Positions 1 to 64,000 of a stretch of 64,000 bases of DNA are shown here, one piece after another. How positions within the stretch are numbered: the first letter of the stretch is position 1; every line of letters begins with the position of its first letter. A program made the translations under genes and the position numbers. The DNA is from Cladocopium goreaui (taxonomy: Eukaryota > Sar > Dinophyceae > Suessiales > Symbiodiniaceae): positions 721,172-785,171 of the forward strand of contig CAMXCT020000324.1 of assembly GCA_947184155.2 (NCBI GenBank), in the 5' to 3' direction. The notes beneath the pieces were generated by a model. That model was not told the origin of the DNA and searched no databases. It was given only the letters and a program-made list of their open reading frames with translations.

Positions 1-3000
1 TTATTATAGCCTTCTAAATTGCCTAGTTATATATTTTTAAGGGGTTTATAAAAAATAATATTTGGTAATTTTGGTCTGTTGTTATTTATCAATTTTGATT
101 TTACTACTAACCCCATCCATCTCTCCCTCCTATATTTCCTATTCATTATCTTCCATGTTTTGAATACCGGTTTCTGGGCTAATCTATCTTTCTAGTTTAG
201 TCTATTTTTCTAGTCTAACCTAAGCTAATCTACTTTTGGGAATCTTTATGAATCTTTTACATATGTATTCAATTCTCACTCAGATTTGACATTTCGGTCA
301 TTGTGGGAATATATCTTATTTTGCTTTATCCATCTCCCACTTTTTGGGGATTCACTTCTGACTCTTCATGTGCCATGTTTGAGGCTTGTCCCGGAAATAT
401 CGAGAGATGTTCAACCCCCAGAAGGAAATATTAAATATATTGTCCCCAACTCAATCGATATAGGGAGGCTTAAATGGCTTTTGTCCAAAACTTGGGGTTT
501 ATATTGTATGCCCCTAAAATGCAGTGATCAAGCAGAGTAGAAAAGTAAAATCATATTCGTGTAAACATGTTCATTTCCTGCTCACACGCACCATTCATAG
601 ACATACCCAAATATAACCATGTATGACCATAAGACGCCGATAAATCGCGCAAATACTGATGAAATAAATGCCCAAATTATACGTATTACTAAACCCTTCC
701 CAGTGTTTATTAGTAAACCAGGGGGTATACCTACAAAAGGGCTGGGATCACGTAATGCTAGTAAAGCCATGATAACCCACCGGGTGTATACCACCGCACA
801 TTTATGGTAACTTTAGGGATGTTTTATGGTTGCTGTACCAATATTAGATTCAACAAAAATGATTGGTTAAGACCATAAACCCCCATGTAACTAAAACCAA
901 CCATGAACAATGTAAATGTTAGGTTTAACCAACCCTATCCCGAATTAAATTATATATGTTCGCCAACCATAAACAACCATTTGGGGATGCCCAAGACCCC
1001 GCACCGCATGCGCGAGCGCGGCCGTAGCTTGGCCACCCCAGGCGCACATCGGCGAAATGGGCTGCTGGGCTGCTCAGTCCAAACAAAGAAATTCATAGAT
1101 CTGGATATTTATATGTTTTTTTCATGATATTTATGTGTATATATAATATATATATATATAATTTATATATATATATATATTTATGCGACGCATTCCCTTC
1201 TCCCCCCTTGACAGGGGGTCGGCGGCACCAGGGCGTTAGCCCTTACTAACACATAATTTCAATTGTATTTCCAGCTTCAACTTATTCGTGCTTATTGGCT
1301 TCTTTCTCTATCCTTATCATTGCTTCAATAAGTTAAAATGCAGCACATTTTTGATGTTCGAAAAATTGATCAATATTCTTTTTGCGAGTGATGAATATCC
1401 AGGGCTTTCGGCTGGCAGTGCCTCGCACTGTCCATGTCCCCTTTGCATGCGCAGGCGGAGGACGGCATTGAACAGGTTTTTGTCCTGCCACCCGAGCAAT
1501 GTGATGCAAATTAAGTTGGCCACAGCAAGGTCCATTTTTTTGGATCTGCGTGTGATCAAATGTGCAATCTGTACAGGTGAGCCAACAGTTCTATTCTCCA
1601 ATTTATTGAATTCTGGTCAAATTTTGGTCGAATCTCTGTAAAATGGCATCCAACCGAGTGTCTTTGATTGTCGTTGTTCAAAGCATGGCATGCTGGACTC
1701 ACTGTACCTTTGCAAGTCGTACTTGCCACCATCTCTTTTGCTGGCCTCTCCCTCAAGCCAACGAACTGCACTACGTGCAGGAAATCCCGGCCGTGACACT
1801 TGGGAACAATCTCATCCAAGCGCAGCTCTCACACAGCAGCCTGGCAGCACGGCTGGGAAAAGTGATACAGTATGATACAGTAACAATTTGATTGCCTTGG
1901 ATGGATAGCTGGAAGGGCATCACGTGTGCATGCAACATCACGTGAAGTCATCAGAGGCAATTTGGTGATCTGGTGAGAATTAAGGGAAACCAGAAGATCT
2001 TTTGAACAATCCATGACTAATATTGAACAATAATATCGAATAATCCATGAGTAATCCACAAATAATCCATTGGCAACACAATGACAGTGGCCATTGGCCA
2101 TCCCGACACCTCCTGCTGCGCAAGTTCCTGATCAACCTGCCGCTGCTGCTCCTCAAGAGAGGCACAGAAGCTTGGAGTGGGGAGTAACGAAGCCATGTTT
2201 CCAATATGTTGGGTTGCATGTTGCAGCCCGGTTGAAACTCATTTGAGAATATCTATGAAATCTATGAACATTTAAGATATTTCATGATATTTCTGTAAGT
2301 GTCTGAGTCTAATCGTTTGGCCATGAGTGTGCGATGAGATCCTCCTACTTTTGCTATGAGCATCGGTTGAATCTGTTGCAGCAGGAAGCCAATCCGGTTG
2401 GGATAACAACGACGTCTCCTTCAGCTCAGAAATCAGATTGCAGGTCTCAACGATCTTGGATTGAGCCTGCATGGCGTTGATTGCGTTGATATGGGATTTC
2501 GGAGGGAAAGTGTTCCCATTTAGTGGACCATATTGAACCCCGACTTTGCATGTTTTGTGGTTGATGTAACTGCACAATATGTGCCATGGTCAAAAAATAG
2601 TACAGTATATGGTTTATGGTCATCAATCCCATATTGGGAATCCTTACAGTGGGGATATAAATCTCTATTTGATTTCTTGATGACCATCCCCCAATATGGG
2701 TATATCATCGAACTGTTGACCTTGGCACATATCCAAGCGCAAGCCTGTCCAACCATTCAACCCTACATCCATTGACTTCACACACTGCCAAACTCTTGAT
2801 AAGAATAAGGCTTGTGAAACACACTCCACCGCCAGAGAAGTATTTTTCTAGATTCTTTAAATTCTCTCTGCCAGAGCCAAGTGAGTATTCAATAATTCCC
2901 CACAGTTATACCACCGTTATACAGTTATACCCATCTCTTCAAGCCATGTTCCAAACAAAGACTCAACCCATCCTGCTTGTCCCGTGGCTGCTTCTCCGTT

Positions 3001-3480
3001 GACACTGGATCCACGTCCTGGACACCGTGATACGTGAGGGCATGTGCTGTAGCTATACCAAAATGTATCGAATGTATCAAAAGATCTGTAATATATTACA
3101 TCTTGTGGCTAATCAAATAAATATATACACACTGACTAAAATATACTTATACTTATATAACTTATATATAATATATACATATTAATATATGTAGTTCTAT
3201 TATTTACGGATATATGTTGCAATCATGCTAAAACTAAAGAGCACATCAAACGGGAAATAAGTCTTCTGTTCTGAAAGTGCCAGCCCTTGTCTTATTTCCA
3301 TTGGGTGCAACCCAACTCAACCCTCAGCCCACCTGCCGTCGCTTGGGCTTGGGCGATTCCAGACCTATGCAGTTCACCCGAGAGATGCTGTTGTTTTATG
3401 TTGTGGCCTCAAAAAAACCAGCTGTGGACAATAAAACATGATACAATTTGGTGGCTGAGAGTTTGGGGCTCGGCAACTCC
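1..3480. other. AT-rich intergenic DNA, no gene recognised
   Basis: I see no conserved protein, RNA gene or clear exon here. The stretch is AT-rich, with a TA microsatellite near 1137-1182 and another AT-rich tract at 3115-3205. The short open frames have no domain signature and no consistent splice context. A perfect hairpin with arms TCCCA/TGGGA around TAT lies near 2628-2640, and its core recurs near 2690 as CCCAATATGGG. Confidence 0.5.
1137..1182. repeat. TA microsatellite
   Basis: Nearly pure alternating TA with a few A/T slips. Similar short TA tracts occur near 13869-13907, 22668-22768, 25742-25797 and 37118-37143. No function is suggested. Confidence 0.85.
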
Positions 3481-3495
3481 CAAACCCGCTGTGCT

Positions 3496-3591
3496 GAGCT
3501 GCTGGCAATCAGCAGGCGACCTTGCCCTGGCACGGCGCTTGCAAGCGGTGGGCTCGGTCAGCAACGAAACATTGGCCTGGCAAGGATCAAA
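3496..3591 (+). CDS. Candidate exon, unknown protein
   Basis: An open plus-strand segment with coding-like composition follows a CAG acceptor (CAATCAGCAG). It reads G-D-L-A-L-A-R-R-L-Q-A-V-G-S-V-S and then N-E-T-L-A-W-Q. GC content is clearly above the flanks and codon third positions favour G/C. No family is recognised. The GDLALARRL string is only weakly like a helical repeat such as PPR, and that is a guess. The donor is not obvious. The call rests on composition plus an acceptor. Confidence 0.3.
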
Positions 3592-4567
3592 AGTTGGGCG
3601 GAACTACATTGAAAGATATCTATTTCATGAGGATATTATCCCATCTCCAAAGGCATTTGAAGAAAAGGATCGCACATATGAGAAGTGACCACGTGCACTC
3701 GCCACCCGCACATCACAAAACTCAAGAAATTGCTGCTTCTATTGTTTGGATATTTTGGATACGTACACTTCATCTTCAACCCTTCGCACAAACTGCCGGC
3801 AGAAGATAGCCGTGGACGCTTCTCCACGGCGGCTGCGGCGAGGGCGGTTCTCAGGGCTGTCCTGACAGTGTCAGGATCTGATAGGATCGACTGACAAAAA
3901 CATTTGAAACTCTTTCAGAAGCTGTTCCACATTGTCTCTGCAACCACACAACCACAGGGAACTTGGAGCCTCTCGTTTCAGCAAGATTTTATGCCAGCAA
4001 GCTCAAAGGAAGGATCCCCTGGAGGCCCCTCCACTGGCCACATTTGTACCTCTTGCCGCACCTCTGCCACGGCTCGTCGGCGGCGCGCATTCGGATTCTC
4101 CGGATCCTGCCACGAGCTTAAGTTTCAACATCATCACATCATCCAGAATCCAAATCAGCCAGATTTGGGATCCGACTAATGTCATGAAAAATAATGGTGC
4201 GTTGAGTGCAGCCCTTGAATCTTCCTAGAAGTAGAGTGCACCCCCAGTGGCCGCTCCTCTGCAGGTCTCTTCCGTCGACCTGGGAACATGCTGCAAAGGG
4301 GTCTGAACAACACACCTCCTTTGAGTTGAAGATTCAAGGCCCAAAACTGATTCACTTCTTTCAGCAAACAAGTGGGATTGAGAATGGTGGTTTTCTACGG
4401 CTGTAGATTCTCCTCCTGGGGCACCAACTGGCAGGAGCTCGTTCTTCAGCGCTGATCTGGGGAGCACCATCTGCCTCAAAGTCACCGCTGGATCAGGCAC
4501 ATGCAGTCCATCAGAAATCAAACAAATCCCAAAATTTCAACAATCATCAGAGAAATTCAGAGAAGGG

Positions 4568-4641
4568 TTTCCTACTTTTATCATATGATATACTTTATAG
4601 AAATTCAGTTTCCTACTTTTATCATATGATATACTTTATAT
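4568..4641. repeat. Two direct copies of a 32-bp sequence, 42 bp apart
   Basis: The string beginning TTTCCTACTTTTATCATATG occurs at 4568 and again at 4610, followed by a TA run. It lies just upstream of a candidate exon and the 10-bp satellite. It looks like a simple local duplication. Confidence 0.85.
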
Positions 4642-4704
4642 ATATATATAATATGTGTTTTTCCAGCGCATCCCTGGATGAAAAATGGTGAAATCCCGAC
4701 TCCC

Positions 4705-4786
4705 CGGCCTCGGCCAGGCGGACGGCATTGCGCCGCCTCGCCTGGACGATGCTTCGGAAGCTGGGCCCATCGCTCCAGGGCTTCAC
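4705..4786 (-). CDS. Candidate exon, basic protein segment
   Basis: On the minus strand a GC-rich open segment begins after GCGACGCAG (acceptor) and reads V-K-P-W-S-D-G-P-S-F-R-S-I-V-Q-A-R and then R-R-N-A-V-R-L-A-E-A-G. Its composition is unlike the AT-rich flanks and it has no stop in this frame. The downstream limit is uncertain because no GT donor follows directly; a GC donor about 40 nt further is possible. No family recognised. The adjacent 10-bp satellite keeps the same frame open for another kilobase, but that part is repeat, not gene. Confidence 0.35.
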
Positions 4787-4853
4787 CTGCGTCGCAAGGG
4801 CCCATTGCGAAATGATCGAAACAGATGTGTAATGGTTTCTGAAAGAATTATGA

Positions 4854-5885
4854 AAGATGATAGATGATGATAGATGATGATAGGTGATGATAGATGATGA
4901 TAGATGATGATAGATGATGATAGATGATGATAGATGATGATAGGTGATGATAGGTGATGATTGATAATGATAGATGATGATAGGTGATGATAGATGATGA
5001 TAGATGATGATAGATGATGATAGATGATGATAGATGATGATAGATGATGATAGATGATGATAGATGATGATAGATGATGATAGGTGATGATAGGTGATGA
5101 TTGATGATGATTGATGATGATTGATGATGATAGGTGATGATTGATGATGATAGATGATGATAGATGATGATAGATGATGATAGATGATGATTGACGATGA
5201 TAGATGATGATTGATGATGATTGATGATGATTGATGATGATAGATGATGATAGATGATGATAGATGATGATAGATGATGATAGATGATGATAGATGATGA
5301 TAGATGATGATAGATGATGATTGATGATGATTGATGATGATAGATGATGATAGATGATGATAGATGATGATTGATGATGATTGATGATGATTGATGATGA
5401 TTGATGATGATTGATGATGATAGATGATGATTGATGATGATAGATGATGATAGATGATGATAGATGATGATAGATGATGATAGATGATGATAGATGATGA
5501 TAGATGATGATTGATGATGATTGATGATGATAGATGATGATAGATGATGATAGATGATGATAGATGATGATAGATGATGATAGATGATGATAGATGATGA
5601 TAGATGATGATTGATGATGATTGATGATGATTGATGATGATAGATGATGATAGATGATGATAGATGATGATGGACATAGATGATGATAGATGATGATAGA
5701 TGATGATAGATGATGATAGATGATGATAGATGATGATAGATGATGATAGATGATGATAGATGATGATAGATGATGATAGATGATGATAGATGATGATAGA
5801 TGATGGTAGATGATGGTAGATGATGATAGATGATGATAGATGATGATAGATGATGATAGATGATGATAGATGATGATAGATGATA
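4854..5885. repeat. 1-kb satellite of a 10-bp unit (TAGATGATGA)
   Basis: About 103 tandem copies of TAGATGATGA, with variants TTGATGATGA and TAGGTGATGA. One phase break lies at about 5671-5685, where GGACA interrupts. The TTG variant is clustered in the middle, while the last ~200 bp are almost pure consensus with two GG variants, suggesting local homogenisation. The minus strand has no stop in any frame, giving long artificial open frames of Ile/Tyr/His/Ser repeats that should not be taken for proteins. Confidence 0.97.
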
Positions 5886-5886
5886 G

Positions 5887-7497
5887 GCTTTATCGTTTGG
5901 TCTGCGTCCAACCCATGAATCATATGAATGTATCACGAAATGATCGATACGTAGCAACCATGCCATGACAAGACTGACGCCGCTGGGGAGAGATACTCTG
6001 ACAGTGTCCCACTGGGGATCCTCGCATGGATTTCTCCAACCCAGGCACCTTCAGGCCTCAATGCATGTGAACATATGTGAACATATATTTCCAGTCCACA
6101 AAGGCTCTTTTACCATTTTTGTGGAAGCAACCAAATCGGATCAAATGGGAATGGATGTTCTTTAATATTCTTTGTGTCCGCTTTTATTTCAAAGGACAAG
6201 TCCATTCAAACACCTTGGCTGCTCCAGGTCTGCCCCGTCTTTCAGCTCCACACGGTCCAGCATCGAAGAACTGCACCTGACAGACCATGCCCCAAGATGG
6301 GGATGGGTCTTTCTACCATGAATACTTGTGGGATCTTACGGGACCACGGTGGTTTAACATGAAATTGCCCTCTATTTTGCTGGTCACCCACCAGGCCCTA
6401 CCCATCCCGAGATGTTCCATGCCAGATGGACCCAGTAGGGCTTGGGATCCGCCAGACTTGAGAAGTCGATTCGCAGAACGCGAGCCTCAGCCGTAACATA
6501 TTCAAATTCCAATGATCCCAGAAACTGTAGAGTCCAACTTCAACGCTTTCAGAGCATAAGGATGCATAAGGCACCTTGTTTTGAATACGTCTGAAGTTGG
6601 ATGGAACATTCGGGGGTCCACAGTCACCAAATCGGCTTAGCCCAGGACTGGCCAAGCCACAGTCTCCCCAGTCGCTTGGACCCAACAAAAGTCGTCCACC
6701 TGCATGGTGGCAAGCGGATTCACATTATAATGGGGATACAAACAGGATATCCCTGGAATCAAAGATGATTAATGATGATTAGTGATGATTAATGGCTATT
6801 AATGATTAATTAACTGTTATCAATGGTTAATCGGGAGCAAACTCTACACAAGCTGGTTCACGCAGGCACAAAACCCCAGATCTGCTTTTAGGAACACAGC
6901 CCAAATTCTCTGAAGTTTTGTGTGGTTGTAAGATCTACAGTTTATGTGGCTGTCGGTGTTTAACGAACTGTCCTGCCAGTTTCTACTATCAACGACCTCA
7001 ACAAACTGCAAGATTTGGAGCCATGGCTTAGTCACACCTTCATGCTGCTGCTTGTTTTGACATGTTACCATAAGATGACCCTACAATGCAGCACTTCTTT
7101 CATCTTCTTTCATACCAAAGACGGCAAGTAATCTTAAATGTCAGCTTCTGGTTTGGAAGAACTAACCTGTTCACTGTTAACGCTCGGTCATGTCAACAGT
7201 CGAAATCGCTTTTTGCACGCAGCAGTTGACAGCATAAGGAGGGCTTTTCCTTCTGAGTCTGTCTGGATGATGCTTTAAAAATCTTTAAAAAGTATTGCAA
7301 AGGTCCCTCGAAAGAGAAATCCTGCGCAACTAAATACATCTCCATCAGTCTGAACAGATTTTCTTGGAGGTTTAGTTGAGACCAAAACTTTTCTGAAACT
7401 TCCTTTCTGTACCAGCAAACAGCAAGGCTTAGCTGCTCAGATCAACTCTTCAAGGCGCAGCTGTTCCTTGTGTCTTCTCTCTCAAGCTCTCAAGCTC
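5887..7497. other. Intergenic DNA, no gene recognised
   Basis: No domain-bearing frame or clear splice-bounded exon was found. The composition is mixed, with a short ATTAATGATTAAT-type AT-rich patch near 6770-6830. Part of this stretch should hold the 3' untranslated region of the minus-strand gene that ends at 7498. Confidence 0.4.
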
Positions 7498-8016
7498 TCA
7501 AGCTTCTGCAGGCTTCTCCTTGGCTTCTGCCTTTGCAGCCTTTTCAGCAGCCTCTGCAGCAGCTGCAGCAGCGACTTGCCTTTGCAGCATTTCAATCAGT
7601 TCCTTCTTCTCACGTTCTCGGCGCTTGGCCCTGCGGATGGTCGCCTTGTCGATCATTTCGCCAAACAACAGCGGTGCAGCTGCAGCCACTGCCACCAAGG
7701 CCACTACAGGCACAGCAATCTGCACCAAGGGTGGCCACTGGGCAAAGAATGGCGGGTTTTCGCGCATCTCCAGCACCGCCTCAGAGTTGGCAAACAAATC
7801 GCCGCGTGGAGCGATGATTCCAGCACCAAACTCCTGGGCCTCAGCGCTGGGCACTGTCAGCAACGAGGTCAGCACGGCTGCACTGGCGCCAGCAGTGCCG
7901 GCTGTGGGCTTCACCGGTGGGGGCACAAAGGTCCTTCCAATTGATCCAAGGATCATGGAGACCAGGCCCACACCCAGCAGCAAGTGTGCGCCCAACCGGC
8001 GAGTAGAGCACACCAT
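7498..8016 (-). CDS. Plastid-targeted thylakoid membrane protein, unknown subunit
   Basis: A 172-residue protein. I chose the internal Met at 8016, because translation from there gives a classic dinoflagellate leader: basic start (CSTRR), hydrophobic signal core at residues 9-25, then F30-V-P-P, the phenylalanine motif that opens the transit peptide. A second hydrophobic stretch ending in S-A-E-A (residues 44-60) looks like a thylakoid transfer signal. After this come a short lumen-facing part (residues 61-95), one membrane helix (about 96-118) and a highly charged Lys/Arg/Glu then Ala-rich stromal tail (124-172). The layout fits a small photosystem or cytochrome complex subunit, but I do not recognise which. 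No intron interrupts the frame. A longer frame opens at 8091, but its extra residues precede the signal peptide and are probably 5' UTR or intron. Confidence 0.75.
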   Translation of the reverse strand: MVCSTRRLGAHLLLGVGLVSMILGSIGRTFVPPPVKPTAGTAGASAAVLTSLLTVPSAEAQEFGAGIIAPRGDLFANSEAVLEMRENPPFFAQWPPLVQIAVPVVALVAVAAAAPLLFGEMIDKATIRRAKRREREKKELIEMLQRQVAAAAAAEAAEKAAKAEAKEKPAEA

Positions 8017-9475
8017 GATGGGAAGGTCCAGTATGCTGATGTGAGAAGTTGGTTGAAGCGAAGCAAATGGGAGACAATTGCACTTTGACATACTTTCAAA
8101 GCAGGATGCGGCATATATTGTGCCAAAGTTTTTGCCTTCTGACTTGCTAACCTTTTCTTGTTTGCAAGAATCTCATTCATTTACTTGACCTCATAGGCTT
8201 TGACTCAGAGGTATTCCTCCCCAAACGGCAACGGAGAGGCATCCTCTCAATTTTTTCTCATCTCATTCAGGGTTACGGCCAACAGTTTGGTTGGTCTAAG
8301 ATTGTGAGTTGCATTCTACCAAAATGTTCCAGGCCGGGTATCAAATTTCTGTTGCAGGGTTGCGACCTTGGAATATCTCAAATTCCATACTTACATAATT
8401 TTGCATTCATAAAGCAGAATGATACAGAAACAGCCTGCTGCGCACACAAAAATCCAGCGCTCGCAGTCACCTGCTGCCAAATCCCAACCCGCACCTGCAA
8501 CTGCAACTTGCGCATCTCCGCCAAATCCAATGTACATTGCGAACAAAACCTCAATTCAACTGCGGCTAAAGAATGGAGATGGAAGGAAAAGTGTGGTCTA
8601 GGGCCTTTGGAGGTAAAGCAGTGTGTGAGAACAATGTCTGGATTCAAAAATGATTTGGATTCAAGGTGTAATATCCACGACAAACACCAAAATCACCAAA
8701 TCCTCCGGTAGCAAATCAAAATAATCAAAAGCTTCCATTGCCTTCCATGGTGACATCTTTGCCAAGGATGTGGCCATTGGTCTTCCGGGTTCCCAAAGTA
8801 GGTGACCTTCGGTGACTTGCAATCCATCTCGACATTCATCGACTATGGAACTGCTGTTCAATCGCTTTGGCTTCTACGGTCTACGCGGACCTTGGTCAAT
8901 TATGGTGTGTTGAGAGGCATCCTTCCAAAAATTAGTGGGCCTCATGTGTCAGGCTCTTGACTCTTGACCAAAGATTGAGATTTTGTCCGGGAGCAAACTT
9001 CAGACCCGGACCGGCGGGCCATGGCACTTCTGATGAAACGCTTTGTCACAACGATCCTCAGTGCTTAAACCCGGTCATTTCAGTTTTTCTGTCAAACCTT
9101 CAAATCAAGCAAGACTTCCAAGGACTTCCACATCTTCACTAGTGAAGATTTAAAGCTAGCCAGTTATCTCGTTTCAATCACAGCAGATCTAAAAAGCGGT
9201 CACATCCTGACATCATCAGTCCTTCCAACAAGTGCAGCCTTACAAACCAGCGTTTCCATTTCTTGCGCAAATAGGTACGGGACGCACATCCCCAAATCGT
9301 TGTCTGCTGAGACAGAGCCTGTGGAAGGAATCGGCCCGGACCAAACATCGTCGTGCATTTCAAAATTACATGGCCACTCATTCAAATCTATGCATACATA
9401 CCTTCTGCATACGTAGCGTGGAAAATAACATGATCAATCAAAACACTCTCCATTCCAAATGATCAAAGGAACACC
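8017..9475. other. Intergenic/intronic DNA, nothing recognised
   Basis: No domain or reliable exon seen. Short open frames on both strands have mixed composition and no supporting splice pattern. Promoter elements could not be identified; dinoflagellate genes generally lack TATA boxes. Confidence 0.35.
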
Positions 9476-9657
9476 GCGTCAGCATTCAGGAACTCGATGG
9501 AGCACTGGAATTCTTGCCTCCGTGGCACTTGCAGCACGAGGCTTCCAGAGCTTCTGGGAAGAGATTCTCCGCCACCTCCTGACAGCTCAAGGGCGTGACA
9601 GCTATAGCATGCTGCAAGAGCAAGAATGATATAAACTCCAAATCGGACATGCAACAA
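9476..9657 (-). CDS. Candidate first exon with secretory signal peptide
   Basis: From an ATG at 9657 the minus strand encodes M-L-H-V-R-F followed by a hydrophobic core (G-V-Y-I-I-L-A-L-A-A-C) and a likely cleavage site near S-C-H-A. About 40 residues follow, including E-S-L-P-R-S-S-G-S-L-V-L-Q-V-P-R and F-Q-C-S-I-E-F-L-N-A-D-A. The frame meets a GT (GACGCG|GTGTTC), which could be a donor. It looks like the first exon of a secreted or ER/plastid-routed protein. There is no phenylalanine transit motif as at 7498-8016. Family unknown, and the rest of the gene was not located. Confidence 0.45.
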
Positions 9658-9925
9658 ATGTGTACTCAGGATTCAGGATATTCTTCCCATATGACACAAC
9701 TTTGGAGAATTGAGTTGTGTCTGGACTAGGATACTTGTGACAATCATGTCCATTTCTGTTGGAATCCAGTATCTTAGCTAGCAACTAGTATGCTATTCAT
9801 TGCTATTCAATATTGGCATAGTGATCCTCTGGTGATGTTGGGGGGGTTTGGTGGCGTGGCTGTGATGACTGGTAAGTCACTCATTGACCACGGCATCAGT
9901 GCCTTCAGAGGGGCTCTGTGCTGAC

Positions 9926-9974
9926 CTTGACGTGGCTGGGATAGTGGGATTCGGAGAGGAAGTAGACCCAAAAT
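9926..9974 (-). CDS. Exon, unknown protein (downstream partner of 10200-10323)
   Basis: A minus-strand exon between TTGGACAG (acceptor) and GTCAGC (donor) reads F-W-V-Y-F-L-S-E-S-H-Y-P-S-H-V-K. It lies 226 bp downstream of the exon at 10200-10323 on the same strand and probably belongs to the same gene. The family is not recognised. Confidence 0.45.
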
Positions 9975-10199
9975 CTGTCCAAGGCGACCTACTGTACCAT
10001 CTGCATCCATCTGCTATGTCAATACCTTTCGATTGGAGAGATGATTACAATGATTTGGAGATGGTTCAGAGCAAATCCCTGCCTTGCTACTATCGGATCT
10101 GACATCCCCAAGTGGTAGTATCCCCCATGAGAGGATGTGATCTGCCAGCAGTTCTATCTCCGCAAATTGCGGCGGTCACCCAAATGCCTCACCTCTCAC

Positions 10200-10323
10200 C
10201 AAGCCTCCCGGCGATTCACCAGCATTCGCCCAGGGGGAGCTGCACGCGCAGCATCCTTCCCACGGCTTCTGGGCTTGGATATCTCTGGAGGAGCATCCGC
10301 GTCGTCCGCGTCCTCGTCATCAC
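10200..10323 (-). CDS. Exon with acidic stretch, unknown nuclear-type protein
   Basis: A well-bounded minus-strand exon: acceptor TCTCTTGTAG, donor GCTTG|GTGAGA. It encodes an acidic run (D-D-E-D-A-D-D-A-D-A), then P-P-E-I-S-K-P-R-S-R-G-K-D, and a basic end (P-G-R-M-L-V-N-R-R-E-A-W). GC content and codon bias rise sharply against the flanks. The acidic-then-basic composition is common in chromatin or RNA-associated proteins, but no domain is visible, so function is unassigned. The next exon downstream may be 9926-9974. Confidence 0.55.
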
Positions 10324-10822
10324 CTACAAGAGACAGACACGAGGATGTGGGGTGATCAAGTGAGAGACATGGGGCATAGCTGCCTGCAGATTAATCATAG
10401 ATATTGCAGGACATGATGTGACTGTCAACAATCCAAGAAGCTCAAGTAGATATTATTTGATTTGGTATGTTGTCATAACTTTAGTGTTTGTGAACTTCAT
10501 TGAATTTCCATGGCCAACTTCCAAACAAGTGCCCGGCTTCTTGGCACCAATGCCATGAGCTTGTCATCTTCCACCTGCGTATCCAATGATAATGCTGAAT
10601 GTGACACAAAAATGGCCAAGTCGGTTGTTCAGCGGTGCTTTTGCTCCGGCCCTCGGATTTGGATCTGCATAATGTGCAGGTTCCCTTTTTAAACCAAACT
10701 GTGAATGCACCTCTTTGGTCCTTTCACATCCTTTCACATCCTTTCACCCTTGTCACCTAATTAATTAATTATCTAAATTCAAAAAAATCGACAGGTCGAA
10801 GTTCGAAGTCGTCAAGAAAAGC

Positions 10823-13800
10823 CTACTCGCCTTGCACAAACATCCCTGCCCAGTTGTACCCAATACTGTACCCAATGCTATCCTCGTCATCTGAAGCAGC
10901 CTTTTTCTTTTTCCGTAGCCTACACTGATGAACAACGGAGTGGATAAGGCAAACACCGTTCGCCTTATCCATGTCCGAGACATGTGAAATGTCGAGCAAC
11001 TGCAGAGGCAACTGCTCTTTTGACCCTAGTTTGGAGAGATGTTTTTGGTTTGTTTTGGCATTTGGTTGGTTAGAAACTTTTCTTCTGGACACGAACAGTT
11101 CAACTGCGCACCTCTGCTCCAAAGAAACAGTTCCGCTCTTCGCCTGCATAGGGAAATTAGCACTTTGTGCATCCACCGCCAATGGGAACATCCAACTTTC
11201 CGTGTCATCCATTGCAACTTCGCCGCTCCAAAAGCAAAACAGCAAGCCGACGGCAAGCCGACGACCCACAGCCTTAGCCTTCGCTTGCCTTTTCGCTGGC
11301 TCTGCAGCTTCTTTTGTTTTCTTCGCTCCTTGAAAGGGGATGATCATCAAATGGAGATGCCCAACAGACTGCACTGATTCCCTGTACAAAAACACGTTTG
11401 TGAAATTGAAGGCAAAAAAGTATTGACATTGATGACACTAGATGTCAACCAGAAGTTGATCCGAATCCGTAGCTTTGTCTCGCTTCAATGTACCCACAAA
11501 TTTTGGTTTCTTCAATGTACACACGAATGTCAAATGCAGTTTGTTTGCTGACACTGCAAAACCAACAACTAGATTCCTCACCACTAGACCAAAAATCTGA
11601 GAGCCCCACTGACTGCTTTCTCTTTGGATGGCAACTCCTAGGGTCATGAAACAAGTTCCAGATCGGCTCGCATCATTGCTCTGAACAAATGACAAAACCC
11701 TCTTGGTTTCATTATATACATCTACCCAAAAAGGGATGAAGTAGCAAAGAAAAAAAAACTGTCTGGGTGTGCTTTCATCGAAATCCGTGTTAGTATGCAA
11801 GTCCAATCTGGAGCTCAGTACTCAACGCATCTCAACGCATCTCAACGCATCTCAACCATGCCATGTCCTTGTCGGCGCGAGGCTGTGCTGCCACCATCAC
11901 CGTGGAGTCAGCGGCCTTTGCAGCCTGGCTACCATGGAATCTGCAGACCATGGAATCCGCAAAATCCCATGCGCATTGTGGGATTTGTGATGATTTGTGC
12001 TGTCCTCATATACACAACATGCCCATCATTGTAGGAACTCCAGCAATCATCCCAATGTGGTGGAAACCATGACAGGTCCAAGCCACCAAAAATGCCCAAC
12101 TTCGACGGATAATCTTTCTCTTTGGGCCATCCAACAAGCTCAAGTTGTGTCTGCCGGCATCCTTAGATGCACACTTGCCTTCTCTTTGGATGAGGCTTTC
12201 TCCACCTTCTGATTCTGCGGCTTTGCCTCACATTTTGATCCAGTGCGGCGTAAAACGTGCTTAAACAAAGTTCTAAATGCGCGGACAATCGATAACCCTG
12301 AGCTGCGCCGCCTGTATGCTTCTGATGCTGCACTCAAACTATTGGAGATCTAGAGTGTTGAGCCGTGAACATGTCCGGTCTGCATGGGTTCCTTCTTCAC
12401 CTCAACTGCCTCCAAGAATGGCAGTCAACATTCACAAAGATCCTGCTTCACTCGGGCCAAATTTGCTGACGAAAAGCTTGTCAGTAGTGGAGCACAGAAG
12501 CCAAAGCTTTCTTGGGAAAGGATGCGCAGTCCAAATGACCCATGCTGGCGCCTTCTCTTTTGCCACATCTGGAGTTTGAAGAGGCTTAGCCTGACAAACA
12601 TAAGGCTTTATATACACCGGTCTGAACTGGTCTCATCGGGGCCAATGACCACATCAATCTCCTGCAATTCCATCAGCAACTCAACAGCTAGGTTAAACAT
12701 GGTCAAACATGGTCAAACATGGCTCCTGTGCCAACCCACCTTGTCTTTCGGTGTTTCTTGCTGGGCTTTTTGAGGAGGCTGAGCCTTGGTGATGCTATTG
12801 GAAATTGCAGGAGATCTGGATGTCGTCAACGACTGAGTGAAGAACAGATGCAGTTTGCGGACGCTCCTGCTTCACCACCACTGCCTTCAGGTAGCAACAG
12901 TTCTACTTCAAGAGCACGCACAACGAATCTCAAAGATCTTAAAGAAATGAGTCGGCCAGTATTCAGTGTAATCACAAGAGCACAGTCGACATCTGCTCGC
13001 TTCCAGACTGTTGCACCTTCTCTTTCGGTGCTTCCTGCTTTGAAACAGGTTTTGCCTGACGTTGCGAAGCTCTGAGTCTTTGATAGCAAACGGGAAGTAG
13101 ATGAGTACGAAGTGCGTGGAAATGCTCGAGTCAAATGCCAAAGAATCGAAGTGTTTCCTTTCTTTGCGGCACCTTCTCCTTCTCCTTCGGTGCTTCCTGT
13201 GGCTGTGCCCTGTGAGGAGGCTTGGCCTAGCATAGCGAAGCTTGCTCCGCAACTTTCAAGGTTTCAATGAAATATACAAGCAACTTCAAAGGTTGAGCGA
13301 AGGACAGGTGCAACCTGCTTTGGTTCCTGCTTTACCACCACTGCCTTCAAATGTCAAGTGCTCGCTGCTCTACTTGGAGAGCACACTGAAGCTGTTCAAT
13401 CACAAGAAGCAAAATCAACATCTGTGTATTGTTTCTCAGCTGGTGTGCCTTTTCCTTTGGCGCCTCCTGCTTCTTCACAGGTTTCGCCTGACGGTGCAAA
13501 AAACCAGTCATTGATGTTTCAAATAAATGCCATATGGGATGTAGGATGATGTAGGAACTGCTTCCAAAGTCCCTCATTGGAGGTTGATTTGCCTTCTCCT
13601 TCGGCACTTCCTGTTGCTGCTCTTTTTGTGGAGGCTGGGCCTAGTATTGCAACGGCAAAGTCGTTGTACAACTGGCATAAAAATCATAAAATCCAAACGA
13701 AAGTCTTTCAGCCGAGGACCGTCGCAGTCTGTTTGATCTCCTTCTTAACTACCACCGCCTTCTCTCTGTCGGAAGCTCCCTGCTTTGGATCCTCAATTTG

Positions 13801-14396
13801 AATTCTTCAACGCCATCAAGCCCACGTCGTACATACAGAACACCCATATCACATTTGTACACATACATATCAATATAATTAATATATTAATATATATATA
13901 TATATTATGATTCTTATTTGTACCTGATATGTATTGATATGTGATATGAACATATATGGACATTGAGTCACTCAGCTCCAAACAGCGCTTCTTCCTGGTT
14001 CTTCCTTCACCTTGGCCTCAAAGATCCACTGCGCAAAGGCCCACATCGCATCAGAAGTGCCACCTGGCCTCGGGAACTGAAGTCTTCTTCGCTTCGGCTT
14101 TCACTGGCACCTGGTGGCAACAAAATAGGTCAAAAAACCTGGGAATCCAGGGTTGTTCATGCGGAAATAGCATAGCTGGCATAGCTGGCATAGCTGGCAT
14201 AGCTGGCATATCTGTTTGTTAAGTATAGTTAAAGATGATTAAAGATGTTCATCTCCTGATTCATGTGGGACAATCATAGGTGTTTGAGCCACTTTCTGGT
14301 GGCCAAACAAGACATCTAGCAGAAAATGTCGTGCCACATGGCGTCACCTTCTTAGATTGGTCCTTTTCGCCTTTGAAAGGTTTCTTCGCCTCGATG
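10823..14396 (-). CDS. Micro-exon gene encoding Lys/Pro/Glu-rich repeat protein
   Basis: Reading 14396 to 10823 on the minus strand, small exons each start after AG and end before GT or GC: 14348-14396 (I-E-A-K-K-P-F-K-G-E-K-D-Q-S-K-K), 14064-14110 (V-P-V-K-A-E-A-K-K-T-S-V-P-E-A), 13995-14028, ~13722-13779, 13593-13640, 13449-13487 (A-K-P-V-K-K-Q-E-A-P-K-E-K), 13315-13344 (A-V-V-V-K-Q-E-P-K-Q), 13173-13226, 13017-13055, ~12857-12884, 12740-12784, 12552-12590, 12179-12226, 11273-11328 and the last, 10823-10919, ending in G-Y-N-W-A-G-M-F-V-Q-G-E then TAG. Two peptide modules recur: A-[KQ]-P-x-x-K-x-Q-E-x-P-K-E-K and A-V-V-V-K-K-E-P-K-Q. Most exons are multiples of three (30, 39, 45, 48, 54 nt), so they can be skipped or multiplied without shifting frame. 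The product would be disordered and highly charged. Function and N-terminus are unknown. A further exon near 12390-12440 (A-V-E-V-K-K-E-P) is likely. Confidence 0.6.
11273..11328 (-). CDS. Micro-exon, Ala/Lys-rich (part of 10823-14396)
   Basis: 56 nt between CTTTCAAG and a GC donor (AAG|GCTGTG). It encodes A-K-K-T-K-E-A-A-E-P-A-K-R-Q-A-K-A-K, entering with two bases of a split codon. Composition resembles the other micro-exons of the gene but not their repeat module. Confidence 0.5.
11818..11857. repeat. Short tandem repeat, 10-bp unit CTCAACGCAT
   Basis: Three and a half perfect copies. It is one of several 10-bp-unit tandem repeats in this window, listed under the findings. Confidence 0.9.
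12179..12226 (-). CDS. Micro-exon, AKP...KEK module (part of 10823-14396)
   Basis: 48 nt, in phase, after AAAATGTGAG and before a GC donor with good consensus (AAG|GCAAGT). It encodes A-K-P-Q-N-Q-K-V-E-K-A-S-S-K-E-K. Confidence 0.6.
13017..13055 (-). CDS. Micro-exon, AKP...KEK module (part of 10823-14396)
   Basis: 39 nt, in phase, acceptor CAACGTCAG, donor AAG|GTGCAA. It encodes A-K-P-V-S-K-Q-E-A-P-K-E-K, nearly the same peptide as exon 13449-13487. The flanking introns look unrelated apart from short pieces, so this is repeated exon sequence, not one recent tandem DNA duplication. Confidence 0.65.
13449..13487 (-). CDS. Micro-exon, AKP...KEK module (part of 10823-14396)
   Basis: 39 nt, in phase, acceptor CACCGTCAG, GC donor (AAG|GCACAC). 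It encodes A-K-P-V-K-K-Q-E-A-P-K-E-K. Use of a GC donor here and GT in its sister exon is typical of dinoflagellate splicing. Confidence 0.65.
14168..14211. repeat. Short tandem repeat, 9-bp unit AGCTGGCAT
   Basis: Four copies in tandem, flanked by partial units. It lies in an intron or in the 5' part of the micro-exon gene. Confidence 0.9.
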
Positions 14397-17300
14397 CTGC
14401 TCACAGCTGAAAGGCTGCGGGTAGAGAGGTCGCACAGTTAAAGTATGCTATGACTAGTTTGGCTGAAGGAACTCCTCGGAGCTGAGTCAGCAACTTCCTG
14501 GCACAGAGGATTTGTTACCAACGCTGCCTCGGTGCAGTTTCGCTGAGCGGTATGTCACAAGGTTTGTGGCATCAAGTCATTCAAGTCAAAAAGCATTTCA
14601 CAGATTGTGAAGGCAAAAGCATTCCAATGGTTTCAGTGGAAGGTTTCATCCTCTGTTTCTGGACACAAAAAGTGCCGTTTCAGGAAATGTTCCTTTCAGA
14701 CTCTGAAGGAAATCTGAGATCCTCTAACTACTATGAAGTGTGCAAAAAATACCTTGGAAGCCATGAACTCATGAAGTGTAGGAAAAAACCCACTTATTAA
14801 GAAATAACCCTTCAAAGTGACTTTTGAGAAAAGGTCGCGGCAGGTTTTTCAGCACTGACTACACCTCCAGTCATGGCCAGGCAGTGGCCGTCTGAGCGCC
14901 AGGGCCCATTGAAGATCAGCAGCAAGAAATGCTTTGGGATCCTGGGCTCAGCGGATGGCAGCGATGCAGAATTGTGGAATCATCAACGGTTCAATAAAGG
15001 AAATCAGTCGCGATCCTTTTCAATGGGGAATGACAAATTTCACAGCCACTCCTGAGGCAGCCATTCTTTCTTGTCATCGTGGTTCAGCAAATCCCAGCAC
15101 CCCTGCCAAAAGCAATCAAACATCGGGGGGCACGATCGCCTGGATTCATTGGGTTGACAACAAGCCACTCAGTTTCATGTACTCTCCCAAGAATATGCAC
15201 AGAAAGTATCTATTGAAAATGCACCATTGCTTTCAGATGACGTCACTGTACACACCAGCTTCTGCTTTCAACAAAATCCCAAAGCAAATGGCTGTCCTTC
15301 TTCACTGTCTCCGTCAAGGACTTCCCAGGTTCCCAAGACAAACAGGAGCTGAGGCTTCAAGCAAAGCCCAAAAAAAAAGCCGCTGTTGGTAGTTGCTGAA
15401 TGTTGATATCCCAGGTACATCCATATGTACACTATGTACTGCCACTAAGATTCTACGAAAAGTTAAGCTAAAGTTTCTACAGCAGAATTCTATCAACCAC
15501 CTGATCCTCTGCCTCGAACTCAGTGGCTGGTGGCACTGCCCCGCTCTCCTGCTGTGCAACCTGCTTCGGCCGGACTCACTGCCTTCATGTGACCTAGTGG
15601 TTATACCATGTTATACCTAGGTGATCACAAGGGGTGCATAAGATTTTTTAGTACGGTATATGACAGTGATGCAAAGCACTAGAGGAATTCAAGAAACCAA
15701 ACAACATCTCGCAGTAAAGTATCTCCCAGTTGCAGTATCTCGCAGAAAAAAAATGATCGACAAGGTCTCCGTTCTCTGCTTCTGTGCCCACCGAATCATG
15801 TGGGGACAGCCTGCGATCTACGCCAGTTCGCGAAGGCTGCCAACTCTTGGTAGGACACCTGGCAAAAAACACCAGGCTTCGTGTCTGAGAAATTGCGTTC
15901 CCAAATATAGATCCTAAAATAGAACACATCGGAGTGGTGTGGGGGTCCCAAAACTTGCCAGCCAGAATGCTCACCATATTGCCTGTTGCTTCAGATTTCG
16001 GGGTTTGCTTAAGCCCGTTTCCCTTTTCTTTGCACTCGCTTGTTTAATCATGTAATCCATTGGGTTTATCAAGAGCATCTAATGCGACTGGACTGAAAAG
16101 TCCAGGATTTGAGTGGATGGGCCACAATGTCGTTGACAAACCTGGTGAATCCCAGTGATTTGTCGCATTTTGGGTGCTGCTTCGGACCGTTTGTGTCAGC
16201 AAAGGTTGAATGCTTGCGCATTTGGCACTTGTTTCCTTGTTGCATCTCAGACTCTGCAAGCGCTTCTGGTTGCCAAGTCAAGTGTGCTGATTCCAACTTG
16301 CGAGTTGTGAGCACGAATCACGACTAGTCTTTGTTCAGTTTGCTTGTTTGAGGTTTGGATTCAGGCACTTCCTCCAATTGCGCTGCCTTCATATGTTGGA
16401 CAGTTGTTTTAGACATAATAAATTCCACTTTCCCTGGCTGTGGCTGTGTTCGGGACTTTCACTTTGGATATCTGTTGGGCTTCAGTTTGCTCTCCAGTTT
16501 GTGCCAATACGAGTCGCAGAAGGATGCCAGGTAGGACAACTGAATTAGCTGTATGCTCATACAATCTGCTTTGATGACAACATAGTTGAAGTTGTTCAAT
16601 CAACGCTGTCTCTGGCTAAAGCAGTGTCCTTGCTCTCTTTTTGGAAACAGAGTCTTTTCCAGGGGGATTCATGGGGGGGATTCACCTGCTTCCCAGCAGC
16701 ATAAGCGACATGCAAAGCCCGACAGCCCAGGCACTGGCAGGCACCTCTATGTATTGTTGCTGCACCGATTCATCCAGCAGCAGGAAAGCCATCTTCGCGC
16801 CTTTCGCCTAAGCATGGGGGCACATGCTGAATCTGCAAATCTGAGCGGAACAAGTCATATAACTTATATAACTTATATAACAGTGCAAACTATTGGCCAA
16901 CGATTCAAGTGCAAATCCGTCAAATCAATTCACATCAGGTGAACAACTCAGTGATGGTAGCTTTTCTGGGTTTCCAAATGATTGCCGGCAAGTGCAACAG
17001 CACCACTGACAGCCTGCACCGAGGCTATCTGCTCTCTGATTTCGGGAGTCACCTGACCATTGCAACTCTGGCATTGCCACTGCATGAGTGCCACTCAATG
17101 GCCCCAAAGGCACAGGGACAGTGCCTCCTCTGCCTGACTGGATGCTTCAGCCACATGGTCCTACAACAGTGCTACAGCTTGAATTATGATGGGTTCCTGG
17201 TGCTTTCTGCTAAGAAAATTCCGAGACAACTTCCATATTCCAAGAGTCTCAGGGATGATGCTTCACCAATCCAATTCATTCTAAAACACTTTAAAGCTAT

Positions 17301-18907
17301 GATGTGTGCAAATCGTGCACCAGCTGGTGCGACACCCACATCCAAAGTCCCTGTCCTCAAGGAAGTTCTCCCAGACATTCCATGGTCCTCAGGTTCCACA
17401 GAAATTGGATTGAGTCTTCTTTCTCACTAATTTCACTAGCAATGCCAGGGTTGGTGAGATAGGATCGTCGTTGCGATTGGATTTCAATTCTGTGCGCTTG
17501 CCAGCGACTCTGACAACCAGAGCCATCCCTCAAGACAAGAACGCTCCGTCTGAAAGATTGTTGTCCCGCATGTGAAATGCTATCACCCCACAAGGCTCTT
17601 CCATTGGGGATTATCGGGGATTGAACCAAAATGTCCCCTAAATGATCGTTGAATCATTGACGCCGCTTCACTCGGACACCGTACTGCGGATTGTTGGCGG
17701 GATGCAAGCGCTTTGCCTCACAGTGGCTCAAAACGGTGGCCTCTGCGAGGATCTGGTGAGATGGGCATCTCACAAGTTAGGAAAAGGGAAACCTCAGCAT
17801 CTTAGCATCCAACTTTCAATCTCCCTCCAATTCTCAAAAGACTTAAGTCTTTGGGGCTGCGCATGACTCCCAAAATGCTGGACCGCAATGCACGGCACCA
17901 TTGAGGCTGAGAATGGAGCCAGTCGGTTGCGTGGCCAGGCTGGGACATTGTGCAACAGAACACTCCAAAGTGTACCTGACCTGAGTGTCAGACCATGCAA
18001 CAATATGTCACTACTTGTCTTCTGTCAGAACCCACTGCAAGTTTCTGAACAATTCCAAAACCGGATCAAAGGAAAGGCCAAGTCAAGAACATTCATCCAG
18101 GAAAGAGAGAAGAATTACTTGTCTTGCCTTGTCTTGCCTCCAGATGTACATCTCTGAGCTTCTTAGGCAATCGCTGCTATGCACAAATGCTCAAGGCCGG
18201 GTCAGCCTACAGTGCCTAAACTGCACCACGGTGGTGAGCACTGCTGCAAACGGCATGCGGATGATTCAATCAAAGCTTCCAGGAGATCACAGTGACAGGA
18301 AAGTCAGAGTTGTCAGGAAACTGAAACGATTCAAGACATTGACACCTTGAGTGAATCCCCATGACATTGAATATGGCGACTGTCAATGGGCGGCTGTTTT
18401 GCGGCTTTGAAAAACCTCGATCGCCAAGGTGCAGAATTGTGGTAACATGCTCAATATGTTGAATGTTGTTCAATGTCAATCATTGCAACTGTCTGTTCTA
18501 TGTCTGTTTGAACTCCTGAAAGTAACAAGGGATTCCAACCTCAGCGTCAAAAGGTGTAGTCCGCGCAGGAAAGCAGCGGGGACAGGCAAAGCCGGCCGAA
18601 CCAAGGAAGCAAAGCTGTTTTGCTCCTTTAAATTGGCAGTGGCTATTGACAATGCGTACTCCAGTGTCAGCAACATCTCTGTGCACACAGGTCTTGTCCA
18701 GTGAAAAAAACTGAAAAGAGCATTTCCCAAGTCGACACTGGAGACCCGCCCAAGAGTTGAAGATGTACAAACCAAAGAAGGTCAGGTGCCAGCTTCATGT
18801 TCAGCAGCTCAGCTTCGCTTCAGTTTGAACGTTTCTGTTCTGGTCAAGCTGGTGAAGCTGGCACCTCATACCTTGAAACCAAAATAATCAGCCCTTGTTT
18901 CAAACAG
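14397..18907. other. Probable intronic/intergenic DNA with unassigned exons
   Basis: Frames without domain signatures occur on both strands. A plus-strand segment near 17315-17370 (A-P-A-G-A-T-P-T-S-K-V-P-V-L-K) and one near 18575-18600 (A-K-P-A-E-P-R-K after GACAG) resemble Ala/Pro/Lys-rich exons but could not be bounded. The open frame at 14552-14800 (plus) starts with Met and is moderately coding-like but has no recognised family. Nothing else could be supported. Confidence 0.3.
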
Positions 18908-18943
18908 GGCGCTGCTCAACCCCCAGCAGCCGAAAGTAGCAAG
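18908..18943 (+). CDS. Candidate micro-exon, Ala/Pro-rich
   Basis: 36 nt in phase after CAAACAG and before GTGAAA. It encodes G-A-A-Q-P-P-A-A-E-S-S-K. It resembles the micro-exons of the minus-strand gene at 10.8-14.4 kb in size, phase and composition but lies on the plus strand. It may pair with 19141-19186. Confidence 0.4.
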
Positions 18944-19140
18944 GTGAAATCTCAGCAAAACAAATACTGCGACAAACATCGACAAACCATGTTATCATTT
19001 GCCATTCTCAATGGTCACTGCTCCACTATCACAACAAAATGTCGAATCTTGAAAGGATCATAGGATCATCTGATATGTTCTGTCCAGCACATGCTATCAT
19101 TTAGCACTTGACCACCTCGCAGCTCAAAATCCGCGCTCAG

Positions 19141-19186
19141 CCAAGGAGAGGTGGAGCCTGCGAAGGAGATGCTGTCGGATGTCGAG
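19141..19186 (+). CDS. Candidate micro-exon, acidic
   Basis: After CGCGCTCAG and before a GT donor (GTCGAG|GTTTTT), this 46-nt segment reads Q-G-E-V-E-P-A-K-E-M-L-S-D-V-E, entering with one base of a split codon. Probably the same plus-strand gene as 18908-18943. No family recognised. Confidence 0.4.
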
Positions 19187-19513
19187 GTTTTTGGAGAGGA
19201 ATGATAGCAACACAGCTGAGCACTTCTCCCATGGATTGGATGAGTCACCATAGTTCTGAGGACCACCAAATTGATTACATAGTAGCAGCAAAATCCACCA
19301 TCAGCTTCAAAATGTTTCGAACCCCACCTCAATGTCCAAGGGCCTGGAAATCTGGCGACGCCTTGCAAGGTTGCGAGGTTGCGGGAAGGATATCCTGCGC
19401 AGTATCAGTGCCCTGGCAGGAACCCCTATATCCCCATATGTCCCCTATCCGGACTCTATCCCAGGAGCAAGACAGGGTATGTGCAATCATAAAATTGTGA
19501 TGATTTGCAGGTC

Positions 19514-19590
19514 GTCCCAGCGTATGCTTTCCCAGCCTCAGCAATGCAAAGACCAGTGCGAAGGAGCCGACGCCAGCGAAGAGGACGGAA
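19514..19590 (-). CDS. Candidate exon encoding a membrane segment
   Basis: A minus-strand GC-rich segment after CGTGTCAG reads S-V-L-F-A-G-V-G-S-F-A-L-V-F-A-L-L-R and then L-G-K-H-T-L-G-R-P, a plausible signal anchor or transmembrane helix with a following positive charge. A GC donor (CCT|GCAAAT) is possible. No family is recognised. Confidence 0.35.
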
Positions 19591-20458
19591 CTGACACGGT
19601 TTGGTGGTGGATTTGCTGAATGGATGTGACGGGTCTCTGCATTTTTTTGCCACATCTTTACTGGAACTTTGTGTACAAAAGCCGAAGGATCGGATTCCCC
19701 ATGTTATGCAGAGTTATGCACCTGAACCCCAGCTTCACCCCGCGTGCCTCTTCACCATCATTTCGCTTGGAACGGCGAAGAGCATCTGCGAGTAAGTCTT
19801 TTAAAACGTACCCATGGTTGTGTCTCCCAGAGTCCGCTTTAAGGTGCAAAAGTCCCGCAGTTCAAATCTTCCGGATCTCCTGGTTCACGGCTTAATTTTT
19901 TGCAATGGAAATGGTTCGCCTTTGGATCAAAACTTCACAATGCATCGTGAATCCTGGAATTTCCTTCTGAATGCAGGTCAGCTTTCGCCAGCTTTCTGCT
20001 AGAGGTTGGACCACTGTTGAACCTTGGAAACCAGCGCCCAGTGCCCCAGTGCCCCAGTGCCCTAGTGTCCCAGTGCCACGCCTTTGGGCTCTGGTAGGAT
20101 TCCTCGGCCAGTAGATGAAATGGAGTCCGAATCACTCTGCAACATAAATCGAGGGGAAGATAATATTCCCACAATTGGACCTATATTTCTTTTTGTAAAG
20201 TGTATATAAATCTGGTCATCGCTCTCTGCAGCATACAAACTCAAAAGCTGCAGGCCAGAACCATCTTTAAAAGCATTCCAAATCACACCGCTTCAACATG
20301 AGTGAAGCACTGCGAACCGTTTTTGTTAGGCACGATTCATGCACTTGTTTATCCTCTTTTCTACCAGCATGGGACTACAAAACATTGGAAACACCATACA
20401 TTTCCATAGGAGTCTAGGAGCACTATGTTCACATATCCTCCCACTTCAGTAGGATATC

Positions 20459-20519
20459 CTGCGGCTGAGACCATGACCCATCGCTTCTCCTCCTCTCTGA
20501 AGCGAGCAGATGACTCTGC
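20459..20519 (-). CDS. Exon, charged helical segment (pairs with 20710-20769)
   Basis: Acceptor CGCTCCAG and then A-E-S-S-A-R-F-R-E-E-E-K-R-W-V-M-V-S-A-A on the minus strand. The exon ends at CCGCAG|GATATC, so the donor would be a non-canonical GA, as seen in some dinoflagellate introns. It is about 190 bp downstream of a second well-formed exon on the same strand. Function unknown. Confidence 0.45.
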
Positions 20520-20709
20520 CTGGAGCGGCTTCTGACAGAATTTCGTCACAAATTCGTTGAAGAACCAACAGGCTGATACAGGTTGATATAGGTTGATCAT
20601 GGTTGATCCTCTGAGGCCAACTTCCAAAGAAACAACAATTCAAAAAAACAAAACATGGAAAGACCATTGGTATGATTTCTCCCCAAGTTCTCCCTAAACT
20701 GGACGACAC

Positions 20710-20769
20710 TGGCAGGATTTTTTTCACAGCCTCCTGATAAGCAGCTTGAGCGCCCAATCGTTCCGTCAC
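20710..20769 (-). CDS. Exon, helical segment, unknown protein
   Basis: 60 nt in phase, acceptor GCCACGCAG, donor CTGCCA|GTGTCG. It encodes V-T-E-R-L-G-A-Q-A-A-Y-Q-E-A-V-K-K-I-L-P, probably an amphipathic helix. It likely belongs to the same minus-strand gene as 20459-20519. Confidence 0.5.
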
Positions 20770-22373
20770 CTGCGTGGCGGCTCAGTGGTGTCTTTGTAGT
20801 GAAAGTCGCCCTCAGGTTCAATTCAATAGACCAAACTTGATAGGCCTTAGGCGTATATCTACCGGGGGGTATACATGGGTGTATACTCATGTAACATGTA
20901 CATATCGATTGTCGATTTGAATGCCCCCTGTTCAAAGAAAAATGATGATGTAAAAATAAATATACAGTATATACTTAGTATATACAGAATATACGAAGTC
21001 ATACAAATGACTTGGACCTTGATGGAGGCGTCTCCAACAAACCTGGTAACCTCGCCTCATGCAGCTCGCTGATCGCCTTCCTGGACTCGCTCAGCAATTC
21101 CCTGCCGCGCAGGTCATAGGAAAATAGATGGGAAAATCTACCTCAATAATGTCAATAATTGAATGGATAATACTCAAAATGAACTTGAGTCACTTGAGGT
21201 ATGGAAGTGGAATGTTGTTCCAACATCATCCACCTGTCCTGAGAACTATCACAAATACTTGTAGACCTGCAATGATCTGCAATCCTCTTTCAGCGCTGTG
21301 GTTCAGAAGAAAGACTGTGATCTTGTGAACACTAACAATAGCCACAGACAGAGGCTACTAATACTGTTGCTCGAAATCTTCAAACCCACATATATAATAT
21401 AATACTATTGCCATGCATTATGTTCCGATTGCACCACAAATCACAGTCATCCCAGTGCTGCGCCCGTCCCACGCCTGCTGCGCCCGTCAAAGGATGATCG
21501 CTGCACCTCGTCCTCAATGTGGGAGAAGTAGTCGTTGACCTGTCGAAAGATCACTGGAGAGGAAGGACCTGGTTCCCATCGGAGAAACCCAATACGATTA
21601 GAGTATATATATTAGAGTAGAGTATATAATTACTTTCACAAACATGGTCAAGCAATGTCAAGCAAACACCACAGTGATGTCAAGAAGGACGGTCCATGTC
21701 TCTTGAGTGTCTGAGTACGAGTCTTTGGTCCAGGCGTGTTTAGTGATGGTATCCACAAGCCACTCTGAGCAGCCCACCTGGTCCTTCAGCCTGTCCGCAA
21801 TGTTCTCTGCCCCTGGCATTTGAATCCATGGGGAGTTTCACCCAACAACTCGGCCTCCAACAAAGCCTGGTCAGAACAACCACTTTCTCAACTTTCCCAG
21901 GAATTAACTCCCAAGTTCAAAGCCTTCAACACGTCCGGACAAAGTATCTGCTTAACGATGCATCGGTCGACGGTTGGAAACATCCCCGACGGCATCCCTC
22001 ATCACGTCTTCATGTCGCTCGTAGACATTCTCAGACATGTGCGCAAACCTCGGTGACAGTGTGAACTCACTGTGCATATCTCGACTGTGCGATTTTCTAC
22101 GATCTGAAGTCATGTACCCAAGTCATCTATAGATTCTATAGTCATCTCGTGTGTTTCCAATTGTTTCTTCAACTCAACTGCACGGCAAACGTCCGTAAAA
22201 TGCCGGCTGAGTTTACAGCCTCTGAGCCTTGACAGCTTGCTTGCCAACGGCCTGGCTATAGGCTGGTGGCATGCCACAAGGGGGTACAAGTCACATCAGG
22301 TGGAAACCCCGGAAATCCCCGGTTAATGTTTGGGAGTTGTTTGATACAAGTTTATAGAGACAAATGGAAACAA

Positions 22374-22419
22374 TAACATACAATAACATACAATAACATA
22401 CAATAACATACAATAACAA
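22374..22419. repeat. Tandem repeat, 10-bp unit CAATAACATA
   Basis: About four and a half near-perfect copies in an AT-rich setting. Confidence 0.9.
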
Positions 22420-23235
22420 CTAATGACCAGTGAATATAGATGAATAATGATGAATATCCTGGTTAATATATCCTCTATTCATCAGTTAATTTTCTATATT
22501 CACTAATGGTGAATTGACTGTTGACGCAGTAAATTTCCTCGAAATATCCAGCCATCTGAAGTTCATCCGTTTTAAAAAACCGCCTTCCACTGATGCGCGG
22601 CATCGCGGGTTTCGAACTCCAAGGACTTCACCTCACCAAATTTAACCATTTCATGATTTCATGCATATACAAATTATATAATATTATAATATATTATATT
22701 ATACAAATATATACAAATATATAGAATCAGACACCAATCACTACCAAATCACCAAATCTATATATATATACAAATATGTCCAATGAGTCCAATCTGGATC
22801 AAGCCGGTTTCTTCTCTTGTGGCTCTCAACTGACCATGTGTCAAAACATGCGCAGCTAACGGCTAGAATTGGAGAAACTCTGAGTCTTTGACGTGCTGCA
22901 CGGCGGCATAGCGCGTTTTCTTCAACGACGACCTTGATGCTATGCTAACAGCAAAGTTAACTTCAAAGTTTCACTCATCTCTGCAAAAACCACTGAGATA
23001 AGTCCAGCATAGACAAAGCATTGCAGGATTGCAACTGTAGGGAAACCAAAAATCATCGGCAAATGGTCAGCACGGATCCCTGTTGCCCAACATACCAACC
23101 CCAAATAAACCTCAACCTAAGCCCAGCCAAAATAAACCCAAACACCTACCCTAAATAGACCCTAAACAAAATCTAAAATTCAATAAGAACAATAAACCCC
23201 AAACAAGCCAAGCCCAATCCCTAAATGAACGGCAA

Positions 23236-23302
23236 TCGGTGTATCGGTGTATCGGTGTATCGGTGTATCGGTGTATCGGTGTATCGGTGCGCGAGCGGTG
23301 TA
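23236..23302. repeat. Tandem repeat, 8-bp unit CGGTGTAT
   Basis: Seven or more copies, the last interrupted by GCGCGAG. No coding potential inferred. Confidence 0.9.
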
Positions 23303-23639
23303 TCGGTGTGAAAACGTTTAGCGGATCCCAATCCCAAACGCTATGCAACACACTCCAATCCTGAGGAATATGCTTCATGCTCTCCTCTTTCCTCGCAGGG
23401 TATGATCAAGTCGGCAAATCCAAGCGACTGACACAGCACGGCATGTTGCCCACATGGCTTCTGAGACTGACATATTGAAGTTCTTTTCCAGCTCCATTGG
23501 ATGGTGAAGCTTACTGTAAAATCTGTAAATAACAAGTTTCCTGGTTTCATCAGATTGGCCCAGAATCTGAAGATTCTGGGGATCATTGTTGGCAATTCGT
23601 GGGGGGATTGTTTGGGACGGTAGGAATGGAATGAGCTCC

Positions 23640-23703
23640 TGCGATCGTTGAGCTCCACGTGCGCCGCGGCAGTCTCGACTGCATAGACGAGCTCCACTGC
23701 CTG
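23640..23703 (-). CDS. Candidate exon, unknown protein
   Basis: After CATACCCAG the minus strand reads A-V-E-L-V-Y-A-V-E-T-A-A-A-H-V-E-L-N and then D-R-R-S-S-F-H-S. Its GC-rich coding bias stands out against the flanks. The downstream limit is uncertain. It may belong with the minus-strand exons at 24.1 and 24.7 kb, which would lie upstream of it. Confidence 0.35.
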
Positions 23704-24080
23704 GGTATGGATGAAAATCGGGACCTCCAAATGGCCGATTGAATCAGGAAAATATACTCTTCAAAATCTTGGGATTATGGGAGATGACCCATCACCCAAA
23801 GAGAATACTGTTTTTTTATATGTAATTATAATATGGGCATGTCAAAAAAAAGGATCCAAAATGCGTGATGCTTCGAGACATGACTTTCCGGGCCCACAGA
23901 GACCACTTCGGTAAATCCTGAAACATCCTGAGACACATCCATGTCAAATCCATGTCACTTCAGACATGATTGGACTGATTGTGACTGGCAGCTCACGAAC
24001 CTGTCCTCACCTTCTTCATGACCTCCCCACAAGAAGTGTGCGGCACTGTGCAGCTGCCATTTCGAACCAAGCTCTCAACC

Positions 24081-24141
24081 CTGGATGCATTGAAGTCCAA
24101 GACATTCTTGCGAGGCTTTTTGTTGAACTTCTGCAAGACCT
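24081..24141 (-). CDS. Exon, basic segment, unknown protein
   Basis: Minus-strand exon reading V-L-Q-K-F-N-K-K-P-R-K-N-V-L-D-F-N-A-S, ending at GCATCCAG|GG and starting after CCTGAG. Strong coding composition. It lies on the same strand as the exon at 24714-24807 and is probably downstream of it in one gene. No family recognised. Confidence 0.45.
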
Positions 24142-24713
24142 CTCAGGTCCAAGTCACTCAGCCACTCTCACGAGAGACCACCAAGCACACGCGTACCGGT
24201 GCCCAGCCTTGGTCCTTTCCTCCAGAGCATTCTCCCAGGCTTAGTCCAAGCCATGGTCGGTACATGTTTGGCATGTGGGGTCTGCAAACGAACAATCTTT
24301 GATGTTGCTTGCGCATTCATACACCGGCAAAGATTTTCAAACCCTGACCCGGCTCTGAAACACCAGTAACGCCACTAGAAAGGTTTCGAAAGCATATGAT
24401 AGCAAGTACAATACAAAGTATATGAATATGAAAGTATGATATCCGAATGCATTTCCAACATGTTCCAACCAATTCCGGAAGTTTCCCAATGTGCACAATG
24501 CTCATCAAATTTCTGAGAGCCCTGGCCATGAGCACCCTTTTGAGTGGCAGAAGCGGACAGCTCGTCCACAGTGCCCCAGTCGGAGACCTTTCTTTTCGGA
24601 AAGCAAAATCCTCTGTGAAGAAAATGGTTGCAGAACAACCCCACAGAAAAAAATCCTCAGCTCTGGTAGGTTGATAAAATTCCTGATGTTTCCTGGTGTT
24701 AATTGTTCCCAAC

Positions 24714-24807
24714 CTGTGTTCTGGACTGTCGGCCAGAATCTCGCAACTGCCACGGGCCTTTCGGATGATGTCCTTCCAGGAAACGCCCTTCAAGTGATCC
24801 AAGGAGG
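24714..24807 (-). CDS. Exon, unknown protein
   Basis: Bounded by GTGCTCAAG (acceptor) and CACAG|GTTGGG (donor), the 94-nt minus-strand exon encodes S-L-D-H-L-K-G-V-S-W-K-D-I-I-R-K and then A-R-G-S-C-E-I-L-A-D-S-P-E-H, entering and leaving with two bases of split codons. No domain is recognised. Confidence 0.5.
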
Positions 24808-26131
24808 CTTGAGCACCTCAGCGGTGGACTCCACACGTGTCATGCCACAATCAAGGTGGTAGGGAGGGGTACTGTACATTAGAGGGTTTCCACAAATGGA
24901 GGTACCCCCAAATCATCCATTTCATTTTTTTAAATCATGAATTATCCATTTAGGGGTAACCCCCAGTTATGGAAGGACCTCAGGAAGACCTGAATAAAAG
25001 CCTGGAAAAAGGATCGTGTAAGTTCCCCAGCGTGCACGTGCGTGTGACTCTGCTGCCTCCGCTGCAGAGACAGCCTGCAGACTTTCCTCCTCGGGTAATG
25101 GATCCATCACCAGGTCAAGCAGTGAAGAATGTCAGCGTTCATAACTCAGTGCAGAAAAGGTGGCTACAAACTGGGTTGGAGCGAAGCTCTCGTCAAAGAA
25201 ATCAAAACATCAATCCCTTTCTCTTCTTGTTTTTTGGTCGAGTCTACATACGTAAATCAATGGACTTGGAATAATTGTTTCTCCAAAATGCGGGGGTCTT
25301 GCTGGACACGTGAAATATTTAGAGAAACAGGTGCTGTTGCAGCGAACCCAGTTGCCCTGATAAAATGTAACGAAACATGAAATATAATAGCACTGGCAAG
25401 ATTTGCGGGTCTGCAAAACAGAAAGTGTTCACCATAAAGAGGAATTCCCTCTACAAAGTGCATCCTGGTGCGATTCACGGCAGTCTTTGACTCCTCCTTG
25501 ACCTCATCCCTGCTCAAGTCAGACCTAAGGGGTCAGCGGCTAATTTGTCCCACGGAAAACTTGGCTGAAAGGGGTCCACCGCTGATCCAAGTTATAAGTT
25601 ATAAGTTATAAGTGTGTATATGTATATATAGAGAGAGAGAGAGAGCGACAGAGTTTCCACATCATTCAATCCTTTGTACTGGTTGGTTTAGTTGGTTGAT
25701 CTGGATCAAAACTAGCAGTAGAAACATCAAATGCCGAGCGCAATTTATATATATATACATATGCATACTATAATATATATATAATATATTATATCAGAAT
25801 CAATGTAATCAATTATATACCGACCGTGGGCCATGTCCAATAATCGAAAGCATCAACCCACGCACGAGCACCAAGGGTCAAGGAAATTTTGAGGTTAGAC
25901 AAAATCCACCCATGTTGGGGTTAGGCAAGGATTCCTTGAGGTTAGCATAGCTTGTAAGGGTTAGAAGCGGGTCTCATCAACCCACGGAGGCAGAACTGAC
26001 CACTTCCCAAGGGAGGGACTGGGCGAAAAGGAAAGCTGGAGCCTGTCATGCAGCGCAAGGAGCAATGCCCAGTGATCCAAAAATCAAATTTGTCAAACTC
26101 GCTTCTTCCAGAGGAAGCATAGTTTCATATT
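24808..26131. other. Intergenic/intronic DNA, nothing recognised
   Basis: Contains a 7-bp tandem run (AGTTATA, about 25590-25612), a GA run (25631-25644) and AT-rich tracts near 25742-25797. No exon could be supported. Confidence 0.35.
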
Positions 26132-27370
26132 GGGGCTGAGACATGCAGGAACATCACAGCATTTGCATTGACAGTATAAGAACAAAGTGGAAAGGAACAG
26201 AAGAACGGAAATTGGAAAGGAATATGTGCAATTACTTGGAAACCTTATCGCCAAGTCCCGCCTTGTCCTTGTCCTTCTTCTCTTCCTCAAGGCGCTTCTG
26301 CACCCGCTTCTGCTGCTCCTCTTCACCTCGTGGCCACATCCGTAGCAATATTACGGGTCGAAAAAATCATTGCTGGAGCCGAAGTCAACAGCTTGAAGAT
26401 GCTTGAAGATGCTCGGAGTAGTGTTTTCCGTTCAGCTGCGGTTTCACTTTGCAGACCAGGCTTACTGGGCATCTGGCCCTTCTGCACATAGTTGCCCGAA
26501 AAGCCATTTGCAATGGATGGGACGAACTTCTGCCAATTCTGGCACAGGGAAGCAGCTGCTTTCTGACACCGACTATAAGGTTTGGTAGACCATCGGCTGC
26601 CAAAGCTCATCGTAGATGGCAAGTACGGACAAACAAGTATTGAAAAAATGCACAAATGTTGAAGCTGGTTTACTTAAGTTTACTTCTAGCTTCGGCTCCT
26701 CTATCCTCAGATCCAACAGGCCAGCCAAACGACTTTCTGCTCCGGCTGCTCAGGCTGCTCTGGCTGCTGAGGTTGCTGAGGTTGCTGAGGTTGTGGCTTC
26801 TGTTGTGGCCTTAGGGGCAGTCCAAATCTGATCCAAAGCTTACAACTTCCAACTGCGATAGCACTAAGTGAGCGGAAGCGACAGATTGAAAGAACTGCAA
26901 AATTGCTGCGAAGCCTGTTGACAACATCTGCCTGTGATACGCTCTTCTCGCTGTGGTTTTGTTTGTGGCAACTATCAGATACTATGAATCCGGATGCAGA
27001 GTACTGATGAGTACTGTGTCTGTGTATCTTGCATATCTCGCATGCCAAGCAGCTGCTCCCCCATGAAACCCAGATTCCTTGGCAGCGCAGTCTTTATCGG
27101 AACACTTGGACGAGCCACAAGTTCAAAACAAAAAAGACATCACAGCATTCAGATTGTTCAGCATTCCCTTGGCTAATAGAAGGGACAGCCATGAATCCAT
27201 CAGAATTTCTCAAGGGCAGTCGCTTCATCATGCATGCAACAAGCCGAGTCTGCAGGAGCTCCTCCTCTTTCTGGCGGAGTTCACTGGTTTCTGTGCAGCT
27301 TGAAACTAAGACACAGGCTGTGCGAAGAACATAGCAGGATGCTTCTTCTCGTCCTTGCAGTGCACATCAG
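26132..27370. repeat. Segmental duplication, copy 1 (1.24 kb)
   Basis: Matches 28647-29885 at a constant 2515-bp offset with only a handful of substitutions (for example GTGATACG/GTGACACG near 26938). The left edge starts at GGGGCTGAGACATG and the right edge ends at TGCACATCAG. It contains the 3' exons of a minus-strand gene, so that gene end exists twice. Confidence 0.95.
26232..26819 (-). CDS. 3' exons of PEQ/WQKYVP cassette gene, copy 1
   Basis: Read on the minus strand. Exon 26737-26819 encodes P-Q-Q-K-P-Q-P-Q-Q-P and ends in P-E-Q-P-E-Q-P-E-Q. The next exon ends at 26538 (acceptor CTGTGCCAG) and encodes N-W-Q-K-F-V-P-S-I-A-N-G-F-S-G-N-Y-V-Q-K. The last exon, 26232-26326, encodes G-E-E-E-Q-Q-K-R-V-Q-K-R-L-E-E-E and then K-K-D-K-D-K-A-G-L-G-D-K-V-S-K before TAA. 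The order, Pro-Glu-Gln linker then W-Q-K-[FY]-V-P module then charged tail, repeats in the gene at 31.5-33.2 kb. The same exons recur at 28747-29334. Upstream exons were not traced and function is unknown. The linker suggests a flexible protein with repeated small folded modules. Confidence 0.5.
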
Positions 27371-27447
27371 AGTCAGAATGTCAGGCAGTAGAAAGGAGGG
27401 TCTCTTCCCAGAAACAAAATTACACATTCTGTCGGTTTGGGATGGGT

Positions 27448-27536
27448 TTAAAATCGGAAACCAAAAAATATTATTCGGAAACCAAAGAGGATTCTTCGGA
27501 AACCAAGCATTGTTCGGAAACCAAAAACACTTGAGG
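27448..27536. repeat. Spaced repeat TCGGAAACCAA, cluster 1
   Basis: Four copies of TCGGAAACCAA separated by 8-15 bp of differing sequence. A second cluster lies at 28060-28160. The spacers are too short and irregular for a CRISPR array, and the setting is eukaryotic. Confidence 0.8.
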
Positions 27537-27652
27537 CCAGGGCGGAGGTACGAAAGCTAGCAGGATCTACTAATGTTGTACTGGAGACTGCGCAACTACA
27601 AGAGTAAACTGCTGAACTGAGTAGGAATGAATTCAATGACAGTGCTGATCAT

Positions 27653-27716
27653 ATGATGATGATGACGACAATGACGACGACGACGACGACGACGACAACA
27701 ATGATGATGACAACGC
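27653..27716. repeat. GAC/GAT triplet microsatellite
   Basis: Runs of GATGAT and GACGAC triplets. They create artificial Arg/His/Val/Ile runs in the open frames and I do not treat them as coding. Confidence 0.9.
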
Positions 27717-28059
27717 TCGAGAAGAAGATGAAAATGAAGAAGGTGAAGATAAACGGATAAAGACATAGAAACCTGTACCTGCCATAAAACCAGCCGATGA
27801 TGTTGATGCAAATGCTGACTATGAAATGCTGAAAATGAATTATTGAGATGACAACCCACGTCGAGGGGTCAGGGCGCAGATACAGGGGGCATCTAAGAAG
27901 GGTCGAAGGGGGGTCGAGGGGGACCAGGGGAGATTGAACCCGGGCCGGCCAGTGGGGGGGGTTCAAACTGGAAAGTTTCAGGGTTTCCAACGGTCCTGGC
28001 GCCTGCCTATTCCTTGCTAAAGCAAGAGCAACTTCAGCTAGCACAAGCTAGCTTTCGTA

Positions 28060-28160
28060 ATTTCTTCGGAAACCAAGGAGTATATTGAAACCAAAAGGTC
28101 TTCTTCGGAAACCAAAACAGATTCTTCAGAAACCAAGGATTCTTCGGAAACCAAAGCGTC
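28060..28160. repeat. Spaced repeat TTCGGAAACCAA, cluster 2
   Basis: Four to six intact or near-intact copies. The two clusters bracket a 0.5-kb segment whose ends carry inverted CGAAAGCTAGC (27551) and GCTAGCTTTCG (about 28047), suggesting an inserted element between them. Confidence 0.75.
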
Positions 28161-28334
28161 CAGATAGGAAACAAAAAAATGCCCACTGCCGGTCACTGCT
28201 GCGCTCGTGTTTTATCTCTCTAGAGACCCAGTTTGACTAAAACACAGGTGATAGCAACAGTGGGTAATCTGCGCCAGGTCTGCTTTACTTCGCATTATGT
28301 TGCGGTTTCACTTCTGCACTTAGTTTCTCATGGC

Positions 28335-28646
28335 GCTGAAGATGCAACATAGCGTTCAGAGGGGGTGGCGGGGTTTTGATCTCTTGTGAAGTTCAAGATG
28401 CAACATAGTGTTTCAGAGAGGGTTGAGGGGTTTTGATCTCTAGTTCAAGAGGCAACATAGTGTTCAGAGGGGGTGGCGCGGCTAGATCTCTTGTGAAGTT
28501 CAAGATGCAACATAGTGTTCAGAGGGGGTGGCGAGGTTAGATCTCTTGTGAAGTTCAAGATGCAACATAGTGATTAGAGGGGGTGCCGGGATGTTGATCT
28601 GTTGTGATGCTCAAGATGCAACATAGTGTTTCAGAGGGGGGGGCGG
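28335..28646. repeat. Minisatellite, ~55-60-bp unit x 6
   Basis: Six diverged copies of a unit containing CAAGATGCAACATAGTGTTC, AGAGGGGGTGG and GATCTCTTGTGAAG. The array stops exactly where the second copy of the segmental duplication begins. Confidence 0.9.
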
Positions 28647-29885
28647 GGGGCTGAGACATGCAGGAACATCACAGCATTTGCATTGACAGTATAAGAACAA
28701 AGTGGAAAGGAACAGAAGAACGGAAATTGGAAAGGAATATGTGCAATTACTTGGAAACCTTATCGCCAAGTCCCGCCTTGTCCTTGTCCTTCTTCTCTTC
28801 CTCAAGGCGCTTCTGCACCCGCTTCTGCTGCTCCTCTTCACCTCGTGGCCACATCCGTAGCAATATTACGGGTCGAAAAAATCATTGCTGGAGCCGAAGT
28901 CAACAGCTTGAAGATGCTTGAAGATGCTCGGAGTAGTGTTTTCCGTTCAGCTGCGGTTTCACTTTGCAGACCAGGCTTACTGGGCATCTGGCCCTTCTGC
29001 ACATAGTTGCCCGAAAAGCCATTTGCAATGGATGGGACGAACTTCTGCCAATTCTGGCACAGGGAAGCAGCTGCTTTCTGACACCGACTATAAGGTTTGG
29101 TAGACCATCGGCTGCCAAAGCTCATCGTAGATGGCAAGTACGGACAAACAAGTATTGAAAAAATGCACAAATGTTGAAGCTGGTTTACTTAAGTTTACTT
29201 CTAGCTTCGGCTCCTCTATCCTCAGATCCAACAGGCCAGCCAAACGACTTTCTGCTCCGGCTGCTCAGGCTGCTCTGGCTGCTGAGGTTGCTGAGGTTGC
29301 TGAGGTTGTGGCTTCTGTTGTGGCCTTAGGGGCAGTCCAAATCTGATCCAAAGCTTACAACTTCCAACTGCGATAGCACTAAGTGAGCGGAAGCGACAGA
29401 TTGAAAGAACTGCAAAATTGCTGCGAAGCCTGTTGACAACATTTGCCTGTGACACGCTCTTCTCGCTGTGGTTTTGTTTGTGGCAACTATCAGATACTAT
29501 GAATCCGGATGCAGAGTACTGATGAGTACTGTGTCTGTGTATCTTGCATATCTCGCATGCCAAGCAGCTGCTCCCCCATGAAACCCAGATTCCTTGGCAG
29601 GGCAGTCTTTATCGGAACACTTGGACGAGCCACAAGTTCAAAACAAAAAAGACATCACAGCATTCAGATTGTTCAGCATTCCCTTGGCTAATAGAAGGGA
29701 CGGCCATGAATCCATCAGAATTTCTCAAGGACAGTCGCTTCATCATGCATGCAACAAGCCGAGTCTGCAGGAGCTCCTCCTCTTTCTGGCGGAGTTCACT
29801 GGTTTCTGTGCAGCTTGAAACTAAGACACAGGCTGTGCGAAGAACATAGCAGGATGCTTCTTCTCGTCCTTGCAGTGCACATCAG
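28647..29885. repeat. Segmental duplication, copy 2 (1.24 kb)
   Basis: Second copy of 26132-27370, in direct orientation. The gap between copies is 1.28 kb and contains the spaced repeats and the minisatellite. Sequence after the right edge differs completely between the copies. Confidence 0.95.
28747..29334 (-). CDS. 3' exons of PEQ/WQKYVP cassette gene, copy 2
   Basis: Same exons as at 26232-26819: Pro-Glu-Gln exon 29252-29334, W-Q-K-F-V-P exon ending 29053, charged C-terminal exon 28747-28841. The few differences from copy 1 seen by eye fall mostly outside the called exons, so both copies could be spliced. This copy lies between copy 1 and the CRAL-TRIO gene. Whether it is a second gene end or a duplicated remnant cannot be told from sequence alone. 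Confidence 0.45.
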
Positions 29886-30198
29886 TGGGAGGGTGTCTTC
29901 GCAGCAACAAATTGTCTTACATGGTCCATGGCACACAGCCCGGTCCTTGTCCTTGGCGTCTTTGGAGTCAGACTTCTTACCTCAACGTAATTGGTGCTGA
30001 CATCCCTGATCAAAAGTTGACCAAGATCGCCACCAGTCACTAGAAAACGTCACAACGACCCGACTGACGATCTGTCGATGCAAGCTCTTTTTTGATCTTT
30101 TTTGCAGATTACCAGGGTCTATGAGATGGCAGCCCCGAGGCATCCCATCTTCTGGCTATCCTTGCGACAGCGAAAAGAATTTCCATCCGGCATTTTGG

Positions 30199-31077
30199 TC
30201 ATTGCTTTGGCGTTCCATTTGAAGCATACTGTCGCCGCATCATTTCAGCAGGGGCAGAGCCCAAGGGTACTCCAGAACCACCATATTCTTCAGGTATGCT
30301 GTCTCGGTCTAGGATATCCTGCAAAGTCAAGAATGACTCCTTCTGGCTGGTGCTGACTCTCAGTTTTCGTTGCTGCTTCGCCGGCAGCAGGGGCTTGAAA
30401 AATGCCCAAATTGCTCCCCACCATTCAGGTGCGTTGATGACCACAACAAGATGTTCGCGGTCAGGAAAATGCTTCTGGATAATGGAATAACTCAGTGAAA
30501 AAATGCGAAGCATTGTGGGAGTAATCTTCGAGAGACTGAATCCCTCCATATCTACAATGATGGTAATTTCCTGTCTGTCATCGCGTTTCAACCACAAGTC
30601 ATATGCAAAGAGCGTCTGCCAAACATAGTCGTCTCTGACCAGTGAAGGCGACATTCCCTCATTCAGCAGTCCGGTTGGATTCAAGCGGCCAGCCCGCTGC
30701 CAATATGTGAGCCGTCCTCTCTTGTCAGGCAGGTGAAGGTACGTGGGGTAGTGTTTCTGAATCGTAAAAAAGTTTGGATTTGGCCTGCGAAACAGATCTT
30801 CATCACCAATCTCACACCTCCACCGCAAGGTTTCAGCCCAGCGCTGGAGGGCCAAACGTTCATTGCCTTCGGCTGCTTTCAGCACATATCTGGGGATGTC
30901 ACGGTCCAAGGCTTCCAATTCCTTTCTGTCTGGGTTGGAACCTAAAGCTGCAGCCTGACAGGACTGGGAAGCTGAACCAGCAGAACCTGCTCGACTCATG
31001 AAATTTCTTGGCCAATACACCGTGAAAACCAACAGTGGACAGAGCCACAGGAAGCCCCGACGCGCCAGAGCTGGCAT
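30199..31077 (-). CDS. CRAL-TRIO (Sec14-like) lipid-transfer domain protein
   Basis: A 292-residue protein in one uninterrupted frame. Residues 8-22 form a hydrophobic signal anchor after M-P-A-L-A-R-R. Residues 55-95 are a charged helical segment like the CRAL-TRIO N-terminal helices. The lipid-binding domain spans about 105-267, with Y-P-T-Y-L near 110, D-K-R-G-R-L-T-Y-W-Q-R at 118-128, I-V-D-M-E-G-F-S-L at 174-182, V-V-V-I-N-A-P at 211-217, W-A-F-F-K-P-L-L at 224-231 and the family-typical I-P-E-E-Y-G-G at 261-267. Members bind phosphoinositides, tocopherol or other hydrophobic ligands and move them between membranes. The leader suggests an ER-derived or plastid membrane. I started at 31077 because the frame upstream runs into an acceptor-like TTTCAG|AGG at about 31118. 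Absence of introns and the spliced-leader relict at 31198-31212 point to a retroposed mRNA. Confidence 0.85.
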   Translation of the reverse strand: MPALARRGFLWLCPLLVFTVYWPRNFMSRAGSAGSASQSCQAAALGSNPDRKELEALDRDIPRYVLKAAEGNERLALQRWAETLRWRCEIGDEDLFRRPNPNFFTIQKHYPTYLHLPDKRGRLTYWQRAGRLNPTGLLNEGMSPSLVRDDYVWQTLFAYDLWLKRDDRQEITIIVDMEGFSLSKITPTMLRIFSLSYSIIQKHFPDREHLVVVINAPEWWGAIWAFFKPLLPAKQQRKLRVSTSQKESFLTLQDILDRDSIPEEYGGSGVPLGSAPAEMMRRQYASNGTPKQ

Positions 31078-31197
31078 GTCTGGCACAGCTATGGCAAGGA
31101 GCAAACTTCGAACCTCTGAAATGAATACAATCAAATAAATTCAAGAATTAAACAGTTAGCAAATATCAACCATGGGTCTTCAAAAGGCCCTCTCTGT

Positions 31198-31212
31198 TTT
31201 GAGCCAAAATGG
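31198..31212 (-). other. Relict of the dinoflagellate spliced leader
   Basis: On the minus strand the window reads GCCATTTTGGCTCAA, identical over 15 nt to the interior of the conserved dinoflagellate trans-spliced leader. The first bases of the leader and its final G are not preserved. It lies about 120 bp upstream of the chosen start of the CRAL-TRIO gene, same strand. Leader relicts in genomic DNA are known in dinoflagellates and arise when trans-spliced mRNA is reverse transcribed and reintegrated. A chance 15-nt match in this window is unlikely (order 1e-4). Confidence 0.75.
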
Positions 31213-31511
31213 CGGCCTCGGCAAGCACGCTCCAGACATGACAACTTAAATGACAGGGAGGCTGCCCACTTTAGTTGCTTGCTGAACGAAGACCCCCGTG
31301 TGTGGTTAATGGGCAAGACCCTAGTTTACTGATGATACCACTTTGGCTCCAAAATGCTCCAAATGTCCATCGGTGTTACGTTTCACCAAGCCCCCATGTT
31401 TCAACTTGAGGATCTTGAGGTCTCTAAAGACCATTGGATGTTCTGCTGGATCCAGTCATTGAACGCAACAAGACAACCACTGGAGGCGCTCCAAACATCA
31501 AGAATTCGGCC

Positions 31512-33226
31512 ATGGGAGAAGTCCTTTCCGAAGCCAGGGACATACTTCTGCCAGTCCTGGACCGGATCTCAGGGCTCCAGCTATGGGTAAAAATGGAGGT
31601 TTCAAGACCAGGAATTGCCACCATCTTTGGGCTTGGGGATCTTCATAGTGTCCCATATCCACGATGCACTGTTTTGCAGGGATCATGACATATTTCCTGC
31701 CAATCCGTCTCACGAAGAATTTGAGAGCCCCAGAACCCAAGCTGCCAACTCGATCAACATAAGAAAATTGGCCCGCAGCTTACCACAGCCATCTTCGCTC
31801 TCCTTCTCTTCTGGCTGTTCTGGCTGTTCTGGCTGTTCTGGCTGTTCTGGCTGTTCTGGCTGTTCAGCTTGCTCCGGCTGTTCCGGCTGTTCAGGCTGTT
31901 GCGGCTGCTCCGGCTGCGGCTTCTGTTGGGGTTGCTGGCCGAAGAGCCTAGGCCAACACAGCACAACCTGCGCAACCTGTCACAGGTGACTCCATTGGCT
32001 CAAAAGTCTGCTCCGAGGCACACTGTGCAAGGGGATAAACAAGTTGAGATGTTCTAAGAAGGAGGCGTTGCCGCGGCTGCACCATTTCCTCAGTGAAGTT
32101 GTCGGCACATGATACGGGTGGCCATTGGTTCTTTTTCGGTACCACCACTTCACAAAATATCGTGGGCCCCGAAGGCTCCACAAACTGGTTCAGGTCCCTT
32201 CAAGGATTGGAAATTGATCATCTAAGGCTAGCTCGTGACTCCCGTGGCTTTCGCGGCTCTCTCGATTTGCGCGCCATTCCTTGAGCAAAGCCAGGAACAT
32301 ACTGTTCCCACTCCTGCGGCAAACACCACGAAGGGGCTTGCACTCCAGCTTCCAACATGGAAGAATCGCCCGCACCAAGTCAAAGTCCAACCCTTTCAAT
32401 CTGTTCCCAAACCCCTCACCCTGGCCAGTTCTCCTTGGCTGGCAACTCACGTTGCTCCGGCCTGTAGCATCAACGAATAGGAATCGCCGGGGTTCGGTTC
32501 ATGTCTTCCAAAAATATCTACATATCACTTCATATCACATATCACACTTCACACGACAACCTACATGATGATTAGACTCGGTTTCCTAAGAACACGCAGC
32601 CGCTGTATCTAATCACATATGCCAAGCTTGTTGCATGAATTCTCAAAGAATAACGATGGATGCAAATCGAGACCAATCTTAAGAGAAATGAGTTGAAATA
32701 AGATGAAACAAGTACATCAAGCATCAAGCTATACCTCAGCAGCAGACTGCTCAGGTTGTTCAGGCTGCTGGACTTGCTGTACTTGCTGTGGTTGCTCTCC
32801 CCTCAGACCAGTCACCAGCATGCCACGCATACGCACAGCATGCTGCAGCGCTGCCACTGAGAGACTTGCAGGGTTTTCACGTCTTTGGGTGGGGAGTCTG
32901 CCAACGGGTCATCCAAGGCCTCATTGCACAGCTCTGCCCGGGAAAATCAAACCTTGAATGCCCCGGTTTATTGTTCATACCTACACCGTTCCAAGGTATT
33001 CTAAAGCATTCCAAATATATAAATATAATATATCACAATCGATACTTGTCAACACGTGCTCCGTGTCGCCCAGCAAAACCATCTCTTGTCCGCCAAGGCG
33101 CTGCTGAATCGAACAGGCCTCAGCACACAGCTGAGGGAAATGACCAGGTCGGGTCCCTGCTGCCCATCTGAGAGCCAGACTGTCATCGGCCAAGACAGCC
33201 CCCAGCAGCAAACAAAAGCGAAGAAC
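31512..33226 (-). CDS. Gene of alternating PEQ-linker and WxxYVPGF exon cassettes
   Basis: Minus-strand exons in order: 33056-33226 (57 codons, hydrophobic F-C-L-L-L-G-A-V-L-A then D-D-S-L-A-L-R-W); 32735-~32805 (Q-P-Q-Q-V-Q-Q-V-Q-Q-P-E-Q-P-E-Q, donor GTATAG); an exon ending at 32313 (acceptor GCCGCAG; E-W-E-Q-Y-V-P-G-F-A-Q-G-M-A); 31784-31947 (long P-E-Q run, then E-K-E-S-E-D-G-C, strong donor G|GTAAGC); and an exon ending at 31556 (D-W-Q-K-Y-V-P-G-F-G-K-D-F-S). Linker and W-x-x-Y-V-P-G-F modules alternate as in the duplicated gene end at 26-29 kb, so the cassettes were probably multiplied by exon duplication. Function unknown. The C-terminal exon is not identified. Exon limits at the module 3' ends are uncertain. 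Confidence 0.5.
31784..31947 (-). CDS. Exon: Pro-Glu-Gln linker (part of 31512-33226)
   Basis: Acceptor GGCCTAG, donor G|GTAAGC. The frame reads L-F-G-Q-Q-P-Q-Q-K-P-Q-P-E-Q and then many P-E-Q triplets. Its start resembles the exon at 26737-26819 (P-Q-Q-K-P-Q-P), supporting common descent of the two linkers. Confidence 0.6.
33056..33226 (-). CDS. Exon with hydrophobic leader-like segment (part of 31512-33226)
   Basis: 171 nt, 57 codons in phase, acceptor ATTTTGAG, donor GAGCAC|GTGTTG. It encodes V-L-R-F-C-L-L-L-G-A-V-L-A-D-D-S and ends with Q-E-M-V-L-L-G-D-T-E-H. There is no ATG at its start, so a short upstream exon would supply the initiator. The hydrophobic segment could be a signal peptide core. 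Confidence 0.45.
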
Positions 33227-33246
33227 CTCAAAATGACCACAAAGAA

Positions 33247-33306
33247 TCAAGAGATATCAAGAGATATCAAGAGATATCAAGAGATATCAAGAGATATCAA
33301 GAGATC
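33247..33306. repeat. Tandem repeat, 10-bp unit ATATCAAGAG
   Basis: Six near-perfect copies just upstream (minus-strand sense) of the exon at 33056-33226. Confidence 0.92.
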
Positions 33307-34705
33307 GAAGCTGTTCAGGGACTGGTGCAACTGAGAATAGGAATCAGTGCAGCAAGGTGCAGCACTTTCATGAATGCAATTTGATGTCGTGCAAGAGAAC
33401 TGATGCCTGTAGTTGTGCTCCAGGCCTATGTCCAGCCAGCTTGGATCATTTAGACTTCAGACAAGAAACACCCGCCATGGTGTCAATGCCCACAGTTCTA
33501 CTACTGTAACGGCTGCTGGACGGCTCTGACCATCTCTGTATAGATCTCGGAAAATCAGTGGCAATGCAGTCTCTGAAATCAACGCGTTTACATAGCTCGT
33601 TTATTGCTCGTTTGGTTTTCCAATCCGATACCTCCTAAGAAACACGCATGCAACTTCTGCTCTTGTTTAAGCGACCTCTGTGTGACAGCCGCATTTTCCC
33701 AGAGTGTGGCCAACTGAAATGCTTCTGCTTTCAAAAGCCACCAGGTCATCCTGTCAGTCACAGGTCATAAAAACCATTGGAACCAGACCTGGCGGCTGAA
33801 GGACATCATGAACCAGCCGTACTAGCACTCTGCACCCAGCCTCCAGAAACCAGTTCTTGAAATTTTTGAAATCAGGGATTCAAGGTGATTCAAGCACTTT
33901 GCTGGTTGCACGCGACCCTGAGCCGCAATGTCTTTCCAAGATCAAGGAGCTACGAGGAATGCAGAACTCCCTCGGGATCCGTGGCCCTTGAATCACGAGG
34001 ATGAAGACTTTGCTGGAAAACATCACTAACGCACTGACGAAATGATCGAAGTCCGAAACATCACCGATGCCTTTGCAACTCTCAGAGAGGCAAAGGTCTT
34101 CCAGCAAGAGGGCAACTCAACTCAATAGTTTTAAGGTGCTTCAAGGACATCAAATCCTTGCAACACCGTCGCTTTCAAAGGGCTGGAACCTTTCGTTGGA
34201 GTTTTCCCCGCAGCCTGTGAGCCCTGCTTTTAAAGTTCGCAAGGGGCTCCTTACACAGGAAACGGAAAGGGTTTGCTTCAACTCAACCATCTTCATAGAA
34301 TTCGCATGGGGTTTGCATGGCTCATGTCAGCTCTAGAGTGGATCAAGAGTATCAGTGTCCCGTGATGTCGCTTGGGCCATCCATATCATCTATCTTTAGT
34401 TACTTTAGTTCTTATGTAACTTCCACCTTTTGAATGTTTTGAAACAAACCCCACAACTTTAATGATACACGGAAGATTCGTCTGTGCTGATCTCGCCAGG
34501 TCAGGCAGAAGATCAGCTTGTGTGATGTTGCTAAGGAGTGCGCCACCGTAAGACGAAGCCCTTCATCTGTGGATCTTCGTTATCTGCGTTCCATTGCCGT
34601 CCCATCCCTGCACAACCTGAAAAAAAACAAAGAGCGAACAGGAGCTATGTAATGTCATGGCTATAGTATACAATCAAGTATCTATCAAATGCTACACTCA
34701 AAGTA
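33307..34705. other. Probable intron/intergenic, one possible exon
   Basis: A minus-strand segment near 34545-34620, after a T-run and CAG, reads M-G-R-Q-W-N-A-D-N-E-D-P-Q-M-K-G-F-V-L-R and then W-R-T-P before TAG. It looks like a terminal exon and could follow the leader exon at 34706-34912, but I could not match the splice phase. Nothing else is supported in this stretch. Confidence 0.3.
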
Positions 34706-34912
34706 CCTCTCTTTTGAAACTCTTGAAATGAAGGGATTCGTTGGTACATCTCCTTCCTTCGCAGGCGCCACCTCATTGGGGTGGCCTGGATTTCGTTGGT
34801 CATTGGCTGCACCAACTTTTTGTTTAACGACGGCCGGACCTAAGAATGCTAAGATCTCACAAGAACATACAAGAACCCCAAGAAGCAAAAAGGCTCTAAG
34901 AAATTCATTCAT
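34706..34912 (-). CDS. First exon with plastid-type targeting leader
   Basis: From ATG at 34912 the minus strand encodes M-N-E-F-L-R-A and a hydrophobic core (F-L-L-L-G-V-L-V-C-S-C), a likely signal cleavage, then F-L-G-P-A-V-V-K-Q-K. A phenylalanine soon after the signal peptide, followed by a basic Ser/Ala/Pro stretch, is the layout of dinoflagellate plastid leaders. The mature part includes A-P-A-K-E-G-D-V-P-T-N-P-F-I-S-R. It ends at a GT donor (AAAGAGAG|GTACTT). The downstream exon is unresolved (candidate near 34.55-34.62 kb). The family is not recognised. Confidence 0.5.
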
Positions 34913-37297
34913 CTCATTCTGTGCAGAAATGCAAAACCGGCCCTAGACAGTGCCTTGAGTCGATCCAGTTGCAACTTTGTGGTTGCAGAGGACATCATTC
35001 AACTTGTGGCATTTTGTGGCAGTCAAATTGCTGTTTTGACATCATCGCAAGGCTTGGGAAGTCCTTCCATGCCAGCGACGCCACCCTACAGCATTTCGCG
35101 CGACATTTAAGTCTCTACTGCCAGTGGCAAAGCAGCGGCGGCAGACTACGACCATCATGGCCCCTCAGTCGAAGTCCAAGCCAACCGAACGGGCCCAAAT
35201 TCTGTCCAGTGAATTGGACATTCACATCCAACTTATCGGCACATGTCAGCAGTGGCAGTTCTAGGCTCTTGCCCAGGTTGCCACTTGCTCCAGCTTCGCT
35301 TAGCCCGCAGCCGGGGCACTGCCTACAAACGGCAGAATTGCCCCTGTTCTGTCCTATTCACTGCTTGCTTTGCACAAGATGGTCTTGCTTCTTGCACTTC
35401 TTCCAATCATGGAAAGGCTTCAAACAAAAGCAGGGACCACTCATCAACCAATGGCATCTCATGGTTCTGATGAAATGTTTCCAGGATTCAATCTGAATCG
35501 GCACCATATGACACCATCATGTTGCCATGACGGAAAGATGCTTGCATAGTGGCACAGTATCCCGCTGCTCCAAGATAACACTCAGCAACAGCTCTGAATT
35601 AGAGCAAAGTCTTCAAAACGTACGTTGCTTCTTCAAAACCTATATTGTTGCATTGCTTCACCAATCTGGAAGCCATTAATTTTCTCTAAATAAGAGTAAA
35701 AGATGATTTTCTTCGTCCCACCTGGCAATACTCAAAACTTCTCAACATTCACTGTGTCACTATATGTCACTATGTCCATCTATGTCCTCAAATCCAAGCT
35801 ATCAACAAATGTCTAAAGCTCAACACCAAGTGGGACATCTTCACCCTAACATCCTACGCATCTGACCAGCTTTCGACCAGCTGAAAGCTGCTGCAATCAA
35901 CGCAGGAGCCGATCGTAGAGCTCATAGCCTTGACGACTTCAATGGACGCAGATGAAACCCATGAAACAGATGAAACAAACTACGATTTAAAAAAACACAC
36001 AAGCACGCTGCTCAACACAAGATCAAGCAATTGGTAATCCCCAGGACTTGTCGGTCCGTGTTTCTGTAGCACGGTTTAATGCAGTTTATAGACTTTCCAT
36101 CCATGAAGTGATGCTACCTGGTGCTATATCTCCATCCCACCCCAAATGTGGTCACTTTGCCAAGGATCGCTGGTTGAAGTTCGCAAGCACCTCCGCCCTG
36201 CCCTTGGAACTGCCTGGCCACAAGTGGTTCAGTCGGTGTTCAAAATCAAGTCTCCAACTACTGGATTCATCAAAATGACAGTTACAGTAATGTGAGTTAA
36301 TGTGTCCAATCAAGGCTGAGATTAGCGTGAACCCCCTCCACAACCCAAGAATACTATTCCAATCTATTGCATACCATTCCGTTTTCTTAACTTGAGAGGA
36401 ACATTCACATGTTTGCTCTGCGTTCAGTTCACTGTCAGCCCAACTGCCTCCTGGTGTGAGGTGTTTGGCCTCGGGCGATGGACCTCGGCTGATGCAGCTA
36501 TGGACCTCCCGAACGGACGGACGGGGGATTCATCCACTGAGAAGGATGGCTTGCCCAAAGCATTTGCCGCTATAAACCGACACTCTGCGGAGCTTTTGTT
36601 AAAACATTCCTGCACCAGACCTGCCAGTGGTTTTTGGTCAAATTTAAGAACATATGATAACCATTCCGGTTTCATCTGCACGCAGGCAAGGAGGCTGGGC
36701 GCGATCCAAAATAGCGCGACCTTTATAGATCTTTATAGTCCGTCCCAAAAATTGGCGACCCCACCGAATCTGCAAAAATGGCTGTGATGATTCTGACACT
36801 CACAATTCCTTCCTATTGTGGCAAGTTCCAAATGTTGGATGCGGCAATCAGAACTCAAAATCATGCTGGGCCACTGAAAGTCGTCTTTTCAGATGTTGAT
36901 CCGCACTGCTCCTGCCACATCAAACATTGGCAATCCATGGTGTTTCCCCATTTTTCCAGCCGATCACCATCCACCGGCCTGGAGGCTGAGATCCAAGTCG
37001 AAGGCCCCTGCCTTGGGCTGTGGCTCACAAGCGTCAAATGGAATTGAAAAATATTGAGACATACGCCATGCAACGAATTGATTTGGAAGGGGCTACACTT
37101 TTGGCATATGTGGATATAATATATATATATAATATTATATATGGCATATGCCAAAGATCTGGAAAAGGCTCATGGGAACAATCTGTTCTGTGCACAAGTT
37201 GCAGGACGGCGCTGCTGCTGAACCATGGCACCTCGGCCAAACAGCAGTTTTTTATTGGACCAAACGAAGCCTGCGATGAAGGACGGCACTAAAATTA
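34913..37297. other. Intergenic/intronic DNA, no gene recognised
   Basis: Open frames on both strands (for example 36424-36681 minus and 36392-36787 plus) overlap and neither shows a domain or splice-supported exon. TA-rich tract at 37118-37143. Confidence 0.3.
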
Positions 37298-37396
37298 CCC
37301 TCTGGTAAACTAACATAACTATGGAACATCATCATTTTAATGGGAAAATACCTATAAATGGTCCATTTTCCATAGCTATGTTAAATTACCAGAGGG
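37298..37396. mobile_element. 99-bp MITE with TA target duplication
   Basis: Inverted ends of 29 bp (37298-37326 and 37368-37396) begin CCCTCTGGTAA and differ at three positions. The element is flanked on both sides by TA (37296-37297 and 37397-37398), the duplication made by Tc1/mariner-type transposases. It carries no coding capacity. The pairing would fold the whole element into a hairpin with a ~40-nt AT-rich loop. Confidence 0.75.
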
Positions 37397-37398
37397 TA

Positions 37399-38356
37399 GT
37401 CATGCCATCAGGATGCTGAAACCAGAATTGCTGACCAATAGTATGGACCTTGTTGGACTTTGAAGGGTGGCGAGCTGCTGCCAGCTGTCATAGCATTCAT
37501 TGAACTTCAAAACTTGCCGAGAAACTGAATGCTTTGGCACATCGTGGATCCTCTGGTTTCATACCAGTCTGTCGTTCCTGAAACCATGCGAGACATGAAT
37601 GATGCACTGAACAAGTTTCTGAAATAGAAAGCTGTCTTGAAGTGTTGCAAACCAAAGCCAACGATTGTTTCTGTATCGTTTGGGCTGCAGCTGCCTCAAA
37701 ACGCTGGCCAAAAAGAGACTGCAGCAGGGACATGGCCTCATTCAATTCAGTGTGCTCCAAGGATGGAACACATGATGCCACACAAGTGTTGCAGAACCTG
37801 ACCGCAACAATGATCTGCAAGTCCTAGAAAACTGTATGTGTGTCGCACCGTGGTGGACGCAACATTTTCTTCGGGAATCACCAGCAAAAACATGGAGCCT
37901 CCCCATTCAATTGGACCATTTGCGTTGGCTACATCCTGATAATAGCATTCAGCATGTGCATTAGCCTCTTGTTTGTGCCTTCACTGTTGGGGAAAACATC
38001 CGAATGTACTAAGTTCCAGGCAACAAGCTCTCGGGGACTTTCCAAACCGTTTCGAGTGGATGCTTGTTGCTTGTCTATTCGGGAGATATCACGAACCCAT
38101 ATTGCCAGAGGGAAGACATAACAACGTGAGTGGACTGTTGAAAAGTGTCATGAAAGCACAGCAATGGTAAACATGCGCATACGGCATACGACATCCCAAA
38201 TAGTCACTGAACGAAATATGTGTTCATGTCTATTGGGTCCAATTTTTGCTCTCATTGCAAACCTACACAGACAGTCGAATGTTCAATATATATATATATA
38301 TACCTGAGAAGTGGGGAACAAAAGCCAGCACCCCATCTATCCCTATGTTCCCTAAT
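37399..38356. other. Unassigned DNA before the 60-bp satellite
   Basis: Overlapping frames at about 37497-37830 (both strands) have moderate coding character but no recognisable domain. A short TA run (38288-38301) precedes the satellite. Confidence 0.3.
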
Positions 38357-41300
38357 TTTTTTCACCCAGAGACTCTTCACCCAGAAACCCTTCTTGCACA
38401 TACTTTTCACCCATATACTTTTCACCCAGAGACTCTTCACCCAGAAACTCTTATTGCACAGACTTTTCACCCAGAAACTCTTCTTGCACATACTTTTCAC
38501 CCATATACTTTTCACCCAGAGACTCTTCACCCAGAAACTCTTCTTGCAAATACTTTTCACCCACATACTTTTCACCCATAGACTCTTCACCAAGAAACTC
38601 TTCTTGCACATACTTTTCACCCATATACTTTTCACCCAGAGACTCTTCACCCAGAAACTCTTCTTGCACATACTTTTCACCCATATACTTTTCACCCAGA
38701 CACTCTTCACCCAGAAACTCTTATTACACAGACTTTTCACCCATATACCTTTCACCCACAGACTCTTCACCCAGAAACCATTCTTGCACATACTTTTCAC
38801 CCATATACTTTTCACCTAGACACTCTTCTTGCACCAATTTTTCACCCATATTTTTTCACCCAGAGACTCTTCACCCAGAAACTCTTCTTGCACATGTTTT
38901 TCACCCATATACTTTTCACCCAGAGACTCTTCACCCAGAAACTCTTCTTGCACATACTTTTCACCCAGAAACTCTTCACCCAGAAACTCTTCTTGCACAT
39001 ACTTTTCACCCATATACGTTTCATCCAGAGACCCTTCACTCAGAAACTCTTCTTGCACATACTGTTCACCCTTTTCATCCAGAGACTCTTCACCCAGAAA
39101 CTCTTCTTGCACATACTTTTCACCCAGACACTCTTCTTGCACCAATTTTTCACCCATATTTTTTCACCCAGAGACTCTTCACCCAGAAACTCTTCTTGCA
39201 CATGTTTTTCACCCATATACTTTTCACCCACAGACCCTTCACCCAGAAACCATTCTTGCACATACTTTTCACCCATATACTTTTCACCAAGAAACTCTTC
39301 TTGCACATACTTTTCACCCATATACTTTTCACCCAGAGACTCTTCACCCAGAGACTCTTCACCCAGAAACTCTGCTTGCATAGATTTTTCACCCAGAGAC
39401 TCTTTACCCAGAAACTCTTCTTGCACATACTTTTCACCCAGAGATTCTTCACCCAGAAACTCTTCTTGCACATACTTGTCACCAATACACTTTTCACCCA
39501 GAGGCTCTTCACCCAGAAACTTGTCTTGCACATACTGTTCACCCATGTACGTTTCATCCAGAGACTCTTCACCCAGAAACTCTTCTTGCACATACTTTTC
39601 ACCCATATACTTTTCACCCAGAGACTCTTCACCCAGAAACTCTTCTTGCACATACTTTTCACCCAGAGACCCTTCACCCAGAAACTCTTCTTGCACATAC
39701 TTTTCACCCATATACTTTTCACCCAGAGACTCTTCACCCAGAAACTCTTCTTGCACATATGTTTCATCCATATACTTTTCACCCAGAGACTCTTCACCCA
39801 GAAACTCTTCTTGCACATACTTTTCACCCATATACTTTTCACCCAGAGACTCTTCACCCAGAAACTCTTCTTGCACATACTTTTCACCCAGAAACTCTTC
39901 ACCCAGAAACTCTTCTTGCACATACTTGTCACCAATATACTTTTCACCCATAGACTCTTCACCCAGAAACTCTTCTTGCACATACTTTTCACCCATATAC
40001 TTTTCACCCAGAGACTCTTCACCCAGAAACTCTTCTTACAAATACTTTTCGCCCATAGACTCTTCACCCAGAAACTGTTCTTGCACATACTTTTCACCCT
40101 TTTCATCCAGAGACTCTTCACCCAGAAACTCTTCTTGCACATACTTTTCACCCATATACTTTTCACCCAGGGACTCTTCACCCAGAAACTCTTCTTTGCA
40201 CATACTTTTCACCCAGGAAACTCTTCTTGCACATACTTTTCACCATTACTTTCACCCAGGACTTACCCAAGAAAAACTCTTCTTGCACATTTACTTTCAA
40301 CCAGGAAACTCTTCTTGCACGAATTTTTTCACCCATATACTTTTCACACAGAGACTCTTCACCCAGAAACTCTTCTTGCAAATACTTTTCACCCAAATAC
40401 TTTTCACCCAGAGACTCTTCACCCAGAAACTCTTCTTGCACATACTTTTCACCCAGAGACTCTTCACCCAGAAACTCTTCTTGCACATACTTTTTCACCC
40501 ATATACTTTTCACCCAGAGACTCTTCACCCAGAAACTCTTCTTGCACATTACTTTTCACCCATATACTTTTCACCCAGAGACTCTTCACCCAGAAACTCT
40601 TCTTGCACATACTTTTCACCCATATACTTTTCACCCAGAGACTCTTCACCCAGAAACTCTTCTTGCACATACTTTTCACCCATATACTTTTCACCCAGAG
40701 ACTCTTCACCCAGAAACTCTTCTTGCATATACTTTTCACCCAGAAACTCTTCACCCAGAAACTCTTCTTGCACATACTTTTCACCAATATACGTTTCATC
40801 CAGAGACCCTTCACTCAGAAACTCTTCTTGCACATACTGTTCACCCTTTTCATCCAGAGACTCTTCACCCAGAAACTCTTCTTGCACATACTTTTCACCC
40901 AGACACTCTTCTTGCACCAATTTTTCACCCATATTTTTTCACCCAGGGACTCTTCACCCAGAAACTCTTCTTGCACATGTTTTTCACCCATATACTTTTC
41001 ACCCACAGACCCTGCACCCAGAAACCATTCTTGCACATACTTTTCACCCATATACTTTTCACCAAGAAACTCTTCTTGCACATACTTTTCACCCATATAC
41101 TTTTCACCCATAGACTCTTCACCCAGAGACTCTTCACCCAGAAACTCTGCTTGCATAGATTTTTCACCCAGAGACTCTTTACCCAGAAACTCTTCTTGCA
41201 CATACTTTTCACCCAGAGATTCTTCACCCAGAAACTCTTCTTGCACATACTTGTCACCAATACACTTTTCACCCAGAGGCTCTTCACCCAGAAACTTGTC

Positions 41301-42572
41301 TTGCACATACTGTTCACCCATGTACGTTTCATCCAGAGACTCTTCACCCAGAAACTCTTCTTGCACATACTTTACACCCATATACTTTTCACCCAGAGAC
41401 TCTTCACCCAGAAACTCTTCTTGCACATACTTTTCACCCAGAAACTCTTCTTGCACATGCTTTTCACCCATATACTTTTCACCCAGAGAATCTTCACCCA
41501 GAAACTCTTCGTGCACATACTTTTCATCCATATACTTTTCATCCAGAGACTCTTCACCCAGAAACTCTTCTTGCACATACTTTTCACCCATATACTTTTC
41601 ACCCAGAGACTCTTCACCCAGAAACTCTTCTTGAGACTCTTCACCCAGAAACTCTTCTTGCACATACTTTTCACCCATATACTTTTCACCCAGAGACTCT
41701 TCACCCAGAAACTCTTCTTGCACATACTTTTCACCCATATACTTTTCACCCAGAGACTCTTCACCCAGAAACTCTTCTTGCACATACTTTTCACCATATA
41801 CTTTTCCACCCAGAGACTCTTCACCCAGAAACTCTTCTTGCACATACTTTTCACCCATATACTTTTCCCAGAGACTCTTCACCCAGAAACTCTTCTTGCA
41901 CCCATATACTTTTCACCCAGAGACTCTTCACCCAGAAACTCTTCTTGCACATACTTTTCACCCTTCCAGAGACTCTTCACCCAGAAACTCTTCTTTTGCA
42001 CTACGTTTCATCCAGAGACTCTTCACCCAGAAACTCTTCTTGCACATACTTTTCACCCAGAGACTCTTCACCCAGAAACTCTTCTTGCACATACTTTTCA
42101 CCCTTTTCATCCAGAGACTCTTCACCCAGAAACTCTTCTTGCACATACTTTTCACCCATATACTTTTCACCCAGAGACTCTTCACCCAGAAACTCTTCTT
42201 GCACATACTTTTGACCCAGAAACTCTTCTTGCACTAATTTTTCACCCATATACTTTTCACCCAGAGACTCTTCACCCAGAAACTCTTCTTACAAATACTT
42301 TTCACCCATAGACTCTTCACCCAGAAACTGTTCTTGCACATACTTTTCACCCATATACTTTTCACCCAGAGACTCTTCACCCAGAAACTCTTCTTGCACA
42401 TACTTTGCACCCATATACTTTTCACCCAGGGACTCTTCACCCAGAAACTCTTCTTGCACATACTTTTCACCCAGAAACTCTTCTTGCACATACTTTTCAC
42501 CCATATACTTTTCACCCAGAGACTCTTCACCCAGAAACTCTTCTTACAATTTCTTTTCACCCACATCGCTCA
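38357..42572. repeat. 4.2-kb higher-order satellite, 60 bp = 4 x 15 bp
   Basis: The basic 60-bp unit is four related 15-mers in fixed order: ACTTTTCACCCATAT, ACTTTTCACCCAGAG, ACTCTTCACCCAGAA, ACTCTTCTTGCACAT. Units occasionally drop one or two 15-mers, keeping the 15-bp register, while a few indels near 40195-40330 and 41630-42000 break it. Because 15 and 60 are multiples of three and the consensus lacks stops, several frames on both strands stay open for hundreds of codons. Those are not supported as genes. A block around 38990-39600 is repeated at 40765-41375 (offset 1775 bp) with shared rare variants such as ACCAATTTTTCACCC. Confidence 0.95.
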
Positions 42573-42889
42573 GCTCATCTTGTGCCACGACTTCAAAGGT
42601 TCCAGCAGGAACAGCTATGGAGGCGATTAGCCTAGCCCCGGTCGTTCCTAGTCGTTTACAGACCTAGGACCCCCCCCCTCCGCCCCCGGGTCTGGGAAGC
42701 AGCTATTTTTCCGTCTACATATCTTTTTTTTCCCTTCTTGATACTAGCCTCTCCGATTGTCTATGGTGATGGCATATGCAGGGACAGCCACAGTCTTTTG
42801 GTCAGGTTAGCTCATCAAGTGTCAAGTCTGCAGCAGGGGCGGTTGTGGAGGCACTGGTGAGAGAACGCTCTGAGAGGTGCAGTGTTATC

Positions 42890-43795
42890 ACATTTTCCTG
42901 CCAGGTTGTTATCACATTTTCCTTCACTGTATCTTTCCAGCATTTTCCAGTGGATTTTGCACGATTTCCTCTGATTGTTATCATGTTTTCCTGCAGTTTC
43001 TATATCCTCTTCGTGGGTTTTCAGTCTATTCATGCATTTTTAATCTATTTTTCCAAGATTTTTACCCGTCTCCTTTTTGCACCATTTCCTGTGGTTTGCT
43101 GCATTTTCAATGTATTTTTCCAAGAGTTTTACCCGTCTCCTTCAGTTTCCGATCGTTTTTGCACCATTTCCTCTGGTTGTTATCGCATTTTCCTGCACTG
43201 CCACTGTCTTTTTCCAACATGTTTACTGCATCGTCATAGTTTGTTCCTAGCAGTCACTCCGGTTTCCTCCATGTTCCAACAGATTTTGCATGGTTTGTTC
43301 CTAGCATTTTCCTCTGATCGTTATCATGTTTTCCTCAAGTTTCATTGTATTTTCCAATACATCCTCTTCGTGGGTTTTCAATATGTTTTGTCCAGCATGT
43401 TTTTACTACATGTTTCCTATCATTTTCACCTCTTCCCTCCATAGGTTTTTGCACCATTTCCTCTGGTTTCCTGCATTTTCATACCTTTTCAATATTAATA
43501 TTAATCCAAGAGTTTTACCTGTCTCCTTCATTTTCCGATCCTTTTTGCACCATTTCCTCTCGTTGTTATCACATTTTCCTGCACTTTCACTGTATTTTTC
43601 CAGCATGTGTACTGCATCGTCATGATTTGCGCCTAGCATTCGCTCCGGTTTCCTCCATTTTCCCAGGGATTTTCCATGGTTTGTTCCTAGCATTCGCTCC
43701 GTTTTCGTCCGTTTTCCAGGGGATTTTGTGCGATTTCCTCTGATCGTCATCATGTTTTCCTGCAGTTTCATTGTATTTTCCAATACATCCTCATG
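42890..43795. repeat. Degenerate tandem repeat, ~390-bp unit, pyrimidine-rich
   Basis: Blocks starting CCAAGAGTTTTACC at 43117 and 43507 are clearly related over nearly 290 bp and end alike (CATTGTATTTTCCAATACATCCTC). Partial older copies precede them from about 42890. Built from motifs such as TTTGCACCATTTCCTCTGGTT and CATTTTCCTGCA. Long open frames here result from the T/C bias. Confidence 0.85.
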
Positions 43796-46700
43796 GTCTC
43801 TCCGGCCACCAACAAGGCGGACCTAGGGGGAATCGATACCCCACCGTCAGCAAATTACCTAGTGGTACATAATCCAGCAAAATGCTCCGTTTTCTGGCGC
43901 TCAACACAGGGGCACGGCGAGATTTCGTTCCCTTTCGGCAACCCCCCCCCCACACCCCCTATTCTCACTTCGTTCACAAACAGCAACTAGCCAGCTAGCT
44001 GGCTTTCGTAATATATATACACATCACGGTAATTTTATGTAATATCAGGACATCGCCAAATCATGCCAAATCCATCCAAATCCTGAAGTTCAACATGGAG
44101 ACCCCCAAGAGTTGGTACAAGTGGCCAAAACTGCCGGTTGCATCACTGCCCGTAATGCCTTTTTAATTGTTCATCGGTTGAATTCCAGCTCCAGGTCGCA
44201 GGTGAAACGCAGCGAAAATGTCTGTGTAACTGAGACCACAATTAAGTTGCCGCACCAGTGCGACAGTTCTGGGGAAAAGTCTGAGCGCATCTCATATCTC
44301 CAGGATGGATGCTTGGGTGTTGACCAATGGGAATCACTGGCTTGAGGGCCTCTGCAGGTGGAGAACGACTCTGGGCCTTTACAATCCTTTACAATGCTGC
44401 CAGCATTCCAGCCTTCCATATCAATAGGGTGCAGAATTGTTTTTGGTATTTTTTTTTACAGTTTTGGATTTTTTTTTGGTTTCGTGCCTGGTGTGATTTG
44501 TATGAGTTTTGCAGGTTGTCGCATGGTTTCTGCATAAAAAACTTATGATTTTCCTGAAAGCGTTGTAGCTGGCTTGCGGTTTCAAGCAATACAAGATGTC
44601 AAAGTCGATTGGGGTAATCATCCCAGGGCACCTGTAGGCGGAGCAGATGACTCAGCCTTGGGGACAGCCTGCCATGTAGCTGGTCGAAATGAATTTGGAA
44701 CCCCAAAATCCTGTGGTACAAATCGTTTCACCCAGATTTCACCCACCCAACCCCCGGTATGCCCCAGTTGCGTTCATCTCCCAGTTCGACCAAGTCACAT
44801 CCGGTGCGTTGGCCTCCGCTTCCGCCTCCGGTGGAGTTCCTGGATCTCGGCTCTCAGTTCCTGAACCAAGGGGGCACCAGGTTCAAAAATGTGGTGAAAA
44901 TATGGTGAAGATCTGGTCAAACCATTGAACTTTGATGTTGTTTTAATTGATTTAACATGATGTAAGCAGGTTCCTCCAAAGTTTCCATCTCAGATGTTCT
45001 CCCTTCATTTGGAGATGAGGCGAAGTTGAGTTTCGAATGCACGCACACATCTGGTAAATGTTTGTATTGAAGGGTTCGGTCTGAATGCCAATAATTTCGA
45101 CCCACCATCACGGCAATGACTCTGCGACTTGTGTTGCACACCACAGAATCAATACATGACCCTCATTTGCAAAATAGATTCTGCATGATTCTGCTATACC
45201 CATTTTCCAAAGAAGAAATCATTGCATGAAGTGGTGGCAATCTCACACTTGGTGTAAGGAAGGCTTCTTGAAATTGGTTGGGGTGTTAAAAAGGGGAGGC
45301 CGGGCAACACTGTAATCATCTGCCAAGAGCTTGACGAGTTGTTCCAAACGTTTGGACCACATCCCGACTTGGGATCCCTGCCATCATCTCATGACTTTTC
45401 TGGTCGGGCAAATCTTGCATTGCTGACAGACTGTCTTCCAGGTTGTTGATGTGTCGAATGCCTGGAAGAGGGATTACTCCAGGACCCAAAAGAGCACATC
45501 AACCATCAATGTCCATCATGATGTCATATGACTGGGTCCAAAAAGGGAATATCTCCCAAAATAGCATGAAATAGTTATGTTAATGGAAAAATTCTGATTA
45601 ACCAGTGGATTTAGGGGGTCTTTTCGGACAAAAAATATTCATTAAAGAGGCTTCAAATTCAGACATCCCAGGTACATCATTTCTTGACCCAGCGGCGGAT
45701 GTCTTGTTGACTGGCTGGGTGAACCCAACCCTAGGACCAGCATTTGACAGAACATCTCACTTGAGGGGCCTCGTGTCCGGGCCAGCACAGCATTGGGGTG
45801 GTCGTCAGGCTGTGGCACTTCAGTCCTGATTCACAGGATCTAGCGGCAATCTAGCGATCAAGCATGGATGTCTTGATGTCTTGCACTGCAAAGCTGACAT
45901 CTGGCGCAAAATGCTGTACCAAAAAAAAGGGCAGAACGGGCGGGTCTCCTCTCAGAAGAGCTGGCACAGACCTGGCAGTGAGAGGCAGTGAGGCCTTCCA
46001 GGAAACAGTTTTCTTCGTCCTGCTTCTTAAGGTGTTTTGCATTGTTTTGCTGTTGTTTTCAAGGCTATTTTGAAGAGGATGAATCCGGGTCAGCAAAACC
46101 TGCTGCAATGAACCAGCAATTGCAAAATGCGCAAAAACTCGGCGGAGGTCAACTTATTCCGAACTAGACTCCCATGAATTGGAAGCGGGATTCCAACATC
46201 ATTTTTTGAGATGTAGAACCCAAATCAACGGACTGAGGAGAACTGGTGTCTCGTGAGGACGGCAGAGATTTTTGTTGCTAGGTCTCTGGTCATTGTTGCA
46301 CATGAACGGATCATTTGCAAGTGAACCAAAAAAGGCATGAGCATGAACACGAACATCCAAAGGATATTTCCAGAAAAGTTCTTGGTCGAGAGTTAGAGAA
46401 ATCTTGGCTCCGCACGAGGGTGCCAACGGATCGAAGTGAAAAGTTGTGCCCGGCCTTGGGAGATCGTTAGACGAAAAACTTGATTTCTGATGGAACATCC
46501 GAGTGAAGAAATATTTCGGAGCAAATTGAGCCTCTTGAGCCTCGCACGTTTCAGGCCAGTGGTTGCAAAGGACAGGACAGCCATTGCGCGTGCAGCGTCA
46601 AGCTCTGCCCACAAAGCTGAAGAATGCACCCAGCACATCCAAGTACCAAGTATGTGCTTTGTCTCTGGAAAACCATGGATAACACAACGTGAACGTCCAA

Positions 46701-49700
46701 ATTTAAATGGACTCCACCGTACTAGAGATTCAAATAATATGTCAGCGTTTCATCTCTATGTAAAGTATGCCTTCCATACGAAGAGTCACACCAAGTCAGA
46801 TCTACTAGCCTTGTGCCTCAGAGAGACCCACAGAATGTGACTCATGGAATTTGCCATGCCAAAGTTCTAAGGTGGGCTAGCATCTAGCACGGGAAGAAAC
46901 CATAGACTACAGCAATCGGGTTCAAACATGTCTTGAGTAAATCCTAATGACATCTTCGGGGTTGTAGAGCATTGTAGGGGTATACTCACTCTGTCTAGTG
47001 CCTGATAGACATCGTGATTGTTGTGGATTCTAGGCTGAGTGAGCCACACACTCTTAATGGATGGGCAAATGAAAATAATCTATTGTTCATGACTCATGAC
47101 TCATGTCACATCCAAGGTCCAGCGTGACTGCAAGCCAGGCTTGTCGTTTTATTTTCTCCCAATCGATCCACTACAACCATAGCTTTGATGGTTTAATAGC
47201 GACCTCTGCCCCTCAGACCCTGTCAGAATAGGTTTGCTCTCAGCAGCAAGCAGAGTTTGTTTCACCTCCGAATTTTTGGCATTGGTCTTTCACCTCCTAG
47301 TCAAAATAGAAGTGTGATACAAGAAGTTCAATGACCTCAAATTGTGCGCAGATTTTCATAAGGGGCAAAGACTATAAAGGAGCTCCCCCTTCACCGGTGC
47401 TACTCAGCTCGGGCCTTGATCTTCTCTTGAAGCTCGTCTCGGGAAGCCTCCAACCGTGTGAAGAAGCGGGTTGGCCCGTGGCAACCAGAGAGGTCACAGC
47501 CGCATGAACCACCGATCCAAAAACATTGTGTAGTGAGTGGCTCTACCCGGGAGCAGAAGGTCGAATGACAATTCCGGATCTGTGTGGAACTCTCTCAAAG
47601 AGTGCATGCCCCTTCACCAAGCAAAAATACGTTATTGTTGAGACTAAAAAACATCCTAGGTCCTATGCCACAAGCAGGGAGGAAGTGTTTCTGAGCAAAT
47701 TGGAAATGTTTCCAACGTGTGAGGATGAAGATAAATTTGAAAATAAAGTTGTTTGTTCTCTGAAAATCTCCGAAATAATTCACACGAACACAAACACACA
47801 CACACACGCACACACACACAAGAGCAACGTTCGATGATATGGCGCCGGCAACGCCCTTGACATAAATTGAGTTTCACACCGACTCATCTACATCGACTTT
47901 CTGTCCCAGGCGTACAATCTCTTCAAGTACCTGTGCCAGCAAAATAAAATGAAGGCTATGTATTGACACAGCATCGTCAGTTGCTTGTCAGCATGTGGTT
48001 TAAAAAATGATTCTGCAACGGTGAATTAGCCAGATCTACTTTGCGTCTCATGGAATGCAACTGCAAAAAAAAACAAACAACACTGTTCCACACCTCAACT
48101 CGTCGTTCCAACTCGCTTGGTTGTCTAAGCCTGTTGTTTGGATTAAATTGCATCAAATGTCAGGATCAAATGTGATCCCAAACCAAAACCATATGCAACG
48201 ACACAAAGAACTGTCTCTCAAAAAAAAATGCGATAAGTTCAAGTTGTCGTCGGCTGGACGATGCAAGTTCTCGTTCCAGCTGCACGATGAATGCCTGGCG
48301 TCGCCTGAAGTCTCATGTTGTGCCTATTGCATTTTCTGTCTCACCAAATGAAAAAAAATGTTAGTTGAAAGTTTGACAAGAAAAAAACAATGGTGAAAAA
48401 CAAATCGACGATCTCTTCTTGGTTCAGTGATTGCCATTTACATACGATATTTACATGGCACATTGGTTTTCAGTTGGTTCCAGCACTTCTTTGCACCAGA
48501 ATTGGGGCAGCAGGAACTGCGGAATATTGAGGCTAGCACATGCATAACTGCTCCAGTTCTGCGACAGACCTGCCACATGGACAACTCCGCGTTGTGCCCA
48601 ATACTTTTTCAAATTTCGCTACCAGCTGATTGAAAACGATCGGATTACTAATTTTTGGAAATCATATTCCCATCACATTTCCAATCAATCCAATCATTTT
48701 CAAACATGGTTTATAAATCCAAATTTAAAATCCAATGGTTATCAATGGTCACCTCAAACAATCATAACCAAACCAATTTTTCAATCCAATGGTTGCCTTA
48801 GCGCCGCGGGAGGAATCGCCACGTCGTGTGTGGCCCGCGAAGATGCAATGGTTTCCAAGCGTTGCACCATCGAGGTCAACTACCGTTTGGGATGGTTGGG
48901 AATGGTTTATTCCACCCATTTATCGTGTTTGGAAAATCCCATGTTTCCGATGGTCAATAGTACTGACCCATTTTTGGGTATTTTTTTAGTGATATCGGGG
49001 ATGGTTCATTATTGGGTTTACGACGCTATGTTTGTCGCAATAGTCCAAATCCACTCAGAAACTGTGACGGTGAACCATGCCAAGACAGTCCCGAGAAAAA
49101 AAATGGTTTTGCCAACGGTTATGTCCAAGAATCGTCTAGCCACAACAATCACATTGATTTGCATGGGAAATAAAACGTGATATCCACCGCTGTCACAGTT
49201 GTGAAAACAAGAAACGTGATGACACAACTGCTACTGAACCCAAATGCTGGAACAAACGATCAATGTTCTAAAGTCACATCCTCCCGTGAAATACACCCAG
49301 ATTTTCCAAAAAATCACCTTTCGCACTGAGATTCCGGGAACGGACTGAATATATGGTAATCATTGTAATCATCCATTCATACAACAAACCATCATACAAA
49401 ACAAACACCACATGGCACAATTTGATTTCGTACAAAATGCAAAGGTTTGATAAACATGCCCAAACAAGATGCATGTGCCGGTTTTGAAACAATATTGACA
49501 TCATTTTTGAATGCAATGCCACGACAACATGGTCGTTAAATCAATGGCCGAAAAACATGGATCACAACATGTATCCCGAAACGGTTTTTCAAACCATGAC
49601 ATGCATCAACATGATTTGTATCAGTTATTGTTGTTCACATTGCATCCAATTGAGGTGAAAGTATCGCTATCATGATGCATGAATGCAGCCGGTACAATTT

Positions 49701-49894
49701 GCGACAATTGATGCCCCGGTTCATTAAAAAAAATATGTCCGCTTAGACGGACATTGGGCTGAACGGGCTGACAGCACGAAAAACCTCCGTTTCACCAGCA
49801 AACATCGGACACTGAAATGATTTGCTGGCATCCAAAGAACACTCATCGCGATTCTTGGTGATTCAAAACAAGTGACAAAAAATTATATAATGGT
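43796..49894. other. Intergenic DNA, few ambiguous exons
   Basis: No gene is assigned. At 44780-44885 both strands look coding-like: plus reads S-G-A-L-A-S-A-S-A-S-G-G-V-P-G-S-R, minus reads V-Q-E-L-R-A-E-I-Q-E-L-H-R-R-R, a possible coiled coil. I cannot choose between them. A CA microsatellite lies at 47781-47823. From about 48650 to 49700 the DNA is rich in recurring ATGGTT/AACCAT words, suggesting old degenerate repeats. Confidence 0.3.
47781..47823. repeat. CA microsatellite
   Basis: Alternating CA with single interruptions (CG, AAC). Confidence 0.92.
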
Positions 49895-49983
49895 CAAGTT
49901 GTCCGTGTTGGCCACAACAAAGTCTTCTGAAGTGAACGCACAGCAGTGCAATCTTTTTACATCGGGGGCGATGCGTCTGGACA
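49895..49983. repeat. 88-bp direct repeat, copy 1
   Basis: Begins AAGTTGTCCGTGTTGGCC and ends GGGGCGATGCGTCTGGACA. It matches 50200-50289 almost exactly (CCACAAC versus CCATAAC). The second copy ends next to the 3' end of the reverse transcriptase gene, so the pair may mark an element terminus. Confidence 0.9.
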
Positions 49984-50199
49984 GGCTTAGGGTGTGGCCT
50001 GTCAAACTCTGAATCTTCGCTTCAAAGTGCGTGGTGGGTGGGTGGGCGCTTTGAAGTGGAAAAATCACGACGGCCCACCCACCCACCTCTTGAGGAAAAA
50101 ACTTCAGGCAAGAAAGAATGGACGTTGTGTCCCAAAATGAATGCATCATTTCTTAACATGTCCACCATGACAATTCGATGAATGAATTCAGCTTCATCG

Positions 50200-50289
50200 T
50201 CAAGTTGTCCGTGTTGGCCATAACAAAGTCTTCTGAAGTGAACGCACAGCAGTGCAATCTTTTTACATCGGGGGCGATGCGTCTGGACA
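50200..50289. repeat. 88-bp direct repeat, copy 2
   Basis: Second copy of 49895-49983, about 216 bp away in direct orientation. Immediately followed by the stop of the RNase H frame at 50302. Confidence 0.9.
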
Positions 50290-50301
50290 CCCCCATTCTT
50301 A

Positions 50302-52453
50302 TTAAGCATTGCCAGCCACGAACTTGCATTTCAACGACTCAAAGCAAGCTGAAGCTTCCACAGATTGATCACAACGTCCAGTCAACATAGGGTGGTAAGC
50401 TCCCCTAGAAGGAAAGTCGCTGATATTAGCTTCTGTAGGAACTCGAGCAAACCAAAGACAAAGGTTGTTGTCAGCCTCGCGGTTGAGATGATATTCCATC
50501 AACCACGAAGCCACAAAACTCCCTCCAGTGCCACGTATCAAAGAAAATCTCACCCCATCGTTGTCTCCAAAGCAAACTTGTAGGCCACCCTCATGCACTA
50601 GCCCAAAAATCCAAGGCCAGTACTGCAGCACACAGTTCCAAGTCATAAATGATCGTATGCTTCTTGTCCGCTCCGAAGACAACGCATGTATCCTTTTCCA
50701 AAGGGATACCAAACCAAGCAACACACTTGCCCAAATTATCGCAAAGAACTGCGCCTAGGCCTCCAGACTTTGTTTCCGGCTCATAGGCAGCATCACAGTA
50801 AAGAAACCACTCAACAAGAGGTTTTGCACTTACCTCTCTTGGTCGTCCATTGCATAGGCGGTGCATCATCATAGTCAATGAAGTTACCAATTCAAAAGGC
50901 AGTTTCGTGCCACGCCCATACGCATGCTCTGACAATTGTTTGAGTAGCAGAGCACCCAAACGGCCATGCAAATAGGAGTCCGCAAACCCCAACTTCCCAC
51001 GCAACACAAGCGCTGATTGCTTTCCCAGTGAACCAGCATCCAAAGTCGCATTGATCAATGTCTTAAGGTCCTGAATCCTTTGTTCAGTGTTTTGGATTCT
51101 CAATATGCTCTCACCTGACAAGCTCAGGTCGAACTCCACACCCAGTGCTTTGCATACAACATCAAATGAGGTGCACTTCTTTCCTTCTTTTGCAAATTGC
51201 CAACCCGTCAGTAAAAAGATCAGCTCCATTGAATTGCGCGCTGAATCCACACAGCTGGGCCTTGAGGCCAGAATGTAGTCATCGTAAAAGTTTGTTGTCA
51301 ATAGGTACAGCGCACGGGCAGCAAGAGCATACAAGGACCTGGACAACCTGAGGAAACTGTAAACGCTATGTGTTGCACCAAAAGGGAACGTAACCAGTTG
51401 ATAAACTTCAGCACAATCCCTGTCGCAGTTGTAGATGCTGAAGTAGGAGTAACACAAATGGTCCTCCCTGATGGGGACTTGTCTGTAGGCTGACTTCAAG
51501 TCATAAGTCTTGGCAACCAGTTTGCAATCCAAGCCAGCTTCCCCACATTGTTGAAAGAACTCACGCACCACTGCAGCAAAAGTATCAACCATATGCAAAT
51601 CAACCTTGTTGCTGGTGGCCGCTGTGTCGTTAATTCCAGAGATCGAGTAATCGTCTATCATCCTTGTCTTGGACCCCTGCACAAGAGGGAACCTCCTTGA
51701 AACAACACAGCCATCTGGAACACACTCAAAGGGGCCTCTGGCCCATCCCAGCTTTACCTCTTCTTTTGTCTCTTCCAGCAACTGCCGGTCCACTGCCGCA
51801 TCACCTGATGACCTGCATGAGGCCAAAATGGCCTGGTTCCGTTTTGCAGCGTCGCCTTGCAGTTGTGGCAACGTTAACAAACAAGGCTTGTAGCACTCCT
51901 CAAACGCACATGACTTTGGAATTTCCCCTGCCAAAGGGGACCCACAACGCAAGAGCTCAAGGACCTCCATGTCCTCATATTCTATACTCTCCAACATCTC
52001 TTGGGTCAGCAAGAGCCTTTTGCACGCAGTGGTTGTCCTGACATGAGCAGGCCGCTTTGCAGCATCTTCTTTTTCCGCTTGTTCCAGTTCTTTAGCACGT
52101 CGTAGCCATCGCCTGCACCAGTGCATCCTGTATTCCACCAAGGTCTTGTCAGACCATTCAACGTGCTTCGCAATAGCTTCCTTCAAGTCCTTTGGCACTG
52201 CGTGGTTTTGTTTTGCAGGATGACCCAAAAGACAGGCCTTGTGAATAAATTGCTCACACTCCCAAGGCAACCCAAAAACAACTTTGTAACTCCACATGCA
52301 CTCTTTGTCTCTCTTTCTCTTGTTTTGTTGGGACCCTTCAGCACCCCCATGAAACTCAGTCTCAACAAAAGTGACACCCACCTTGTAAGCCCCGGGCAGT
52401 TTGGTCAGAAATACTTTCTGACCAAACTCCTTCTTTCTAACAATCCATCTCAA
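50302..52453 (-). pseudogene. Retroelement reverse transcriptase/RNase H, one frameshift
   Basis: The 5' frame (52453-50591) gives about 620 residues. A Lys/Glu-rich N-terminal region leads into RT: R264-M-I-D-D-Y, motif A Y-D-L-K-S-A-Y with D318, motif B F-P-F-G-A near 356-360, motif C F-Y-D-D-Y with D391-D392. RNase H follows with D554 (Y-C-D-A-A) and E606 (D-L-E-L-C). The frame then stops. The missing end of RNase H (G-D-N-D-G-V-R, and W-F-A-R-V-P-T-E-A-N-I-S-D-F-P-S-R) continues in the next frame, ending at 50302. The switch lies at a T5/G3 run at 50603-50612, so it is either a one-base mutation or a sequencing error. The enzyme would copy RNA into DNA and remove the RNA strand. The layout resembles DIRS/Ngaro-type elements. 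There is no Met at the frame start; the 5' part crosses the 293-bp repeat. Confidence 0.85.
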
Positions 52454-52663
52454 AGGCCGGTATTCCTTCTAAACCCATCTTTCTCAATTTCTCGTTGGGT
52501 AATACTTACCCTTAAAATCGGATGACGGACTTTATAGCAGTCTTCCTTTTTATCTCCTTCACTTAATTGGACGGGTGCTCGAGTTCTGGTCGAGGGAGGT
52601 GTCTCCGGCAACTTCTTCGCTGTCCCAGTACGTGAGACCGAAGCGCCTTCACTTGTACCCCCC
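52371..52663. repeat. 293-bp direct repeat A, copy 1
   Basis: By eye identical to 53267-53559 (offset 896 bp). Copy 1 continues directly into the RT gene; copy 2 is followed on the RT-proximal side by the inverted repeat block. It includes two hairpins, a 14-bp-arm one at 52398-52428 and a 6-bp-arm one at 52497-52511. Confidence 0.95.
52398..52428. other. Perfect hairpin, 14-bp arms around TAC
   Basis: AGTTTGGTCAGAAA, then TAC, then its exact reverse complement. It is repeated at 53294-53324 in the second A copy and is the longest member of the hairpin family described in the findings. Confidence 0.95.
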
Positions 52664-52682
52664 CTAGGTGCGGGCGGGTGGG

Positions 52683-53267
52683 AAACCTTGCTTTGAAGGT
52701 ACCCAGCTTGGGCCAGCAGTTGCTGGTCATCATCCCATTCGATGAGAAGATATCCTCTTCCAGTGGACCATGGTAATAGTATTGGTGATTCCAGCATGTT
52801 CCGGTGAGGAAACTTTAGGGTAATACGTACCCAAGAGGGAAATGCATTCCCGGATAAATCAAATAGGGAAATTCATTCCCCAAAGCATTCGTAAATAACC
52901 GACATGGGCCATGGGTTTGAATTGTTCCAAGTTTGGGTTTGTCATTTTTCGCCGCAGGGTGATCATCTGGAGGAAACACATTCCTCCGCAGCGAAGGTCG
53001 ACGTACCGACCGTACGATGTAACGTAGGGAAATACTTTCCCCTAAGTGGCGATGTTTCGAGTTTGGGATTGCTCTTTTGTTGCAAGGCGATCATTTACCT
53101 GGAGGAAACACATTCCTCCGCAGCGAAGGTCAACGCACCGACCGTACGATGTAACGTAGGGAAATACTTTCCCTGATGGCAGGAAGTGTTGCCAAATACT
53201 TTGGCAACATTCCAAGGCGGAGCTCCGTCGTTGGCTGTCCCACTTCGATGGACATGTCCACCCCGCG
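52683..53267 (-). repeat. ~585-bp inverted repeat B, left copy
   Basis: Reverse complement of 59588-60171 with very few differences (for example CGCCACTTAGG versus CACCACTAGG). Inside are two tandem copies of a ~130-bp subunit (52915-53047 and 53048-53174), each with GGAGGAA-ACACA-TTCCTCC and GGGAAA-TAC-TTTCCC hairpins. Further hairpins lie at 52818-52832, 52837-52851, 52866-52880 and 53187-53209. The block sits between the two A repeats. Confidence 0.95.
53187..53209. other. Perfect hairpin, 10-bp arms around TAC
   Basis: TGTTGCCAAA, TAC, then TTTGGCAACA. Its arms share only the AAA/TTT next to the centre with the other hairpins of the block. Confidence 0.95.
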
Positions 53268-53559
53268 TGACACCCACCTTGTAAGCCCCGGGCAGTTTGG
53301 TCAGAAATACTTTCTGACCAAACTCCTTCTTTCTAACAATCCATCTCAAAGGCCGGTATTCCTTCTAAACCCATCTTTCTCAATTTCTCGTTGGGTAATA
53401 CTTACCCTTAAAATCGGATGACGGACTTTATAGCAGTCTTCCTTTTTATCTCCTTCACTTAATTGGACGGGTGCTCGAGTTCTGGTCGAGGGAGGTGTCT
53501 CCGGCAACTTCTTCGCTGTCCCAGTACGTGAGACCGAAGCGCCTTCACTTGTACCCCCC
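53267..53559. repeat. 293-bp direct repeat A, copy 2
   Basis: Second A copy; hairpins at 53294-53324 and 53393-53407. On its upstream side (minus sense) it adjoins the end of the RNase H fragment at 53581. Confidence 0.95.
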
Positions 53560-53580
53560 TCTTCAACGAACGTCTTCGCG

Positions 53581-54591
53581 TCACCACGGTCCAATCAAGT
53601 CAGCCCCTTTGGACTTCTTTGCGGATGGCAATGACTTGATCATGCCTTCCTTCCTCTTCCTGCGGAGTTCCTTGACTTCGTCGTAGAGCCCGCTTCCTTG
53701 CTCCAACAACTCTTTGAATTGTTCCTCCAAAAGGTCCTCGGGCTTGACCTCGACTCGTCTCTTGGGGTCGAAGCTACTAAAGTCCCCGTTGGTCAATGCA
53801 TCCGCCTCCCTGTTCTGAAGCCGAGGGAGCCAGTCCAGGCGTAGCTCCAGATCCTTGCAATGAAGCGTCCAGGCCAATTGCATCAATACGACGCATAAGG
53901 GGAACTTCGTCGTGAGGAATCTCGAGATCAGGTGCCGGTTTCCCAGATTGTCCGTCCCTGCCGAGAGGTGGTACTTCCTCGAGGCCGCCTGTTGTGGGGG
54001 AAACGCCACCACCGACGCCAATGTGCCTAAAAGTTCCAGAGAGGCTATGGCCCGGTAGGGCTCTCCTGACTCGAATACCCACGGTGCACTGGTCCTGTCC
54101 AGCTTCACCGAGAACCACCTGCACTTGCCTCGGTCTGGGGAATCGCTGCATGACCACCCTCCGAGCACAACTGTCTCTCCTTCGGCCTTGGCATCTGACC
54201 TGAAGGCGTGGTCCCCTTCATCTTCAATCCGCGGCCGGACCTTCGTACGGGCCACTTCCGCGACAAGTGTCCTTCTCAGGAACGTGAGGATCATCAGAAC
54301 TGCTGCAGGCACCTGAAGCGTGTTGCAGTGGTCCACCGCCGTTACCCAGCTATAAAGTGGCCCTAGCAACGGCTTCAAGTGGGGGAACGCGGCCATCATA
54401 AAGGACAGTCTCCCCAATGCTGAACGAAATTCGTCCACCCTGACAACTTTGTTGGCCAACACCTTCGCCATCCAGTCGCGTGCCCACCTGAGCCTCCTCT
54501 CGGTCATGCCCAGTTCGCACCTTGCGATGTCAATCTGAAACCCCACCCACTCCGAGCGGGTTCCTCCCTTGCACTTCCCCCAACTAAAGGG
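53581..54591 (-). CDS. Retroelement RT thumb plus RNase H, 5' end lost in gap
   Basis: 336 residues remain, starting at the assembly gap with P-F-S-W-G-K-C-K-G-G and W-V-G-F-Q-I, the part of RT that follows the catalytic Y-x-D-D box. Then comes a thumb-like helical region (L-G-M-T-E-R-R-L-R-W-A-R-D; L-G-R-L-S-F). RNase H follows, with the four acids visible as S-D-A-K, A-S-L-E-L-L, G-T-D-N-L-G and N-R-E-A-D-A-L. The C-terminus is a Lys/Glu-rich tail ending G-A-D-L-I-G-P-W. No stop or frameshift in the visible part. It supplies the portion missing from the plus-strand RT at 57519-59587 but on the opposite strand. It is not the same family as the RT at 50302-52453, whose RNase H motifs differ. 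Confidence 0.85.
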   Translation of the reverse strand, partial: PFSWGKCKGGTRSEWVGFQIDIARCELGMTERRLRWARDWMAKVLANKVVRVDEFRSALGRLSFMMAAFPHLKPLLGPLYSWVTAVDHCNTLQVPAAVLMILTFLRRTLVAEVARTKVRPRIEDEGDHAFRSDAKAEGETVVLGGWSCSDSPDRGKCRWFSVKLDRTSAPWVFESGEPYRAIASLELLGTLASVVAFPPQQAASRKYHLSAGTDNLGNRHLISRFLTTKFPLCVVLMQLAWTLHCKDLELRLDWLPRLQNREADALTNGDFSSFDPKRRVEVKPEDLLEEQFKELLEQGSGLYDEVKELRRKRKEGMIKSLPSAKKSKGADLIGPW

Positions 54592-54691
54592 NNNNNNNNN
54601 NNNNNNNNNNNNNNNNNNNNNNNNNNNNNNNNNNNNNNNNNNNNNNNNNNNNNNNNNNNNNNNNNNNNNNNNNNNNNNNNNNNNNNNNNNN
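54592..54691. other. Assembly gap, 100 N
   Basis: Exactly 100 unknown bases, the usual placeholder for a scaffold join of unknown size. It falls within the RT reading frame on the left and the hairpin array on the right, so the true distance and even the adjacency of the two sides are uncertain. Confidence 1.
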
Positions 54692-55462
54692 AGGGAGGAG
54701 CTCCGTGTCAAGGCTCCCTTCTCGTCTAAAATAGAGGCGCAACGACAAAGAGTCTCTGTTCTCCTCTAAAATAGAGGCATTCCGTCCTCCGCGACAGAAA
54801 CTCCGTTCTGCTCTAAAATAGAGGCAGTAGCTCAGTTTGACGGCTCCCTTCTCATCTAAAATAGAGGCCGTCGCTCTGTTTGAAGGCTTCGTTCTCCACT
54901 AAACTAGTCCAGAGATTCCGTTCTGCTTTAAAATAGAGGCAGCAGCTCCTCCCTTCTCCTGTGAAATAGAGGGAGGAGCTCCGTGTCAAGGCTCCCTTCT
55001 CCTCTAAAATAGAGGCGCAACGACAAAGAGCCTCTGTTCTCCCCTAAAATAGAGGCATTCCGTCCTCCGCGACAGAGATTCCGTTCTGCTCTAAAATAGA
55101 GCCGTCAAACTGAGCTACTGCCTTTTTTAGAGCAGAACGGAGTCTCTGTCGCGGAGGACGGAATGCCTCTATTTTAGAGGAGAACAGAGGCTCTTAGTAG
55201 TTGCGCTTCTATTTTAGAGGAGAAGGGAGCCTTGACACGGAGCTACTCCCTCTATTTTAGAGGCGAAGGGAGCCTTCAAACTGAGCTACTGCCTCTATTT
55301 TAGAGCAGAACGGAATCTCGGGACTATTTTAGAGGAGAACGAAGCCTTCAAACAGCGCTACTGCCTCTATTTTAGAGGAGAAGGGAGCCGTCAAACTGAA
55401 CTACTGCCCCTTTCTTAGAGCAGAACGGAGTCTCTGTCGCGGAGGACGGACTGCCTCTATTT
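54692..55462. repeat. Array of CCTCTAAAATAGAGG hairpins with long palindrome
   Basis: At least a dozen copies of a 15-mer, CCTCTA-AAA-TAGAGG, or slightly degenerate forms, spaced 35-75 bp by sequences such as CGCAACGACAAAGAGCCTCTG and CATTCCGTCCTCCGCGACAG. The first half (to about 55090) reads CTAAAATAG and the second half (from about 55118) is its reverse complement, CTATTTTAG. The halves pair as one large palindrome: 54975-55092 against 55118-55240 match at roughly nine bases in ten. Confidence 0.9.
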
Positions 55463-57132
55463 TAGTGGAACGCAGGGGGGGGGAAGTTTAAATGAAGAAG
55501 TAGAATGGAGACAATGGTATAGTGGAACGCAGGGGGGGGAAGTTTAAATAAAGAAGTATAATGGTGACCATGGTTTAGTGGAACGCAGGGGAGGGGAAGT
55601 TTAAATAAAGAAGTAGAATGGAGACAACGGTATAGTGGAACGCAGGGGGGGGTAAGTTTAAATAAAGAAGTATAATGGTGACAATGGTTTAGTGGAACGC
55701 AGGGGGGGGTAAGTTTAAATAAAGAAGTAGAATGGTGACAATGGTTTCGTGGAACGCAGGGGGGGGGAAGTTTAAATAAAGAAGTATAATGGTGACAATG
55801 GTTTAGTGGAACGCAGGGGGGGAAGTTTAAATGAAGAAGTAGAATGGAGACAATGGTATAGTGGAACGCAGGGGGGGGAAGTTTAAATAAAGAAGTAGAA
55901 TGGTGACAATAGTATAGTGGAACGCAGGGGGGGGAAGTTTAAATAAAGAAGTAGAATGGAGACAATATTATAGTAGAGACGCAGGGGGGGGGAGTTTTAA
56001 ATAAGAAGTCGAATGAGACAAATGGTTAGTGGGAACGCAGGGGGGGGTAAGTTTTCAAAAAGAAGTAGAATGGTGACAATGGTTTAGTGGAACGCAGGGG
56101 GGGGTAATTTTAAATAAAGAAGTATAGTGGTGACAATGGTTTAGTGGAACGCAGGGGGGGGTAAGTTTAAATACAGAAGTAGAATGGAGAAAATGGTTTA
56201 GTGGAACGCAGGGGGGGGTAAGTTTAAATACAGAAGTAGAATGGAGAAAATGGTTTAGTGGAACGCAGGGGGGGGTAAGTTTAAAAAAAGAAGTAGAATG
56301 GTGACAATGGTTTAGTGGAACGCAGGGGGAGGTAAGTTTAAATAAAGAAGTAGAATGGAGACAACGGTATAGTGGAACGCAGGGGGGGGTATTTAATAAG
56401 AGTTATAAATGGTTGTACCATGGTTTAGTGTAAGCGCTTGGGGGGGTAATTTAAAAAATAAAGAATATAATGGTTACAATGTTAAGTGAAACCCGGGGGG
56501 GGACTTTGAATATAAAAAATAACGGAATTATATGTGACAATGGTTTAGTGGGAACGCAGGGGCGAAGTTTTTAAATGGAAGAAGTAGGAAGTTGGAGACA
56601 TGGTATAGTGGGAACGCAAGGGGGGAAGTTTAAATAAAGAAGTATATGGTTACAAATGGTAACTAGTGGAACGCAGGGGGGGGGAAGTTTAAATAAAGAA
56701 GTATAATGGTGACAATGGTATAGTGGAACGCAGGGGAGGGGAAGTTTAAATAAAGAAGTAGAATGGAGACAATGGTATAGTGGAACGCAGGGGGGGGTAA
56801 GTTTAAATAAAGAAGTAGAATGGTGACAATGGTTTAGTGGAACGCAGGGGGGGGTAAGTTTAAATAAACAAGTATAATGGTGACAATGGTTTAGTGGAAC
56901 GCAGGGGGGGGTAAGTTTAAATAAAGAAGTAGAATGGAGACAATGGTTTCGTGGAACGCAGGGGGGGGTAAGTTTAAATACAGAAGTAGAATGGAGAAAA
57001 TGGTTTAGTGGAACGCAGGGGGGGGTAAGTTTAAATAAAGAAGTAGAATGGCGACAATGGTATAGTGGAACGCAGGGGGGGGGGAAGTTTAAATAAAGAA
57101 GTAGAATGGAGAAAATGGTTTAGTGGAACGCA
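55463..57132. repeat. ~57-bp minisatellite with G-run, about 30 copies
   Basis: Unit: TAGTGGAACGCAG, a run of 5 to 9 G, AAGTTTAAATAAAGAAGTA, then [GT]AATGG[AT]GACAATGGT. Alternating unit variants (GAATGGAGA/TAATGGTGA) suggest a two-unit higher-order pattern in places. Units between about 55970 and 56650 are ragged, with many single-base gains and losses near homopolymers, which may be sequencing error. Confidence 0.95.
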
Positions 57133-57263
57133 CAAACTCGTGCGCGTGCGCGCGTGAGACTAACAACGCGTCTGGCGCGTGCGCGCGTGAGACCAAAAAC
57201 GCGTGCTCAGGTGAGGCCTCCTTGCGCGTGCGCACGTGAGCCAAAAAACGCGTGCGCACGTGA
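57133..57263. repeat. GTGCGCGTGCGCGTGAG repeats, alternating purine/pyrimidine
   Basis: Four loose copies of a ~35-bp unit containing GCGTGCGCGCGTGAG and AAAAACGCGT. Long CG/TG alternation is the classic composition for left-handed DNA. It ends at an in-frame TGA (57261-57263) just before the gag-like frame begins. Confidence 0.85.
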
Positions 57264-57518
57264 GGCCCAGACCCTCAGAAAGGCAAGGGGAAGCAGACCC
57301 AATCCAAAGGAAAAGGGAAACAAAAAGGGAAACCACAATGGGTGACCGAAACACGTAACCCAGACGGATCCACCAAAGCCCTGTGTATGCGATTCCAGCT
57401 CGGCAAGTGCAAGTTATCGGACTGCAAATTCAGTCATCAGTGCGCATACCCGACAGCAGCGGGACATGCCTGCGGAGGAAGCCACGGCGCAATGGAGCAC
57501 AAACAAATTCCTCACTGA
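57264..57518 (+). pseudogene. Retroelement Gag C-terminus with CCCH zinc finger
   Basis: 84 codons between two TGA stops. A Lys/Gly/Gln-rich basic stretch (G-K-G-K-Q, K-G-K-P-Q-W-V-T-E-T-R) leads to C-M-R-F-Q-L-G-K-C-K-L-S-D-C-K-F-S-H, a C-x7-C-x4-C-x3-H zinc finger. Then comes a second Cys/His set (C-A-Y-P, C-G-G-S-H, E-H). Fingers of this form bind RNA and occur at the end of Gag-like regions in dinoflagellate retroelements. The N-terminal Gag is missing, replaced by the repeat tract. The frame is the same as the methyltransferase-RT frame that follows; only the TGA at 57516 separates them. Confidence 0.75.
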
Positions 57519-59587
57519 CTCCCTTCGCAGGAATACAGGCCTATCAATGTGGATGTTGACATGCAGGAGGAATCCAAAGCAACGGTTTCAGATTCCTCAG
57601 GTATCACAGTTTCAACTCAGATGCAGACTGCAATAGATCAGGGTCCTGGCAATTCAGACCCACCATTGCCTAGTTTCACACCATCTCCTGAGGGGAAGGT
57701 TCCCCAAGTTCCGCATTTTGCGGCAGCGAATACATTTGGCAATGTCAAAACTGTGGGACCCAATCGAATTTTTCTGGACATTTGTGCAGGGGCTACAAGA
57801 CCATTATCTCGAGCATGTTTACGCAGAGGCAAAAGAGTTTTATCATTTGATATTTTGATTCAATCAGCGATGAATTTGCTTGATGATGTAGAATATGAAC
57901 AACTCCTGCGGCTGTGCGCCAGCGGCTCTGTAGCTTATGCTGGTGCAAGACCTAGTTGCGGCCAGTATTCAAGACTCAAATTGCGCAAAGGTGGTCCTCC
58001 CCCAGTGAGAACACCGGATCACCTAGATGGAGTGCCTGGTATCTCTCCTTCTGACCTCTTGAAGGTCCAAGAGAGTCACACATTACTTTCCAGATGTATT
58101 CAATGTTTAATTTTGGTTTTTCAAGCAGGAGGGCACGTGCACCTAGAGCAACCTCCATCAGCCATGTCCTGGCTGGAACCGGAAGTCAAAGCCTTTCTCC
58201 TTCTCATTGGTGCATTTTGCATTAACCTTCCGGCCTGCGCATTTGGATGGAGCATTCATAAAGCTTGGATGTTTGCTACAAGTTTCTCAGCCTTACAGAA
58301 GCTTGGATCAATTTGTCCGCATTCGCAATCGGACAATGAATCTATTGCAGGACGCCACAATGCAGCAGGCGATTTTTTGAGCAAAGATACAGCATGTTAC
58401 CCTGATTCATTGGCCGATGCATTTGCAGAATTGGTTGATCCGCTTTTGTCTGACCACCATGCCGATCTAGCATGGCCTTTTCCCAATGCAATTCTACCCA
58501 CCAAAGGGTATGATGATTTTCCTAAAAGCTCTGAAGACGGTGGCGGCCTTTTCTCCCTGCCGGACTGGAGTCAAAGCAATCGGCAGGCAACAGATTCTCT
58601 TCACAATTTGCGTGTTAAATGGCGACAAATGATTTTGGATCAAAGATTGGATCGCCAAATATTGGCCTATGTTGCTCAGGGACCATCACCGGACCCACCA
58701 TTTTCTGAGGAGACGCTGCAACCATTTATGAACGAACTTAATCATTTCATTCGACTGCATGGGCTGACTCCGGACTGGTCGGTACGTGAACATCAACCCA
58801 TGCGATTGGGCATTCTGGCGGCACTGAGCACGATCATGGGCGACAAAGACACCACATTATTTGGTGAGCTACAAGCCGGAGTCAGCACTGGATTCAACCA
58901 TGACATACCATTGTCACAATGTTTTCCTCGTAATGATCGACAAGTGGACACCACCACACTGTTGTCCGCGCACATGTGCAATTGGGCCTCCGCTGAAAGC
59001 GATTTAGAACTTACCCGATCACTGGTGGAAGAAGAAATATCGCGCGGCTGGGTCGACAAATTTGATGGAGATCTCTCTGATGCGCAAGCTGCATTTCCCA
59101 CTGGAGTGGCCATCGGCAAACTTGGAGTCGCCACCAGTGACTCCAGACCACCACGTTTAGTTGTAGACAATAGCATATGCGGCCTCAATTCGAGGTGCCA
59201 TATACCTGAGAGATCAACGCTGCCGACCGCAAAGGATGTTTTGCGTAGCTACCCTCTCCGAGGTTGCACTGATGATTTCATGGCCATGTCTCTTGACATC
59301 AAGTCCGCACATAAATGTGTGGTCTTACGTGAAAGTGAAAGAGGATTGGTCGGCTTCACGCTGGATGGCGTCCTGTATTTTTACAAAGTCGCTCCCTTCG
59401 GGGCATCCTTCTCGGCAGCGTGGTGGAGTCGAGTAGGTGGATACCTACTACGTCTGATGCACCATACTATATGGATCCCACATTGTGGACTGGTGTTCGT
59501 GGATGACTACTTGTTCTACCAAATCAAATCTATGATGCCGGTCACGGCTGCACTCCTTTGTATTTTGGTATTATGTTGTCGAATTCC
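57519..59587 (+). pseudogene. Cytosine-methyltransferase-like domain fused to reverse transcriptase, truncated
   Basis: Open from just after the TGA at 57516-57518. Residue numbers count from the GTG at 57549. Residues 75-102 (F-L-D-I-C-A-G-A-T-R-P-L-S to V-L-S-F-D-I) match the SAM-binding motif I of C5 cytosine methyltransferases. A-R-P-S-C137-G-Q-Y-S fits motif IV, where Cys is the nucleophile. H-L-E200-Q-P-P-S corresponds to the motif VI glutamate region. A C-P-H then G-R-H-N-A-A-G-D-F-L-S, Y-P segment (256-285) follows. The RT has R-L-V-V-D-N-S (536-542), motif A S-L-D583-I-K-S-A-H, motif B A-P-F-G-A and motif C F-V-D652-D653-Y. At codon 680 the RT runs into the inverted repeat B at 59588, losing its thumb and RNase H. 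The remaining open frame to 59912 is repeat sequence. I infer DNA self-methylation during reverse transcription as the original role. The copy is dead as it stands. Confidence 0.75.
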
Positions 59588-60171
59588 CGCGGGGTGGACA
59601 TGTCCATCGAAGTGGGACAGCCAACGACGGAGCTCCGCCTCGGAATGTTGCCAAAGTATTTGGCAACACTTCCTGCCATCAGGGAAAGTATTTCCCTACG
59701 TTACATCGTACGGTCGGTGCGTTGACCTTCGCTGCGGAGGAATGTGTTTCCTCCAGGTAAATGATCGCCTTGCAACAAAAGAGCAATCCCAAACTCGAAA
59801 CATCACCACTAGGGGAAAGTATTTCCCTACGTTACATCGTACGGTCGGTACGTCGACCTTCGCTGCGGAGGAATGTGTTTCCTCCAGATTATCACCCTGC
59901 GGCGAAAAATGACAAACCCAAACTTGGAACAATTCAAACCCATGGCCCATGTCGGTTATTTACGAATGCTTTGGGGAATGAATTTCCCTATTTGATTTAT
60001 CCGGGAATGCATTTCCCTCTTGGGTACGTATTACCCTAAAGTTTCCTCACCGGAACATGCTGGAATCACCAATACTATTACCATGGTCCACTGGAAGAGG
60101 ATATCTTCTCATCGAGTGGGATGATGACCAGCAACTGCTGGCCCAAGCTGGGTACCTTCAAAGCAAGGTTT
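59588..60171 (+). repeat. ~585-bp inverted repeat B, right copy (inserted in RT)
   Basis: Starts CGCGGGGTGGACATGTCC immediately after RT codon 680 and ends CTTCAAAGCAAGGTTT, 40 bp before the tyrosine recombinase frame. Same content as 52683-53267 in opposite orientation. Near its right end it keeps an open segment reading L-I-E-W-D-D-D-Q-Q-L-L-A-Q-A-G-Y-L-Q-S-K, which also occurs in the left copy but joins a different downstream sequence there. No obvious target duplication flanks it. Confidence 0.95.
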
Positions 60172-60211
60172 GGGGTAGATCGTCCAATGCAATTGGACTT
60201 CGTGTGACGCT

Positions 60212-62560
60212 ATGGAAGATTTGGCACCGCGGAGGGGGTTGAGAGCCCGATGGCATGCCATGGCGACGGCTTTGGAGAGAAGTCGGAATCAGGAAACCCC
60301 AGCCTTGGATGGAGACAGTTGTGGGGGCTGTGAGAGCTTGGGTCCCGTCACCCCTACAGAAGATTTGTTTGGAGATGGACAAGAGGCTGAGGCCGAACGT
60401 CAGGTCCGGCAGAGGTTGGCTGATTTGGATCGAGGGATCCAATGTGCAGTGGAACATGTCACGCCGGAGGAGCTGGAGACCTATTGGGCTGCACTGCCCG
60501 TCACGGTCAAGGAGTTGGTCATGATGAATGGTGAGGTGTCAGCTGACCTCCTTGCCTTTCTGGCTGACACCGACGAGGACCGCATGGGCCTTTTGATGCA
60601 GCATGGATGTAATGAGGCAGAGGTCCGAGACAAGGCGACGGTCCTCGAGGCCCTGCAGCTGGCGGCAGAGGAGAAAGCAGCCCGGTTGAGGAGGAATAGG
60701 GTGGCAAAGAGAGGAGTCCAGATGGCCTTGGACTTGGCCGAAAAAACAAAGATGAGGAGGCGTGAGGGCACTGGAGAGCTCATGGAGGGTGAGATGCCCA
60801 CCAAGAGCTGGCTCGAAAAACACTCGGGGGGGATCATGTTGCCGAAGAGGCGGAGAGCTACTGACCCAGGTCTTGAAGAGGACGAGGTGGAAGCGGTCAA
60901 GGCCCGGGAACGTCAACAATGGCACAAGGAGGCAGAAAGGGTCGTCGAGTTGCTGAAGGACAACCTGGACCTGCCAATACTCAGAGGAGCAGAGGAGTCC
61001 ATCGACCCCGAGGAGTTCATGAGGACAGCGATCGGTGGCTACAGAGCCTCAACCTTGAGGAAGAGGCTGCGGGAATGGAAAAAATATTTGACCTGGCTGG
61101 AGATAGTTCACCAGGTCAGGTGGCCATCGCGCAGGGCTCATGCCATTGACTACCTGGTTGAGCTCAGATTGACAGATGCGCCTCCCACAGTGCCGCAATC
61201 CTTTTCTACTACACTGGCCTTTTTTGAGAAGGCAGGTGGCATCGATAAAGATGCAATGGTGTCAATGGATGTCACCTTCAAACGGGCATTAGATATGACA
61301 AACAAAGAGATGGAAACCAAGAAACCTGCCAAGAAGCAGGCGCCCTTGCTGCCAATCAAGGTCATTGCATCCATGGAGATGTTAGTGGTCAGTGAGGCCA
61401 ATGCCACCTTTGTCAGGTTTGCAGCATGGTGCAAGTTGGTGAAACTCTGGACAGCCTCCAGGACGGATGATCTCCAGGGAATCTCATTGAGAAGCATGAG
61501 GTTCACAAAGGCTGGACTACACGGAGTGTTCTGGAAAACCAAGGTGTCCGGGCCAGGGAAGAGGAACAAATTGCTCCCCTTCATGATCAGCAACAAAGTG
61601 AGCATCACTGGATTGCCTTGGCTGAAGACGGGCATGGAGATCCTCGAGGAGAAATATTGGTACCCGAGGGACTACTTGGTTCCCACGTACCCTTATGGAC
61701 TGGAAGGGTTGGAAGAGAAGCGCCCAGCCAACTACGATGACTTTGTGGTCCTCACAAGGGTCGTCTACTCCAAGTTGAAGGAGGTCTTCTATGAGGAAGG
61801 TCGTTGGGTAACTGGGCGTGGGCCCCTCTTACTCCCAGAGTTGTATAAGCTCTGGACGGAGCACTCCGAGAGAAACTGGATAGTGTCGCTGGCTGCAGCG
61901 TCCGGAGTGCCCAGGGAAGAACGCCAGATGCTGGGCCGATGGGCTGTGAAAGAAAGCGGGGACGAATACGTCCGATCAGCTCAGCGCATTGTTGCAAGGA
62001 TCCAATGCCTCCTGGAAAGACTCAGGTCGGACCGTGAGTGGGACTTGAGGCACGCGGGACTTGAGGAGGTAAGGGAGCACATCACCAAGGCGAACTACGA
62101 CGCCGACTCCATTAGGAGACAAATGGAAAAATTGGAGATGCCTGAGGTCTGGACTCCAGTTGGTTCAGATGGGACGTTCCTGGGCCTTATACGGAGGCCG
62201 GACGGCGTGAAGCCAGATGAAATGGGGCAGGACGTCCCTGAGCCAACGCAGGAGGACCTGCCGCCAATCCAAGAGCTCATGGAGGAGAGGGTCCAGGCAG
62301 ACGACATGGGCAGTGAAGAGGACGACATTGATGTGAAGGCAAAGTTCTTCGTGTCCATCAACGTCAGGAGCCGACATAGGAAGCTCCATATCTGGGGCAA
62401 ATGTGGGACAAAACCTGGACAAAACTTCTCAGCATATGAGCCCCACAACAGCTTGAAGGGCGTGAAGTTCAATTCGATTTGTGGGCACTGCTGGAAAGGC
62501 AAGGGCCCGCATGAAGATGAAGACAGCTCTACTACAACGAGCTCAAGTGACATGGACTGA
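60212..62560 (+). CDS. Tyrosine recombinase of a DIRS-like retroelement
   Basis: 782 residues, intact. An acidic/basic N-terminal region (to ~260) is followed by a core-binding helical domain (about 270-360; T-L-R-K-R-L-R-E-W-K-K-Y-L, then the phage-integrase-type W-P-S-R-R). The catalytic domain shows R417 in A-S-R-T-D-D-L, a beta-hairpin Lys at 442 or 444 (W-K-T-K-V-S-G), H551-S-E-R554, G575-R-W in place of the usual H/W, and the nucleophile candidate Y586 in G-D-E-Y-V-R. The C-terminal part has C731 and C757-x2-C760, a possible zinc site, ending in a Ser/Thr/Asp tail. Such recombinases insert a circular cDNA without making target duplications. The Met at 60212 is the first in frame; 40 bp upstream lies the end of repeat B. 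No stop or frameshift, so this ORF could still be functional. Confidence 0.85.
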   Translation: MEDLAPRRGLRARWHAMATALERSRNQETPALDGDSCGGCESLGPVTPTEDLFGDGQEAEAERQVRQRLADLDRGIQCAVEHVTPEELETYWAALPVTVKELVMMNGEVSADLLAFLADTDEDRMGLLMQHGCNEAEVRDKATVLEALQLAAEEKAARLRRNRVAKRGVQMALDLAEKTKMRRREGTGELMEGEMPTKSWLEKHSGGIMLPKRRRATDPGLEEDEVEAVKARERQQWHKEAERVVELLKDNLDLPILRGAEESIDPEEFMRTAIGGYRASTLRKRLREWKKYLTWLEIVHQVRWPSRRAHAIDYLVELRLTDAPPTVPQSFSTTLAFFEKAGGIDKDAMVSMDVTFKRALDMTNKEMETKKPAKKQAPLLPIKVIASMEMLVVSEANATFVRFAAWCKLVKLWTASRTDDLQGISLRSMRFTKAGLHGVFWKTKVSGPGKRNKLLPFMISNKVSITGLPWLKTGMEILEEKYWYPRDYLVPTYPYGLEGLEEKRPANYDDFVVLTRVVYSKLKEVFYEEGRWVTGRGPLLLPELYKLWTEHSERNWIVSLAAASGVPREERQMLGRWAVKESGDEYVRSAQRIVARIQCLLERLRSDREWDLRHAGLEEVREHITKANYDADSIRRQMEKLEMPEVWTPVGSDGTFLGLIRRPDGVKPDEMGQDVPEPTQEDLPPIQELMEERVQADDMGSEEDDIDVKAKFFVSINVRSRHRKLHIWGKCGTKPGQNFSAYEPHNSLKGVKFNSICGHCWKGKGPHEDEDSSTTTSSSDMD

Positions 62561-63032
62561 ACTGCAGTGAGTTGAAAACAAGGTTCATGGCGAGTAGAGT
62601 TGTCATGTGCATAGCTTGCATGATTGGGAAGGGTGCGGTTAAGTATTGACCAGGGAAACCCAGGGAACCCAAAGAAGAGTACTATGACAACACTGGGAAG
62701 GACTAAGCATTAGTCCAGTGAACCCGGTCCAAGCGATGGAGTAGCTTGGGTGGTACTCGTGACCCGGTAAAGCATTTACTAGGGGCAGTATGGGGAATTG
62801 ATGCGATTTCTCTGTCATGATGTGGAAGGAGCACAACGGGAAATTTGTGCATCCGAAGACCTGTGGGGTCAAGAGAAACACGGGCAGAGAAGTAACCAAG
62901 CATCATGTTGCATTTCTCCATGCAGTCACCTTTCCTAAGGGCAGGCTTGGGAACTTATAATGTGATGTAGTCACATTACATTGCATGACCCTAGTCGGAT
63001 ATCCGCACGCGGGTGGCGGGCCGTGCAGCCAT
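62561..63032. promoter_or_regulatory. Spacer between recombinase and gag-like ORF, hairpin-rich
   Basis: Four hairpins: GGTTAA-GTA-TTGACC (62637-62651, one G-T pair), GGACTAA-GCA-TTAGTCC (62700-62716), GTAAA-GCA-TTTAC (62767-62779) and TAATGTGA-TGTAG-TCACATTA (62958-62978). The first three keep the three-base centre and A/T neck of the hairpins in repeats A and B. The fourth has a five-base loop and sits about 55 bp before the gag-like start, a position suited to promoter or RNA-structure control, though that is only inference. Confidence 0.5.
62958..62978. other. Perfect 8-bp inverted repeat before gag-like ORF
   Basis: TAATGTGA and TCACATTA around TGTAG. Could be a binding site or an RNA hairpin in the 5' leader of the next ORF. 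Confidence 0.6.
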
Positions 63033-64000
63033 GCCCCTACTAGCGCTGACGGATGACGAGGTGGAGCGGGCCTTGGACCAGGCGGACTCTGACCTCAAAT
63101 ACTTGTTGTCAGAAGTCGGGGTGCCTGAAGATGTTCAAGCGGCACTTTATCATAGAGGCTTCACCTCTTTGAGGTTGTTCACGGGCATAGATGAAAGCAG
63201 AACAGAAGTGAGGGCCGCACTGAAGGCAGAGATAGGCCTGGACACTACCGCAAGCAATGCGGAAAGGCGATACACAGCCTTGGTTCTCAGTGCGTGGGAA
63301 ACAGCCAGGACCCAGCAAAGGTCAAATGATGAGTCCAGGGCTGAGGCCAGGACTGCTATGATCCCCCGGCCAGTGCCCATCAATGAGCACGCCATGCTGA
63401 GGGAGGCGCTGGAAGCCCATATTGGCAGGTTGAAGGACTACGAGGTGCCCTCCAAGAACCTTGTTGCGTCCAAGATGGACGACATCGAGACCAACATGCC
63501 AAGAGTCGAAGATTTACGGAACGTATCCTCAATGGAAGATGGAGAGGTCGACCTTTTGCAGGGCAACTTGGATGTAGCCACAGGGACATTTAAGATGAAG
63601 GCGGCCAGGAACACAGTGCAAATGCCCAAGACCCCAGAGGAGCTTCGATTGAGGCACAGAAGGCTGGGGGTTGCTTGGGAAATGGCCCGCACCAAACATC
63701 GCAACAGAGTTTGGCTCCAGGGGCACCTGATCGAGGCGTTTAGACAATTGTCGGACCATATATTAGGTCGGCATGTGTTTGGGCTAGCGCTCCCGCAAGA
63801 GCAAAAACCGAAATGGGAGATTGTCTTGAGTTACGAGCAAGAGATCAGGAAGAAGGCCTACCAATGGGTTAGGCAAGGAGACGTAGCCACTCTCGAAGAA
63901 GGCATCCTGCGAGGCATCAAGGACGCCGAGGTGATGAACCTCCACTTCGTAGTTCCAGTGACCACCAATGTGGCAACGAGTTCCTTTGGAGGAGGGGTTC
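63033..64000 (+). CDS. Gag-like N-terminal region of DIRS-like retroelement, runs off window
   Basis: Open for at least 322 codons to the window edge, no stop. Starts M-P-L-L-A-L-T-D-D-E-V-E-R-A-L; another in-frame ATG lies at 62985 and could be used. The sequence is helical and charged, with V-Q-A-A-L-Y-H-R-G-F-T-S-L-R-L-F, I-D-E-S-R-T-E-V-R-A-A-L-K, T-P-E-E-L-R-L-R-H-R-R-L-G and L-H-F-V-V-P-V-T near the edge. I recognise the style of dinoflagellate retroelement Gag-like polyproteins that later carry methyltransferase-like and RT domains, but no defined domain is visible in this part. It lies 472 bp after the recombinase ORF on the same strand, either as the next gene of the same element or the start of a second copy. 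Confidence 0.65.

Follow-up and report, generated by a model that had tools for sequence, protein, structure and literature searches.

Short hairpins that share one loop and differ in their arms are set out along the non-coding parts of two retroelements in the window, by which we mean the whole 64,000-nucleotide stretch of DNA analysed here, and it is very likely that they form a selected recognition array acting on the sense strand. The hairpins keep their positions between copies, changes in their arms are compensated, their loop has a single orientation, they are concentrated in non-coding sequence and they belong to one clade of YR elements.

Carrier elements and their layout

The genome around the window comprises 1.17 Gb. 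Two elements carry the hairpins of the window, element 1 on the minus strand and element 2 on the plus strand (Table 1), the latter having inserted into a third element, in its RT frame (57549-59584). The stretch 57371-59584 reads as the truncated RT frame of another YR-type element with a CCCH finger before it, interrupted by element 2. Copies of the repeats A and B flank the coding part as split direct repeats, an A-B-A block being seen at 52371-53559, and where a contig has two B copies in the same orientation their distance is mostly 7.9-8.2 kb, although C1168 has them 11.2 kb and C324 15.6 kb apart. Exact matches to the 33-nt terminus number 34 in the genome, with none for a reversed control, and we take this terminus to be the end of the element because two loci (L018 and L019) cease to be similar directly after it. 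The terminus pattern gave no matches in viral and prokaryote genome collections. It reads GGTGGA-CNNG-TCCATC, a potential 6-bp stem that is constant across 12 sequences, with the NN varying.

This layout fits that of the SymbioDIRS-Dnmt3 elements described in passages of PMC5890265. For RT, methyltransferase and recombinase the carrier offers sequence motifs and weak model matches, so that these functions are putative. In a nine-sequence alignment the YR ORF keeps the order R, HxxR, W, Y, with the second R replaced by H in one row and by another residue in a further one; it gave no match in Pfam or in a sequence search of the PDB. A PDB sequence search with Pol gave nothing useful and no RNase H model matched it. 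RVT_1 matched Pol at E values of 0.0022-0.11, below the curated cut-off, with YVDD, FVDD or FYDD read in the sequence, and the methyltransferase model PF00145 matched at an E value of 0.045, also below its cut-off, with PPCS read in the relative L043. The second ORF of L043 terminates in a CCCH finger (C-X8-C-X4-C-X3-H). As a similar finger lies upstream of the third element of the window (57371-57550), for which no hairpin array is known, such a finger is not confined to the clade of the array and is alone no predictor of one. Protein searches of viral contigs with YR and RT were unproductive.

Elsewhere in the window we observed a direct repeat of 1239 bases (26132-27370 and 28647-29885, 99.6% identical), a long, degenerate tandem array whose two strands both carry overlapping ORFs (38357-42563) and an array at 54692-57132 with units mostly ~43 nt apart and a large inverted repeat, its arms at 54762-54948 and 55283-55469, after which a 57-nt tandem array runs from ~55461.

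Table 1 Parts of the carrier elements and hairpins in the window
Feature	Position	Strand	Remarks
Element 1 Pol end	53584-54591	-	
Element 1 repeat A', inner copy	53267-53559	-	100% direct repeat with 52371-52663
Element 1 internal repeat B'	52683-53266	-	99% inverted repeat of 59585-60171; ends in 33-nt terminus 53234-53266
Element 1 repeat A', 3' terminal copy	52371-52663	-	100% direct repeat with 53267-53559
Element 2 5' repeat B'	59585-60171	+	99% inverted repeat of 52683-53266; terminus 59589-59621
Element 2 YR ORF	60212-62560	+	782 aa
Element 2 spacer 3' of YR ORF	62561-63012	+	
Element 2 second ORF, start	63013-63999	+	Gag-like
A' hairpin	52398-52428; second copy 53294-53324	-	14 bp, coding-sense loop GTA
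A' hairpin	52497-52511; second copy 53393-53407	-	6 bp, loop GTA
A' hairpin	52622-52638; second copy 53518-53534	-	One T.G pair, loop GTA
B' hairpin	52818-52832	-	Loop GTA, mismatch only at pair beside loop
B' hairpin	52837-52851	-	Loop GCA, mismatch only at pair beside loop
B' hairpin	52866-52880	-	Loop GAA, mismatch only at pair beside loop
B' hairpin	52969-52987; second copy 53101-53119	-	7 bp, loop GTG
B' hairpin	53027-53041	-	6 bp, loop GTA
B' hairpin 2	53158-53174	-	7 bp, loop GTA
B' hairpin 1	53187-53209	-	10 bp, loop GTA, orthologues covary
Element 2 B' hairpins, first four	59646-59668, 59681-59697, 59736-59754, 59813-59827	+	
Element 2 B' hairpins, last four	59867-59885, 59974-59988, 60003-60017, 60022-60036	+	
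Hairpin immediately upstream of YR start	60182-60198	+	7 bp, loop GCA
Spacer hairpins	62637-62651, 62700-62716, 62767-62779, 62958-62978	+	62637-62651 has T.G pair; 62700-62716 7 bp, 62767-62779 5 bp

Loop rule, occurrence and distribution

The first-pass annotation had listed seven hairpins, all of which exist at the places and with the stem lengths it gave, the observation being stronger than it was first described. Four looser hairpins it had added were also found, three of them in B' and mismatched beside the loop and one in the spacer with a T.G pair. The list was correct but incomplete, lacking the second A copy, the inverted B copy, the hairpin immediately upstream of the YR start, the spacer hairpin at 62958, the pair with loop GTG and the A' hairpin with a T.G pair. 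Its three centres TAC, GTA and GCA are present but reduce to one loop rule, TAC and GTA being the same centre on opposite strands, as are TGC and GCA; the TAC form appears in the window because element 1 lies on the minus strand. In the coding sense the loop of every listed hairpin is GTA or GCA, and GAA or GTG occurs in a few of the looser or additional ones.

Among 85 distinct hairpins from the leader, spacer and A', read in the coding sense, the loop is G-N-A in 67 and of another kind in 18, with T-N-C in none. Position -3 is A and position +3 is T throughout the 67, the middle base of the loop is a pyrimidine in 61 and position +2 is a pyrimidine in 59; the constant core is A-N-G-Y-A-Y-T and the pair beside the loop varies freely. 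Four A' copies have G-T-T-A or G-T-T-G as their loop. The 67 hairpins have 48 different 5' arms, and the earlier description of unrelated arms around a common core with pairing at each site is borne out. Template switching between the arms, which the first-pass annotation had offered as their maker, would make and keep such palindromes with no function, and according to passages of PMC8794818 the process does create and maintain RNA hairpins. Passages of PMC8604942 report that it also inverts the spacer, and both orientations would thus be expected, yet there is no reversed loop among the 85 hairpins; an origin by template switching is therefore unsupported and, with the fixed core, the non-coding places and the single clade also left unexplained by it, extremely improbable.

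The array lies in the non-coding parts of the element, namely B' at the 5' end, the spacer that follows the YR gene and A' at the 3' end, and the hairpins found in the window have G-N-A loops in 3/3 cases in the spacer and 2/2 in A'. Three element stretches (28 kb, of which 20.7 kb is ORF of at least 300 codons) contain 43 G-N-A hairpins outside ORFs and 8 inside, two of the latter being the hairpin near the YR start. The YR ORF has one G-N-A hairpin (shuffle mean 0.14). In L042 (1041-1067), L044 (8665-8693) and L030 the last part of the Pol ORF includes a hairpin with loop G-A-A and a stem of 9-12 bp, which encodes a kept peptide.

Ten 700-nt B' repeats contain 4, 7, 7, 7, 0, 7, 7, 5, 3 and 5 G-N-A hairpins, 52 in all, and no T-N-C hairpins; with 100 dinucleotide shuffles per repeat, the G-N-A means add up to ~0.55. 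The repeat with zero perfect G-N-A hairpins, that of L025, has mismatched ones. In positions 1-50000 of the window G-N-A hairpins stand at shuffle level (5 vs 5.2 expected) and T-N-C at 9 vs 4.6 expected (5 shuffles), so that the set differs from this part of the window. Since the same positions are also somewhat rich in hairpins overall (104 with any loop vs 74.8 in shuffles), it is the G-N-A class alone that sets the element apart.

The commonest hairpin, GGGAAAGYATTTCCC, has 42 matches in the genome and a reversed control none. Thirty-eight are in the element, 36 of the 42 having a terminus match at most 600 nt away on the same strand and two, on contig C1463, having one at ~8 kb; the other four are on terminus-free contigs, with 4.3 expected by our own arithmetic on equal base counts. 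The arms of GGGAAAGYATTTCCC with any loop occur at 143 places, and it is thus the loop and not the arms that is special. These counts bear on a possible role for an RNA-binding protein of the host, which would recognise the hairpins and so set translation, processing or stability of a polycistronic transcript. The leaders of the YR ORF and of the second ORF are full of hairpins, one of them directly upstream of the YR start, and the genome contains 172 exact copies (reversed control 0) of the 21-mer of the dinoflagellate spliced leader. A host signal would however be expected elsewhere too, which the matches of GGGAAAGYATTTCCC outside the element, at their chance number, do not suggest, and we regard reading by a host protein as rather improbable.

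Three other origins were rejected: chance or composition by the shuffles and genome counts, known RNA families by the absence of any Rfam match at gathering score in the window, and small hairpin transposons on the ground that the hairpins occupy orthologous places. A permissive Rfam search of one B' gave a single sub-threshold match, to a CRISPR repeat.

A search of the genome with the YR protein gave at least 127 matches. In the 15 scanned loci with YR identity of at least 79% there are 100 G-N-A and 2 T-N-C hairpins in 58.0 kb, with at least two G-N-A in each; in L056 and L057 the hairpins are in the spacer alone. The 15 scanned loci at 36-38% identity are without an array and contain 15 G-N-A and 46 T-N-C hairpins in 59.5 kb, 21 of their hairpins being a tandem repeat in L068 and 25 coming from eight near-identical loci. 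These loci speak against the earlier suggestion that the hairpins are a general feature of YR retroelements; among the scanned loci, all at 36% identity or above, the array is confined to one clade. In another YR clade the spacer of L061 (3058-3966) has a slight excess of triloops, 3 vs 0.28, with no common loop. The YR search had 1198 first-look candidates, because of which YR elements may be abundant in this genome.

Paired changes, strand and role

Structure and selection on pairing are well supported by aligned copies. Twenty-three distinct B' sequences are known, of which 16 entered the leader alignment with the window copy and five YR loci, giving 19 after removal of three duplicates; six copies of the window family and L025 were left out. 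The spacer alignment omitted L046 and L048, which are copies of L047, and covered the other 13 of the 15 close YR loci. In hairpin 1 of B' (12 sequences) 10 of 13 pairs are changed on both sides and 96.8% of cells are paired, compared with 32-58% in slid registers, and in L051 the arms are largely different and 13 bp pair.

Ten of the 25 aligned hairpin columns were selected after the alignments had been inspected, and rows lacking a G.A or G.G loop were dropped (0, 1, 4, 1, 0, 4, 1, 0, 0 and 2 per site). In this set 526/552 cells are standard pairs, with 30-52% in slid registers, and 27 of 66 pairs are changed on both sides, for which 500 shuffles gave a mean of 11.9 and a maximum of 18; double changes are absent at column 529, and pairing at column 465 reaches only 80%. 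A set picked by rule, comprising 17 of the 25 columns with no rows dropped, gave a weaker result in the same direction: 809/939 cells paired (shuffle maximum 755) and 44/110 pairs doubly changed (shuffle mean 25.7, maximum 35), which upholds the earlier proposal that selection keeps the pairing. In the spacer of L041, 89% identical, C-G stands at a T-A position of the 62958 hairpin of the window. The A' hairpins near the junction are paired in 14/15 copies with differing arms and the next one upstream is present in 8/15.

Counted in the coding sense, 20 distinct hairpins have an internal mismatch of G.T or T.G and 5 one of A.C or C.A (P 0.002, a value that related copies inflate), with 30 vs 33 in the background. 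Collapsing related copies by hand leaves ~14 vs 5 separate sites (P 0.03), and a stricter mismatch rule gives 17 of the G.T type vs 1 of the A.C type. The sense leader RNA folds further below its own shuffles than the antisense in 9/10 sequences, the exception being the window family where antisense folds better. The single loop orientation, the G.T bias and the sense folding therefore favour a single-stranded sense molecule, either RNA or sense cDNA, and this molecule is probably RNA.

The same features make it very unlikely that the palindromes are double-stranded DNA sites of a recombinase, as the first-pass annotation had also offered, or of a transcription factor. YR sites are inverted repeats around a spacer and to this extent resemble the hairpins, but the core sites of a recombinase have the same arms and here 48 different arms surround one loop. 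The recombinase reading is thus unsupported, since arms vary from site to site within one element and both loop and wobbles have a strand.

We also consider it unlikely that the hairpins act on single-stranded sense cDNA in replication, for example at the circle junction or at second-strand starts. G-N-A loops, and the G-N-N-A of some A' hairpins, are of the types named for very stable DNA minihairpins, reportedly described with GNA-type loops by Yoshizawa in 1997, and long stems flank the A'|B' junction, 7-14 bp upstream (14/15 copies) and 10-15 bp downstream. The stable DNA GNA motif however wants a C-G closing pair, and the closing pair here is A-T or a mismatch; DNA parameters give both strands about equal energy, and hairpins also lie far from the junction, in the spacer.

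As to protein partner and function, which we infer, our proposal is that repeated recognition hairpins on the element RNA are read by a Gag-like CCCH protein for RNA choice or packaging, a reading that is plausible from the sequence but put forward tentatively. At each site a stem of ~5-14 bp of free sequence would display the constant loop A-N-G-Y-A-Y-T, the loop being what the protein recognises and the stem being needed as support. The sites would act on a coding-sense single-stranded molecule, most likely the genomic RNA, and with many of them along one RNA the element could pick out its own RNA and package it for reverse transcription. The most probable reader would be the product of the second ORF, which is Gag-like and has a CCCH zinc finger; CCCH fingers are a class known for RNA binding, which makes this protein the first candidate. 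Of the options in the first-pass annotation RNA structure, with packaging among other roles, fits best. A possible but somewhat doubtful extension is a distributed address code, in which one-loop hairpins would label the whole length of the element's nucleic acid for a dedicated protein of the element. This protein would read them either on the RNA as it is packaged or on a circle of single-stranded sense cDNA, in which the recombination junction has the longest hairpins on either side. The DNA version, if true, would mean an unknown single-stranded DNA step in the replication of YR retroelements.

Comparison with known systems

To our knowledge, how DIRS-type retrotransposons choose their RNA and form circles is poorly understood. 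An array under covariation pinpoints nucleotides and a candidate protein, and lets RNA-level and DNA-level steps be separated. A limited literature search, covering titles and the starts of abstracts, found no description of hairpin arrays of this type in YR retroelements. SymbioDIRS-Dnmt3, as presented in passages of PMC5890265, is alike in its split repeats (A-coding-B-A-B), its dinoflagellate host, its Pol with methyltransferase, RT and RNase H and its separate tyrosine recombinase; the words "hairpin" and "inverted" are absent from the main text, and the passages covered do not describe hairpin arrays. The hairpins that passages of PMC8794818 ascribe to template switching likewise have perfect stems kept through paired changes, whereas the loop in the dinoflagellate element keeps one orientation and one sequence rule. 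The 5' RNA domain of Ty1, in passages of PMC5454406, is a retrotransposon 5' RNA structure that serves packaging and, in Ty1, dimerisation, but belongs to an LTR element and is a kissing-loop domain and not an array with one loop motif.

In kind the array appears closest to dispersed packaging signals, for example those of HBV as set out in passages of PMC7612645, in which one RNA carries numerous stem-loops that share a short loop motif but have different stems; many stem-loops, a shared loop motif and free stems are what we found in the element. The binder in HBV is the core protein and the motif RGAG, whereas here the motif is A-N-G-Y-A-Y-T, the binder is a candidate and the carrier is a YR retrotransposon. 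The array would bring to a cellular retrotransposon a concept, that of dispersed packaging signals, which comes from viruses.
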